Of a stretch of 64,000 bases of DNA, positions 1-64,000 are shown one piece after another. Source of the stretch: Hypomesus transpacificus. Taxonomy: Eukaryota; Chordata; Actinopteri; Osmeriformes; Osmeridae. The position numbers and the translations under genes were made by a program. The stretch spans positions 3,667,390-3,731,389 of the forward strand of contig NC_061061.1 in NCBI RefSeq assembly GCF_021917145.1, written 5' to 3'. A model generated the notes under the pieces. The model was not told the origin of the DNA. It searched no databases and saw nothing but the letters and a program-made list of their open reading frames with translations. Each line of letters begins with the position of its first letter. Position 1 is the stretch's first letter.

Positions 1-37
1 TATATTTTGTATGTAGATTGTAACATGTGACAACTGA

Positions 38-1230
38 ACATGTGCATGAGGTGGAACCGTCTTTGCAGTCAGATGCTGAAAGACCAGCTGGAAGGGAACG
101 TGATGGATGATTGAATCATTTAATCCATGATACCTCGGGGTGGTGACCTGAGCTCTGTATTTAGGTATATTTGTGAATAAAACGTCTAATGAAAATAGGG
201 TCTATATTGTGTGTGATGATGGCAGCGTTGTTAATATACAACTGGCACTGAGTCTCTTTCAAGGAGTATGGGGCGGCATTAAGATGGTAATTGTTAAACA
301 AGAATATGAAAACGATAAAGAGGAGATGGTATTTGTTACTTTCAAGCACATTGATAACAAGGACACACAACCAGGTAGCCGTACTGCATGGTCTGATTGA
401 ATTTTAGGCACCTCATCATAAATATAGGCCTTAGGGATAAACACTGCTTTAACCAATAATCTTACAGGCATGCAAACTCCTCGCCTTTAGGTGACACTCA
501 CCTTTTTGAAATCAAAATGGGTAACCTACATGATTCGTGCAGATCTGATGAGAAAAAAGGTTGTGGCGGGTCGTGGCCGTAGCCAACACAGTATTTTACC
601 CGTGCTTACCAACTTTACAACTGGCTCTGGAACCAATCGTCACTCCTAATGCCTAAACCTCACTGCCAATCAGAGGCAGAGTGGGGAGAAGTTTACAGAC
701 CCATCTTACATCATCTAGTCAGTAGAAAAACAATTTCAATACATTATTAAAAATGATGTCTATTGGATGTGTTTTAGCTTTACAGTAAGTGATGCTTTTT
801 ACTTTAGCTTTTTAAAGTAGTTCAACACAGGTAATCCGGTTTGTTGAATTGTTTTTTATGATTTATGCTATACAAAAAAATATCTTTATGGTTTAAAGAA
901 CATGACATTGTTTACAAGAACACAGATTCTACATAGATCTCTTAATTTGCTCTCAAAGTGCACCAGATTCATATGTGTAACTTTAAAATGTAATAAAAAG
1001 AATTCCAGGGTAGCAGGGGGGGCCCCCTAGAGGGGCGGATGTTCGCCCCCTTCTCACCTTTTTCACCCCTGACTTGTTTGCATGCCTGATTTTAAGAAAT
1101 TCAGAAAAAGTTCATATCAAACTGATAAAGTTTATCTTCCTCCCATTCTACAGCTGTGATTTCCCACCATGACATTGCTGCTCATTTGACATGTAAATAG
1201 AGGTATAGCTTTGTAGTTGCATTCATTCCA
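38..1230 (+). repeat. Left arm of a large inverted repeat flanking the trypsin pair
   Basis: Bases from about 38 to 400 and from about 1090 to 1230 match, as reverse complement, the stretch 8285-8800 on the other side of the two trypsin genes. The match includes a short open stretch (173-400, + strand) whose translation contains VYIVCDDGSVVNI. The same motif is read on the minus strand at 8462-8665. The peptide is not one I recognise. Between the two matching blocks the left arm carries about 690 extra bases that include a transposon-like insert (465-1088). By eye the arms are diverged by roughly 10-15 percent, so this is an old duplication. Confidence 0.6.
465..1088. mobile_element. Terminal-inverted-repeat element (MITE-like) inside the left arm
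   Basis: The left end reads CAGGCATGCAAAC and the right end is its reverse complement, GTTTGCATGCCTG. Subterminal similarity follows (CACCTTTTTGA against TCACCTTTTTCA on the opposite strand). The segment is missing from the right inverted-repeat arm, which supports insertion. No coding capacity is visible. I could not find a clean target-site duplication, so the superfamily is not assigned. Confidence 0.45.
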
Positions 1231-2067
1231 TAGCCTGCTGTCTACTGTGTAAATGCTTGTTTAATACTCATTGTATGAGCATTATAATTACGTTTAAATA
1301 ATATTTTAAATTAAACTGTCCTGATTGCCAGTTTACCTCGGCCAGTCTCATCCTTTTGACATTAGGCATTTTTAATAGTCATTTATTATGTAAGCCAGGG
1401 GTTTTCAACTGGGGGTCCTTGGCGGTATTGCAGGGGATCCGCGTCACGAGCCAAAGGTGCGATGGGCTCTTATTTCGTTCCAGTATTTATATCCACCTGT
1501 ATATAATGGAAATCTAGTTAGCATTTTGTTGTGTTGCAAGGACAAGTGGCTCATGGTGACACTTCCAACGGAGTCTAACATTACTTAAATCATAAAGGTT
1601 TCTTGGTTTTAAAGAAATGAAATCAACTGATACACTGTTTTCAAATCATCACCAGTGTCATAACTTATTCTACTCACAGCCAAAATAAAGCTTGCATACT
1701 TGTGATCCCCACGTGTTGTGTGTAAAATCTGCTATAAGAGAATTTGAAGAACAACCAGAAGCCTAAAGGAAAGAAGTAATCTTTCTTTTCAATTTTCTCT
1801 ACAAAAAAATAAGAAGTTGTAAAAATACCAAAGCAATGCAGAGTAAATGTTCATGTTTTAAACTTTGCTGTTGAAAGTCAGAACCTAACACAAAGGTTTA
1901 CAGACTTAAAATATCATGCAGAATACGGAGTAAGAGTCTGAACTGACAAAGGCTTTCCATCTCATATGCCATATGTCTTTTCACACACAAGTTACTAATT
2001 TAGAAAGTTGCTGAACGAATGGAAAAGTATGTCCTTGGTCTAACAGATAGGAATTGGACATTGTGGG

Positions 2068-2075
2068 TATATAAA
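2068..2075 (+). promoter_or_regulatory. TATA box of trypsin copy 1
   Basis: A perfect TATATAAA lies 46 bases before the start codon at 2121. That puts the expected transcription start near 2098 and gives a very short 5' leader, as is usual for pancreatic trypsinogen genes. The same site in copy 2 carries one substitution. Confidence 0.75.
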
Positions 2076-2120
2076 GGGTGCTTGACAGTAGGTTAAGTAC
2101 TGAGGTAACTGCAGAAAATC

Positions 2121-3887
<1,767 letters not shown>

Positions 3888-3957
3888 ATAATCTGGACTG
3901 TAGGAAGCATCTGCTCTAGAATAGGATATATATATACATTAACATCTGTTATGACTA

Positions 3958-3963
3958 AATAAA
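3958..3963 (+). terminator. Polyadenylation signal of trypsin copy 1
   Basis: AATAAA lies 70 bases after the TAA stop at 3885-3887. The counterpart in copy 2 is at the same relative position. Confidence 0.8.
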
Positions 3964-4737
3964 ACGTTGTTAACCTCAATGATTGCCTCTTTTTGGCTTG
4001 TGTTCATTGCGACAAACAAAACATTCCAGTTCTTTTGACCACTTTAAATGTCTTTACTGCTACTTAAATTTTTTGCAGAAATTCCCTTTTTTGCACACCA
4101 CCTGCCTTGATATGTAGACTACTGTATAGGCTACTACAGACATAGGCTACCTCTGTCCAATGGTGTGTGTGAAAAAAAAGGATACGTGAAAAGAAAACCA
4201 AACTTGTGCTGGGCCTTAAAAAATGTACAGTATATCGTTGACCTAAGTAAATATTTCATTTTTTTAAGCGATTGTAACCTATTTACATAATCTAAATCTA
4301 TTTTGCATGTTGTGTTGCAAGGACACAAGACTCATGGTGACACTTCCCTCAGAGTATTGAAATGACTAATATCATAAAGGTATCTCGGTTTTAATAAAGT
4401 ATACTAAGAAACATTCTGAAACACTGTTTTCAAATCATCACCAGTGTCTTAACGTATTCTACTGTCAAGCTAAATGAAGCTAGCCTACTTGTGATCCCCA
4501 CATTTACGTGTTGCGTGTATTTCCAAGGAAATCTGCTATTGGGGCATACAAATAGAAGAACAACCACATGAGTTTAAAGGAAAGAAATATTTTTTATTTT
4601 AAAGTTTCTCAACAAAAAAATAAGAAGTTGTAAAAAATACCAAAGCAATGCAGAGTAAATGTTCATGTTTTAAACTTTTGCTGTTTAAAGTCAGAACCTA
4701 ACACATAGGTTTACAGACTTAAAATATTATGCAGAAT

Positions 4738-4939
4738 TACATTTACAGTTAGTCATTTAGCAGACGCTCTTATCCAGAGCGACTTACAGTAAGTACAGGG
4801 ACATTCCCCCGAGGCAAGTAGGGTGAAGTGCCTTGCCCAAGGACACATCGTAATTCTTTTTTACACGGCCAGGAAGCAAACTAGCAACCTTCAGATTACT
4901 ATCCCGACTCCCTAACCGCTCAGCCACCTGACTCCCTGT
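4738..4939 (-). mobile_element. tRNA-derived SINE upstream of trypsin copy 2
   Basis: On the minus strand the element starts with a tRNA-like head (A-box-like GGCTGAGCGGTTAGGGAG near 4905-4930). It ends in the tail GTCGCTCTGGATAAGAGCG and TCTGCTAAATGACTAA at 4744-4790. The same tail occurs in the SINE at 14,012 and, as its parent form, in the LINE tail at 40,104-40,149. It is absent from the matching position of trypsin unit 1, so it inserted after the tandem duplication. Confidence 0.8.
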
Positions 4940-5103
4940 ATACGGATACGGAATATGAATACGGAGTAAGAGTCTGAACTGGCGAAGGCTTTCCATCTCG
5001 TATGCCATATGTCTTTTCACACACAAGTTACTAATTGAGAGAGTTGCTGAACGAATGGAAAAGTATGTCCTTGGTCTAACCGATAGGAATTGGACATCGT
5101 GGA

Positions 5104-5111
5104 TATGTAAA
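5104..5111 (+). promoter_or_regulatory. Altered TATA box of trypsin copy 2
   Basis: The site aligned with the TATA box of copy 1 reads TATGTAAA, one A-to-G change from TATATAAA. It lies 46 bases before the ATG at 5157. This may weaken the promoter; that is inference. Confidence 0.65.
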
Positions 5112-5156
5112 GGGTGCTTGACAGTAGATTAAGTACTGAGGTAACTGCAGAAAATC

Positions 5157-6465
5157 ATGAAGGGATTCATTCTTTTGGCTCTGTTCTCTGTGGCATGTAA
5201 GTATGGAGTATCTGTCCTTTTAAATTGTTTAAAAGCACTGAGAGAAAACTAATATAAACTAAGTTCAAACTGTTTTTCCTTGAAGAACCATCTCAATAAA
5301 AAGTTTGTTATACCATTCTCCGTCAGTCGCCGCTCCAATTGAGGATGACAAGATCGTTGGAGGGTATGAATGCGGGAAGAACTCTGTACGTTACCAGGTG
5401 TCCCTGAACTCTGGCAACCACTTCTGTGGAGGTTCTCTGATCTCTAGCTACTGTGTGGTGTCCGCTGCTACCTGCTACAAGTCGTAAGTGTATTCACATG
5501 TGAGGGAAACGCATGCCATAGATTTAATTATTTAGCTTGAAACAGTGCATAAAACAACTGACCTAAACCCCTAACTGATCATCAAGCTTTAGAAACTAAC
5601 CCTTGGGTCATCTCCGCCTCCCCAGCAGCATCCAGGTGCGTCTGGGTGAGCACAACATCGCTGTTAACGAGAACACCGAGCAGTTTATCGACTCTGCCAA
5701 GGTCATCAAGCACCCCATGTACAGCGACCGCAACCTGGACAACGACATCATGCTGATCAAGCTGAGCAAGCCAGCCACCATCAACAACTATGTGCGCACC
5801 GTTTCCCTGCCCTCCAGCTGTGCTGGTGCCGGCAGCAGCTGTCTGATCTCTGGCTGGGGCAACACCCTCAGCAGCGGCAGTGAGTATTAACAGGAGTGCA
5901 GAACACTCCGTTTTTGTTGACTTATATCAACAAACGTTTTAATATATGTTGACAATACTCCAAAGTGTCTATTCAAACGCATTGTGACTGTGTAGTAGAC
6001 TGGCCATGTGAGTATCTGGCTGCTAAAATGTTTTCTTTTTTCCATCAAAGCCAACTACCCCGACCGTCTGAGGTGTCTGGATGCCCCTATCCTGAGCGAC
6101 AGCAGCTGCAGGAACGCCTACCCTGGACAGATCACCTCCAACATGTTCTGTGCTGGCTACCTGGAGGGTGGCAAGGACTCTTGCCAGGTAAGAGCTAAGT
6201 ACTGATGTAAAACCAAGTTATAGTACGTTAAACATCATCTCTTATGTTAGTCTGAGGGGAAATCTCTCCACTCATCCTTCCAGCTCTGCTCTTTGTGTCT
6301 CTCTCCCTCTCTCAGGGTGACTCCGGTGGCCCCGTGGTGTGCGGCGGTCGTCTACAAGGTGTGGTGTCCTGGGGACACGGCTGTGCCCAGAGGAACAAGC
6401 CCGGTGTCTACGCAAAGGTCTGCAACTATGTCTCCTGGATCCAGAGCACCATGTATTACAACTAA
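5157..6465 (+). CDS. Trypsin-like paralogue, copy 2, lacking the catalytic histidine
   Basis: Exons are 5157-5196, 5327-5483, 5626-5879, 6051-6187 and 6316-6465, each the same length as in copy 1 (738 nt, 245 aa). The frame is intact and all splice sites are kept. The signal peptide, DDK/IVGG activation site, NDIM aspartate, KDSCQ and GDSGGP are present. However, exon 2 reads SAATC where copy 1 has SAAHC, so the catalytic His is replaced by Thr (CAC to ACC, two base changes). The Trp four residues before the AA of that motif is Cys, adding an unpaired cysteine near the Cys42-Cys58 disulphide. The product should therefore be inactive or nearly so as a protease. It could be a secreted pseudoenzyme, a gene early in decay, or an assembly or sequence error. 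Its TATA box also carries a change. Confidence 0.9.
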
Positions 6466-6535
6466 ATAATCTGGACTGTAGGAAGCATCTGCTCCATGAT
6501 AGGATATATATATACATTAACATCTGTTATGACTA

Positions 6536-6541
6536 AATAAA
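6536..6541 (+). terminator. Polyadenylation signal of trypsin copy 2
   Basis: AATAAA lies 70 bases after the stop codon, conserved with copy 1. Confidence 0.8.
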
Positions 6542-7065
6542 ACTTTGTTAACCTCAATGATTACCTCTTTTTGGCTTGTGTTCATTGCAACAAACAAAAC
6601 ATTCCAGTTCTTTTGACCACTTTAAATGTCTTTACTGCTACTTCAATTTTTTGCAGAAATTCCCTTTTTTGCACACCACCTGCCTTGATATGTAGACTAC
6701 TGTATACTACAGACATAGCTCTGTCCAATGGTGTGTGTGAAAAACAGGATACGTGAAAAGAAAACCAAACTTGTGCTGGGCCTTTAAAAATGTACAGTAT
6801 ATCGTTGAACTAAGTAAATATTTGTGCTGATGTGTGAAGGGTGGTGCGTTCGAATCCAGGCAGAGGTAAACATTCTTTTTATTCCTTTACGCCTTCAAGG
6901 AAGTTAACACTTGTTAATGGAGCGATCCCAGACTCTATGTACAAATGAAACGTACGAGAGTCTGGTTAGGACCAGGCTAGCCTACACTGGGCGCAAAATG
7001 AAAATCAAGAATTAGATTTCCAGAAGGTCATAAAGGAAACAATAATGAAACAGAGGGAGGGACGA

Positions 7066-7196
7066 CAACTACCAAAAGGCCAACAACTACCAAAAGGCCA
7101 ACAACTACCAAAAGGCCAACAACTACCAAAAGGCCAACAACTACCAAAAGGCCAACAACTACCAAAAGGCCAACAACTACCAAAAGGCCAACAACA
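7066..7196 (+). repeat. 18-bp minisatellite, about seven copies
   Basis: The unit CAACTACCAAAAGGCCAA repeats about seven times with almost no variation. Because 18 is a multiple of three, all frames stay open through it (+ strand translation repeats KGQQLP). That openness is explained by the repeat and is not evidence for a gene. Confidence 0.9.
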
Positions 7197-8065
7197 CCAG
7201 AAGAGAAGTTCCTCATTTGATTTGTAAAAAAGGCAGTGATGTAGGCCTGCCATGTGGCGTGAGACCTTACACCTAAGTAAATAAACACGAAAATCTAAAT
7301 ATGAGAAATGTGTGTCCTCTTTGGTGTCTGTAAGGCTTGGTTAGTATGCTGTCTAACAGTGGAATAAATAAACTAGAACGTCTCTCAGAGTCGTTACAAC
7401 AGGGACAAGACACGGAGCACTCGAAGAATCCAGAACAGACTCCATCAAGCCAAAGCCTCCTCCCCAAAGGAGCCAATTGTCTGCTTTATAACTGCCCATC
7501 GGGTGGTTGCACTATAGGTGAAGTACTGGGTAAAAGTCAAACTTTTCAATATATTTTTTTTCTGATTTGACTGGTGACTGTATACATCCGATCACTGACC
7601 ATTGAAAGTGCAGTCATGGCTTGTTAACCCAAAATAATTGCCCTCTGACGTAACCAACATGGCTGCCGAGTGCCCAGGGTCTTATATAATGTCCATGGCT
7701 TCACCAATGTGTATGTGATCGGATTTCTCAATTAAATGCTAATTTAACAAAGCCCTGATAGATGTTAAACCCTCAACAACTCTATATGGAATATGATTTA
7801 ATTAAATGTTTTGCCACCCCCAAAAATCTATATAGCATCCAAGTAGTCCATTCAAGTAGTTTCCACATACACATCAAGCAGTTGGATATACGTTCCGTTT
7901 CTGGTCATGAAAGATGGGAAAGAACACACCTTTCCCTGATGATCTCTTCTCACTGCCACCCTCCTTTCGGTTCAGAGGCCTCAGGGACAAACCAGAAGCT
8001 CGACTGAAACTGGAACACAGAATTCCCATTTCCAGGAAGGAGCAGAAGCTTTTATCCAATGTGAA

Positions 8066-8140
8066 ATAGGATTTCACTGTATATGTTACCCTAGGATTTC
8101 ACTGTATATGTTACCCTAGGATTTCACTGCATATGTTACC
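8066..8140 (+). repeat. 25-bp direct repeat, three copies
   Basis: The units 8066-8090, 8091-8115 and 8116-8140 share the core GGATTTCACTGTATATGTTA with one or two mismatches. Confidence 0.85.
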
Positions 8141-8284
8141 CCAGAAATCCTCTACGTGATCAGACTCAACAAAAAAAATATTTTGATGTATAAATCCTAA
8201 TGGCATGTTGAATAATAACGACATTTCTTTTTGAAAGAGGGGTAGAATAACAAGATTAATCTACTGTATGACATATGAAAAGGA

Positions 8285-8800
8285 TGTAATGCAACTGCGA
8301 AGCAATCTCCATGTTTAAATGTCAAATGAGCAGCAATATAATGGTGGGAAATCACAGCAGTAGAAGGGGGGGGAAGATAAAGTTAATATTAAACTGATAA
8401 AGATGATCAGAATTTCTTTAGATTATTAACATTGTTGATCAAATCAGACCATGCAGTAGGCCTACGTGGTTGTGTCCTGGTTATCAATGTGTTTGAAGGT
8501 AACAAATACCATCTCCTCTTTATTGTTTTCATCTTCTTGTTTAACAATGACCATCTTAATGCTGCCCCATACTCCTTTAAAGAGATTCAGTACCAGTGGT
8601 ATATTAACAACGCTGCCATCATCACACACAATATAGACCCTATTTTCATCAGACGTTTTATTCACAAATATACAAAAATACAGAACTCAGGTCAACACCC
8701 CGAGGTATCATTGATTAAATTGTCCACCACCTTGTTCCCTCCAGCTATTCTTTCAGCATCTGACTGCAAAGACGGTTCCACCTCATGCACATGTTAAGTT
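8285..8800 (-). repeat. Right arm of the inverted repeat flanking the trypsin pair
   Basis: This is the reverse complement of the matching blocks at 38-400 and 1090-1230. It lacks the left arm's transposon insert and so may show the more compact ancestral form. The minus strand contains an open stretch at 8462-8665 with the motif VYIVCDDGSVVNI. The plus strand is also open from 8432 to 8797. I do not recognise either product. Confidence 0.6.
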
Positions 8801-9554
8801 TTTACGAAATTACGAATAAAATAGCCTATTTGATGCAGGCATAGCACCCTGTATGCCACCGTCGCAACGTCAGAATGTAACACTGTTTAAAAAATACTTG
8901 TCAAGTAGTGGATGGATAAATCACGCTTCAAGTACCTGTTAAGGGTTTCTGTTAGAAGATTATCAATCCAGGCAAACCATAGTGTTTCAATGAAACCAAC
9001 TGCCAGTTCTATTATGTAAAAAACTTTGTTGTCCTTCACATTCTGTCGGATAACAAACTGATAGATAGCTAGATGGATGTTAGAAACTAGAAAGAAAAAG
9101 AAAGTAAACTCCAATTAAGTCTTCCTGTAAATGTGTCTTGTATAACTAGCAAATAATACTGAACGATAATAACATAGCATGTTTTACACAATAGCTGAAG
9201 CTCTCCCAAGATTCAGCCATTGAGAAGTAAAAAAGACCGTTTCAATTCACAATATTTTCAGTAGATAATGTTCAAATCATAATTAACGCAATCTTGTTTT
9301 CTTTAGTGATCATTGTCATTAGTGTAGCATAACCTGCAACCCATGATAGAAATCGAGCATACAAAAACTGAAATCTAAAACTGAAATCTAGCATTAAATA
9401 AGCTCTCCATACACTCCTGACATAATACAAAAACAAACAAAAACAAAAAAAAACGTTCTGTGCATTTGACCATAAAGCGTTCCTGATCACAAAGAGGCAC
9501 ACATGATTGACCTGGGACATTGAGGGGGAGGGTACTTCTACCATAAGTTCTACA

Positions 9555-12500
9555 TCACAACTCTCCCCTGGCATGCTGCAAGTAATGATCATACAGGTCT
9601 GATATGACAGAATACATCTCACCACACTCCACACACTTAACACCAACACCTGTGGTTTCCCTTGTCCTGATGAAAGAACAAGCGTTATTGTTCACATTAG
9701 TTGTTTTTTCATACTTTCGAACTGGCTTCCCAAATATAATACTTTCTTGTTTGTGTAGTCTGGCCATTGTCTGTGCCTGTGGGCCCGGAGTGGAGCTGCT
9801 GGGAGTTAAGTCGGTTTGAAAAGGTCTGAGGCCTTGTGGGACATTGGGACTTTGGAGTAAGGAGGCCACAGTCGTCTGTGGTGACAGGGCATGAAGTGGG
9901 TCTGCTTGATTTGACAGGAAACAGGGTTGGTCAGAACTCCCAGGCAGGGAGGGGTTTTGGTAGGGATGGTGCGGTCCAGGGGGCGAGTTTGTTCCACAGC
10001 TGACCGTGTGAGGGCTAAGGGTTAAAGTGATGCCTGGTTGTGCGTCGTGGTCTTCAGTGTCTGAAGGATACTCAGTGTCACAGCCATTTTCTGAGTACTG
10101 TGAGGGGGAATGGCCAAGCTGGTGACTGAACAGCAAATCTAGAGCCTCGAAGCTTGCGTCACACTCCTCACACTGATAAGGCAGAAGCAGAGGCTGCCGT
10201 GCGAGGCTGGGGAAGGCTCTATTGGGCCTCTGCTGAATCCACCGGTACTCAGGGTGTTCCTTCATGTGCTTCTTATAGGACCCCACGAAGCGGAACCTGC
10301 GGCCACACTGAGGACAGGAGAACCGGCCCGTCTTCTGCCGGTGGACGCTTTGATGTTGCCAGAGCTTTCTCCAGTTCTCCAGGGTCTTGCCGCAGCGGCC
10401 ACAGGTGTACGTCTGGTCACGGGCATGAGTAAGCATGTGGGCCCTGAGCCGCCCCATGTGTCTGAACAAACGCCCACAGCGTGGGCATAAGTACTTCCTG
10501 GGGTCCGATCTCTGATCTAGTCTGTTTAACTTGGATACAAAGTGGGAGAAATGATGGGAGGGTATGATGCTTGTTTGGAAGGGTAGGATAGAGGACACAA
10601 TCTTTTTGGGGCGGGTCTGTGAGGTCTGGGGGCCTTTGGGTTTCAGTGGCCGCAAGGGTTCACTTCTCTGTAATGAGGCTGACTGTGTGGCTGCTGACTG
10701 ATCCTTGACACTTGGAAGGGACTTTAAAGCTGTCTTTTTCTCAGAGCATGCTTGGCTATGTGCATTACACTCGGACAAATTACCAAAGAGCTGATCACAG
10801 AATGCACAGCAGAAAAGCTTTGCACCAGAATGGGTTTGCAAATGGTCTTTGTACTGACCGTTTTTGGAAAACGTCTTTTTACAGACATGGCATGCGTAAG
10901 ATAATGAAGGTTCTTCATGCTTGACATTGTATCTGCTGCATACATGCTTTTCTGCAACGTTAAGTATTAAGAACTGTTTTCCACATCGATTACAGGAATA
11001 AGGCTTCACAGCCATGTGTTTCCCCATATGAGTGTGTAGGATATGGCGCCGAGTAAAGCCTTTCCCACAGACTTGACAGATGAATGGCTTTTCACCAGTG
11101 TGTACACGTAAATGAACCTTAAGTGCAGAAATGAAGCGAAATACTTTCCCACAGTATGTACAAGGGTAAGCTTTGTTATTTGAAGAATCTCTGACCCTTT
11201 GAGTGACATCCCTTTGAATATGCTTCCTGTTCCTAGTCTTAGACTTCTGGGCCTCGTGAATCTTGCCGTGAATATGCAACTCTTTTGCACTTGATATATT
11301 GATTTCACCATGTGGACCCTGGTGGCAGCTCCTCTTATGCGTGTTAAAGTTAGAGAGCTGAGCAAAGTCTTTGCCACAATCAGAGCACTTATAAGGCTTT
11401 TCCCCTGTGTGAGTACGTTTGTGAATAATATACAGGGATTGGAATTTAAAAGTGCGACCACAGACCTCACATTCCACATGATTTGAAGGGTCGCCCCGTC
11501 GCCGCCGAGTCTTCCGATAACAATTTTTGAGTCTGTTTACAGCTTCATCCTCCAGTCTTCTTTCGTTCCTGATTGGGTGACAAGCTGTATTTTCACCAGG
11601 CGGGATTTCTGATTCAGACTTGGAGTTACAGGGTTCAGCTTTTGCTCCGTCAGGTTGAGATTCTGTCGCTGAGATCTTACTTTGGAGATCCCCTCTGTCA
11701 TCCCACCAAGACCTTTTTTTCTTACGAGACTTTTTACCAAAGTGAGTGCTCTGAAGTATTTTCTGGTGTTCTTGCATCTCCCGCAGGATTTTGACATTCC
11801 CTCTGCATTTGTCAACTTTGGATAGCTTTTCAAATACCGTTTGATCAAAGGTACTAACAGGGAATTCCGACTTCACAGTGGTGTCTGTGTGGGATTGTAA
11901 AGAATCTGACATTGGATGATCATTGTCTAGCTCCAACTCAATTTCCTCCATCTTCACTTTAGAGAAGACTTCACCAGTCCTTGCTGACTTTATTCCATGA
12001 GAGCCTACTGCATCTGGAGACATGACAGCTTGTTGAGAATAAACATCCCTGGGCAACTTTGGCCTTGTATCAATCCCGGAATTGAGTGACTCTTCAGGGT
12101 TGGTGTTGACAGCAGTTGCGGGACCACACTGCTTTCTATCCTGGGGAGTCACAGCTGCCTCATTTGAACGTAATCCTGTCACTGCTAGTGCCACCTGCCT
12201 CATGACTGTCGACTCTGGTCTCTCTGAAATACCACTGGATATAGATACCTCAACTTCTGGAAGTCCCCTTCCTTCTGGGGTGAGATTGTGCAGTATCCCT
12301 CTCGTCCTCCTCGGTCTCCCTCCAGGGTGGACTTGTGTCACATCGTGCCCACCTGAGTGAGGAGGGGACTTAGTGGATTCCTTCGCAGGCGCCCCCACGC
12401 CAGGAGTACCAGAAGCTGCCGTTGCTCCCCCTATAGCTGGGTTAACAGTTTTTCTTGGTCGACCCCTCTTCCTTTTCTCTGGCACTGGGATAGAATCTGG

Positions 12501-12815
12501 AGGTTTAAGATCGTGAGTGGAGGAGTCACAGATAGGACTTTCAGAGGTAATATGTTCATGGTTTAGAGAAGGTTCCACATCAAGTGTGTTGCATGAGTTA
12601 CCATTGACAACTTGTGCACACTTTGTGTTCAAAGGAGCAACATTTGTTGTTGCAGATAATGCATCTGTATCCTTTGCTCCTTGTAAACTAGGAGGGCATG
12701 GTTCGGTTTGTAAAGGAATTTTAGATTTCTTGGGAGGGCGGCCACGTTTCCTACGTACCTGCCCCTCTACAGGCCTATCCACATGCATTTCAGAGATAGA
12801 ATTCATTATGTTCAT
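9555..12815 (-). CDS. AT-hook and C2H2 zinc-finger protein, 1086 aa
   Basis: A probable nuclear DNA-binding regulator in a single long coding exon. The N-terminal part carries AT-hook-like motifs (RKRGRPPKK near residue 22, KRGRPRK near 115, and a weaker GGRPRRTRG near 165), followed by an acidic Ser/Thr-rich region. From about residue 450 there are two blocks of C2H2 fingers. I count twelve, including degenerate ones. Some are joined by TGEKP linkers, for example HTGEKPYKC and HTGEKPFIC. The last finger stands alone at the C-terminus and ends HYLQHARGEL, a tail shared with the genes at 19,590, 25,079 and 32,477. The ATG at 12,815 is used as the start. The frame stays open up to a possible splice acceptor before 12,836, and upstream exons are likely. 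Fingers of this type bind DNA; target and role are unknown. Confidence 0.9.
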   Translation of the reverse strand: MNIMNSISEMHVDRPVEGQVRRKRGRPPKKSKIPLQTEPCPPSLQGAKDTDALSATTNVAPLNTKCAQVVNGNSCNTLDVEPSLNHEHITSESPICDSSTHDLKPPDSIPVPEKRKRGRPRKTVNPAIGGATAASGTPGVGAPAKESTKSPPHSGGHDVTQVHPGGRPRRTRGILHNLTPEGRGLPEVEVSISSGISERPESTVMRQVALAVTGLRSNEAAVTPQDRKQCGPATAVNTNPEESLNSGIDTRPKLPRDVYSQQAVMSPDAVGSHGIKSARTGEVFSKVKMEEIELELDNDHPMSDSLQSHTDTTVKSEFPVSTFDQTVFEKLSKVDKCRGNVKILREMQEHQKILQSTHFGKKSRKKKRSWWDDRGDLQSKISATESQPDGAKAEPCNSKSESEIPPGENTACHPIRNERRLEDEAVNRLKNCYRKTRRRRGDPSNHVECEVCGRTFKFQSLYIIHKRTHTGEKPYKCSDCGKDFAQLSNFNTHKRSCHQGPHGEINISSAKELHIHGKIHEAQKSKTRNRKHIQRDVTQRVRDSSNNKAYPCTYCGKVFRFISALKVHLRVHTGEKPFICQVCGKGFTRRHILHTHMGKHMAVKPYSCNRCGKQFLILNVAEKHVCSRYNVKHEEPSLSYACHVCKKTFSKNGQYKDHLQTHSGAKLFCCAFCDQLFGNLSECNAHSQACSEKKTALKSLPSVKDQSAATQSASLQRSEPLRPLKPKGPQTSQTRPKKIVSSILPFQTSIIPSHHFSHFVSKLNRLDQRSDPRKYLCPRCGRLFRHMGRLRAHMLTHARDQTYTCGRCGKTLENWRKLWQHQSVHRQKTGRFSCPQCGRRFRFVGSYKKHMKEHPEYRWIQQRPNRAFPSLARQPLLLPYQCEECDASFEALDLLFSHQLGHSPSQYSENGCDTEYPSDTEDHDAQPGITLTLSPHTVSCGTNSPPGPHHPYQNPSLPGSSDQPCFLSNQADPLHALSPQTTVASLLQSPNVPQGLRPFQTDLTPSSSTPGPQAQTMARLHKQESIIFGKPVRKYEKTTNVNNNACSFIRTRETTGVGVKCVECGEMYSVISDLYDHYLQHARGEL

Positions 12816-14011
12816 AGGATCAACAATGTGGCATTTCTAATGAGAGAAGCTCGACCACAAGTGCATTTCCAGCCTTGTCAAGTTTTGTCTAGGTCTTTGT
12901 GTGACTCCTTATGTTGTGATTTTTCTTGTGCTTATCGTTAACTCCACCAGTATCTTCCTTTAAAACATGGAGGCCATCATCCCCCTTGATGCAGATCCTT
13001 TCTTCAGATGTCTATAAATAAAAATGACACAATGTAGTCACCGATTAGTAATGAATAAATAAAAACACACACAGCCAACACAGGTTGAGAATTACCCTTA
13101 CTATCATTCTAGAAGGAACTGCACTACAATAAATATCTTGTCAACTTAATTATTAATGACATGTGATTAGTAATTATTCACTAAAAGTACTACTTTCAGT
13201 GTGTAGTGTCCACGTTTTTTATTAAATTGGATTTAGACCTTAAAGGGTCACTGGAAACTGTTTGAGTCTGTGTAAAAATAATGGTCATTGAACACTTGAC
13301 CAATTAAATAAATACAAATGTTTGTTAATTATACATAATAGATATGTGTAGGTTAGTACAATTCATACTCACCTATTAGCAATTACGTGGTCATATTTTG
13401 TTAGCATTAGCTTAAGAACCTCATCGAAATGGCAGCTCACGTTTTCTAACGTAGCTCTCTAGCTAGTCTGCAAACATAATGATGAACATGATAAACATGA
13501 TAAACATGAGGTAAACCTTTAGTAATGAAGCTTTACTCAAAACGCACGAATTAAGAACAGTTGATTAATTGTAACGTGCATATTATTTGCCGCCTGATCC
13601 TCTCCTACTTTTTACGATTTTAGTTGCCGCAGAAAGAACAAGCGTCGCGTTGTTAAATGTCATCATCAATAGTCGACATTCCAAAGAGTATCGTTTTTTA
13701 GTCAGGGATGCGCCGGTGTTGTGCCCAAAAGTGACAATCCGCCAAAAACGTATTGTGACTGCTTGGTCTCTAAACACTGCTGTAGACGTAGGCTATAAAA
13801 ACTGTGTATAGCAGTGTTTGGCAGAAGGTCACTATTTTGCAACGACACTTGCTCTAACATGCTGTGCATTTAGAGATATTGGGCAACTAAATAGCTGAGA
13901 GTTAGGTGAATGCATTCACCAACACGGTTGTGTTGTTTGGTTGGCACGTACATTATTGGTTTGTGAGATGGAGTGATTTTATAACAACACTGACTAAACA
14001 CAATTTGCTTA

Positions 14012-14169
14012 CATTTACATTTAGTCATTTAGCAGACGCTCTTATCCAGAGCGACTTACAGTAAGTACAGGGACATTCCCCCCAAGGCAAGTAGGGTGAA
14101 GTGCCTTGCCCAAGGACACAACGTCATTTGGCACGGTGGGGAATCGATCCGGCAACCTTCTGATTACTA
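14012..14169 (-). mobile_element. tRNA-derived SINE, head-truncated
   Basis: It is the same family as 4738-4939, sharing the core AGCAGACGCTCTTATCCAGA and the AAGTGCCTTGCCCAAGGACA block. A 7-bp target-site duplication, TTGCTTA, flanks it at 14,005-14,011 and 14,170-14,176. The tRNA-like head is only partly present, which suggests 5' truncation at insertion. Confidence 0.85.
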
Positions 14170-14943
14170 TTGCTTATTCTCTGGATTTTCAAAGCTTCTG
14201 CCTAACATAAACTAGCCTGGGAATTTACAACTGTATAACTCGAGACAATTACATCTCAGTAAGCTTGCGCATCGGCCATTCATTTTATATAGTGGAACAA
14301 ATCATCCCTTACTTCTCATCGTCAGAAATAGTTGAAATGCGTGAGAAATAAAAGGTGTTGCCGAATCCAATCTGTCTGACTCTCCTGCCATTTTCTAGTG
14401 AGACATTTCAGCTTTAAATATGATCTTAATGCTAAGTGGCTAGAAAGGCCTAGAATGTAGAACATAATGACAAGGAACACCTGTGTTCCACATCCACTGT
14501 TAGATGTCTGCATGTAATCACAAGGTTTGTAATGATTGTACCAACTGCCCTCCCCACCATTGACCTAATAGGGACATTATTTACCCCAAATACTAGAAGT
14601 ACAGTAGCATACAAATATGTATCCTGCTCTTTTCACCTCTCAAGCATGTAGGTTTCAATACAGTAACTAGATTTGAAAATGAAAACGTAACACTACTTCT
14701 AATAGTATTGTTATAAACAAAACGTACACTCCAAATAACCACCTGCTGTTGTTATGTATTGTAACTGTGTAGTAAGTGTTCAAATAAATTGAACATCCAA
14801 TATATAATATATGTCTCCGTGTAACACGTAACTCCTTTTCATATCCTATTTTGACTAAATTTCAAGGAGGCCAACACATACGCTAGTAGAGGTTACAGAC
14901 AGGTTTCTCCGTCTTCTGAGAAAACCCTTTAACAGGGCATTGG

Positions 14944-14951
14944 TGACGTCA
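14944..14951 (+). promoter_or_regulatory. Palindromic CRE site (TGACGTCA)
   Basis: This is a perfect cAMP-response-element palindrome about 110 bases before a consensus donor (GTGAGT at 15,063). It is therefore a plausible promoter element for the Myb/SANT gene at 16,106. Similar full or half sites lie near candidate starts of other genes in the window. Confidence 0.45.
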
Positions 14952-15930
14952 TTATCCAGCGACGCTCAACGGTTTGTGTACAATATCAAGCTTGATAGGA
15001 CCAGCTGCATGCATCAAACGTGTTTTTGTTTTGTTTTGTCTCCGTCTTGTACTTATCGAAATGTGAGTAAAACTTAACATTTCTCATCAGACAGTCGAAT
15101 CAAAGTTTTTCCTAGTTATAACTTACTGGTAGGATACCCTTGCCAGTTCGTTGCTACATCAGCTCTCTGGCTAATGTATGCGGAATGCGCAACCATTGCG
15201 GATGTGGTGCAGAAAAAAAGCGCATCGATGCGACAGAACATAATAGGTGTATTAAGTCTGATTTACCGGTTGAATACTATGAGCTATCTCTAAAAAGATG
15301 ATATAGCTAAGACGTGCACTATTGTGTATTTTTCTGTTACAGACTTTATATTCCCTTCCTTGTCGATGTTCCTTGACTGACGATTGTGGCATGAAGATTG
15401 CCGCTGGGATGCAGCATATTCGACTTTTTGATGGTCCTACAAACATTTCTACTTCTTATATATCTCTGCTGATTAATCTTTTGTTTATTTATTTTTTTAT
15501 AAAAATGAATTGCTGGACTACTTATTAGCTTTCAGCGAATATATTCTCATATTGCAGGGTGAATGTCCACCCCATTGACTCTTTCTGCTCAAATCATCTT
15601 AATGTTTAATTAGTTTATATTTCACTAATCTCAGTTCCTGATCTTGTCATGAGATGATCACAAGACAATCTGCTTTAAGTGTAGGCTCATGCAGTGGTGG
15701 GGTGACCAACAAAGTGGATGCCCTCCAATAGCTTTTTCCTGAAATTGTGCAATTATTACATTTAAAGTAATTTTGTGTGTATGGTGAAAATACCTTTTAA
15801 GTATATCAACATCACTGGGCTTACATTTGTACAGCAGATTCCTATGAACATGTGCCGTGCCCTGTGACAGCATTGAGCCAGTCAGTTATTACCTGCATGC
15901 AGATACACTACTGCAGTACCTGCAGGCCAT

Positions 15931-16047
15931 GTATGTATTTAGCAGACACTTTAATTAAAAGCAAAACACACTACAGGAAGGGATTTGAACCAGTGATCTC
16001 TTGATCTGCAGTGAAGTGCTCTAACCACTGAGCTAAACCCTCAGACC
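15931..16047 (-). mobile_element. SINE with a tRNA-like head
   Basis: On the minus strand it begins TTTAGCTCAGTGGTTAGAGC (A box) and contains TGGTTCAAATCC (B box). It ends in a worn TCTGCTAAATAC tail that matches the SINE family at 4738 and 14,012. The tRNA fold is imperfect, with a mismatched anticodon stem and a broken T stem, so it is a SINE head and not a working tRNA gene. It ends about 60 bases before the ATG of the next gene. Confidence 0.65.
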
Positions 16048-16105
16048 CTGTGTGAATGGACCAGTTAACCTGCCAGGCAGTCTGTCTGTGACCTAGGCCT
16101 GACTC

Positions 16106-18143
16106 ATGACAGAGTACTACGAGGAAGGTGGACTGCTGTATGAGCAATCACCTCCCATGCACATCAAAGTGGAGTCTCCAGAAGGACCCTTAGGAGGGGC
16201 AGTCTCAGAGGACGGCTTCCCCAGGGAGGATGAGGACTCCGATGGGAGCTGTGACCACAGCAGTGGGCTGCCTGGGGGACTTCCCTTCAATGTTGTTGTG
16301 GTGCATCCCAACATCATAGCTCCTGGCATGTCCTCAGATGACCTCCTATCCATGGAACAAAGTAGGCTGTGTTTCATAAACAAGTATATCACAGTGAAAC
16401 AGTAGAAATGGATATAAAGTGGTTTAAGCCACTGTAAAAACCAAATTTAAGAGACTTGATGAAATTATTATTTGTATGCATGTCTTTCTGTGTCTTCGTC
16501 TCTCCCTTGGTAGACAGAGGTGTCTCTTCTGCGCTAGCAGCAGGTGGTGTGGGTAAACGGAAGAGCCGGTTCAGCGGAGCCGAGCTGGAGGTGCTGGTGT
16601 CGGAAGTCACACGATGCGAGGGAGAGCTCTTCGGCCCAGCCGGTAGGCTCCGACGTCGGGAGAGAGAGCGCATTTGGGCCGACATCCTGGAGAGAGTCAA
16701 CGCCGTGTCCAGAGTCCCGCGCACCCTCCGGGAGGTCAAGAAGCGCTGGGATGATTTGAAGAGACGCAACGGGGGCAGGCTGGCTGACGCCCGGCACCGC
16801 AGCTGCTACCTGCCCTCCAGCAGAGGGGCTTCGATGCTGGGCCGGTCGCAGACCAGTCCCAGGCTCCATCAGAACAGGCAAAGGCAAAGCACCAGAGGGA
16901 AGACCACTTTCCAATGCTTCACAGATTCTGACCCAGGTAAATGTATGTTATTTGTTATTCAGGTAATTGGTTTGATATTTGAACGGAATTAATTAAGTCC
17001 AAGAAAAACTATTGATCAATAAGTTAGGTCATTCCAAATTGGGCCTTGCCAAGTCCAAATGGACCTTTTTTTTGCCATCATAATACGTTTTCTCAAATTC
17101 TCAGTGACCACGAATACTTAATGTTGAATATAAACAAATAACTTTACAGAATCGAAATATACATAATTATTTTCTAATCTATTCCAGCAGGAGGGGGTGA
17201 AGGGTCTGAGAGAGATGGCTTGGACAAAGAAGAGGATGTTGGTGAGCGGGAAGGGGAGACAGGAGAGGCTGATGAGGGTGCAGAGAGCAGCATGGAGGAT
17301 AAACTGAGCTTAGGTCTTGGACTAGGCATAGGCCCACCCCCGGCCTCAGAGCGCTGGCTGCCTCCCTCTCCTCTCTACAGTGCCCCTTTCCTTAACGGGA
17401 GCCCTCAGCCTAGTCCTCAGCCCTCCCTTGGTGCCCAGCAGGGTCCCCTAGAGGCCCCTCCTCGTGGCTCCTGGCTGGAAGATGAGCTTCGAGGGCTGGG
17501 GGACGCGGCTCTGCAGCTAGGCGACCGAGTGGAGCAGAGTCTGAGGGAATTCGGAGAAGGTTTTCGGCGCGACATGAGAACACTAGTTGCCTCACAAGAA
17601 ACGCTGGCGCACAGTCTACAACAAAACAATGTCCTGCTGCAAAGGCTTCTGGGAGTCCTGGAGGCACAGCAGCAGCCTCAAACACAGCAGCAGCAACAAC
17701 AACCAAGGGTTCAGCAGACGCAGCCAACTCAGCAGCAGATTCCACAGCAGACTCAGGCGCAACAACAACATGGACAACAGTCACAACAACAGTCACAACA
17801 ACACATACAACTGTCACAACAACAAATACAACAGTCCCAACAACAACACGTGCAACAGTTGCAACAACAGCTGATACAACCGTCACAGCAACACCCACCG
17901 CTACAACAGGCAGCGCAGCAGCAACCAGTACAGCAGCAGCCACAGGAGCATGAGCAGCACTTTCAACAGCAAACCTCTCAACCTCATAGTAGTCAGCCAG
18001 CTTCAGCAATCCCAATGTTACCACCTCCCCCAGATATACTGGATGGTACCTTCCATCCTGACCCACCCGTCGGGGTGAAAGGAACTGTCCAACGGCCTCG
18101 GCGGGGGAGGACTGTAGATCATAGGAGAAGACGGCGGCGCTAG
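16106..18143 (+). CDS. Myb/SANT-like DNA-binding protein with glutamine-rich region, 544 aa
   Basis: Exons are 16106-16361, 16514-16936 and 17188-18143 (1635 nt in frame). Exon 1 encodes an acidic N-terminus. Exon 2 encodes a Myb/SANT-like helix domain from KRKSRFSGAELEVLVSEV through RTLREVKKRWDDLKRR. This is the pattern of the MYPOP/NAIF1-type Myb family, in which the domain binds DNA. Exon 3 has an acidic Ser/Pro stretch, a predicted helical segment (LQLGDRVEQSLREFGEGF to LLQRLLGVLEAQ) and about 100 residues rich in Gln. It ends with a basic tail (RRGRTVDHRRRRRR) that is probably a nuclear localisation signal. The layout of N-terminal Myb domain, Pro/Gln-rich middle and basic C-terminus resembles MYPOP, but the sequence is too diverged for me to assign the symbol. 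The acceptor of exon 3 is a CAGCAG pair that could give two isoforms one residue apart. Confidence 0.85.
17671..17990 (+). repeat. CAG/CAA-rich coding tract (polyglutamine-like)
   Basis: This tract inside exon 3 of the Myb/SANT gene encodes repeated Gln runs broken by Ser, His, Pro and Thr. CAG and CAA codons are mixed, which usually limits length instability. The opposite strand also stays open through the tract; that is a shadow. Confidence 0.85.
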
Positions 18144-18263
18144 AGATGTGTGTGTGTATATTTTACAAATAATATCCCATTTGTTCACAACTGCAGGGTT
18201 CTTCACAGATAGCGAAATGTATTAAAAACAAAGCTATGGATTTGGATGTTTGTCTGTCCACAA

Positions 18264-18269
18264 AATAAA
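18264..18269 (+). terminator. Polyadenylation signal of the Myb/SANT gene
   Basis: AATAAA lies about 120 bases after the TAG stop at 18,141-18,143. Confidence 0.65.
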
Positions 18270-19589
18270 TATTGGCTGAATTGCAGTGTGTCCGGTTCTA
18301 CAGTCAGTGGTACAGTAGCTAATCATCAATTCAATTGGATGTTAATGTTTAGATGCTGAAGTACAAATATATCTGCTAAACTGGGCTATGACACTAAGCC
18401 TTCGAATTAATTTGTGCTTTGGGCAAAAGCATATGTCTTTTTTTAAAGAAGGATTTTATTGCAGTGATCGTGCTGGGCTTATGTACGGCATGTACAGAAT
18501 TTATGTTAATGCACTTGTTGAGTTAGTACATTACAAAAAAAGCAAGTCTAATTTCCTACACATTTTAAGTACTGTACATCAATTAATGGAAAACAATTCA
18601 ACTCGTTTAACACTAGTTAATGTGTAGAGGCCGTCAGGGAGTTAACTGTGTGTTCTTTAGTGACTCCAGGAAAGTCATGCACTTTATTGAATTCATGATT
18701 ACTTCATGTAATAAGGTGCTTTTCATTGTCCAGATGAAGAAAACAATGTAGTGAATAAATCATATTAACCACTTAACCCGACACTGTCTAAATTGTATAT
18801 AGACAATCGTATATTGACATAAAGCACTTACATATATGTTTTTAAATGCTTTGCAGTCTAGGATAAATCTTCAATTATCAATCATAATTTTGCATGATTT
18901 GTGAGAAAAGATTAATCCAAATGTTTGACAGTAGACAGCATTGCACTGTAGTTTGACATTCGGATATAATAACAACATGTCACTACCAATATTTCCCATT
19001 TTTAACAGGGTTCAATGAAACTAAGATACATTTTCATGGATTAAATGTATTGATTGTTCTATTGGGTACTGTGCAGTGCACTCTTATATTGCATGCAGCT
19101 TAATGTGTAGATAGTACAATTCAAAAGGAAACTGCAAAAAACATTTATGTACCATTTTATTTTTTAACTTTGTACAGTAAATAGATTAAATCTGTTCACC
19201 CAAAATGTATACCCTAATGATTAATAAAGTCAACTTTAAACAAATATTTAATATGTTCAATATGTTATTAGGGTACATTATTTCACTTTTCCCAATGTGT
19301 AAAAAACTGTATTTCTCACCAGAGCTCTATAATAGTATGTAATGAGATTATACCAACATACACATTAGACTGCGCGAGAAAATGTTTATTTCAATTCTTG
19401 AAATTACCTATTTTAATTTTAAACTGACATATGCTATAATTGTTTTTTGATAAAAGCACAAATTTGAGAAAAGGAGAAACGAAGGCTGGATTTCTAGTGT
19501 TGAAACGGGGCCCGCTACGTCACAGCACATTCGCTTTTACTGCTGCTTTGTTGACGAGGAAGAGAGCCGGGGTGCATGAGTGTTAAAAC
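18270..19589. other. AT-rich intergenic stretch, promoter of the next gene at its right end
   Basis: No open frame or repeat family is recognised. The last 100 bases become GC-richer and carry TACGTCA at 19,516-19,522 (a CRE-like half site), consistent with the promoter of the gene starting at 19,590. Confidence 0.4.
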
Positions 19590-22500
19590 ATGGCCGCTGT
19601 GCACTCACTCGAATCACAGGTTAAGCAGGGTATTTGTAGCGAGAAACTGGAAGAACCTGGGGTGATGACAGACCAGTGTGAACCTGAAAGTACATGTGAA
19701 TGGGCTAACAAAAGTGAAAGCGTAACTTTCGAGAATTCGTTTAATAACCGAGAATGCGGTACAAGTGGCGATGGGTTTGCAGGACAGAATGAACCTCTTA
19801 GCAATGCTACAGCTGGGGCTGATGTTGTGAGAAAAGATAGTTCAGTGGTCGATCTAACATGTGATTATGAAAAGGTTAACAACATAGACTTATCCTCGAA
19901 AAAACTGCGTTTGGATTGGTCTGAAACGGAGGATGATGCGGGGGATGCACGGGAGTACTCGAAAGAGAATGGAATAGACAGTAAGTGGGCTGGGAAATCA
20001 ATTATTCACAGCTAGCTTGCTAGCCAGCTATATAAAATGGAATTTAGCTACAAATCATATTATCTATTATGGGTTGCTACTTAAAGATTGCGTGTGTTAG
20101 CGGTGTTTCTCAGTGCTTATATCATTGCAGTTTCTTCCACTTTACTACTACTGCAGTAGTTGTATTTTTGTTGACCATTTTACTTATTATATACGTAACA
20201 CTTTATAGACTTATATTTTTGTTTTGTTTTGCATTCACAGTACGTAAGGATAACATGGAAAAAGCACTTGAAAGTGAGGATGTTTCAAAAGCAAAGGACC
20301 GCGGTAAAGACACATTAGATTCTGATGAAGACATAAGTCCAGTGGAGGTATTGTGTGATGAAGTAAATGACAGAAGAGAGGAGAAGATGGAACATGGAAG
20401 GACAGGATCGGGAGAAGAGAAAACGGTTCAGACAAGAAAGAAAAGGCTTGTATGCAAAGAGTGTGGAAAGATATTCACACGTCGGGAGACTTTTAACCTG
20501 CACCGCCACTTCCACACCCATGAGGGTGAGCTGGCCTCTCTCACCTGCAAGGAGTGTGGCCTTAGCTTTCAGCATCGCAGCACCCTCATAAAACACCGGA
20601 GCGAACATAAAGAAAAGGAGCAGGCCACAAACCAAAAACCAAGGGGGATTCAACTCATGACTTATCCGCGTGAGCGCTGTAAAATGACCTTCTCTGCACC
20701 GGCCAAGTTGAACCAGCGTGTCTGCAACAGTGTTCCAGAGAAGCCTTACCGCTGCCCTTTGTGCCGCAAAGAGTTTTTCTTTAAGTGCTCCATGACGAAG
20801 CACATACAGTCCCATTCACTGGATGTCGTCTTCCACTGCCAGGAATGTAACAAGGGCTTCTCGAATGGCATTGCACTGCGGTGCCACCAGCGCTGCCACT
20901 CTGCCCTCAAGCCCTACGAGTGTCCGGACTGTGGCATGGTATTTAGACACTACTCCGTCATGGAAGACCACCGGCGAAAGCACAAACAGCCCACCCGGCC
21001 CCACCAGTGCCACATCTGCAGCAAGACTTTCAAGTATGGCAGCCTCTTGCACCAGCATCAATATTTACACACAGGCCAGAAGCCTTTCCGTTGCCAAGAC
21101 TGTGGGAAAACGTTTGCATTCGCCCAGAACTTGAAGGCTCACTGCCGCCAGCATAAGCGCTGCCCTTATGCCTGCCCAATCTGTCCCCTCTCTTTCCCGG
21201 ACCAGGAAAGTTTACAAACTCATGTGACCAGTCACAGTAAAGTCAGAGGGCCAGACAAGGAGAATAACAACCAAGACGCGGAGCCAAAACGCATATTTAA
21301 CTGTCCCCTCTGCCCGCAGACGTATGTCAAGCCTGCAGACCTTCGTGGTCACATGCTCATCCATGAGGCTGAGTATGAGAAACTAGAGAACGGAGTCAAC
21401 AAGAACTGGGAGAATGCGTACACTTGCCCCCACTGTCCTCTCACTTTCCCTGACCAGTCGAGTTTGTGCACCCACCTGTCGACCCACGGGCCTCCTCCAT
21501 ACGGCGTCAGGACTGTGCGGAGGGAGCTCGAGATCATGAGAGGTATTCCACTTCAGAGTGGTGTTGCGTCAGAGAAACGGAAGGGGGAGGACATGAGTAG
21601 TAAGCCATTAAAGTGTCCAGACTGTGGCAAGGCATTCCGTCACCGCTCAGTGTTAGAACTGCACATGCGTATTCATTCCAAGGATAAGCCTTACCAGTGT
21701 AATGTGTGTCACAAGTCCTTCAGATTTAATAATTACCTGCAGCAGCACCTCATTATCCACACAGGTGAGAAGCCATACAAGTGTCCCGATTGTGGAAAAG
21801 ACTTTGCCTTTCTCCAAAACATGAGGACTCACCTAAAGCTGCATCAGCAGAAACCATTTCGGTGCACTCAGTGCCGTAAAGGCTACAGTGACGAGAGCCA
21901 GCTGCAGCGCCACATGCTGTCACACAACGGTGACAAACCCCACAAGTGCCAACTTTGTGACAAGAGCTTCGGGATAGCGTACCTATTGCGTGACCACATG
22001 AACACCCACACAGGTGAAAGACCCCATCGCTGCCAGGACTGTCACAAGTCATTTCCTTGGCTTAGTAGCCTTCTGGTGCATCAGAAAATCCATACACGTA
22101 AGCACCAGAGCCAAAGCTATCCTCACTCTTTCCCATTAGGTATTAGAATTAGAAGCAGAGGGCGGAGGGGACCAAAATTCTGGCCCAAAATGGCGGGCGG
22201 GTCGACTATGGTTGTTCCCCCAAACTATTCTCCCTATCAAGTTCCAATGTCTAGAGGTGCTGAGTGGGAGAGAAAGTCAGCCCAGCCACAGGTAGCCAAG
22301 ATGTCCACCCAGGTGGATATACCAGGCCAGCAGCTGCAAGAGCAGTGGATGCCTCAAGAGGAGCCACCGCCTGTGCAGTGGCAGGTGGAAGGCGGGCAGT
22401 TGAAGCCTGTATCAATGCCTCAGCTACTTAGATCACCCCAACAGCAGCCCCAACAAAGGCCGTCAGGTAGCCCGTCTCAGCCAGCCCCACAGCAGAGGAG

Positions 22501-23737
22501 TCCCGGATGGGCGGTCACCACCTCGTCACAGCCTGGCCCAAGTTCAGCTCTTGAGCCTCGTCACCTACGAGATGGTGGAACCACAGAGTTTGGGACCAAA
22601 CCCCTCACGGCAACTTTGCCAAAGTACCCCAACTTTTCAGACCTGAGTGAGGCGGAGCGTCAGAGACATCCCCAGGCCGTGGGTTGGGGTAGCACACCCA
22701 CAGCTGTACAGTTAGCCCCCTCATCTCAGCATAGCTTTTCGGTCAACACCGGTTTACCGGAAGTCGCAGCACTTTGGAGTGTGAGGCCCTCTCCGGTTGT
22801 ATCCACTTCTCAGAGCTCACCAAGAAAGCTTTGTGAGGAAGCTCAACAGTCAGGATGGCCGGGTGTCCTGGTGTCGCCACAAAATAGTGGGAGTGAGTTA
22901 TGCATGCCTCCTATAAAAGCTGACACGAGAGTATGGAATCTTGGTGCCCCTCAGGCTTTGCCACAGACAGTTAAGCAGTCAGAGATTCCTTGGAATGTAC
23001 TGGAGCGCCAGAGTCATTGGTCTTCAGGTTTAGCCACCTCAGCTCAAATGGGCCAAAACACAATTTTGTCAAATTCAACGCCATCATCTCCAGGGATGGG
23101 AAACATCTTGAATTCACTGGGAATTTCAAAGACTTTAAGCTCCCCTGAAAAGACAAGCACTAGTCAAGGGCTGCAGTCACAGCAAAAGCAACTTCCCTTC
23201 GGCTGGACCAATGTACCAACGTCCTCACACAAGGTTCCTCTCCCACTTCAGTATGACCTGCACCGTTTTCCGCACGGGGTAGGACCAGTATGGGGTTTCC
23301 AAAACACTCCAGTTGGCCCTCAGATCCTGCATGCAGGAACAGTCAAGCCAAGGGATGGACAGCAGCAGCCAATGATCACAGGCACAGGCATCATCATAAA
23401 TCAGACCTCCCCTTTTCTGTCTCCTCCACTTGCTCGGTTTCCACCTTTCGCTTTACCCACCCCTCACCCCCTTCACTCTGTAGCAGTCGGTTCCCTATCC
23501 AGACCTCCGCACCCAAACATTTTTTTTACGCCACAGGCGATCATGAGTGAGAGACCGCATATTCCACAGGCACTGCAGCTACCTCAGCTAGCCCCACAGA
23601 CAGAACCTCATAAAATTGGGGGTTGTGTGCCTTTTGCTCCAGACAGGCTTCTCCAATGCATGATCTGTGGCTATTCTCTTCCTCGGGAGCTCGATTTGCA
23701 AATGCACTACCTGCAGCATGCACAGGGAGAGATATGA
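19590..23737 (+). CDS. C2H2 zinc-finger protein, 1295 aa
   Basis: Two exons, 19590-19980 and 20241-23737 (3888 nt in frame, phase-1 intron). Exon 1 gives an acidic, Ser-rich N-terminus starting MAAVHSLE. Exon 2 carries about 16 C2H2 fingers from residue 202 to 750. Several are joined by TGEKP/TGERP linkers, and two near-identical fingers (CPICPLSFPDQ, CPHCPLTFPDQ) point to internal duplication. A region of about 500 residues rich in Pro, Gln and Ser follows. A lone last finger then ends HYLQHAQGEI, the tail shared with the genes at 9555, 25,079 and 32,477. It is probably a sequence-specific nuclear regulator; the Pro/Gln-rich part would be an effector region. The start is supported by its position just after the GC-rich promoter stretch and by an intact frame into the donor GTAAGT at 19,981. 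Confidence 0.9.
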
Positions 23738-24352
23738 CAGCAAGGACTGAATAGTTGCTACTGTACAGACTAGTGTTTTGGAGGAAAAAATATGAAAAGT
23801 TTTCATGTAACATTGTGTATGCTGTTTTAGCCTAGACGTAATTTACCCTGGTTTCACTTTGGTTCAAAGGTTTATTTGGTTTTATTGGAAAATGATAGGT
23901 GTAATTTTTTATTTTTTTAACTTCATGTATTTGTGTTACTTTCTAAGTATTTTGGTTTTATTGGATTTTGCATTCCCTACCATTATTCATACTAGACAAG
24001 TTTGAGTGTTGGGTACTTGGGAACCCTGGTGCATTTGTGTGTTGTACTCAAGTCTGCATGTTTCTGGTCCTTGATAATGTCCAGTGTCTTGTAATTCACA
24101 AGTTGTTAAGAGAGCATTTATTTTTCATACTTACTTACAGGTTGAAAATGAATACTATTTGTGTTGAATGGCTATGATTACTGTTGACTGTACCATATAA
24201 AACATTTTATCCAAACTTGCTTTGGTCAGGTTATATCTAGGTTCAAATTGATTTAAAAAACAGGCCTGAAAGTGTTGGTCCTTTTTACTAATATTATCCA
24301 CATCTGTGACAGGAGAAAGCTAGAGGTTGTTATCCTCAGTCATGGTGTCTTT

Positions 24353-24358
24353 AATAAA
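24353..24358 (+). terminator. Polyadenylation signal of the 1295-aa zinc-finger gene
   Basis: AATAAA lies about 615 bases after the TGA stop at 23,735-23,737, giving a 3' untranslated region of roughly 640 bases. Confidence 0.6.
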
Positions 24359-25078
24359 AAAATATATATATACATCTTCTGTGTGCATTTTATTTTTACC
24401 TGTGTTTTTTAAAATCTGAAATTCAGTCAGAACTCATTAAAGTAATTGAACTATGTTAGCCAAACTTTTAGTTTAAGGAAAGCCAAGCTAAAATATCCTG
24501 TCTTGTGTAGTTCTGATTCCTATTTTATCTCACTTAAGGAGAAAGTTTGGGGATACGTTCTAATTCTGAAATAATTACTGTGTATCCTCGCCCACTGTAA
24601 CCTACTCCACATATCTAAAAATAAGCATACTCTAATCAAGGAACTGCTGCCACATTTTACCCATACAATCACAATGATGATGTAGGGGTTAGAATTGAGT
24701 TACTACCCTACTCGTTAAAGGAAGGAACATTCTGATATGAGACGCACCCTGTTCTGCGTCTAGTATGCACGCGACAATACAGACTTTCTCATCAGTCGTT
24801 GCTAGCCATGTTGTTAGCTAGGCTAGAGAGGCTAAATAGCAAACCAGATATGTATCTAGCTTGTTTACAAGAACATACATTGTTTAGGTAGGTGAGAGCC
24901 ATTTGGAAGTAATACGCAGACGTTATTATGTGGTTTTACCATATACATGTGGAAATTAAAATAAGTAACTAGCTAAACTGAATAAATTGCCAACGCCGAT
25001 TCAAGCGTTGTGGCCTAAACAAGACCACCACTGAACTGGTTTAGTTAAGACGAGGAGTGCCACGCTGAGGCTGCAGGG
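24359..25078. other. Short intergenic stretch and 5' leader of the next zinc-finger gene
   Basis: No repeat or open frame is supported. The right part, from about 24,780, contains repeated GCTAGCTA-type words, as do other promoter-proximal stretches here (25,260-25,380 and 40,500-41,050). Confidence 0.4.
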
Positions 25079-28000
25079 ATGGACGATGTCACAGCCATCG
25101 AGATTAAAGAAGACGGAATTGCGGGTGATAATTCGAGCAGGGAAGAACATTCCAAGAAAATGGCTGAAGACTGCGGAGTTGCGGGTTCCAATGAAGATAG
25201 TACTGACTGTAAGTATAATTACGACTGGAAATGTGTCTGTTATAGAAACCTAATTTAGCTGTGTTAGCTAGACTAGCAGTAGCGCTAGCTACATGTATTC
25301 ACCTCGTTGCTAGCGCGTTACCTCTAACGTGGTGGGTTAACTGACTGGAGTGTTTAGCGGCTAGCCTAGCTAGCTAACAATCAAGCTAATGCATTTCAAG
25401 CTATTATCGGGTTGTATTGAGGCCTAGCACCTACTGTACATTGACAGTTGCTATAATCAAGTTAATATACAATAACGTTAAACTACAGTGGTGGTGGATC
25501 GTCACACGTTAATGCACACAAGTTTGTGTTCACTGTGATATTCAACCTAGCTTGCAGTTAAGCGCTGTGACAAACAACAAATGCTGTGACAGCTACTATC
25601 GGCTTCTCAAATATGCGTTTAATTGCCGAACGACAGCTTGCTCTAGTAGCCTGAATGCACTAGTCTCAAGTGGGAGGTAAATAAGAGCCTAGAATGAAGC
25701 TGTCATGTGAGGACAACTTTTGGATTAATATCCAATACCCTGGAAGGGTATACGTTCAAACCTTCTCACCGAATGTGCAGTGGTCTGCCTCGCAGAAGAG
25801 GTAGGCCTATACATGACTTAAGCTTTAATCCTTATATACATATGGTTGCATCACAACGCTCATTAAAATGCCAATTGAACAACAGGGAATTTGGTTTTAG
25901 CTGTGCATCTGTGGGGTCAGTGCACTCAACCGAAAATACCACACCATCCATGCACAGGGCTGCGTTTTGCAACATGTAGCCTAGATGAAGGTATGTTTAT
26001 CTTGAAACATTGCACTGCAAGTAACAACATTGTTTATCACAATTACACTGACAAGTTAACCAAATATAATTTACAATACATTTCTACGTCTACTAATTTT
26101 CACTAGGTTTGAATGGGAGTAGAATACAATGTTGATATTGGTTGATGATAATTTGTCCATGAGATATTGGAGAGGATTTTTTAATACATATGGAATGGAG
26201 TGCAGAAAGATTATGGTGATGTCTCTTTTAAAGTTAGTAATTATGAAATGTCATAAAAAATAGATAGCCTATGGGTAAACAAAATCAGTCATCTGTGTCA
26301 AACAGTCAAACACAACAATTGTTCTGATCACTTTTATCCTCTGTACTGAAACGACCATTTAAATAAATATGATGTGTTTTTTTTTTTTTTTTGGGCAACA
26401 GGAGTCGACCTGACCTCCTATTTTCCCCTTTCTATTTCTAGGGGATGGGCTATTCCGCTGTCTTCATTGTGGAGAAGTCTTTGAGGAGGAAGCAGGCTAC
26501 CTGGAGCATCAACATTTGCATCCCCATGACAGCCCTGTAGTCTGTCCGGACACTGGTTCCCATTTAGATGGCTTGCTTGTCTCAAAGGATGACGGCCAAC
26601 AGACATTATGTTGTTCCTTGTGTGGTCGCGTATTTTTAGATTCAAGGGGTTTCTACTCTCACATGATGAAGCATCGTACTCAACGTTCCAAGGGCGACTC
26701 TGTCACTCCAGAGCAAAGCTCGCCGGTGACTAAGCAAAACATCTATAAATGTCAGGACTGTGGTAAATCCTATGCTGCAATTGGCCATTTCCTTAACCAT
26801 CAGCGCTCACACAAGCAAGCCTCTAAATCTGTAGTCCATCTGCTGGCACACCTGAAAAAGAAGTCCTTTCAATGTCCCACCTGTGGTCGCAGTTATTCCC
26901 GTGCGTCGGCTCTCGATGCTCACCGCCGTTGCCACGAGGTGAAACTGATCAAGTCTCGCAACAGAAGTGGAGAGAAGAGAACGCCCACCAGTGGGACCGT
27001 GGTAGAAAGTGAAGACAAAGACGAACCAGGTCAGTCAGACAATACACACAATCTTTATGAATGCCCATGTGGCAAAACCTTTATTGCCCCGTCTGGTCTG
27101 AGGACTCATCAGCGGTTCAGCCATAATGATAAATGTACCCCCCCAAATAAAAAAAAAGAACCAAAGAGGCAGTTCCACTGCAGTGAATGTGAAAAGACCT
27201 ACAGTAGCCGCGTCGCCCTAGTTAGCCATCAGCGTTGGCACAGCAACCGTTCACGCAACGCAGGCAAAAAATTCCCGTGTGAGGAGTGTGGAAAAGTGTT
27301 CATGACTCTGACATTTTACTACAAGCACCAGCGTTTGGCTCATAGTGAAGAAGAGACCCCAGCAAAGTCATTCCTCCATCAGGTTTGCCAGCTTCAGAAG
27401 AAGGCGTTTGAGTGTCAGGATTGTGGGCTTAGGTTTTCCAGGGCCTCTGCTCTCCAGTCTCATCAACTTTGTCACAATGACGTCTTCAGGGAGACTGAAA
27501 CGTTATCCACAAAGCCAACCTCCCCACTACCTCAACGTGAGCTTTTATTACGCAACAAGGAAGAAACCGATCACATGGTCATTTCACAGGACACCATTCA
27601 CAGCCCTGTAACTGAGAGAGATGATATGTATGTCAATGAAACTGATGAGGACATGGAATATTACGATACTGGGGATTTCAATGTAGAAGTGATCAGTATA
27701 AGTGCATCTGATGGTTCAGTCGAGGATGAAGATGAGACCCTTGAAGACCTGAATCCTGATCTTGAATTACTGTGTGAATCAGACCAGGAAGGGAAAGAAG
27801 AGATGGAGACTGGCATTTGCCAGACAGATATGTCAACAATGGCACATCAGTCCAAAGAGGGCATTGATCTTAAAATTGTCCAGATTGACTTTGAATCATT
27901 TCAGGACCACAGAGTAGAGGACCAAGATGAGCAGGAGGATCAAATATCATTTAATGTGGAAAATGATAAAGAGAAGAATCCCATCCTGCCTATGGCTGTT

Positions 28001-30964
28001 AAAATGTTCATTTGTGACATATGTGGGCATGAAACAAAACATCAGGCAACACACTACAATCATGTGAGAAAACATGAAGATCGAAAACCCTATAAGAATG
28101 TATTGTACCAGCTTGCAGGACTGGAGAAAAACACCTTCAAATGTGAAGAGTGTGGGAAATGTTTCTCTCGTTTGTCTGCCCTAAACTCTCATCAACAACA
28201 CCATCCGAAAACCAAACCTCACCAGTGCCCCGATTGTAAAATGTCTTATACACATTCAAGTGGATTGTACACCCACCGTAAAAGCTGTCAGGCTAAACGG
28301 AAAACCCAAGATTACTCTTCTGAAACAAAAAAGGAAGTGTTCAACCCAAAGAAGACTCTCTTAGGCCCGAAGGTTTATCATTGTGAACAGTGTGGAAAGG
28401 GGTTCTGGTCTTTAGGTGCCTATTCCCACCACAAGCAGCAACAAACTCAGTGTGCTGATTTGAAGGAGAGGAGGGTTCCGTCAACTCCATCCCTGCATCC
28501 TGTCAATGGTCGTCCACGTGTTCAAGTTGCCTGTCCTGTGTGTGGAAGGAAGTTTCGTCATCGAGGAATAATGAAATCTCACATGCGGAAACACGAAAAC
28601 GGAAATCACAAATGCGAGCTTTGTGGCAGGTCTTTCCGTGTCTTCTCCAGCCTTCTCAGGCATCAGGTTGTGCATTATGACAAACTCCTTCCTCCTCCCA
28701 TCAAGTCCTTTCAACATCAAGTAGAACAAGTGAAGAAGAACACATACAGCTGCCCAGACTGTGGAAAACTCTTCTCTCGTGCTAAGGCACTTCAGTTCCA
28801 TATGAAAAGTCATGGTTATGAGACGAGTTACTCCCCCTCATCACCCAAGTCGGCTCTCGAGATAGGAGAGCTACAATGCTCAACATGCCATGCCCATTTC
28901 AGCAAAAAGTCCTTACTGCAATCTCACCAGAAGCTGTGCCGGAAGAAGGAACTTAATCAGAGCCGGGCTAGTGATACTATTCTTCCTTCATCCTCGCCTA
29001 AAAATACTTCCAAGGACAAGACCCTGAAATGCCCCACCTGTTTGTCTTCTTTCAAAAGTATTCTCTCATTGCAATATCACCGTAAACAATGCAGCAGGCA
29101 GTACAAGAAGGCAAGTGATGAGGGTATGGATGAAAAGCAGCAAGGGCTCCAAAACGAGCCTCATGATGGAAATGATGAACTCGTGGACGTTAAGGAAAAA
29201 ATCAAGCCCCAACATTTGGATAAATCTGCCTCATCCAACATATCTGATTTGAAATACAAATGTAAAGACTGTGAAAGAAGCTTTGCAGTTGTAGGAGCGT
29301 TGAATTTCCACAAGAGAATTCATCTCAAGGGTCACAAGTCTAAATCAAAGATAAAGTTGCAATCGTACGCCGTCCATAAGAAACTTAACCAAGGGGAGCA
29401 ATCAAAAGGACAGTTTGTCTGTTCAGAATGTGGTAGACGCTTTGTTTCCAATGCAGCCCTTGGCACTCACAAAAGATGGCACACGGATAAGAAGTTTGCC
29501 GGGTCACTGGTTAAAGATGAAACGACAAATTCACACAAATCACTTGATGATGGCCCATTTCATTGCAACAAGTGTGGAAAGGGATTCTTCTACCTGTGTG
29601 TGCTTCGTCGTCACCAGATATACTACCCCCCATGTCAAACCAAAGCAAAACCAGAGCCACAAGCTGACGTGAGTGTAGAAGGCAACAGTAAGACCTCCTT
29701 TTCCGAATTTGCATGCCCAGAATGTAACAAAACATTTGTGCGAGGCTCACTTTTAGCTGCTCACTATGAAAGTGAGCATAGTATATCCTCTGACCATGCA
29801 GATCTTCAAGGACACCAGTCTCAAGGCAGGTCAAAAAAGCAGGTCCCAAAGCAACCAGCTGAGAAACCCATCAAATCTGAGGATACTCCATCCCAAATAC
29901 TCAAAGCGAAAGCTCACCAATGTCCTCATTGCGACCAAAGCTTCATGAAGATACGAGGCTTGCGTGCCCACAAATGGCAAGCCCACTCCAAGCGCTTGAG
30001 GAACAGGAAGCGTCCTTTGGAGTCCACACAAACTGTTTCTAAAAGAAAAAATGTACATGCCAAGAATACTGACATGGAGGTGGTCACAAGTGGCAACACA
30101 GTTGTAACGCCCAAACAAGTTTCTGCCAAGAAAAGAAAAGTTGGAGGCAAAAGAAGAAGGAGGGGTAGGGCCAGTCTCCCACCTCTAAAATCAATCCCAT
30201 GCCTGGATTGTGGAAAGCGTTACAGCTCGACTGGGGCACTCTATAATCACAGGAAGACATGTCTAGTGCTGAAGCAGGATATAAAACCAGTGAAGACTGT
30301 GACTGAGGACCCGTCACCACTGACTCGCTTGCCCGAGCCTACTGTCAAATGCCTCTTTAAGTGTCACAAGTGTGGCAAAGCGTTCCCAACTGAAGAGCGA
30401 CTAGGTGCTCATAAGGACCTGGCCAAGAGCCGACCGTTCTGTTGTGCCCTCTGCTGTCGTGGCTATTGGACAGAGACCCAGCTACAACAGCATCTTGCCT
30501 GGCACGACGAGGTTCGCCGACGCCTCCCAACTGAGCTTCGATACCGACTTAGTACCACTCTGACATCAGGCTCCTCCCAGCTAAGCAGCCCGCTCAATGA
30601 TAAGAAGCCTTCCCTCAAACAATCTCCTATGCAGACACCTGTCCCCCGGTCACAGAATAGCCATAAGTGCCAGCACTGTGGCAAAGCTTTCCTCTCACCC
30701 GCTGCACTGCACAACCATGAAGCTCAGCACAATAGCAATGACTCCTACCATTGCTCCCTATGTCCCCGGACCTTCAGTGAGATCCGGGATCTCATAGACC
30801 ATCACCAGGAATGTATGGGTGATGACAAAGGGCAGATGGATGCCCATGCTGCTGTCTCTTTAAGAGACACAGATGGCCTTACTTGTCTTGAATGTGGAAT
30901 TTCTTTCAGTCAAGAAATTGAGTTGCATCATCATTATATTGAGCATGCTAACGGGACCTATTAG
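25079..30964 (+). CDS. Very large poly-C2H2 zinc-finger protein, 1550 aa
   Basis: Exon 1 is 25079-25208 (MDDVTAIEIKEDG, acidic). Exon 2 is 26442-30964. The phase-1 junction gives an open 4653-nt frame and restores a first finger, CLHCGEVF, that starts before the first ATG of exon 2. I count about 28 C2H2-type fingers from residue 49 to the C-terminus, several degenerate (CX1C, or Cys as the last ligand). Most are not joined by TGEKP. Instead a module recurs at least four times in which about 20 residues ending in a basic pair plus aromatic (for example HQVCQLQKKAFEC) precede a finger with FSRASAL. An acidic block separates the first and second halves (near 27,600-28,000). The protein ends HYIEHANGTY, related to the shared tail of the neighbours. 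It is likely a chromatin- or DNA-binding regulator; the family name is not recognised. Confidence 0.88.
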
Positions 30965-32476
30965 AAAAGGCAGACTTCCAGCACATGAGACATTTTGGGA
31001 CAAAACTAATATTCTGGTGGATTTGGATATTCCATACAGGTTATTAAGTTCTGGGTTTATTGCTACAAATATTACACTTAGCTCAGACCTAAAGCCCCAT
31101 CACGTACTCTCAAACACTGGACTTATGAATATGTAATATAAATTCTGACTTGATAGGTGTCCTCTTAGTGTGCAAATACATAGATTATGATGAAGGATCA
31201 TTAAGCATACTAACACCTACTTAGTTTTTTAAATGGTGCTTTATTTTTCTTCATGCTGAGATTCTATTACCTCTTAAAGTAAAGTTGTTTGTTTTTGAGA
31301 GAAACAAAATTAGCAGATTTAGCTTGACTGAGTATGCAATAGGGGAAAGTTCAAAGATTCCCAGTTTCAATAGTACTTGACTTTTTTGTAAATAATTCAA
31401 GGTCTGGCTTTAACCCATATAGCCTATGTAATTATATAGTTGGTTATAGTTTTGTTATTACTACTTCTTTGCCTTCCTTTTTCTTTTGTGTAGTATTGAA
31501 ACTAAAATTGTACTTATGTTGATAAGATGTAACGTTTTCATGATGTCACTACCCAGTCTTACTTTCAATGTTATTTCGCTAAAAGCGTTCGATGGGCATC
31601 CCATCCAGTATTAATATAGCATTAGTTTATATATTTGTGTTACTGTAGGTTGCTACCTGTACTGTTTGTTCAGATTAAATCAGTAAATTTTAATGTTGTT
31701 TTATTTCCCCGTCTTCAATATGAACATATTTTGATTAATAATCACATGATATTGGTCTAATCCTTTTCTATACATACTGTCATACATACATACATACGGA
31801 ATGAAAAACATCCTTAAGTAAATAACTTAACTGTAGTTATTTGTGCCTCTGTGTTTTTATTGTGTTAAGTCATTTATTGGTTGAAAGTAGGTTAGGGTTG
31901 CGTGAAATAAGTCTCAATATGCTTTCAGTTTGCAATTTAGTGTACTTCTATGGCCAATATGTTATGTTGGTTAAGATGCAGAGGTCTATGCTGAGAAAAT
32001 ATTACAATTGGGGGATGGAAGGGAAAGAGAACTGGAACGCCATATTGAATGTAACTGTAGATGAAATACATGTGATTAGAGTGGTAACCATATCCCTAAT
32101 CAAGCATATAACATTGAATGTTAGTGTCTTCAGAAATGACTTAAATCAAGTGTAGGGATTTTGAGGGGACAGTGTTTGAAGCTGGGCGTGTTGGTCCCAT
32201 CAGTGAAGAGAACAACCACAGCTCTGTAAGTTTGGGTTTTCTGTTGCAACATTAGTCTTGTATCAGTAGAGGGTGCTGAAGTGCGTTCTGTAAGATGCTA
32301 ATGTTGCATGATTAAAATTTACACCTTATACAGTAAACCATTTAGGTGACCAAGATCCAAAATGAGTGCCTTGCACAACACAGGAATGGGGGTGGAAAAG
32401 TACTGTTGTTTTATGTTTGGAACTGGAGTAATGTGTAATGTTCTGTATTTTCTCTTCTTCAGTGAACCTGAGCAGC
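30965..32476. other. 3' region of the 1550-aa gene and 5' region of the next zinc-finger gene
   Basis: An ATTAAA variant polyadenylation signal lies at 31,674-31,679. A consensus donor (GCTCT followed by GTAAGT) ends a candidate non-coding exon at 32,225, paired with the acceptor at 32,461-32,462. That exon has an in-frame stop in the needed phase, so it would be untranslated. A short CATA repeat lies near 31,780. No other gene is supported. Confidence 0.4.
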
Positions 32477-33736
32477 ATGAGATGTCATGACTGCGGTGAG
32501 CAGTTTACCCGCTGGGAGACCTTCAAGACTCACCTGCGCATGCATGTCCTGGAGGAGGAGAAGAGCAGACGGCCGGTCACTAAAAGACCAGGGAAAGCCA
32601 AATCTCAGAGTGACGTGGAAGAGCCTGTTCCGAAGAAGGAACAGGAAGCTTCTTCCCTGGAAGGTGATGCCGAGCAACCCTCAGAGTGCAGTGACGTAGA
32701 CGTCGATGGTGTTGAAAATGAAGAGGACCGTTTGGAAAGTCCCTGGAAAGTGAGACCATCAGGGAAGGTCCATCCCGTGTTTACCATGGAAGGAGAGGAT
32801 AACCCATCAGTATTCACCAGCTCCCGCAAGGTTTACGCTTGTTCCATCTGTGGAAAGGTGTACTCCTACCTGGAGTCATTTAGAAACCACCAGACCATGC
32901 ATGAACAGCAATCCTCAAGAAACCACGATCATAAATGTCCATATTGTGGAAAATCTTTTGTTCGTCCATCACTCCTGCTGGCCCATCTGAAAGTGCACAA
33001 GCCACCCAAACAAGATGATGACCCCATACCCAATTGTGGCCTGTGTAAGAAAGAATTTAGCTCCGAGCAGACATGGCTGGTCCATCTTGAACTCCACAAG
33101 AAGAAGCCATACTGGTGCCTCTCCTGTTCGAAAGGCTTTAGGGATGAGCGCTTACTGAACAAACACCTGCAAGGCCATGACCTGAAGCGTCACAGGTGTG
33201 ACATATGCTTCAAAAGCTTCCGTGTGCCCGCAGAGTTGCGTTCCCACTATAACACACACACGGGTGCGAAACCTTACAAATGTGCGTTATGCAAGAAGAG
33301 GTTCTCCCAACTTGGCAACCTTATCACACATCGGAAGAGGCACTTTTACGTTGGATCCAACAAAATGCCCCTGGGGAGCAACAGTATGAACAAAAAGAAA
33401 AAAGTATCTAAATTGACGAAGCTGATTTTCAGTGGGGTGTCTAAATCACCAAAGAATGTTGTAGAGGAGGAGGATGGGAGCGAAAATGATGCCTCTGTAC
33501 AGTCATGGTTACCAGAATACAGCTCTGACGAATCTGGGTTGAAGTCTGCAAAATCTTCTGAAAACGGGTCTAATTGTTCTAAAGAGGAAGCGACAACAAT
33601 GGTGTTGGAGAAGTCAAACATCGATCGCGAACAGAAGGACTGGGAGTGTTTTGAATGCAGCATGGCGTTTGATCTGGAAGATGAATTACACCAGCACTAT
33701 ATGAGGCACGCCAGGGGAGAAGTGCCGGTTTATTAA
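32477..33736 (+). CDS. C2H2 zinc-finger protein, 419 aa
   Basis: The coding part of the last exon begins at an acceptor (TCTTCTTCAG, exon from 32,463). The first ATG after it, 32,477, opens directly into a finger (MRCHDCGEQFTRWETF). There are eight C2H2 fingers: one at residues 3-23, then after an acidic linker a block from about 121 to 300 with an HTGAKPYKC linker. A Ser/acidic stretch and a lone last finger ending HYMRHARGEVPVY follow. That last finger and tail match the ends of the genes at 9555, 19,590 and 25,079. The role is presumably DNA binding. An upstream coding exon cannot be excluded, because the frame runs open to the acceptor in phase 1. Confidence 0.82.
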   Translation: MRCHDCGEQFTRWETFKTHLRMHVLEEEKSRRPVTKRPGKAKSQSDVEEPVPKKEQEASSLEGDAEQPSECSDVDVDGVENEEDRLESPWKVRPSGKVHPVFTMEGEDNPSVFTSSRKVYACSICGKVYSYLESFRNHQTMHEQQSSRNHDHKCPYCGKSFVRPSLLLAHLKVHKPPKQDDDPIPNCGLCKKEFSSEQTWLVHLELHKKKPYWCLSCSKGFRDERLLNKHLQGHDLKRHRCDICFKSFRVPAELRSHYNTHTGAKPYKCALCKKRFSQLGNLITHRKRHFYVGSNKMPLGSNSMNKKKKVSKLTKLIFSGVSKSPKNVVEEEDGSENDASVQSWLPEYSSDESGLKSAKSSENGSNCSKEEATTMVLEKSNIDREQKDWECFECSMAFDLEDELHQHYMRHARGEVPVY

Positions 33737-33939
33737 CTGTTGTGTGAGAAGCAGTTTGGAGCGCAGATATTCTTCTGCCACACTGTGCCAATATGAGAAT
33801 AGGTTCAATTCATAGTTGTTTTTTTATTTTATTATTGTAGCAATGCCAATTAATTCTAGGTTGAACTGTCATATATATTCAGGTAGTGGAATGCTGTGAA
33901 AAGTTACGTTTTTTAGTATTCATTTTAGTTATGTATTTC

Positions 33940-34158
33940 AATAAAAGATTGAGTCATATTCTAGATACAGTTTTGGTTTCCTATATCATTTTGTGTAGTG
34001 TGCTTTGAGAGACACATTTAATTTTTCTATCAGCATAATGTTAATCTACAGCATATCTGTTACTTAACTTTGATCCCTAATCCTAAATATTTTACTGCTG
34101 TTAGCCTTCTTTCTTTCTGCTTTCTTTTTATTGTGTTTTTTTGTCATTGTGAAATAAA
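33940..34158 (+). terminator. Two polyadenylation signals of the 419-aa zinc-finger gene
   Basis: AATAAA occurs at 33,940-33,945 and again at 34,153-34,158. The distal one lies just past the opposite-strand AATAAA (34,127-34,132) of the convergent gene, so the 3' ends of the two genes may overlap. Confidence 0.5.
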
Positions 34159-34333
34159 AGGAAATTCATTTGAAGCTCTTATTGCAGTGTGTCATTGGTT
34201 ATATATACAGTAATATTCTCAGGTTGTTTTATATGATTTGCATTGAATATTTTTTGAAAGATTTTTGCATGCTTACAAATGAAAACCACACCATTCTTAT
34301 AGCCGACTTTCCATTGTTTATATAATAAAGTAA

Positions 34334-35492
34334 TTAAACTCCTTTTGAATTGGCAGTGCAGATTTGAGTTTTTGTGTCACCGCTGGAGTGGTGTGAAGAA
34401 TCTTTCTGAGGGAGTAGGTTGCTGGAGTCCGAGTTCTGGGAGTCTGAGACCGGATTGTGTCTCTGTGGGCTGACCAAGTTGACCAGGGGCAAGACATCTT
34501 TAGTCTCTGTCTCCTCGCTTTTCCTCCAGGCACTGTTGCAGTTGTTCTGGTTACTGTGTTGGCGGAGTAAGATTTTGCTGCCAAAGTATTTCCCACAAGA
34601 AGTACATTGCACGTGTTGAGGGTTGCACCTAAATGGAGTAGAAACAAATACACTAAACAATCTCTGGACAAATCTCCACAGTAGTCAAACTACAATAAAC
34701 ACATGGCCTACAACAGAAAAATCCATAATCTATGTTAACAAACGGGTTTTACCTGTGTTTCTGGAGCGTGCCAGGCGAATGGAAATTACGAGAGCAAGCC
34801 TGGCACACGAGAGATTGTTTGTTGCTGATGTATGGTTTCCTTGTTTTGCAAATACTATTACTATTGGTTGTCGGAGGAGGACCAGGGTTGGAAGAGGTAG
34901 CACCGATTAGGTTGCAAGGACGAGATACTAAGTGGGCATAAGCCTGGTGCTGGGCAAGCTTAAGTCCTCCATGGAATGTCCGGGGGCACATGTTGCAGCG
35001 GTGTTTGTGTCTAGCTTTAATGTGATGATGCAGTAGGTAAGATGCTGTAAATGTGAGTTTACAGAAGCGACATGGATGTAGGATCTGAATTTCCTGGTCA
35101 GACCCATGTCGCTGTGAGGGTAGAGATGACGTCTTGGAGTGGGGAGTTTTCTCCAATGTTAAATAGGGGAAAGCTGCCGGGCATCTGTCTGCTTGCTGAA
35201 GAGAGACAGAGTTGGAGGATACAGGAGAATTTGGGCTCTGCGGTAGCAACTTGGAGCCAGTGGGGTCATTTTCTAGTGAGGCTGGGCGTGAGTTAGGATC
35301 TGGATTGTCAGAAGAAGGGGAAACCGTCAACATTTCCTGGAAAGACTCAGACGTTGCATGGCTCACTGGTTCCATTTTGAGGGAAATCTGGAGATTTTGC
35401 TGTTTTGAGACAGAATCCGTAGTCGCAGGGCAATGGGCACATCTGGTTGGGCTCTTTCTTGCCATCCAGCCACAGTACTGGCAAAAGATCAT
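34334..35492 (-). CDS. Four-finger C2H2 protein with N-terminal Cys-rich ribbon, 344 aa
   Basis: Two coding exons, 35492-34753 and 34628-34334 (1035 nt). The splice joins LQKHR to CNPQHVQC. The chosen start gives MIFCQYCGW followed by CAHCPA, two CX2C pairs that look like a zinc ribbon. The frame is open back to the acceptor before 35,503, in phase 1, so further N-terminal exons are possible. A candidate untranslated first exon ends at 36,184 (GCAG followed by GTACAG). Fingers are CRFCKLTF, CNMCPRTF, CQACSRNF and CTSCGKYF, with a long Ser/Pro-rich region before them. The last has Cys in place of the final His. AATAAA on the minus strand lies at 34,127-34,132. It is a nuclear DNA- or RNA-binding candidate of unknown function. 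Confidence 0.75.
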
Positions 35493-37424
35493 AGGATCTA
35501 GGGCTAAAGACACAGAATGTATTGTTGAGCAGGAGGAAGCAGCATATCCTGTTGACCAAAAACGTTAAGAAATATTTGTATTAGATGTATTCAGTCATAA
35601 TTTACAGCCCTGAAATTAGGCTACCCTGTTTTGGAGATTGAGAAGGGATAGCTGCTTTACAAACTTGAGTGGTGATGGGATATGTTTTATGTTCAATACA
35701 TACAATGTTCTAGGCTTTTTGGTGGTCTACTTGGAACCGACATTCCTTGATGTAGCCCAAGTATCCAGTATTTAGGTAAGATTATAGTTGAAGCTATGCG
35801 AAATAAAAATGTAAAATGCAAATCACACAAAATGCATTTCTCAAAACCTCACATTATGTTTTTGCTTTTGTGTTTGCATAGAACCCTAGAGCTATATCAT
35901 TCAGTACAATGATCTAGATCTGACGGAAATGGTTTGGTACTTGACAACTGTATTTAACCGAAAACACTAGCTCTAGCCAAATCAATTCCAAAACATGAGT
36001 GGTGTAGGATACTAATTTGACTCATACTGTACTGTTAGTGTGTATATTAATAATGCATACCGTCGCATGTAAGTATTCGCCTTTGCTCTGCAAGCAATAG
36101 CAGCAAAAAAGATTGACGTAGCTCTAATACGACACAGTAAAGATCTAGTTGTGTCCAAATATTACCAAATTTGACTACTGTACCTGCAAGTGAGCGATTT
36201 AATGAGTTGATATGAGAAAGCGTGGCCTCAAATTAAGTTGACGAGCGGGCAGTAGTATAAAGAATATTCCTTTGTCAACATTTTAATTTAAATAGTTTGT
36301 ATTTGTAGTTGCTAGGCGTTATTTTGCAATTCGACATAGGCATTTGAAAGCTTCGTGTAATTTCGCGGTAACGCCGTGTTTAGAACGTCTTAATGGTTTA
36401 TGATCATAATGCTGAAACAGATTATAGACTAATAATAGTCTAAATCCCATATAAAATACATTTATATCCATTAGATACATAATTGACAGATTTGTTGCAG
36501 CCCTCAAGGCAGCTCTCTTTATTACTTATTGGCAGTGTCCAGTCATGATGGATTATTGTGGAGTGAAAGAAAATCCGTAGAAACCATTGAATTCAGGCCA
36601 CCGCTGTCACTCCTGCCTGCTTGTCTTTAAACCCTGTCAGGTTCGTTTTAACACTTCAATATAAAAACACAGTGATCAAATTATGAGTGTGGCAGGATTA
36701 ATTTGTCTGCTTTTGCAGATAAATGAAATTAAAACATTTTACCAACAGGCCTAAAAAAAAAAGAAGTTACAATTAAATCTCTACATAATTCTATAATCAT
36801 TCAGTAATATAATTGAGATCTTAATCAATAATTGCAGTACTTTGTTTGATAATTCATCACTTCAAATGACTCCCAAAGTTAATAAATACATTATTCCTTT
36901 AAAAACAATTGGCCATTCAGACATTCACAACATTGTGAATTAGACATTTTATTGGGCCCTTTTTTAAATAGTTATTAAAAATGTTAAGATTTCATTTTCA
37001 ACCAAGACGAAAAGATGAAAGAAAGCATGACAAAAAATAATTTTAGAGAGGGGCCTCGTCACTCAACACACAGTTCACACAAGCACTTCTAAAAGAAACA
37101 TAAAACACAACACAATTATGGTTTAAAATAAATCAATTATAAAATGCTGAAATCAACATGATGCCCAGTAAGACAGGTTTACGACAAAATTAACATATTT
37201 TGGTTAGTCTAACTGAGTGGATAGTGGATCGACAACATGCCTTGTAAACCTCACATTTACCAAAAACCACTCCAAACTCTAGGTCTTCCTGTCAACTCCT
37301 GATCAGTTAAAACTCCCACGGTAAAAACAAAACTCAAACCCCTTTCCACTAAACACCCCCCCCCCCCCTTACATGAATTGATTGATGATTTTGAAAAAAC
37401 ACTCCCTCTCCCTCCCTCCATGAA
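35493..37424. other. Upstream region of the four-finger gene and 3' untranslated region of the next minus-strand gene
   Basis: The candidate first exon of the four-finger gene ends at 36,184. From about 36,930 to 37,424 lies the probable 3' untranslated region of the 474-aa gene, with AATAAA on the minus strand at 36,948-36,953 and a run of C at 37,357-37,370. The rest is AT-rich without recognised features. Confidence 0.4.
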
Positions 37425-40400
37425 TTATCTCTTGCTACGTCCGGCTGGCTTCTTCTTCTCCTCCTCCTCCTCCGGGTGGCTCTTCTGGTGGGCCTTCATG
37501 TTGCTCTCCCGACCAAAGCTTTTGCCGCAGGTTGGGCAGGAGTAGCGGCCAGTGGTGTGCACCCGGGCCTTATGGGCCTCCAGCTGCTCAGGGCGAGCAA
37601 AGCTCTCCTCACACTCCCCGCAGGGGTGGGCCTTCCTGGGGGTGTGCTTCTCCTTCTTGTGGGCACGGAGCTCGGCCAAGGCAGGGAAGGTGAGCTCACA
37701 CTCAGGGCAGCGGTGGAGGCGGGATGCATCAGCCTTGGGCTTCTTCTTCTTCTCCTCTTCCTCCTCCTCCTCCTCTGCAGGGCCTTGGCCGTCGCCTGCA
37801 GTAGCGGGCTGCTGTCCCGTCTCTTTACTTGCTGCGTGCTTCTCTTTCTTGTGGGCACGGAGCTGGACCAAGCCTGGGAAGGTGAGGTCGCACTCTGGGC
37901 AGCGTTGCTGGCGGGATGGAGCTGCTTTGGGTTTCTTCTCCTGCGCTGAGGTTTTGCCGTCACCCGCAGCAGCGGCCTCCTTGCCTGCAGCTGCTTTGGG
38001 TGGACGCCCTCGACCTGGTTTGGCTTTCGGCTCAGCTACAGCAGCTCCAGCGTCTTCCATGTGGTTGCTACTTTCCACCTCTTCCTTCACCTCCTCGTCT
38101 TCCTTCTTCTTCTTCCACTTCCCCTTCTTCTCAACGCCCGCGGCGTCTTCTGGTTTCAGGGCCCGCGCGCGCTTCTTGGAGGCGTCGCTGCCGTTGCATT
38201 GCTGGTCTCCCGCGTGGTTTTCCTGGTGCAGCACGAGCTCCGCTTCATTCTCGAAGCCCCGGGCACACTTCCCGCAGCGATGGGTCTTGGTGCTGTCATC
38301 GGCGTCCGTTCCTTCCTCCGCTTCGGGACGAGGGTGCTGGGCCAGGCGGTGGGCACGCAGCTGTGCAGGGTTCCGGAAGGTCTCGTTGCAGTCCTTACAC
38401 ACAAACTGACGCTCCGGACATATCTGTCTCCTGTGGGCTGTTAACTGAAAAGCACAAAAAAAGAGAATAGAATGGGGAACAAAGGGACGTGACCAAAGTT
38501 TAAACAAGCTAAACGTCACATCTTTTCCATTTCAACACAAGGCCATCGGCGTCCACATCCTCATTTTGCACCAACCTCGGAAAAGGTACGAAAGCACTCG
38601 TGACAGTAAGGGCACTTGAAGGGCTTGTCTTCCTTGCTGTGGGTGGGCTGGTGCTCTGTCAGCTCTTCAGAGGATGAAAAGGTGCGGTCGCACACGTAGC
38701 AGGTGAACAGCGTATCTCCCTGTGGGGCACAAACAGACATGGCATGTGGTGCGTCACAGAAAAACACAAACAAAACATTGCCTAAACATGTACTCACATT
38801 TCTTGTATTAGTTAGTTGTACAGCCAAAGACAGGTTTATGTAAAATATATGTATGTAGTAGTGGTGGGCCGTTATCGGCGTTAACGTGAGACTCTTATCG
38901 GGCGATAAAAAAAATATCGCAGTTAATCTATTTTCAAAGTTTGGTTGGTAGCTGGGTCTATACTACGCAAGCTATGATGACTTTCACCTTGATATTTTAG
39001 CGCAGATGTAGACCTAGCCGAATTGCAGTGTAGGCGAGAACGAGTCTTCGAACCTGTGTGTATGAAATTACCAGATCAAACGTGACGTGCTAACATAGAT
39101 GCAGCTATGAAGCCGCCGGGTTTCCTTCAGGGAAAATGTATTTTTAAGAAGCTTCCCAATGGAAACCTCAACAAGACTAAGGTTTTTTGCACCCGCGATG
39201 CAGAATTAGTTTACTGTACGAGTTCTTCCAGTCTCAAATACCACCTAAACGCAAAGCATCCCTTAGCTAATGTGGAAGATGTTGGGCCAAGCCCTGATGT
39301 TGCGCATGGGGAAATCGTCGTCAAACTACTGTTTGAGTGCAACTGAGGCAAGCCCGTCAGCACAGCTCTATCAGCCAAGCTAACTAATCTCCTCGCTCAC
39401 CTGGCTCGAAAAACCCGTTCTCAAAGACTTACTTTTAGTCATAATTTTTCGGTAGCAAACATATTCTGAATGCCTTTGCCGGAATTCAAATGAGCCATTT
39501 TAATCTAGATTAATTCCAAGATTACAGTGAGATTAATCTAGATTTAAAAAATGTATCTATGCCCACCTCTACTATGTAGTAATAGTATGTAGTAACACAC
39601 ACACATATATACACACATACATACACACTATCTATACAACTTTATATAAGTATATATAAACACATAAGTATAGGATACCTGCTGAAGCTGCTGCTTATAC
39701 TCCTCCCGATGGCTCTTCTTCATGTGCCTCTCCTTGGCTTTGGAGTTGCAGAAGGTGATGAAGCACTGGAAACACTGCAGGTTCTCATGTTGGTCTGGAA
39801 ACGGAGTATGCTATTAAGTTATGACAATTCACTGTGGACATTGAAAATGTGTTGTCTCTCTACTGTGTAAATGAGGGAAATGCTAGTAAGCATTTTAACA
39901 GCACTGCTTTGCAAGGAGTGGGTAATACGAGGATCATGTTGTTTAGTTGTAATTTGTTGAACTACATGCTCTTCTGGTTCTACCTATTGGGACTTATTTG
40001 CTTTTCACAATGTATGCTTTATGTGTTGGCTACCCACAATGTTTTGGGGACTATCTCGTTGTTTATGATCATTGACCTATGCACTTTTTGTAAAGCTCTT
40101 CCTTGTAAGTCGCTTTGGATAAAGCGTCTGCTAAATGAATAAATGTAATACAGCTGTAAGAACATGATTTTTGTTACAAGCCTGGGTAAGTAATTGAAGT
40201 AGTCCTAAATAACTTGAATTAAAGACTGACCCAATACCCTTCAAACTAAGTTTGCACATTTAGTTGATCAAAATATCCACTTAATAACTCACAAGGTTGA
40301 ATGACAGTTGGAAGTGGAGGCTTGGTGGTGATGGCCGGGTACGGTTTCTCAGGTTTAGATGGAGGGTCCTTCGCAGGGGGGTCCGGAGCTCCCCGTCCCA

Positions 40401-40437
40401 TTACTATTTCCTCTACGTTCAAAATGCCCGAATCCAT
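37425..40437 (-). CDS. C2H2 zinc-finger protein with AT-hook and Lys/Glu-rich linkers, 474 aa
   Basis: Four exons, 40437-40293, 39794-39679, 38719-38576 and 38444-37425 (1425 nt, all GT-AG, phases 1, 0, 0). Exon 2 encodes a first finger (CFQCFITF with ERHMKKSH) like that of the genes at 42,067 and 49,778. The third finger is split by intron 3. Exon 4 has six fingers, an AT-hook (GRGRPPKA) and charged low-complexity linkers. Fingers CPECDLTF and CPECELTF with the shared RAHKKEKH are products of an internal duplication that includes the Lys-rich linker. Nine fingers in total. The intron-2 sequence carries a hAT remnant and intron 1 a LINE tail. The N-terminal finger arrangement resembles human ZNF576 as I remember it; orthology is not claimed. 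Confidence 0.85.
38859..39571 (+). mobile_element. hAT DNA transposon remnant with BED-finger fragment
   Basis: Ends are TAGTGGTGGGC (left) and GCCCACCTCTA (right), inverted with one mismatch. They are flanked by 8-bp target-site duplications, GTATGTAG (38,851-38,858) and CTATGTAG (39,572-39,579), which differ at one base. The 8-bp size is diagnostic of hAT. An open stretch at 39,107-39,346 contains KVFCTRDAELVYC and SSLKYHLNAKH, the layout of a BED zinc finger with the second Cys pair imperfect. No transposase core remains. It sits in intron 2 of the 474-aa gene. Confidence 0.8.
39830..40149 (+). mobile_element. LINE 3' fragment whose tail is shared with the local SINEs
   Basis: The end, from about 40,104, reads GTAAGTCGCTTTGGATAAAG then CGTCTGCTAAATGAATAAAT. 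Its reverse complement matches the tail of the SINEs at 4738 and 14,012. The preceding 250 bases have no tRNA-like head, which fits a 5'-truncated LINE 3' end. The assignment to an L2/CR1-like clade is from memory of fish LINE tails. The left boundary is approximate. It lies in intron 1 of the 474-aa gene. Confidence 0.6.
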
Positions 40438-42066
40438 CTTGAGATGATACAAACACCCTCTGCTGATGACATAAATGACAAGTAGCAATCAAGCAATGAT
40501 TTGCTAGCTAGTTTAACTTGAATAGCTAACTAGCTAGCTAGCTTCACAGGAAGATGAACATGTCTGGAAGCATGCTGACTGTAAAGCTGCACACTGATTG
40601 TGACAAGCTAGGCTAAGCTCACTTGTGCCACATTTATTTTATGTGATAAGCCCACTGGATTTAAGCAGCCACTAAAAACAATCAAGCTAGCTAGCCAGCT
40701 AGCTATCGCATAGCTTACTTTTGTATCGACAGTTAGGGGTAACTAATTACACTCGTTGCTACTGTAGCAACAGACAAGAGTTTCCGCCAGATGCGGCTAG
40801 GCTAGATCCTACTGGTACAGTCAGGACCGACACGGAATAAGGCCCTGTTATGTAGCGCTATCTGGCTAACTTATTTGGCTATCTATCAAGTTTGAACATT
40901 AACAGTTACAGACTTTACAAAAATAATAAGACAGGGCAGTGGGAGTAGCCATTCCCAATTAGCATCACTATCAAGCAGTAAGCTAGCTAACGCTACAGCA
41001 AGTTTGTTAGCAATAAGTTTGTAGCTACTTTGTGTGGCAAACGTTTTGTATGTGCTGAAGACGGCTAACTAGGGCTAGCTACAGTTCTTTCAGACTTTCA
41101 TTTGCATTTAACAAAATATAATTAGTTAACACTAACAAACTTAATTAAATAGCAAAATAGCAATAGATACCCACACTTAAGGATAGCGTGTTCTCGAGCG
41201 TAGTTTGCTAACATTTAAATTGTTGAAATAAAGTTAGCTAACCAGTTAGCCACCACCAACCTCAATCGTTTTGTGTCAGTTTTGCCAAGTAGCGTGACGT
41301 CAGCACAGACAAAAAAGAGGCTGGCGGACTTTTTAGGTCGGAAGCCATGCAAGAGGCATTTTAGACAAACGCTTAAATTCGCGTTTTATGTAAAAAGTAA
41401 ACGCCTCCATATTTCAATTATGGCTGAGCCTATATCACAAAAATACCACCTCCGGCCGTAGCATATTTAAATATGTGAACGAAGTGGCTTTTAACCAATA
41501 AGCAAGAACAACCTTAACTTGTTAAGTTTCAGGCATATTGTTTTTAATCTTTTGAAGTTATGGTCAATTAAATTACACAGTATTTCGTGTATGAAATAAG
41601 GTTCATAGAAGTCAAGAGGCCACGCACACACACAATCATCTAAATGTTTCTTGCACTATTTTGGAAACCTTTCAGGAGTGAATAGTCTCCTGATAATTAC
41701 TACTGTTCAAGGTATTTACATCATCAATGCAAATCTAAAATTTCTCTCAAACATACACAAGACAATGATAGGCTACACTCAAAAACCTGCTGACCTCTGA
41801 TAAAAGGGAGAAGAACTAGCTGAAAAGCATCTTCTAATAAATACCACAGGAGAAGGAAACTCTTATTGGGAACCATAACAACCAAAACAAATATTGTACA
41901 GCGGCAATAAAATGACAGAAACTGACACCGAAAAGGCAAGATGGTGAAAGCGTGCAAAGAGAAATACTGTTTGACAGAGGAGAAATAATTAAAACCATTT
42001 AAATAACACATGATTCAATCTGGTTCATAGAGATAAACAATAGAGATAAACAATACTGGTTAACAA
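40438..42066. other. Promoter-side intergenic stretch between the 474-aa gene and the PiggyBac-fusion gene
   Basis: It is rich in GCTAGCTA words (40,500-41,050). A perfect TGACGTCA lies at 41,295-41,302, upstream of the 474-aa gene on the minus strand. The part just below 42,067 should be the 3' untranslated region of the fusion gene. No other gene is supported. Confidence 0.4.
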
Positions 42067-45000
42067 TCAGAAAAACCCATGACTGTGGAAATTCAAGAAG
42101 CAGTTGTGGTTGCGAGAGATACAGAGAAACACACAACACTTGAGGCACCGCACCCGAGATGTTCGCTCACATCCTCCGAAGCGACACCTGCTCTCTTCTC
42201 CCTCCCCAACCTGCTCAGGCCAGTGGCCCGAACCGTCGTACCGGGTGGCTGCATCTGGCAGAGGCCCTACCTGCATCAGACCAGGATTCGGAAGCACACC
42301 TTGGGTATGCACTGTCTGAGCTGGTGGTTGTGGAGGAATCGAGTCCTGGGTGTCGGAGCCACTGGATAGGATGAGGGCCTTGGAAACCTCCAACCGGAAT
42401 GCCATGAGGTTCAAAGCCTCCGGCTTCGGCCCAGGATGGCGGTCCTGCCGGTAATGCAGCCATGAGTTGACCAGAGCCACATCTGTAAGGTACCAAAGGA
42501 CTACTTGGGGCCAGCGGGATGCGGCCGATGCTGACCACGGGGTGCGGTAAAGTTCTCTCAAGTCTTTGTTAAGATGGGCAGCCTTTTCTGCTATTTCAAA
42601 ATTGTCGACCAAAGATGCTACATATGGCTGCTTCTTACCTACGGTGGACAGGATGAAGCCATGATGGGATCTGCGGAGCATCAATTTCCCATCTGAACTG
42701 ACAAACTCATCCCCAATCTGCCCCCGAGCTCCACCCACTTTGCCTGCACTATGAACACCCGACTCAAGGAGGCGCTCTAGCATGGCTGGGGTTGAGAGCT
42801 CTTGCTTACAGAGATACACCATCCCATCTCTGGGAACCATTTTCTCAACCGTGCCCTCTTTGTCAGACAGATCCAAACTTAGATCCAAATGTAGGATCAT
42901 ACCAGAGGATCCTAGTAAGACAGTGCTGTTCAGGGAGGGCTGGTTGTCATTGTGGTTGACTGCCCTAGCTGTCAAAGGAATGGTATATTGGTCAATTCCA
43001 TGGTCCCCCTCTCGCCTAAGCATCTCACATCCTGCCTGGATGCGGTTCAGTATGGGTCGGACCCTCCAAAGGGGATCCATTTTCGTCGCACAGCAGTTTT
43101 GTTGATCTGCACACCTTTGTACATTTCTAGAAGGGATTGAGTTTCTACATGTCGTAAACTTAGCACTTTGGTCATGCATTTGACTTGTATGACTTTGGCC
43201 ACTCCTGTCTGACCCAGTTGTAACTGGGCCAGCGATGAGATGAGTTGGAGTGTCTTGGGCTCTGTCCTCATCTCTTCCCGTGTCCCTAGGCATGTCAGTG
43301 TTACTATTGTTACCAGCTCGGCTTGCACCTTCGTCATATCTTATGTCCCTAACGTTGTCAATGGGTGGAGATGCTAGCTTTAGCTTGCAGGAAATCTGTG
43401 AAAACCGGGAGGCCGACATGGCCTCAGCAATCAGTGGAACCTTGGTGAAGTCCTGCCAGTAGAGTTGTAAACTGGGAAACTGAAAGAAACAAGTTTATTA
43501 GGTAGTTTAGTGTACAAAATAAACAATTATTTCATTTCCTCCCATTGGTCTTGTTCATTTTAGTGATTGATAACATGCATGATGTGACTCAGTGGGCACT
43601 AACCTTTAAAGTGCCCATTGCAATGTGGATACCAACAAACTGACAGACTTCTTTGGCTGTGACTGGGTTTGTCAGTTTGGACATTTTATTTGTACAGTTG
43701 GCAATATCTGCCCAGGTATCCCAGCCGAGATACCTGAGGAAGTAATCGATGGGCTTTCCACAGCTATTTCTTTCTCCATCTCTTTGTGCGCAGGATGATC
43801 CAGTTGTGGATCTGGAATGAGCCTGAGGCTCACAGGTCGACATTCTAAAAGAAAACCAGACATGGACTATATGACACAAGGCAGGAAGATGATCAAAGTA
43901 TAATAGAAGTTACTTGAAAGCCTGACTTAAATATATTACGATGTGATGTGCAGCACAAGTGCAGAGGAAAATTGGACCAAAACATAACCATCAATGTATA
44001 CATTATTTTCATAAAGACTATGCATTGTATAACAAATGTCTATGAAATAAAAATCCATTACTTGATTGTTGTTGTTTCATTTGGATGATGTTGTCCATGT
44101 TGATTTTGAAAACCCGCCATAAGCAGGGCTTCTGAGTCAGGTTGTGGATTACATAATTCCATATCAACAGAATCTTCATCATCAGAACTATTCAGGAGAA
44201 ATTCTAGAAGCTCAGAAGTGTCCTGCTGTTCAAAGTCGAGTTCACCTGGAAAAAAGAGAATGTCTGAGGACAAGTACAGCGGACATAACAAAGTTATGTT
44301 GCCCATGTGGTTTTACTCAAGTGAATGTTGAAAACATCCCGCAAATCATTCTCATCAGATATGTGGGTCACTGTAAAACATCAGAACGTACCCTCTGCTG
44401 TGTCAATCCCTTCACGCTCTTCTCCTGAGCTTCTGTCATCTGTCAGGCAAAAGTTTAAAAAATAGTTTTCAGTTAGGCTCTTGACGCTAGCACTTAGAAT
44501 GTTTATCACGGATAGGGAAACAATGCTTACGCAGTCTACCAAAGGTTGGCATGGCCTGGTGTTTTACAAACTGATCTTCCTGCTCCCCTGAGGAGGAGAC
44601 CCCAGGGTGACTCTGAGAAGGCTCCAGAAGAACTTCTCTCTCCTCCTGCTTCACTGGGTAGAAGATGCACTGCCTGACACTGGAGTCAACAGAAGAGGCT
44701 TGGATCCGCTCACCCATGTCTGGCTCTGTAAAACCACAGCACACAGTACACACAAGACATCAGTACTGAGTACTTCAGTAAGAGATTGGGCCTTTCTGTT
44801 TCAAAACGTTCCTCCTGTACTTACGTAAACCTGGGCCGCTATGAATGTCCACCTGCTCCACACTCCATCTGATCTGCTTCTGCCCCACTGCGTCCGGAGG
44901 ATCATTCTGTGAAACGGTCATCTCCTGCTTCACCAGAACAGACTTAATACCCTGTTGGAGCTGTGGCTCTGAATGTGGTTTGGTCTGAAAGCTGTGCAAT

Positions 45001-48000
45001 ATAGAAGGTGAATCAGAGCGCTGCTCCTCGTCTTCCCCCTCTCTGCGTCTCGAGGTAAGGAACCTCTCCAGTATGATGCCTGGAGACTGGACAGTGTTTC
45101 TGTCCTGCTCCCCCACTCCAATTCCCAAACCTTCCTCTGACTTCAGCACTTCCTCCACACTGGTGGTGACCGACTCCAGCTCAAAAACGACCTGCTCCTC
45201 CGGTGACTCCTCAAGGGAAGACGGCACGTTTGGTGCAGATGCAGCAGGAACAATGTCTCTGTGGGGCTCCGGTCTAGAATCGATCTCTGGCTCAACACTT
45301 GAAGCTGCCACACGACAAGGTTGCGGAGCACCAATTTGTACGTCATCTTTCATCTCTGAATCGACAGGGAGCGAGGGCTGCTCACAGACAACCTGACATT
45401 CATCTGTATCTTTGTCTGAACGTACCCGTCTCTGGCTGTCTCCGTCTAAACGTCCCCTTGGTGTTCTCCTTCCACGCCCGGATCCTCTCCTTCTGCGCCT
45501 AGCCACATTCTTTGGAGCAACTCCCTTCTTCTCCTCTTCTTTTCTTTGGACGAGTATCTCCTCCTCCTCTTGCTTGATCTCTGGATGCTCTGTGGAGCTG
45601 GAGGACGACTGTGTGCTTGGCCTCGTTTCAGCTATCTCAACATTTTCATTCAGATCCTCATGTGTAAGGGGTTCATGGGTGTTCTCTACTTCGCTTTGAC
45701 TCAATCCTTTTACAGTCTGACCTGTGGTACTCTTTTGACACAAGCTCTGGCCTTCTCTTTCATTTTGTTCCCCTACAGTGACTAAATCCACCTCCAAAAG
45801 TAACTCCTCCTTAATATCATCCTCTACTGGAGCTTGGTGTTCAGAAGTATAATCTGGAGTTAGGGAAATCTTACGGCTCTCCTGCACATGGCTCTGACTC
45901 TCTGGGACACCCTCCCCAGCCACATGCCCGCCAGCCTCGGCGTGGAGAGAGGTGTCGAGGGTTTCTATGGACGTGAGGTGAGGAGGGGACTGGCCCGACA
46001 CGAGGGGTTTTGCCTGGTCAGATATGAGAGGACCCGGGGAGACAATCGGTGGAGGAGAGTGAGATGGAGTTGAGTGCTCTGGAGGATCACCATGGCCCTG
46101 AAGGTTTCTGTCTTCACATCCATCACCTTCAGCAAGAGCCAGTGAGGGGGAGGGGTTCAGGGCTGGGAAAGAAAGCCCTTGCCCCTCTTTGTCACTTGAG
46201 GCTGTTTCTCCCACCTCTGCTTCCACGTCCCAGTCTGAAGCGACGTGCATGCCAAATGGGTTTGGATTCACTGGAATTTCAATCGATTTTGTACTCACGT
46301 TTGGAGCCTTGCCTAGGTTGGAACCCGTAACGCCCTCAAAGATGTTGCCGTTGGTGTAAGTCAGCTCGGGGCTTTCAACAGCATGCATGGCTGCCTTGTG
46401 TCCCTGGAGGGAGGAGACCTCATTGAAATTTGCCCCACAGTCGTTACACTCAAGGGCTCGGCCGGAATGAGACGAGGAGATGACTCCCTCGGTCTCCACC
46501 TTGGAGGTGCCACTGCGCTTTCTGGGAGCTTTCTTTGGCTTGGTGGGTTGTGAGTCAGAGGGCAAGGTGGTGAAGAGAGACGTCAACAGTGAAAGTCCTT
46601 TCTGGTTTTTCTTGGGCCTCCCCACTTTTTTCTGCATTCCAACACTTAGCATGTTAAGGGATTTACCACCTGGGCCGTTCCTCCTCTGTCGGAGTGTGTT
46701 GCCTTTACTCGGAGAGGATTGGGACTGAGGCTCCGGAGGTTCATCTGAGGCCTGCGAGGCATCTAATTTGTAAACTTTTAACTGGGGTTGTTTATGGCCT
46801 TTAAGTAAAAGTAAGGACTGTTGTGCTAATTTGGGGTCTGGTATCTCTAATGAGAGAAGGCTCATCTTTTCCAGATTAGCCTCTTCTAGCTTTCTCTTTT
46901 TCTCCTTCCTGGGCTGTTTGCCATCCTTTGTTTTCTTAGGCTGGCCTTCCTGTAGATGTGTCTGTGTGTTTTTGTTTGGTGGCTTTGGCGAGATGATGGT
47001 GTCGTGCTCAGTTGACTGCTCTGAACCCTCGTGAATTGCATCTTTATTCCTTTTCATTTTCTTTTTCTTAGATGTTACTTGCATTTGTTGCACTTGCAAA
47101 TTATTGACCGTATTGGTGGATTTGATTTCAGATTTGGATATCATCTTCCTTTGTTTGTCATTTTTTTCTTTCACCAACTTTTGTTTTGAAGGCACTTTTT
47201 TGTCTTCATTTGTTGGCGTTGAGACAAACATTTCATTTTGGTGTTGTGTTTGCACTTCTCTCTGAAGCAGCTTGACAGGCCTGGAAGGTTTTGGCTTCTT
47301 GGACTTTCTCTTTTTCTCTTTTTTCTCTTTGGGGCCAAATTTGACAACTAATCGAGCTTTTTTTGTTTTTCGCCGTTTGACAGGTTTTTCAACATTCTGC
47401 ATTGCCTCCAAACTATGCTGCAACGTAGCCTGTTTTCTTTTCCGTACTTTTACAAATTCTTGAACTGACATATTTATTGGTAGTTGTGAAACCGTTTTAA
47501 GCTGTTTAGTCTCTGGTGGAGGAAGAGATGTCTGTGACACATTATGTTTTATGCTGTTTACTTTAGAATGAAACCCCTGTTCCTCTGCATTATCGGGCAT
47601 GCCAAGGCCCTTCTCCCTCTCTCCATCTTCCAATGGATGTTTCTCAGTGGAGTCCTGTACAACTTCGTCCACCTTCTGCTTAGCCGAGTCAATTTCCAGA
47701 TTGGAAATTACTTCAACTCCACTACTCGTTTCTGTATGTGCGGTTTCCCCTTGTCCCTGATTACTTTCATGTTCTGAAGTTTGAGTAAATGTCACTGTCT
47801 GTACCAAAGAGGAAGTTGTCAACTCTAACTCAACCGTTGGGGTAAGAGTTGGGACAGGCATCAATTCACACTGACCTATTAGAGATTGGCCAGAGGTCTG
47901 CTCCAGTTCAGTGATTGGCACCAGAGAGGATTCAGACATTAGCCCTTCCTGTACGGTTGGAGGCAGTTCCATATCCAGAGTCGGTACCAATGGCGTGAGT

Positions 48001-48724
48001 TCCAATACGACTGTTTGCTCTTGGACTTGTTCCAGTTCAACCCCCTCACTCTGAGAGACGTTTGGATCCGCAGAATGACCTTCTGCTCTCTGTCCGGTCT
48101 CTGCCGGTTCAAGAAGCTGCTCAGGCCTCATCTCCCCTCTGTGTGTCAGCACCTCCTCAGCCTCAACTATTGTTGGCCCTGCTTTTTCCACCGGGAAAGC
48201 GCATTCATCTGCCCGTGTGAGTGAAAGTGACGGGTGCTCCATTTGTTCGTCTAGTACGACTGGCTGTATTGTATTCGTTATCGCTGTCCCCTCACAAGGC
48301 ATGACCGTCAATCCCAGTTCTAATGACCCAGTCTCTTTCAACTCCACTAGCTCCAACTGTGGAGGAGTAAGATGTAGTTGCAATGGTTCTCCAATGCACT
48401 GGAACCGCTGCAGGTCCAGAGGCTGGGCATGAGGTGGTACCTGCCCCAGTACAACCACCTGGTTGACTCTCTGTACGTTTCCCAAAGACTCGATGAGTTT
48501 GCGGATTTGTTCAGTGTCTATGTTGTCTACTTGTTGAAGGGGTCCAAGGGGTTCCAAGTGTGGGAAGAACATGGGGGCCGGGGTTATAATAGGCATTCCC
48601 AGTTTCACCTGTTGTCCAGCCAATGGCTCAGTCGGATGCTTGCGTTTCATGTGGTGCATTCGTGTTTTGTCGGTCTTAAAGGTGGCCTTGCATATTGAGC
48701 AGGGGTATTTCACTGCAGACAAAC
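42067..48724 (-). CDS. Zinc-finger / PiggyBac-transposase fusion protein, about 1990 aa, 5' exon not found
   Basis: Exons are 48724-44825, 44725-44531, 44439-44392, 44245-44062, 43844-43604 and 43479-42067. All junctions are GT-AG and phase-compatible (1,1,1,2,0). The 3.9-kb exon encodes a first finger (YPCSICKATF with MHHMKRKHP), long Glu/Thr-rich and Lys-rich regions, a second finger (CNDCGANF, near residue 758) and basic GRGRRTPRGR. Exons 2-4 are acidic. The last two exons encode a PiggyBac-type domain: DYFLRYLGWDTWADIANCTN, IAMGTLKFPSLQLYWQDF, DPLWRVRPILNRIQ, then GIDQY at the first catalytic-Asp position. VYLCKQELST follows where active elements have an Asp-Asn pair, so the second catalytic Asp looks lost. 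DVALVNSWLHYRQ and a C-terminal Cys-rich module (RCRFGGC, RCLKCC) come next. It is probably a domesticated DNA-binding regulator. The first exon is missing from view. Confidence 0.78.
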
Positions 48725-48934
48725 CTAAGGTGAAAAAATAGAAGAAGTCAATTATTATAGTACAACATAAGGCATGGCCATTCAAAACACATTGCAACCT
48801 TTTAAATGATAAGACTGATTTTCAACTATTCAAGGAAAGGCATTTACAAACAATGACTAAGGGATTACATTGTTGTGATTAGATAACATGGCAAAGCGTC
48901 ATCAAGTTAACAGTTCCATCAAATCTATCTCTCC

Positions 48935-49060
48935 CTGTTTTATCTGTTAAAACACCACGGATGAAACTGGCGCTTCTAAATGTTAGATCACTAAATAACA
49001 AAATATTTCTAGTTAATGATCTGAAGATTCCTGTGCAGTTCGACCCTCAATTACATTACA
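48935..49060 (+). mobile_element. LINE fragment, start of the endonuclease domain
   Basis: From 48,961 the plus strand reads LALLNVRSLNNKIFLVND. This is the hallmark opening of the apurinic-type endonuclease of non-LTR retrotransposons (L2/Maui-like in fish). The frame closes soon after and no reverse transcriptase is present. It is an old, heavily deleted copy. Confidence 0.65.
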
Positions 49061-49459
49061 TTTGCTTGAACTATTTCACCGAGGACAGTTTTGAAAACCT
49101 ATGACAATGTAAAGCAGAATTTTCTATGAAGCTGTTGCTGAAAAGAGGTGCTGTTCCGACCTTATGTTCATCACAGCCGCAAGCTGTAGTATGATGTTGT
49201 CGCTAACAGTTATTAGCAATGCTAACGTATCCTGCCTGTATCTAGCATCGGTAGAATGTGTGATGATTTAGTTTAGTGGCAATGGGGCTAACGTTATTTC
49301 ATGTTCCTGACTGTGTTTCATTCAAATAAATACTGTGTGTTTTTATGTAAATCTACAATTCAAGATGCATGTTTGTCCAGATCTATTTTTCAGCAAGATA
49401 GCTAGAGCTAACTGAAGCTGAGTTGAATCAAGATAGTTTGTTTATGACCATCAGAAGCA

Positions 49460-49552
49460 GTCATAAGAAGACTGTGGCTCGAGATACCCACAAAGACTGT
49501 GGCTCGAGATACCGCAAAGACTGTGGCTCGAGATACCGCAAAGACTGCGGCT
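49460..49552 (+). repeat. 24-bp tandem repeat
   Basis: The unit GACTGTGGCTCGAGATACCG and a short CAAA-containing spacer repeats about three to four times. Two more worn CCGCAAAGACTGCGGC copies lie at about 49,540 and 49,622. It sits between the LINE endonuclease fragment and the LINE tail. Confidence 0.75.
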
Positions 49553-49639
49553 TGTAATCAAAAGGCTTGAGCAACATAGGTTCTGGACTGCTCTGCAAAA
49601 TGTCTGAGATTGTTCTGGATTACCGCAAAGACTGCGGCC

Positions 49640-49775
49640 TGTGTTCAGAACGGTTTTTATTACTTTTATTTACTTATAATATTGTTTTTATTGATTTTAT
49701 GTAAAGCATTTTGAGCTGCAATTCTTGTATGAAATGTGCTATATAAATAAAGTAATATTATTGTTATTATTATAT
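49640..49775 (+). mobile_element. LINE 3' tail ending in a TTA-rich repeat
   Basis: The sequence AAGCATTTTGAGCTGCAATT, then GTGCTATATAAATAAAG and a TTATTA microsatellite, is the typical 3' end of L2/Maui-type fish LINEs. It may belong to the same insertion as 48,935-49,060. It abuts the stop codon of the minus-strand gene at 49,778. Confidence 0.7.
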
Positions 49776-49777
49776 TA

Positions 49778-50982
49778 TCAACACTCCTCACCATTTTTCT
49801 TCTGAAGTGCCTTTGCAGAGGAAGTCTGGATTTCCTCGTTTCCTTCCGACCCTTCCACCGAGTGTGTCTGCTGGTGTTTCTGGAGAGCCTTGGTCATGCT
49901 AAAACGCTTGCCACAGTCCTTGCACACATACGGCCTCTCCCCTGTGTGTGTGCGGCTGTGATATTTCAGCAGGGTCAGAGTCTTGCAGGGCTTTCCGCAG
50001 ACTGAGCAGGTGTAGCCATGCTGACCTATGTGGATTTTCTTATGGAGGGTGAGCTCTGAGGATCTGGAGAAGGCGTCGCCACAGATGGGACACTTGAACG
50101 GCTGCTTCTCGGTGTGGGCCCGCTGGTGGGTCATAAGGTCAGTGGAGTTGGTGAAGTGACGGTCACAGACGTAGCAGGCGAACATGGCATCCCCCAGGAT
50201 GCATTGCTCGTACTGCGCTGGGTGACTCAGCTTGAGGTGGCGCTCCCTGCTCTTGTGATCGCTGAAGATGATGTGGCACTCCAGGCACTCCAAGGAGAGC
50301 TGGGAAGCTGAATGAGGAACAGGTGGATGAGTTACAAGGACGTCACATCAAGGCATCGCAACTCTGTGTGACACTGTCAAGTTTGTTACTAAGGTACAAG
50401 TTCAGGGCTTTCACAGGAATCAGAGGAATCAGAAAAACAATCCTTACATGTTAGAGGCATCACCACGGACTTAGACATGTCCATCTTCAGAGGCTCCAGT
50501 CTGTCCTTCTTGGGAGGGATGAATAGTTTGCGAGGCATTATGTTACACACTTTCACCTCCTCTACATCCATAGAAGAATCTAGAGCCCCCTCTTCACGAT
50601 CATTAGACTCTATAGAGACATCGGACAGATCAGAAACCATCTTAGTGGGACAAGTCAACTCTGGTGCGCTCTCCAAATCTACCTCCCTAGTGGTAGATAA
50701 AAGCTCCAGCATTGGTTGAGGGTTTATAGATCTGGTCCCTGTCTCACTGTCTACTGGTTGAGGGTCTATAGATCTGGTCCCTGTCTCACTGTCTACTGGT
50801 TGAGGGTCTATAGATCGGGCCCCTGTCTCACTGTCTACTGGTTGAGGGTCTATAGATGGGGCCCCTGTCTCACTGTCTACTGGTTGAGGGTCTATAGATT
50901 GGGCTTCTGTCTCGCTCTCCATTGGCTGTGTCGCTGTCTCACTCTTAGCTGGTTGTTCTAGCCTCTCCATGGTCCAGTTCAT
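49778..50982 (-). CDS. C2H2 zinc-finger protein with 14-residue tandem repeats, 354 aa
   Basis: Two coding exons, 50982-50448 and 50307-49778 (1065 nt, phase-1 junction). The start chosen is MNWTMERLEQ, within an exon that begins at an acceptor before 51,020. Exon 1 carries about five copies of a 14-residue unit (PQPVDSETGARSID) and an acidic Ser-rich part. Exon 2 has six fingers: CLECHIIF with ERHLKLSHP, CYVCDRHF, CPICGDAF, a variant CSVCGKPC, CKDCGKRF and neighbours, with HTGERPYVC linkers. It shares the first-finger design and the phase-1 intron in front of it with the genes at 37,425 and 42,067. Its 3' untranslated region must run antisense through a LINE tail, which supplies minus-strand AATAAA words at 49,656-49,670. 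It is presumably a nuclear regulator. Confidence 0.85.
50716..50925 (-). repeat. 42-bp coding minisatellite
   Basis: Five 42-bp units lie in the 354-aa gene, the first four nearly identical and the last diverged. Each unit encodes 14 residues containing VDSETG and SIDPQP. The unit length, a multiple of three, keeps the frame. Confidence 0.9.
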
Positions 50983-52741
50983 TCTCCCTGATTCCGTTAC
51001 TTGACCTGGGTGTGGCAACCCTGCATGGAAACACAGAAAGTGAAACACTGTAGGCTACCAAATAAAACAGAATCGAATTTTAAAATACTGTGAGGGTTTA
51101 ATCAAATGTATGCATTAGGCTCGGTAGTGAGCTTCATCCTCATGTGATCAATGCAATGCCTTGCGATCACACGGTCGGCTCAAGAAGACAGCAGTAAGCA
51201 CAACAGGACCTTTCAAAGCCTTGCAGGCGCCGATGTTAAATCTGTACCCAGCTGTCGCCAGTGAATGGCTTTTGTGTAACAAAAGACGAAGTGGACGATA
51301 CAATTACTCGCCGATCATAAAAAAAACAATAATGTATCACTATCAGAATGCTTTTTCCATGCTATAATGAACCAGGAATTGAATGAATCCAGAATGAATG
51401 AATGAATCCAATGGTAATAGTGCTTTACTAGCTCTCGCGAAACAGTCAACAATTGATGATTATAATGCGTAGATTGCACAACACCCGAAGGGCCAGTTGA
51501 AATGCTAATACTTTATGGCCGGCCGTTTAGCCACTTGAATTATCATGCGTTTAACTTAAGTTATAAACGAGCAAGTTTAACAACATTACCTCTGTGGGAT
51601 TCGTCAGTCCATCTACATATATTTACGTCGCTTCCACTCTGTCTGCTTGCACAAAGCCACCTAGGAGGCTGGCTACAGACATGATGACGTAGGCCCCGCA
51701 CAACTCATGGGGGAGTGGGACCTGTAGTTTTTCCTTAATAATTACTGCCTCAGGAGTCGTTGGCTGTCTATTTTAAATATGATGTATAATACATTGTGAT
51801 GGTCAATCATATAAGTAGTATCGACACGTGTTGAGAGAACTTTAGCTAAAGCCTATTAATTGTCTCCATGTAGTGTTCAGTCCATAAGTGAGACTGAGTT
51901 GATTTGAAAGAGGATGTGAAACTATTAGGGGCCATATCAGCCTTAAAGTAAACCACCTGCCATTTCTGAAACTGAAATGTTATTTGGTTGACAGTTTTAT
52001 CCTGTTTAATCTGTATTTAACAAATGTTTTGCACTCAATGACTGCAATGTGCAGTCGATATTACTTGCTGATCAATTAATAAATACATTGAGGCTAGTGT
52101 GTAGCAGCCTCAAAACCTGTGTTCGCAATACGGCAAGCTCAACCAAATTTGAAGTCGCGAGAATTTTGATGATTTCAACAGCTCTAATGTGCAGTACTAC
52201 TCCAGATCGCTATGTGCTCTAGCGTTTGCACTGCTGCTGCAACGATGGCTTTTGTTGCCTTTTTACCGCGGAAGTTCGATCCAGAGGTATCCAGTGGCAG
52301 TGGAGAGCAACGATAGTGTTACCAAACAAGCGCTTGATTTTTTATTGTTGCCTGGTTCGAACACAAAGTTTTATTCAGATAACCATCAAACGAGAAACAT
52401 ATGTTGAATTGTCTGTGAATCGACAGTGTAAATATCGTAATAATATACAATGTAGGCTAACCATCATCGTTTATCGGACGCATGCACTTCTGATTTTCCA
52501 TGTGTGCCCACCAAATGCAAGCTTGGTGGCTATATATTAGCTGGGCGTTTGGAACAGTACCGTGTTTTTTGCATGAGAGGTGAGAAATGGCTGATTGTAT
52601 CTAGTTAACACGGTTCGTTGAACAGCTAGCTAAGCATTGATTTAAGCCCACAGACTAACCTACAGACATTTTTATGCCACGCTGGTTTTTATGGACCCCT
52701 CCCTAGTCAGCTAACGCAAGCACTGTTTTGCCGCAGCCACA
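50983..52741. other. Divergent promoter interval between the 354-aa and 860-aa genes
   Basis: The 354-aa gene reads left and the 860-aa gene reads right. A TGACGTAG half-CRE lies at 51,685-51,692. An ATGAATGA microsatellite lies at about 51,380-51,405. Untranslated 5' exons are expected but I could not place them. Confidence 0.4.
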
Positions 52742-55675
52742 ATGTCTTTAGAGTACACCATCGACATCCAACTGACAGAGCTAGGGTTTCCTGACATATT
52801 TGAAGCGGAAGAGACACCTGTCAAAGAAACACACGATGCTACATCGTCGATTAATGCCTCTACCTCACCGGAGCCTCCAGTAGAAAACCTTCCAACACCC
52901 AGTCCATCTCCTCCTCGAACACCTGAGCCGAGTCAAACGATCAGCGAAGAAGAAGCAGAGAAAGACGATGGGGGAGAGGGAGATGACGGACAGGGAATTG
53001 TCAGAGAAGCTCAACATATAGAGACAGGTACATTTAATGCTGTAAATGGACAAGAAGAGGAAAGTGGTGTGGAAACGGAGGACACTGATGACAGTGGGGT
53101 CTCCGAAAGGGAAGAGGAGGACGAAGATGATGATGAGGATGATGGGCCTCCCTCAGGTAGGCTTACGGCATATACATTTTCTCTTGCATGTCCTCGCTCA
53201 AATTTAAACGTGTACATTTGATGCTTAGACACCAGCTACCCATTGGGCCCATTTATTTATTAGCCATTTGAACACTCCCCATGTTCATTGCAGTGACAGA
53301 GTCAGGTGGTTCTTCTGAACACCACTGTGGAGTCTGTGACCAGGTCCTGTCCTCGGACTTCCAGCTCCGGGAACACATGAACCTGCACACAGGAGAACGC
53401 CCGTACTGCTGTGCCGAATGTGGCAAGCGCTTCTGCCAACTGGTAAACTACCGCTCTCACCTGCGAACACATGCCCAGCCCAAAGCCCTGGCCGCCGACT
53501 GTTGCCGCATCTGCCGCAAGACCTTCGAATCGGTAAAGGCCCTCAAGCAGCACCTGAGCAACTCCCATTTCGAACCCGAGTTCTACGAGTGCGACGTGTG
53601 CAAGCGCATCTTCACCAACAGGTCCGGTTGTGAGGACCACATCAAATGGCACAAGGCGGTGATGGGCAGCCACGTGTGTCCGACCTGCGGACGCCACTTC
53701 CACCTCGGCCGCTCGCTCAAGCGGCACATGCAGAGGAAGTGTCGCAAATGGAGCTACGTCTGCTGCGACTGCCCCTTGGTGTTCAAGAGCAAGAATGCTC
53801 TCCTGAAGCACAGCTTCACCCACCTGGGCCTGCTGCCGTACACCTGCGTCCAGTGTCGCCGGCACTTCCGCCTGGCGCGGCACTACAACCAGCACAAGTG
53901 CGAGCCCGACCGCATCCAGTGCGTGGCCTGTCTGGGAGTCTTCACCAGCCAGAACGACTTCGAAAGGCACAAGAAGGACACTGGCTGCTGGGGCCACCAG
54001 GGCTCTAAGGGGAGCGAGATCCGCTGTATGGAGTGCGGCGAGAGCTTCGCCAGCATGGAGGAGCTGAAGAATCATGCGGGGGCTCATCAGAGGGTCCTGA
54101 CCTGCTTCGTTTGTGGCAAGGGCTTCCGATCGTCTCTGCTTTTGATGTCGCACATGGGCGGTCACGCGAGCCAGAGGCCATACCTGTGCCAGAAGTGTGG
54201 CGTGGGATTTCCCCACCAACAAGACTACGACTGCCACCTCAAGAACTGCGGAAGCATAGTCCTTCCAATGGTGAGTTTTTCAATAGGGATGTTTTTTTCA
54301 AATACGTGTCATAAGTACAGGTCAGGTCTTCTGTTGCTAAGCGTTTTCCTCGTTACGGGGAATTTACACAGTGTATTTGTGTATGGAGGGCAGCTGTTCA
54401 ATGCTTATTCTTGTGGAGAGGCACAGTTGGGGGAGGGAGGGGGGGGGCAGTTGTTCTGAGTATTTATTTTCTCCCCGTTTGTAGATGGCTCCAAAGAAAC
54501 CTCAGACGACTACCCAAGCTGCTGCTACTGTGTCCCCTCCCCAGCATGCCCTAAAGATCGCCATCCCTGTCCACAAACCTGGCCCGCAGGTTCCCATCCC
54601 TGTGTACAAACGTGCCCCAACTGCAGTTCATAAGCCTGTGCAGAACGTTCCTGCGTCACCGGCCCCAGTTCACGTTTACAAGCCAATCAAAGCAATGCCA
54701 ACCGTTGTGGGAACCCCAATCACCATCCCAGCTGGAGTCTTAAACAGTGTCCCTACCCCGGGGCAGAAAGGGGATGGGTTGTGGAAGCTCTCCCTGGATA
54801 AGAATCCTCCTCCTGGGGTGAAGTTAGTGGTGTTTGTCCCCACCAACAGCCGTCTGGCTTCCGGGCTGTCTGGCTCATCCACCGGTCCCGAGACCCCAGC
54901 CTCTTCGGTCTGTCTGCCCAAGCCTCCTGTTATGGTGCTCCCACCTGCTCCTAGAACTGGGCTGGGGGTGGAGCACACCTTCGACCCTGTGCCGAGTCCA
55001 TCACCCGGTGCATATCAGCACCCGGACGTCCCTCTCGATTTGGTCAAAAAGCCCGGGGGGAACAAACAGGAGCCCAGTGATATTCAACCTCTCGATCTGT
55101 CCATGTCCTCCTCACCCAAGGCCACACTCCCCGGGCCTCCTCCTTTCACCCTCCTCCCACCCATTAAGAGTGAAAGCAGAGACCCGGGGTCTTCAGTGGA
55201 GCCCACTGGTTCTGCTCTGGACCTGGTGCTGGTGAAGAAGGAGCCTCAGTGTCCGAGGCCCAGCAGTGGAGAGCAGAACCCCGACACGAGGGCCTCGAAC
55301 GCGGGGACGGAGGAGCAGTCGGAGAAGGGGACATGTGATACGGAAGCACGGAACGGTAGGAGCCCCGTCCGTCGTCTGGCCGCGGTGAAAACGGCGGACC
55401 CAAAGTTCGAAGAAGACGGGCATCCGACAGGTGAAGAGGGAGGGGTGGGTGAATCAACTCTGTGTAAGGGTGAACCCCGGCCTTTCGAGCTGGCGCTACA
55501 GAGCAACTTGCAGCCAGTGGGAGGACCTTCGCCCACGACACGGCCCACAGTCTCCCCCTCCCCTCTCCTCTCACTCGGCCGCACAGCAGAGCACGTCCCC
55601 TTCGCATTACGCTCTACTCCCTCGCCGCCGACAAAAAGAATCAAGTTAGAGGAAAGTCAAGAGAAATCTGAATAA
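52742..55675 (+). CDS. C2H2 zinc-finger protein with CtBP-type motifs, 860 aa
   Basis: Three exons, 52742-53156, 53294-54270 and 54485-55675 (2583 nt; phases 1 and 0). Exon 1 is acidic and Pro-rich, starting MSLEYTIDIQLTELGFPDIF. Exon 2 encodes about eleven C2H2 fingers from residue 150 to 460 (CGVCDQVL, CAECGKRF, CRICRKTF and so on), some with Cys as last ligand. Exon 3 is Pro/Ser-rich. It contains PLDLS near residue 667, the canonical CtBP-binding form, with PLDLV near 647 and ALDLV near 709. VKKEP and IKLEE fit SUMO-acceptor consensus. Together these suggest a transcriptional repressor. The polyadenylation signal is at 56,548-56,553. The long open frame on the opposite strand through exon 2 is a shadow of GC-rich coding sequence. 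Confidence 0.87.
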
Positions 55676-57321
55676 ATCTCCTCACATTTGTATAAGACTG
55701 CTTTTAGCTGCTGAGGGACACAAATCACCCTAGACACTCCTGCGAAAGAAAACACTATATACTGCGTATAGCGCTATTGTAGTTGACACAACTTATGCAA
55801 GTAAAAACTTTGACCCAAGGGTTTATACTGATCTTTTTCTTACTATTATTATTATTCGTATTATTGAAAACTCCATTAGTGTACCTCCTTTTGTCTTGCA
55901 TAATATTCTGACTTTGAACACTGTAAATATAGACTCAATAACAATCAGTGTGCCTCGCTATGGGAGTTGACACCATCTAACTATGGTTGTCGCAAGAGGA
56001 ATTGTGGAGGAGATGCTGAAGCTAATATGGGACGCATGTGCTGTCAACAGTGTCCTGCACTCAATGTCGCAACCCTGCATTCCAAAACATTAGTATTTCA
56101 ATGCAACTTGACTATCACACTGTAGCTGGGATCCTACATGACAGCAATAACGACCAGCACATGGAACAACACGTTCCATACAGTGTGCTTGGCCTACTGT
56201 TTACATTGTCTTGTGTGATCAGATAACTTTGTTTTTAATGAATGTTTCTTGTTTAGCCAATCCTCTGTGAAAAAAATAATATTCTGTTTAATTCCATCCA
56301 GTCAACTGCTGTACAGGACATTTGATCTCTTTTTGTTTAGAAAGTGTTACGGTTTGGAGGATTCAGTGTATGCTGTAAGTGTAGGTGTTATTCAAGACTG
56401 TTAGTTTTCTTAAAAATGTTGCTCATTATGAATGTCCATTGAGGTTGAGTATTTTTTGCACTGTATGTGTATGTATGTATTCTGACTTGATGATAAAGAT
56501 GACATGTTACGATGAAGGCGAGTCAGTGATGAATGTACTGTAACTTTAATAAAATATAGTTGAAAACAGCTGGTTCATTTATTTATTTTTACCGTTCCAC
56601 AAAGCTAAGGTCAATACCAGTGGTGGGGACTTCATACTTACCAAACTAGTAGTAGTTGACAGTTACAAATTGTTATACCAGACACAGTATCTAAACTCCG
56701 TTTACAATTTGTACATATCGTAAATGTAAATGTACATTCTTCCACATCGGGCGAATAAAAAACTACGAATGCTGTCACATGGTTAAGGAGGCCCGGAAAT
56801 GATTCGCAAGCCCAGCCTTTGACGTTGTCGTTTTATAATATAAGCTAAAGTGGGTGCGGGACAATGGTAAACATAATCGTAATGCATGTATTTTGACGTC
56901 TTATACACATGTTTCTCTGAAAAAGACTATATAATCTGAATGCTCCATTTATATTTAGAAACGTTCGTGAGATCGCTTTACTGTTGGCTACATACCACAT
57001 TCTTATGAAGCCTACTATGGACAAAGACAAGTTCGCTGTAAACGTAGGTATACCCATATTCCCATTTAACATTAATCGAAACCGTATACATTGATTTCAA
57101 ATATTGTTATATTTTTCAAAACATAAAGTGCATATAAGAAAAAAAGCAGGGAAAGTGTATTATTAGAGGTTGTAACCGGGAGAAGTGCAGACAGCTTGTG
57201 CGTAAGGGGTACTTGCATAGTAAACACCGTTACACACATCTGTCAGATACCTTATATTCTGTAATATAATAATTGCTATGTCACCTTCTTCTAGCCAGCT
57301 CCCTGCACCTCCTGGTTGGAG
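55676..57321. other. 3' untranslated region of the 860-aa gene and spacer
   Basis: The untranslated region runs to about 56,570, with AATAAA at 56,548-56,553. From there to 57,295 I see no feature. An acceptor (TTCTTCTAG) precedes the coding exon that contains 57,322, so a first exon of the next gene probably lies in 56,600-57,280. Confidence 0.45.
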
Positions 57322-59318
57322 ATGCAACAGTTCATTGGCGACCTGATTTTGTCAGGTAGCGGATCCAGCCAATCAATGAAGGACTTGAGCCAGCAGGAGT
57401 TTCTTCGTGTTGCCTGGGAGACGACAGGGAGCGAGGCCCCGAGGCTGAGAGACACCCCTCCAGCAGGTGCACATCTACCACAACCCAGGAAAGTCCAGGA
57501 TAAACCAGCTAGCTTCAGTCGCCAGCTCCAGCCCGAGTCTGGAGAAACAGCTGGAGAGGCCAGAGACAGTATAGGAACACGGGGTGAGTCATTATGTAAT
57601 CAGAGAATCTCAGGTTTGATGCCGGAGCTTTACAACAATCTCTAATTCCTGTTGTTCTCCATCTCGCAGTCCAACATCATGCCTGCACCTGCCCTGGCTG
57701 CCCCTACCCCTCTCCCCCTTCCTGCCTTCCCTCCGCCCATCCCCCGAAACCCAGAGACACCCTGTCCACCCGGCCACACTCTGACTCAACGTGCCTCCCC
57801 AAGGACCTCAGCTGTCCTCCGGTGAGGCGGGCCCAGCGTGAGTCAGGGGAGGAGGATGCCGGTGAGCCCAGCAGCACCACCTCCTCCCGGGCCGATCCCA
57901 ACCATCTCCAGAGGCAGGAGGTCGGAGCTCAGAGCGACAGCGACGGCCCCGACACCCCCGCAGCCAAGGGCTCGACGGGCCCCGAGTGCCGCCTGCCCAC
58001 CTACCCCTGTCTCTGCTGTCACCGTGGCTTCCAGACCTGCGCCCAGCTGCTCCAACACCAGCAGGGGGCGGACTCTGCCTTCTCACAAACCCACGCCCAT
58101 CACCATTTCCACCACCACCACTGCCCCTTCACCTCCTGCCTGCCTTGCCCCTCCCTGGCCCGCCCACACTCCCCCTCTGACCAGGCTCCGGCCCCCTTCC
58201 CCTGCCTGTCCTGCCAGCGCTCCTTCCCCACCTGTGCCCAGCTGCTCCGTCACCAGCACTGCCACACGCAGCAGCAGCAGGAAGACGAGGGCGGGGCCTC
58301 CTCCGGCTCGTCGCTGCATCCCTGCATGCATTGCGCCGCCTCCTTCCCCAGGCCCTCTCAGCTCCTGCAACACCAGCGCTCCCAGCACGCCCACAAGCCG
58401 GCTGGCTTCCTCTGCACCGAGTGCGGCAGGGCCTTCAACTCTCACAGCAACCTCCGCATCCACCTCAACGTGCACACCGGCGCCCGGCCCTACTCCTGCC
58501 CCGACTGCGGCAAAAGCTTCAGCCAATCAGGGGCTCTGAAGATCCACAGACGGATCCACACCGGGGAGAGGCCTTACACCTGCGCCTACTGTGGCAGGGG
58601 GTTCCCCCACCTGGCAGGGGTCCGTGCCCACCAGAGGACCCACACAGGGGAGAAGCCGTACCGCTGCACCCAGTGTGGGAAGTGCTTCACCCAGTCTGGG
58701 GCTCTGAAGATCCACACCAGGATCCACACAGGGGAGCGGCCGTTTGTCTGCAGCCTCTGTGGGAAGGGCTTCTCCAACCGCTCTGGGATCCGCTTCCACC
58801 ACCGCACCGTCCACGGCCTGGTCCCGGAGCCGGGGGCCGGGAGGGGACCTGGGAGTCCCAACGGCGGCTCCCCCAGACTGGGCACTTTGCCGGCGGTCTC
58901 CGGGCGTCCGAGCGCCAGCCTGGCCGTCACTTTTGGGCTGAACACGTGCACGGGCTCCAGTACGGACACAAACCCCCGAGGTCTCCACGCCACAAGGCTG
59001 GATCCTCCTGGGTCTGGGCTTTCCTCCAGCTCCGCTTCCAAACCTCCGCCCCACTCAGCCTACGTGAGGAGCCTGTCCAGGAGGGCGGAGCCGTACAGTG
59101 GGAAGGAGGCGACCGGGAGGGCGTTGATGTACGCCTGTGAGGACTGCGGCCTTCGCTTCGCCGACGCCCCATCCAGGAACCGCCACCAGAGTCAGGAGCA
59201 TTACTCGACCGAGGAGGGAGGAGGGGGAGGAGGGGGTGGAGGAGGGGGTGGAGGAGGGGGTGGAGGAGGGGGTGGAGGGGGCACGAGGGAGCATGAGGGA
59301 GACGCTCGGAGGGAGTGA
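57322..59318 (+). CDS. C2H2 zinc-finger protein with poly-Gly C-terminus, 636 aa
   Basis: Two exons are seen, 57322-57583 and 57670-59318 (1911 nt, phase-1 junction). The start [14 protein letters not shown] is the first ATG. The frame is open upstream to an acceptor at about 57,296, so an earlier coding exon is possible. Three spaced fingers ([24 protein letters not shown]) with His-rich linkers are followed by five tandem fingers joined by [18 protein letters not shown] linkers (CTECGRAF to CSLCGKGF). A further finger (CEDCGLRF) lies near residue 574. Fingers [17 protein letters not shown] and [17 protein letters not shown] are recent duplicates. The C-terminus is a glycine run from a GGA/GGT repeat. 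Very GC-rich codons keep other frames open; those are shadows. AATAAA lies at 59,368-59,373. Confidence 0.85.
59209..59282 (+). repeat. GGA/GGT microsatellite coding for poly-glycine
   Basis: A purine-rich repeat with units of GGAGGAGGGGGT type encodes more than 20 glycines near the end of the 636-aa protein. Its length probably varies between individuals. Confidence 0.85.
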
Positions 59319-59367
59319 GGGTATGAAAGGTGGAGGGAGGAGAGCATTGTAAAAACTGTTTCTGGAC

Positions 59368-59373
59368 AATAAA
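59368..59373 (+). terminator. Polyadenylation signal of the 636-aa zinc-finger gene
   Basis: AATAAA lies 50 bases after the stop at 59,316-59,318. Confidence 0.7.
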
Positions 59374-59603
59374 CTGCTTTTTCAAATCCTGATTGGATGC
59401 TCACAGGCTTACTTTCAGTGGAAAGCTGTTTAGTAGATTTATTATGAAGTACCGTCATGTTATTACAGCTTGTTGTGCCTTTATTTCTTGGGGGAACAGT
59501 ATTCATGTAATGTAAAGGCCTGTCTTCTACTGTTTCTGTATCTATACTGTACCACATATTGCTGTAGTGCAGAACAAAGAGAAGCAATTCCGGTTTATGT
59601 TAA

Positions 59604-60114
59604 AGGTCCCATGACATGAAAACTTCACTTTAAGAGGTCATTTAACATTAATGAGTTCCCGTAGCCTGCCTTTGGTCCCCCAGTGGCTAGACATTTTGAT
59701 AGGTGTAAAACAAGCCCTGGGTATTTTTCTCCGCCTTTGAGAAAATGAAAGCTCAAGCGCTCCGATTTCAAAATGTTCCTCTTATGTCGTCATAAGAGGA
59801 AAAGATACTTCCCCTTTCTCTGCCCCACCCAGAGAATTTGGCTCGCCAATGAGAAAATGAGCTATGACCGTACTAGCGCGATATTGGTTTTTCCTCGAGA
59901 GACATGGCTTGCAAACTGCCTCTCTCCTCCTCATAGCATTTAAAGCTACAGACACAGAAATGGCACGTCCTAAGGAAAGCTCATTGTGGGACTGCTCGTA
60001 GTGGCTGTAATTCTGCACCGAGGCTGAATTTTTGGAAAAGAGACTTCAGATACAGTATTAGGGGACCACTAAGGCCTATATAAAAGCATCCAAAAACAGC
60101 ATGCCATGAGACCT
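59604..60114. mobile_element. TTAA-flanked non-autonomous DNA transposon (511 bp)
   Basis: Ends are AGGTCCCATGACATG (left) and CATGCCATGAGACCT (right), inverted repeats with few mismatches. They are flanked by TTAA at 59,600-59,603 and 60,115-60,118. TTAA duplications are made by PiggyBac- and Kolobok-type transposases, and I cannot decide between them from the ends. There is no transposase open frame. Confidence 0.8.
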
Positions 60115-60668
60115 TTAAGAAACCTTGTTTTTCTATAGACTTTATGTGCCATCTAGTGGGCAAATGTTATCACAGCGATTACATTTTTATTGTTTGCATC
60201 AAGCACAATTCTTAAGTTTAAAAAAGACCTGTAATTGAAACTGAAGATACATAAAAAGTATTTATTTATTTCATTTTTATATTGTTTCTCTTCGGTCCAT
60301 CCAACATTTCAGTACATACCTAAAACATTCTCTGACACACATTTTGTGATTTAATAATAAACTTTTGTCAGTGAGACAACAAGAAGTTGTCCCTGCCTTT
60401 TCATTCAATATGTTGTGCTATAGCACCTGGAAAAAGCACCTGAAAGTTTATGTTTATAGCCATGTTGGCTCCTAGACTATAATAATCCTACGGCATGGTG
60501 GCCCAATGATCATCCTCTTTCACAGCACCAGTGCAAAGAACTCAGAAGGATTCTGGAACCTGGTTGGCCGGGGCCTGCTGACGGCTGACCTATAAGAGTC
60601 CCCCGTCTGGTACGCAGCCAATCAGAAGGCAGTCTTGTGTGAGTCTGTTTTCTACCAGGCTGCTGTGG

Positions 60669-63281
60669 TCAAAACGGCTCCTCGTAGGTGTGCTGCAGCG
60701 AGGGGTCAGAGAGCTGGGGCTCAGCGTACAGCTCACTGTCCTGACAGGGCCCGCCGGCGTGGAGGGACGGGGTGCAGTAACCGTTGGGCAGCTGTCTGTG
60801 AGAGGGACAGTCATACACAGCTTGGCTTGCTCGAGACAAACCACTAGAGGGAGCCCTCACATGAAACCCGTGAGGGGTGTTGTGTACGACCCCCTGTGAG
60901 GTTGCCAGGTTTGGCTCTGGGGGCTGATCACCGAACGGAGTGGCGTACTCTGGCTCTGGGGGCAGGGGTTCGGTGTACTCGGGCAGCTTGCCAGGGGTAT
61001 CGTAGTGGTTGAAGGTGAAGGGCGTGGTGTAGCCCTCCTCGATGCTGGGCCGAAACGTGGAGCCGAGCATCTGTCCCCCAGCCGTCAAATCAGGCTCGGC
61101 ATAGTCTGAGGAGTGCACACACACACACACAACAACAAGGATACATTAGGGTATTTTTCTATATATAGAAACAGATGGGGGGGGGGATTTTTTGGCAGGA
61201 GATGTTGGGGAGAAAGATAGGGGATGACATGCAGCAAAGGACCCTGGTCGGATTGAAACCTTTGCCGCTGCGGTAAGAACTTAGCCTTCATGGTACCCCC
61301 ACTTATAACATGTGCTGCCACAAGGCACCCTATAAGTGTCTTTTTTTTAAAGTGAAAATACCACCACGCTTGAATCACACAATTCAAACTACTCCACAGT
61401 CCATGATTCTAATGATGTGAAAATCATATAGCACAAAAAAATAGGGAGGAGACCCACAGTACATTCTGTGAGAAACCCCTTCACCAATGTGTGGGGTGGG
61501 GGAAAAAAAAGCCATTCAAATTCAAGTGTTCCTTTGAATCTTTTTGGGGATGAATCTTGGAACAGTCCTCCCTTCCACCCAGCAGGGCCCCCTATCAGGG
61601 CACTGCTGAACTGACTGGACACCAACAAAGCCCTCTCTGGTGACTGGTTTGGAGGGGGAGCAGAGCGAGGCCTCAGCCTCCAGCCCGCACCCAATACAGC
61701 TGGGCCTCAATGCCTACCCCTTAACCCGCGGAGAGCCTTCGGAGCGGGAGCTATTTTAATTAGGCCGGCTTTAGAGAGAGCTGGGATTGTCTTAGCCACT
61801 GACCCTCTGTCCTGGTTATCACTGAACTTCTCAGTGGAGGGCCTCCTCATCTGGGGGGGGGGGGGGGGTGGGGAGGGGGTTCGGCAATGAGGAGGAGGGG
61901 GGGGCTGAGTGCCCTTTATCAGGCTCCAATTAAAGGGTCTCTTTCAGAGCGGTTCTGCGGACCAAAGAAAGGAATGTTTATACTGCAACTGGGCGACGGG
62001 CTAAGCCCGGGGGAAGAATGGACGACCCGGAGAGAGAGCTGTTTGCCTGTCAACCGTGGTCGGGGCTCCTCAAACTGTCCGGCCAAGCCGGAGGATGTGA
62101 GGGAGAGAGGGATGGAGGAACACGGGCGAGTTTTGGAGCGTGGAGAAGTAGCCGCGGTCTCTCCACGGCCCGGGGACTGCTAATAATCCTGTCTGGCAAA
62201 CAGCTAAAAGGAAACTCATGAAGACACGTCGATGAAAAGCTGGGGTTGCGTGGGGTCTGTCTGTGAGAAGGTCTGGGCAGCTCGTTGGAGAAGGTGGTGT
62301 TTGTGTGTGGTCCTACCGTTGAGAGGGGGGTTCGGGAGAGCGTCATGGACGTTTCGCTCCAGAGGGTAAGAGATAAGCTCTGACTCCGGGCTGGGCAGAC
62401 TCTTTCCCTGGAAACTCGGGCAGCCTACAGTACACACACACACACACACAGTTAAGTGACTGACAAAACAGCAAAAGGAGAGGAAACAGCAAAGGAAAGC
62501 TTTAAAAATACCCCCCAAATGACCTTTGGCTAGAGAGTACTTCTTCATATGTGCTGCTTTTCTTCTGAAAATAGAAAATAAACAAACATATATATACAGA
62601 TCTATTCTGTCCAAGTGACATTAGAATAACTACTGTCTATAACTATAGCATATCATCAGCTCCAGGTCAGACTGTATTTACAGTACGTGTGTGGACCAGA
62701 GCAGGTTGATGAAGAGGGCAGTATTGCAGAGAGGCACTATAGCTGGACTGTACCTTCTCTTCCACCAGACTCCTGCCAACAGACAGCTCACACACAGGAT
62801 CAACCCCAGGACCACGCCCACAGCCACGATCACTGGCTGACTGGAACCTGCAGGGGCACGAGGGCCAATCAGAATGCTAGGCATGGTGTTGGTGCCAAAA
62901 CACCAAACAACAGTTATAAATATGTAATTCTATCTGGTGTATTAACAAAAAACTAAGCTACAACAATAGCTTTATGCTACAGCATTGCTAGATAAGTATT
63001 AAAAGGGCTTCTTCTGACATTCTAAAAGTGGGACATAACACAATGCAGCACAGTAAAAGGTATTTTACCATGCAGTGAATATCGAACCTTTCTTTAGAGA
63101 TACTGTTCAGTCATCCTGAGACCAAGTGCTCTTTAGCACATGAGCTCTGTATAACGAAAGTATAAGCTGTCCATCAGAGTACAGACACACATACTTTTAC
63201 CCTTCACGATGACCGGCCCGTCAGTCGGAGCTGGTTGGGGGGGCGACGTGGTCCCTACAGCCCCTTTCAAGGTCGGGGAGG
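60669..63281 (-). CDS. DCBLD-family (discoidin, CUB and LCCL domain) receptor, 3' exons only
   Basis: Exons seen are 63281-63201, 62847-62754, 62564-62524, 62424-62317 and 61105-60669, all GT-AG and phase-compatible. Together they give about 253 residues. In order they encode a Pro/Thr stalk (GAVGTTSPPQPAPTDGPVIV), a transmembrane segment (VIVAVGVVLGLILCVSCLLA) followed by basic residues, and a cytoplasmic tail. The tail holds at least nine Y-x-x-P motifs (YAEP, YTTP, YDTP, YTEP, YATP, YDCP, YCTP, YAEP, YEEP). The order STFRP, EEGY, then PPEPEYATP matches DCBLD1/DCBLD2 tails, whose phospho-YxxP motifs bind the CRK/CRKL SH2 domain. It looks nearer DCBLD1 to me, but that is not certain. The CUB, LCCL and discoidin exons lie beyond 64,000. 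A minus-strand AATAAA lies near 60,260. Confidence 0.8.
61113..61134 (+). repeat. CA microsatellite
   Basis: A short CA run lies in the last intron of the DCBLD gene, close to the splice acceptor of its final exon. A second one lies at about 62,430-62,451, also next to an acceptor. Confidence 0.8.
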
Positions 63282-63718
63282 CTGGAGAGGGAGCAGAGGA
63301 CACCTCTCAATATCATCCCTATGGCCCTCCGACACACAAACACAGGGAGCTAAAGGCTCAACAACATTTCACGCTAAGGTTTGTGCTTCTTGCTAGTCCT
63401 TCAGACGCCAAGCTCTTGCCAGGCTAACGGACTAGCCATGCTACACCAGGTCATAGGCTGAGGCTCACTGGGCCTGAGGCTCACCCCCAGCGGAGCGATG
63501 CTTGGGAGACTGGCGGGAGACAGGGCAGCCCAGGACCTGGACGTGGGTCGAGGCACGCCTGTGCCAGCCGCTGGGTTGCAGCCGGAGATACCGGGCCACC
63601 ACTGGAGGAAACAGGCTGTTGAGCACGCTTAGATGACCGTCCGTGTGGGCCTCGAACACCTGTCGAGCAACGAGGCCACGCTAATCGTAACAGCATACAG
63701 ACGGGGGAATCTCTAGGG
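63282..63718. other. Intron sequence of the DCBLD gene
   Basis: No exon, repeat family or RNA gene is recognised on either strand here. Confidence 0.4.
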
Positions 63719-63922
63719 CAGTGGTTCCCAACCCTGGTCCTCAGGGTACCCCTGTCCGGCATGTTTTAGATGTTTCCCTGCTCCAACACACCTGTTTCAA
63801 ATGAATGGGTCGTTATCCAGCTCTGCGGAAGCCTGTTAACGACCTATCATTTGAATCAGGTGTGTTGGAGCAGGGAAACAGGCAGGACAGGGTGCCCTGA
63901 GGACCAGGGTTGGGAACCACTG
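63719..63922. mobile_element. hAT-type miniature transposon (204 bp)
   Basis: Ends are CAGTGGTTCCCAACCCTGGT and its reverse complement, giving near-perfect terminal inverted repeats with further inverted similarity inside. It is flanked by 8-bp target-site duplications, CTCTAGGG (63,711-63,718) and CTCTAGGT (63,923-63,930), which differ at one base. The CAG...CTG ends and 8-bp duplication are diagnostic of hAT. Confidence 0.9.
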
Positions 63923-64000
63923 CTCTAGGTTGACTGAAATTCACATCCCTGTTCTACTGCCACCTACAGGCTTGGTCTAGTAAATAGGCTGCGACGTGCA

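Follow-up and report, generated by a model that had tools for sequence, protein, structure and literature searches.

Fusions of host genes to PiggyBac transposases are a kind of gene known in other animals, and the gene described here looks like a further case. In CSB-PGBD3 of primates, a host N-terminal part is spliced to a PiggyBac domain that has lost a catalytic residue, and the available portion of PMC2268245 proposes a role in anti-transposon defence or gene regulation. The element lies in an intron with its TTAA and terminal repeats still visible, and its transposase is a single exon in which one D has changed to N (PMC2268245 and PMC3902484, available portions). PGBD1 of mammals carries SCAN and KRAB, which are domains of zinc-finger regulators, upstream of PiggyBac, and the excerpt of PMC9499001 at hand names no finger array in it. 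In the portion of PMC3902484 at hand, PiggyBac transposases are mostly described as uninterrupted; the transposase part of PGBD1, 2, and 3 is a single 3' exon, introns are present in that of PGBD5 and the ciliate piggyMacs, and PGBD5, a chordate gene, has lost three of the four conserved Asp residues. According to the excerpt of PMC8086355, PGBD1 and PGBD5 have no recognisable Cys-rich domain, and neither this excerpt nor that of PMC3902484 describes a finger fusion of PGBD5. In POGZ and POGK, a C2H2 or KRAB host part is fused to a whole transposase of the pogo superfamily (PMC7386202, available portion). For tetrapods, there is a survey of regulators that captured transposases (Cosby et al. 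2021, cited in the accessible part of PMC12062965).

The locus presented here lies in the window, i.e., the whole stretch of 64,000 nucleotides that was analysed. Its predicted protein consists of seven C2H2 fingers, a long low-complexity part, and a PiggyBac domain. Like CSB-PGBD3, it is predicted to have a host part spliced to a catalytically impaired transposase, but the host part consists of C2H2 fingers and not of a chromatin remodeller, and the transposase is not a single exon with a single change. The upstream zinc-finger-regulator part recalls PGBD1, from which, as described above, the gene differs in its array of seven fingers, its split transposase part, and its Cys-rich domain. The introns in the transposase domain and the loss of three Asp residues recall PGBD5, which, unlike the window gene, is not described with a finger fusion and has no recognisable Cys-rich domain. 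The architecture of POGZ and POGK is similar, although the transposase of the window gene belongs to PiggyBac. The gene thus shares single features with known PGBD genes and is identical to none of them in its combination of fingers, a split and dead PiggyBac domain, and a Cys-rich domain. A literature search, which did not cover two key surveys, turned up no description of this C2H2-PiggyBac gene; it might be among the domesticated PGBD proteins that PMC8086355 lists in the legend of its figure 1 for Oreochromis, Pundamilia, and Takifugu. From the sequence we consider the locus to be probably (at about 0.75) one host gene, encoding an old, catalytically dead, domesticated fusion of zinc fingers and a PiggyBac transposase.

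Gene structure

Exon joining and translation gave eight coding exons on the minus strand between 50982 and 42067, with GT-AG at every intron and compatible phases (1, 1, 1, 1, 1, 2, and 0 at the starts of exons 2 to 8). The spliced frame encodes 2343 amino acids, its sole stop is terminal, and the host and transposase domains share this one open frame. The features are as follows.

50448..50982, minus strand: coding exon 1, begins with ATG, contains a 17-aa peptide repeat; donor CAT/GTAAGG, phase 1 at its end
49792..50307, minus strand: coding exon 2, five C2H2 fingers (gene model, Pfam, and motif scan)
44825..48724, minus strand: coding exon 3 (3900 nt), with two C2H2 fingers, an AT-hook-like GRPK, psi-K-x-E motifs, and stretches that are basic or of low complexity
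44531..44725, minus strand: coding exon 4, phase 1-1, weak donor TGC/GTAAGC
44392..44439, minus strand: coding exon 5, 48 nt, phase 1-1
44062..44245, minus strand: coding exon 6, acidic stretch where the PiggyBac N-terminal disordered region would be, by comparison with the acidic exon of the transposon L043
43845..44061, minus strand: intron separating the acidic exon from the PiggyBac domain, phase 2
43604..43844, minus strand: coding exon 7, first portion of the PiggyBac domain
43480..43603, minus strand: phase-0 intron within the PiggyBac domain; L043, the nearest transposon, lacks it
42067..43479, minus strand: coding exon 8, remaining PiggyBac domain with a catalytic core that is dead, the Cys-rich domain at the C-terminus, and the stop codon
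41543..41548, minus strand: ATTAAA, possible poly(A) signal 3' of the PiggyBac stop

A first-pass annotation made from the letters alone had described six exons with an intact frame and with introns interrupting the transposase part. All six are present, up to single-base choices of boundary, with GT-AG introns and fitting phases, and they are the last six of a longer gene, of which two in-phase 5' exons (50982-50448 and 50307-49792) had been missed. The frame is intact over the full 2343 residues to the one stop at its end, and the two introns at 44061-43845 and 43603-43480 are required, since the reading frame ends shortly after exons 6 and 7. The 3.9-kb exon taken to hold the zinc fingers and low-complexity sequence does exist, as exon 3; however, only two of the seven fingers are in it, and the other five are in exon 2.

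Splice sites were ranked with a simple score from a consensus table. The acceptors of exons 2, 3, and 5 to 8 are each beaten by at most 22 of 831 AG sites, and that of exon 4 by 60. The donors of exons 1 to 7 are beaten by 4, 1, 22, 109, 12, 59, and 3 of 553 GT sites, respectively; the exon 4 donor is therefore weak, and that of exon 6 (59 of 553) is middling. Since the junctions from exon 1/2 through exon 5/6 are all in phase 1, skipping among exons 2 to 5 would keep the frame. None of 500 first-order Markov copies of the last exon was open (mean of 18 stops), nor was any of 300 copies made from the three PiggyBac exons jointly.

The weak exon 4 donor raises the question of whether two adjacent genes are present, i.e., a zinc-finger gene with its end in or close to exons 3 to 5 and a separate domesticated PiggyBac gene (exons 6 to 8 or 7 and 8) with its own start. 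An in-frame ATG opens exon 7, and read-through past exon 3 meets a stop at 44775, within 50 nt, so that separate or truncated products are possible. On the other hand, no AATAAA or ATTAAA was found on the coding strand from exon 3 to 43690, which is inside exon 7, and exons 3 to 6 are joined in one phase. The CpG observed/expected ratio is 0.35 to 0.38 between the two parts, against 0.65 to 0.84 at 51.0 to 52.7 kb, although the latter region is no classical island because its G+C content is only 0.40 to 0.42. We therefore regard two genes as unlikely and retain the reading of one fused gene.

PiggyBac domain

The protein of exons 6 to 8 matches the Pfam profile PF13843 in two stretches with 67.9 bits (E = 1.3e-18; curated cut-off, 22.4 bits). 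The first-pass annotation had recognised an almost complete PiggyBac domain; the N-terminal part, the core, and the Cys-rich domain are all present. A profile built from the window domain and six transposons matches the structures of piggyBat (9c0f; E = 1.2e-92) and piggyBac (6x67; E = 5.6e-77), and plain phmmer with the window domain alone found nothing real in the PDB (best E = 0.39). The AlphaFold2 model of exon 8 alone from a single sequence has a mean pLDDT of 33.2, and its fold is unreliable.

Open frames of at least 250 aa were collected from 22 PiggyBac loci of the genome (L003, L007, and L029 to L048; near-copies of L003 were unused). They yielded 23 frames, none of them from L048; two shorter than 390 aa were omitted, and the alignment has 22 rows. 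Four columns were scored, which we take to be the canonical PiggyBac Asp residues (D268, D346, D447, and D450 of T. ni). The first Asp (GIDQY) is retained in the window domain and is Asp in 22 of 22 rows. The second is replaced by Lys (VYLCKQ), where 19 of 22 rows have Asp; the alignment thus bears out the earlier call that the first Asp is kept and the second lost. His stands at the Asp of the MGGVD motif (Asp in 19 of 22 rows) and Lys at the Asp three residues further on (20 of 22), calls that depend on the alignment because the Asp in LNKDL adjoins those two columns. One of the four canonical Asp residues is therefore kept, and approximately 19 residues downstream of the first Asp are missing. 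In the C-terminal Cys-rich domain, an upstream His and the Cys/His series align with those of L043 (21 of 49 positions identical); a His ahead of the Cys series is described for Pgm, PLE-wu, and piggyBat in the available part of PMC8086355. As judged from these residues, the window domain is a descendant of PiggyBac but not an active one. Among the aligned rows, another open PiggyBac frame of 709 aa at L039 (G000:C21:10440800-10444400) has His at the second Asp and Asn at the MGGVD Asp.

Copy number and relatives

The genome searched comprises 437 Mb in 376 contigs. In it, the PiggyBac part of the window gene finds a single DNA match, namely itself; a single copy with an intact frame, as seen here, is what would be looked for in a domesticated PiggyBac-derived gene. 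The PF13843 search gave at least 121 matches (best, 302.7 bits in open frames), which is a lower bound: 116 of 216 candidates were scored, split domains can be missed, and the window gene itself is absent from the matches listed. In a protein search of the genome, three of the 25 matches listed are the window gene's own exons, and the closest other one among them is on contig C56 (L012/L043), with 36% identity over 151 aa at the C-terminal end. The window domain is 30% identical to L043 (G000:C56:109300-112900) over the pairwise alignment and 27% over the 438 columns used for the tree. A partial second copy of L043 on C26 is 94 to 96% identical, and we therefore regard L043 as a transposon of low copy number. 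In a tree of 17 rows (L029, L037, L042, L045, and L047 were left out), the window domain joins L043 (94/93) and then L046 (100/99), a placement that is unsure, since its branch is 2.19 long and the tool itself warns of a row of such length. Two further searches for relatives gave 29 pattern matches in genome_contigs and 2 in viral_contigs, of which none was confirmed. The first 387 aa of the protein match elsewhere in the genome only as fingers, at no more than 48% identity among the matches listed of 206, and thus no second copy of the gene was seen among these.

A recent transposon insertion is ruled out, since there is no other DNA match and the nearest protein relative is approximately 27 to 30% identical. 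Terminal inverted repeats with TTAA, flanking a lineage-specific PiggyBac part, had been named beforehand as a finding that would refute the fusion reading. Around the PiggyBac part, the best inverted repeat adjoining TTAA matches at 11 of 16 positions, which was equalled in 29 of 200 shuffles, so that none stands out from chance; the control copies, however, showed no clear repeats either, and the test weighs less against a recent insertion because they had too little flank.

L043 itself allows a three-exon reading, in which an acidic exon at 483-704, a short exon at 809-982, and a core exon from 1155 join at phase-1 junctions and give one stop. Like the window gene, it splits an acidic exon from the core. 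We do not claim that the exon 6/7 intron was inherited from the transposon, because the introns of L043 there are in phase 1 and that of the window gene is in phase 2.

Elsewhere in the genome, the copies of one PiggyBac family (L001 to L006 and L008, on C12, C18, C222, C363, C328, C13, and C372) are 98 to 99.9% alike over most long blocks; some blocks are at 94 to 97.5%, and several copies reach the ends of the stretches compared. The family is therefore young, and its elements may be long.

Conservation of the domain

Conservation was measured as the mean identity of the window domain to six outgroup transposons relative to that of L043. It is 1.07 for the N-terminal part (95% interval, 0.87 to 1.33), 0.94 for the Cys-rich domain (0.77 to 1.13), and 0.62 for the catalytic core (0.50 to 0.77), the lowest of the three. 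Conservation thus reaches the level seen between transposons in the N-terminal part and in the Cys-rich domain but not in the core. Identities between the window domain and L043 are 27/87, 65/230, and 21/49 (31.0, 28.3, and 42.9%) for the N-terminal part, core, and Cys-rich domain, respectively, and those between L043 and L046 are 26.4, 39.4, and 37.8%.

The long branch and the weakly conserved core would also suit a decaying PiggyBac remnant without function that is open by chance or rarely spliced in. However, when the core of L043 was allowed to decay neutrally to 45% identity in simulation, 0 of 300 runs remained open (at least 6 stops, mean of 15), whereas the three exons of the window gene are open at approximately 30% identity, which points indirectly to selection on the PiggyBac protein. 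The transposon-level conservation of the N-terminal part and the Cys-rich domain also argues against a remnant, and we consider it very improbable. It is hardly conceivable that the domain still cuts and joins DNA through other residues, as claimed for PGBD5, which was reported to induce transposition (PMC4625184, available part) without three of the four conserved Asp residues (PMC3902484, available part), since the window domain lacks three of the four Asp residues and approximately 19 residues past the first, and its core is less conserved than its other parts.

The first-pass interpretation, a host zinc-finger gene fused to a PiggyBac domain disabled for cutting, is therefore supported by the exon phases, the single DNA match, and the distance to the nearest relative, as well as by the loss of catalytic residues, the uneven conservation, and the absence of AATAAA and ATTAAA between exon 3 and 43690.

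Zinc-finger part and neighbouring genes

The first 387 aa of the fusion protein score as C2H2 in Pfam. The protein of exons 3 to 5 matches C2H2 models only, each of them below its cut-off. The psi-K-x-E motifs (IKQE at 1400, VKQE at 1615 and 1675) and the GRPK at 1052, which resembles an AT-hook, would suit a nuclear regulator but prove nothing. In exon 1, tandem copies of a 17-aa peptide repeat (SIDPQPVDSETG..) occupy 50740-50910 on the minus strand and are likely a site of length variation.

Just downstream on the same strand is a zinc-finger gene (34749-40488, minus strand) with no PiggyBac part. Two finger exons are common to it and the fusion gene (38719-38573, 51% identity over 49 aa; 39804-39691, 39% over 38 aa), and it is probably a tandem paralogue, although the scores of generic finger arrays at other places in the window are equal or higher. 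Within the window, no further PiggyBac match has an E value below 5; together with the shared finger exons, this indicates that the capture probably concerns one member of the tandem pair. The zinc-finger proteins at 9555-33740 have a common C-terminal finger that ends in HARGEL or a close variant (at 9575 on the minus strand and at 30944 and 33707 on the plus strand; HAQGEI ends the frame 20048-23737), an ending shared with mammalian ZNF576.

A probable second PiggyBac capture

On the same contig as the window gene, a pogz-like gene (G000:C2:9578606-9582669; L057:4607-8670) contains a dead PiggyBac exon, internal and in frame; the name is our assumption from the domain order. At the DNA level, its open PiggyBac frame (L044, C2:9579279-9580369) matches only itself in the genome. 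The 22-row alignment shows Ala at its second Asp and Lys at the last, while the MGGVD Asp is kept. L044 reads as the internal exon L057:5090-6766 of 559 codons (PF13843, 169.9 bits for the surrounding open frame), with flanking exons at 4607-4719 before it and 6911-6947 after it and a pogo-type exon from 7053 that matches HTH_Tnp_Tc5 (28 bits; cut-off, 22.2) and DDE_1 (30 bits; cut-off, 22). The joined exons contain 1148 codons and no stop; upstream, outside the joined frame, the same strand carries four C2H2 motifs. In the tree, L044 groups with L036 (100/100) and not with the window domain, and the two PiggyBac captures therefore look separate. The excerpt of PMC7386202 lists fingers, HTH, and DDE for POGZ and mentions no PiggyBac part; the literature search, with the same two key surveys outside its coverage, found no report of a PiggyBac exon in pogz.

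Proposed origin and function

The fusion may have arisen when a PiggyBac element inserted into an intron of a C2H2 gene, or downstream of such a gene, and became joined by splicing to the phase-1 exons of the host. Such a capture would be simple because L043, the nearest relative in the genome, allows a reading in which a phase-1 acceptor precedes its acidic exon. Decay would then have affected the catalytic core, with the N-terminal part and the Cys-rich domain remaining conserved.

From this arrangement we infer the fused transcript and the binding and function of the predicted protein, and the odds that it is a nuclear regulator that binds DNA or chromatin are about even. In such a regulator, the fingers and the Cys-rich domain would provide two binding surfaces for DNA or chromatin, and the PiggyBac N-terminal part may have been kept to help assembly or the binding of ends. 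The targets could be host genes or PiggyBac elements.

That the pogz-like gene, too, has a PiggyBac exon suggests that regulators have captured PiggyBac more than once in this lineage. A wider proposal, which we put forward tentatively and consider doubtful, is that zinc-finger regulators here captured dead PiggyBac domains at least twice independently and that such fusions bind PiggyBac ends or chromatin, thereby restraining a PiggyBac population that is still young. With a captured domain in the same genome as at least 121 PiggyBac-domain matches, near-identical copies among them, this fish would be a place to test whether a captured transposase can guard against its own family.
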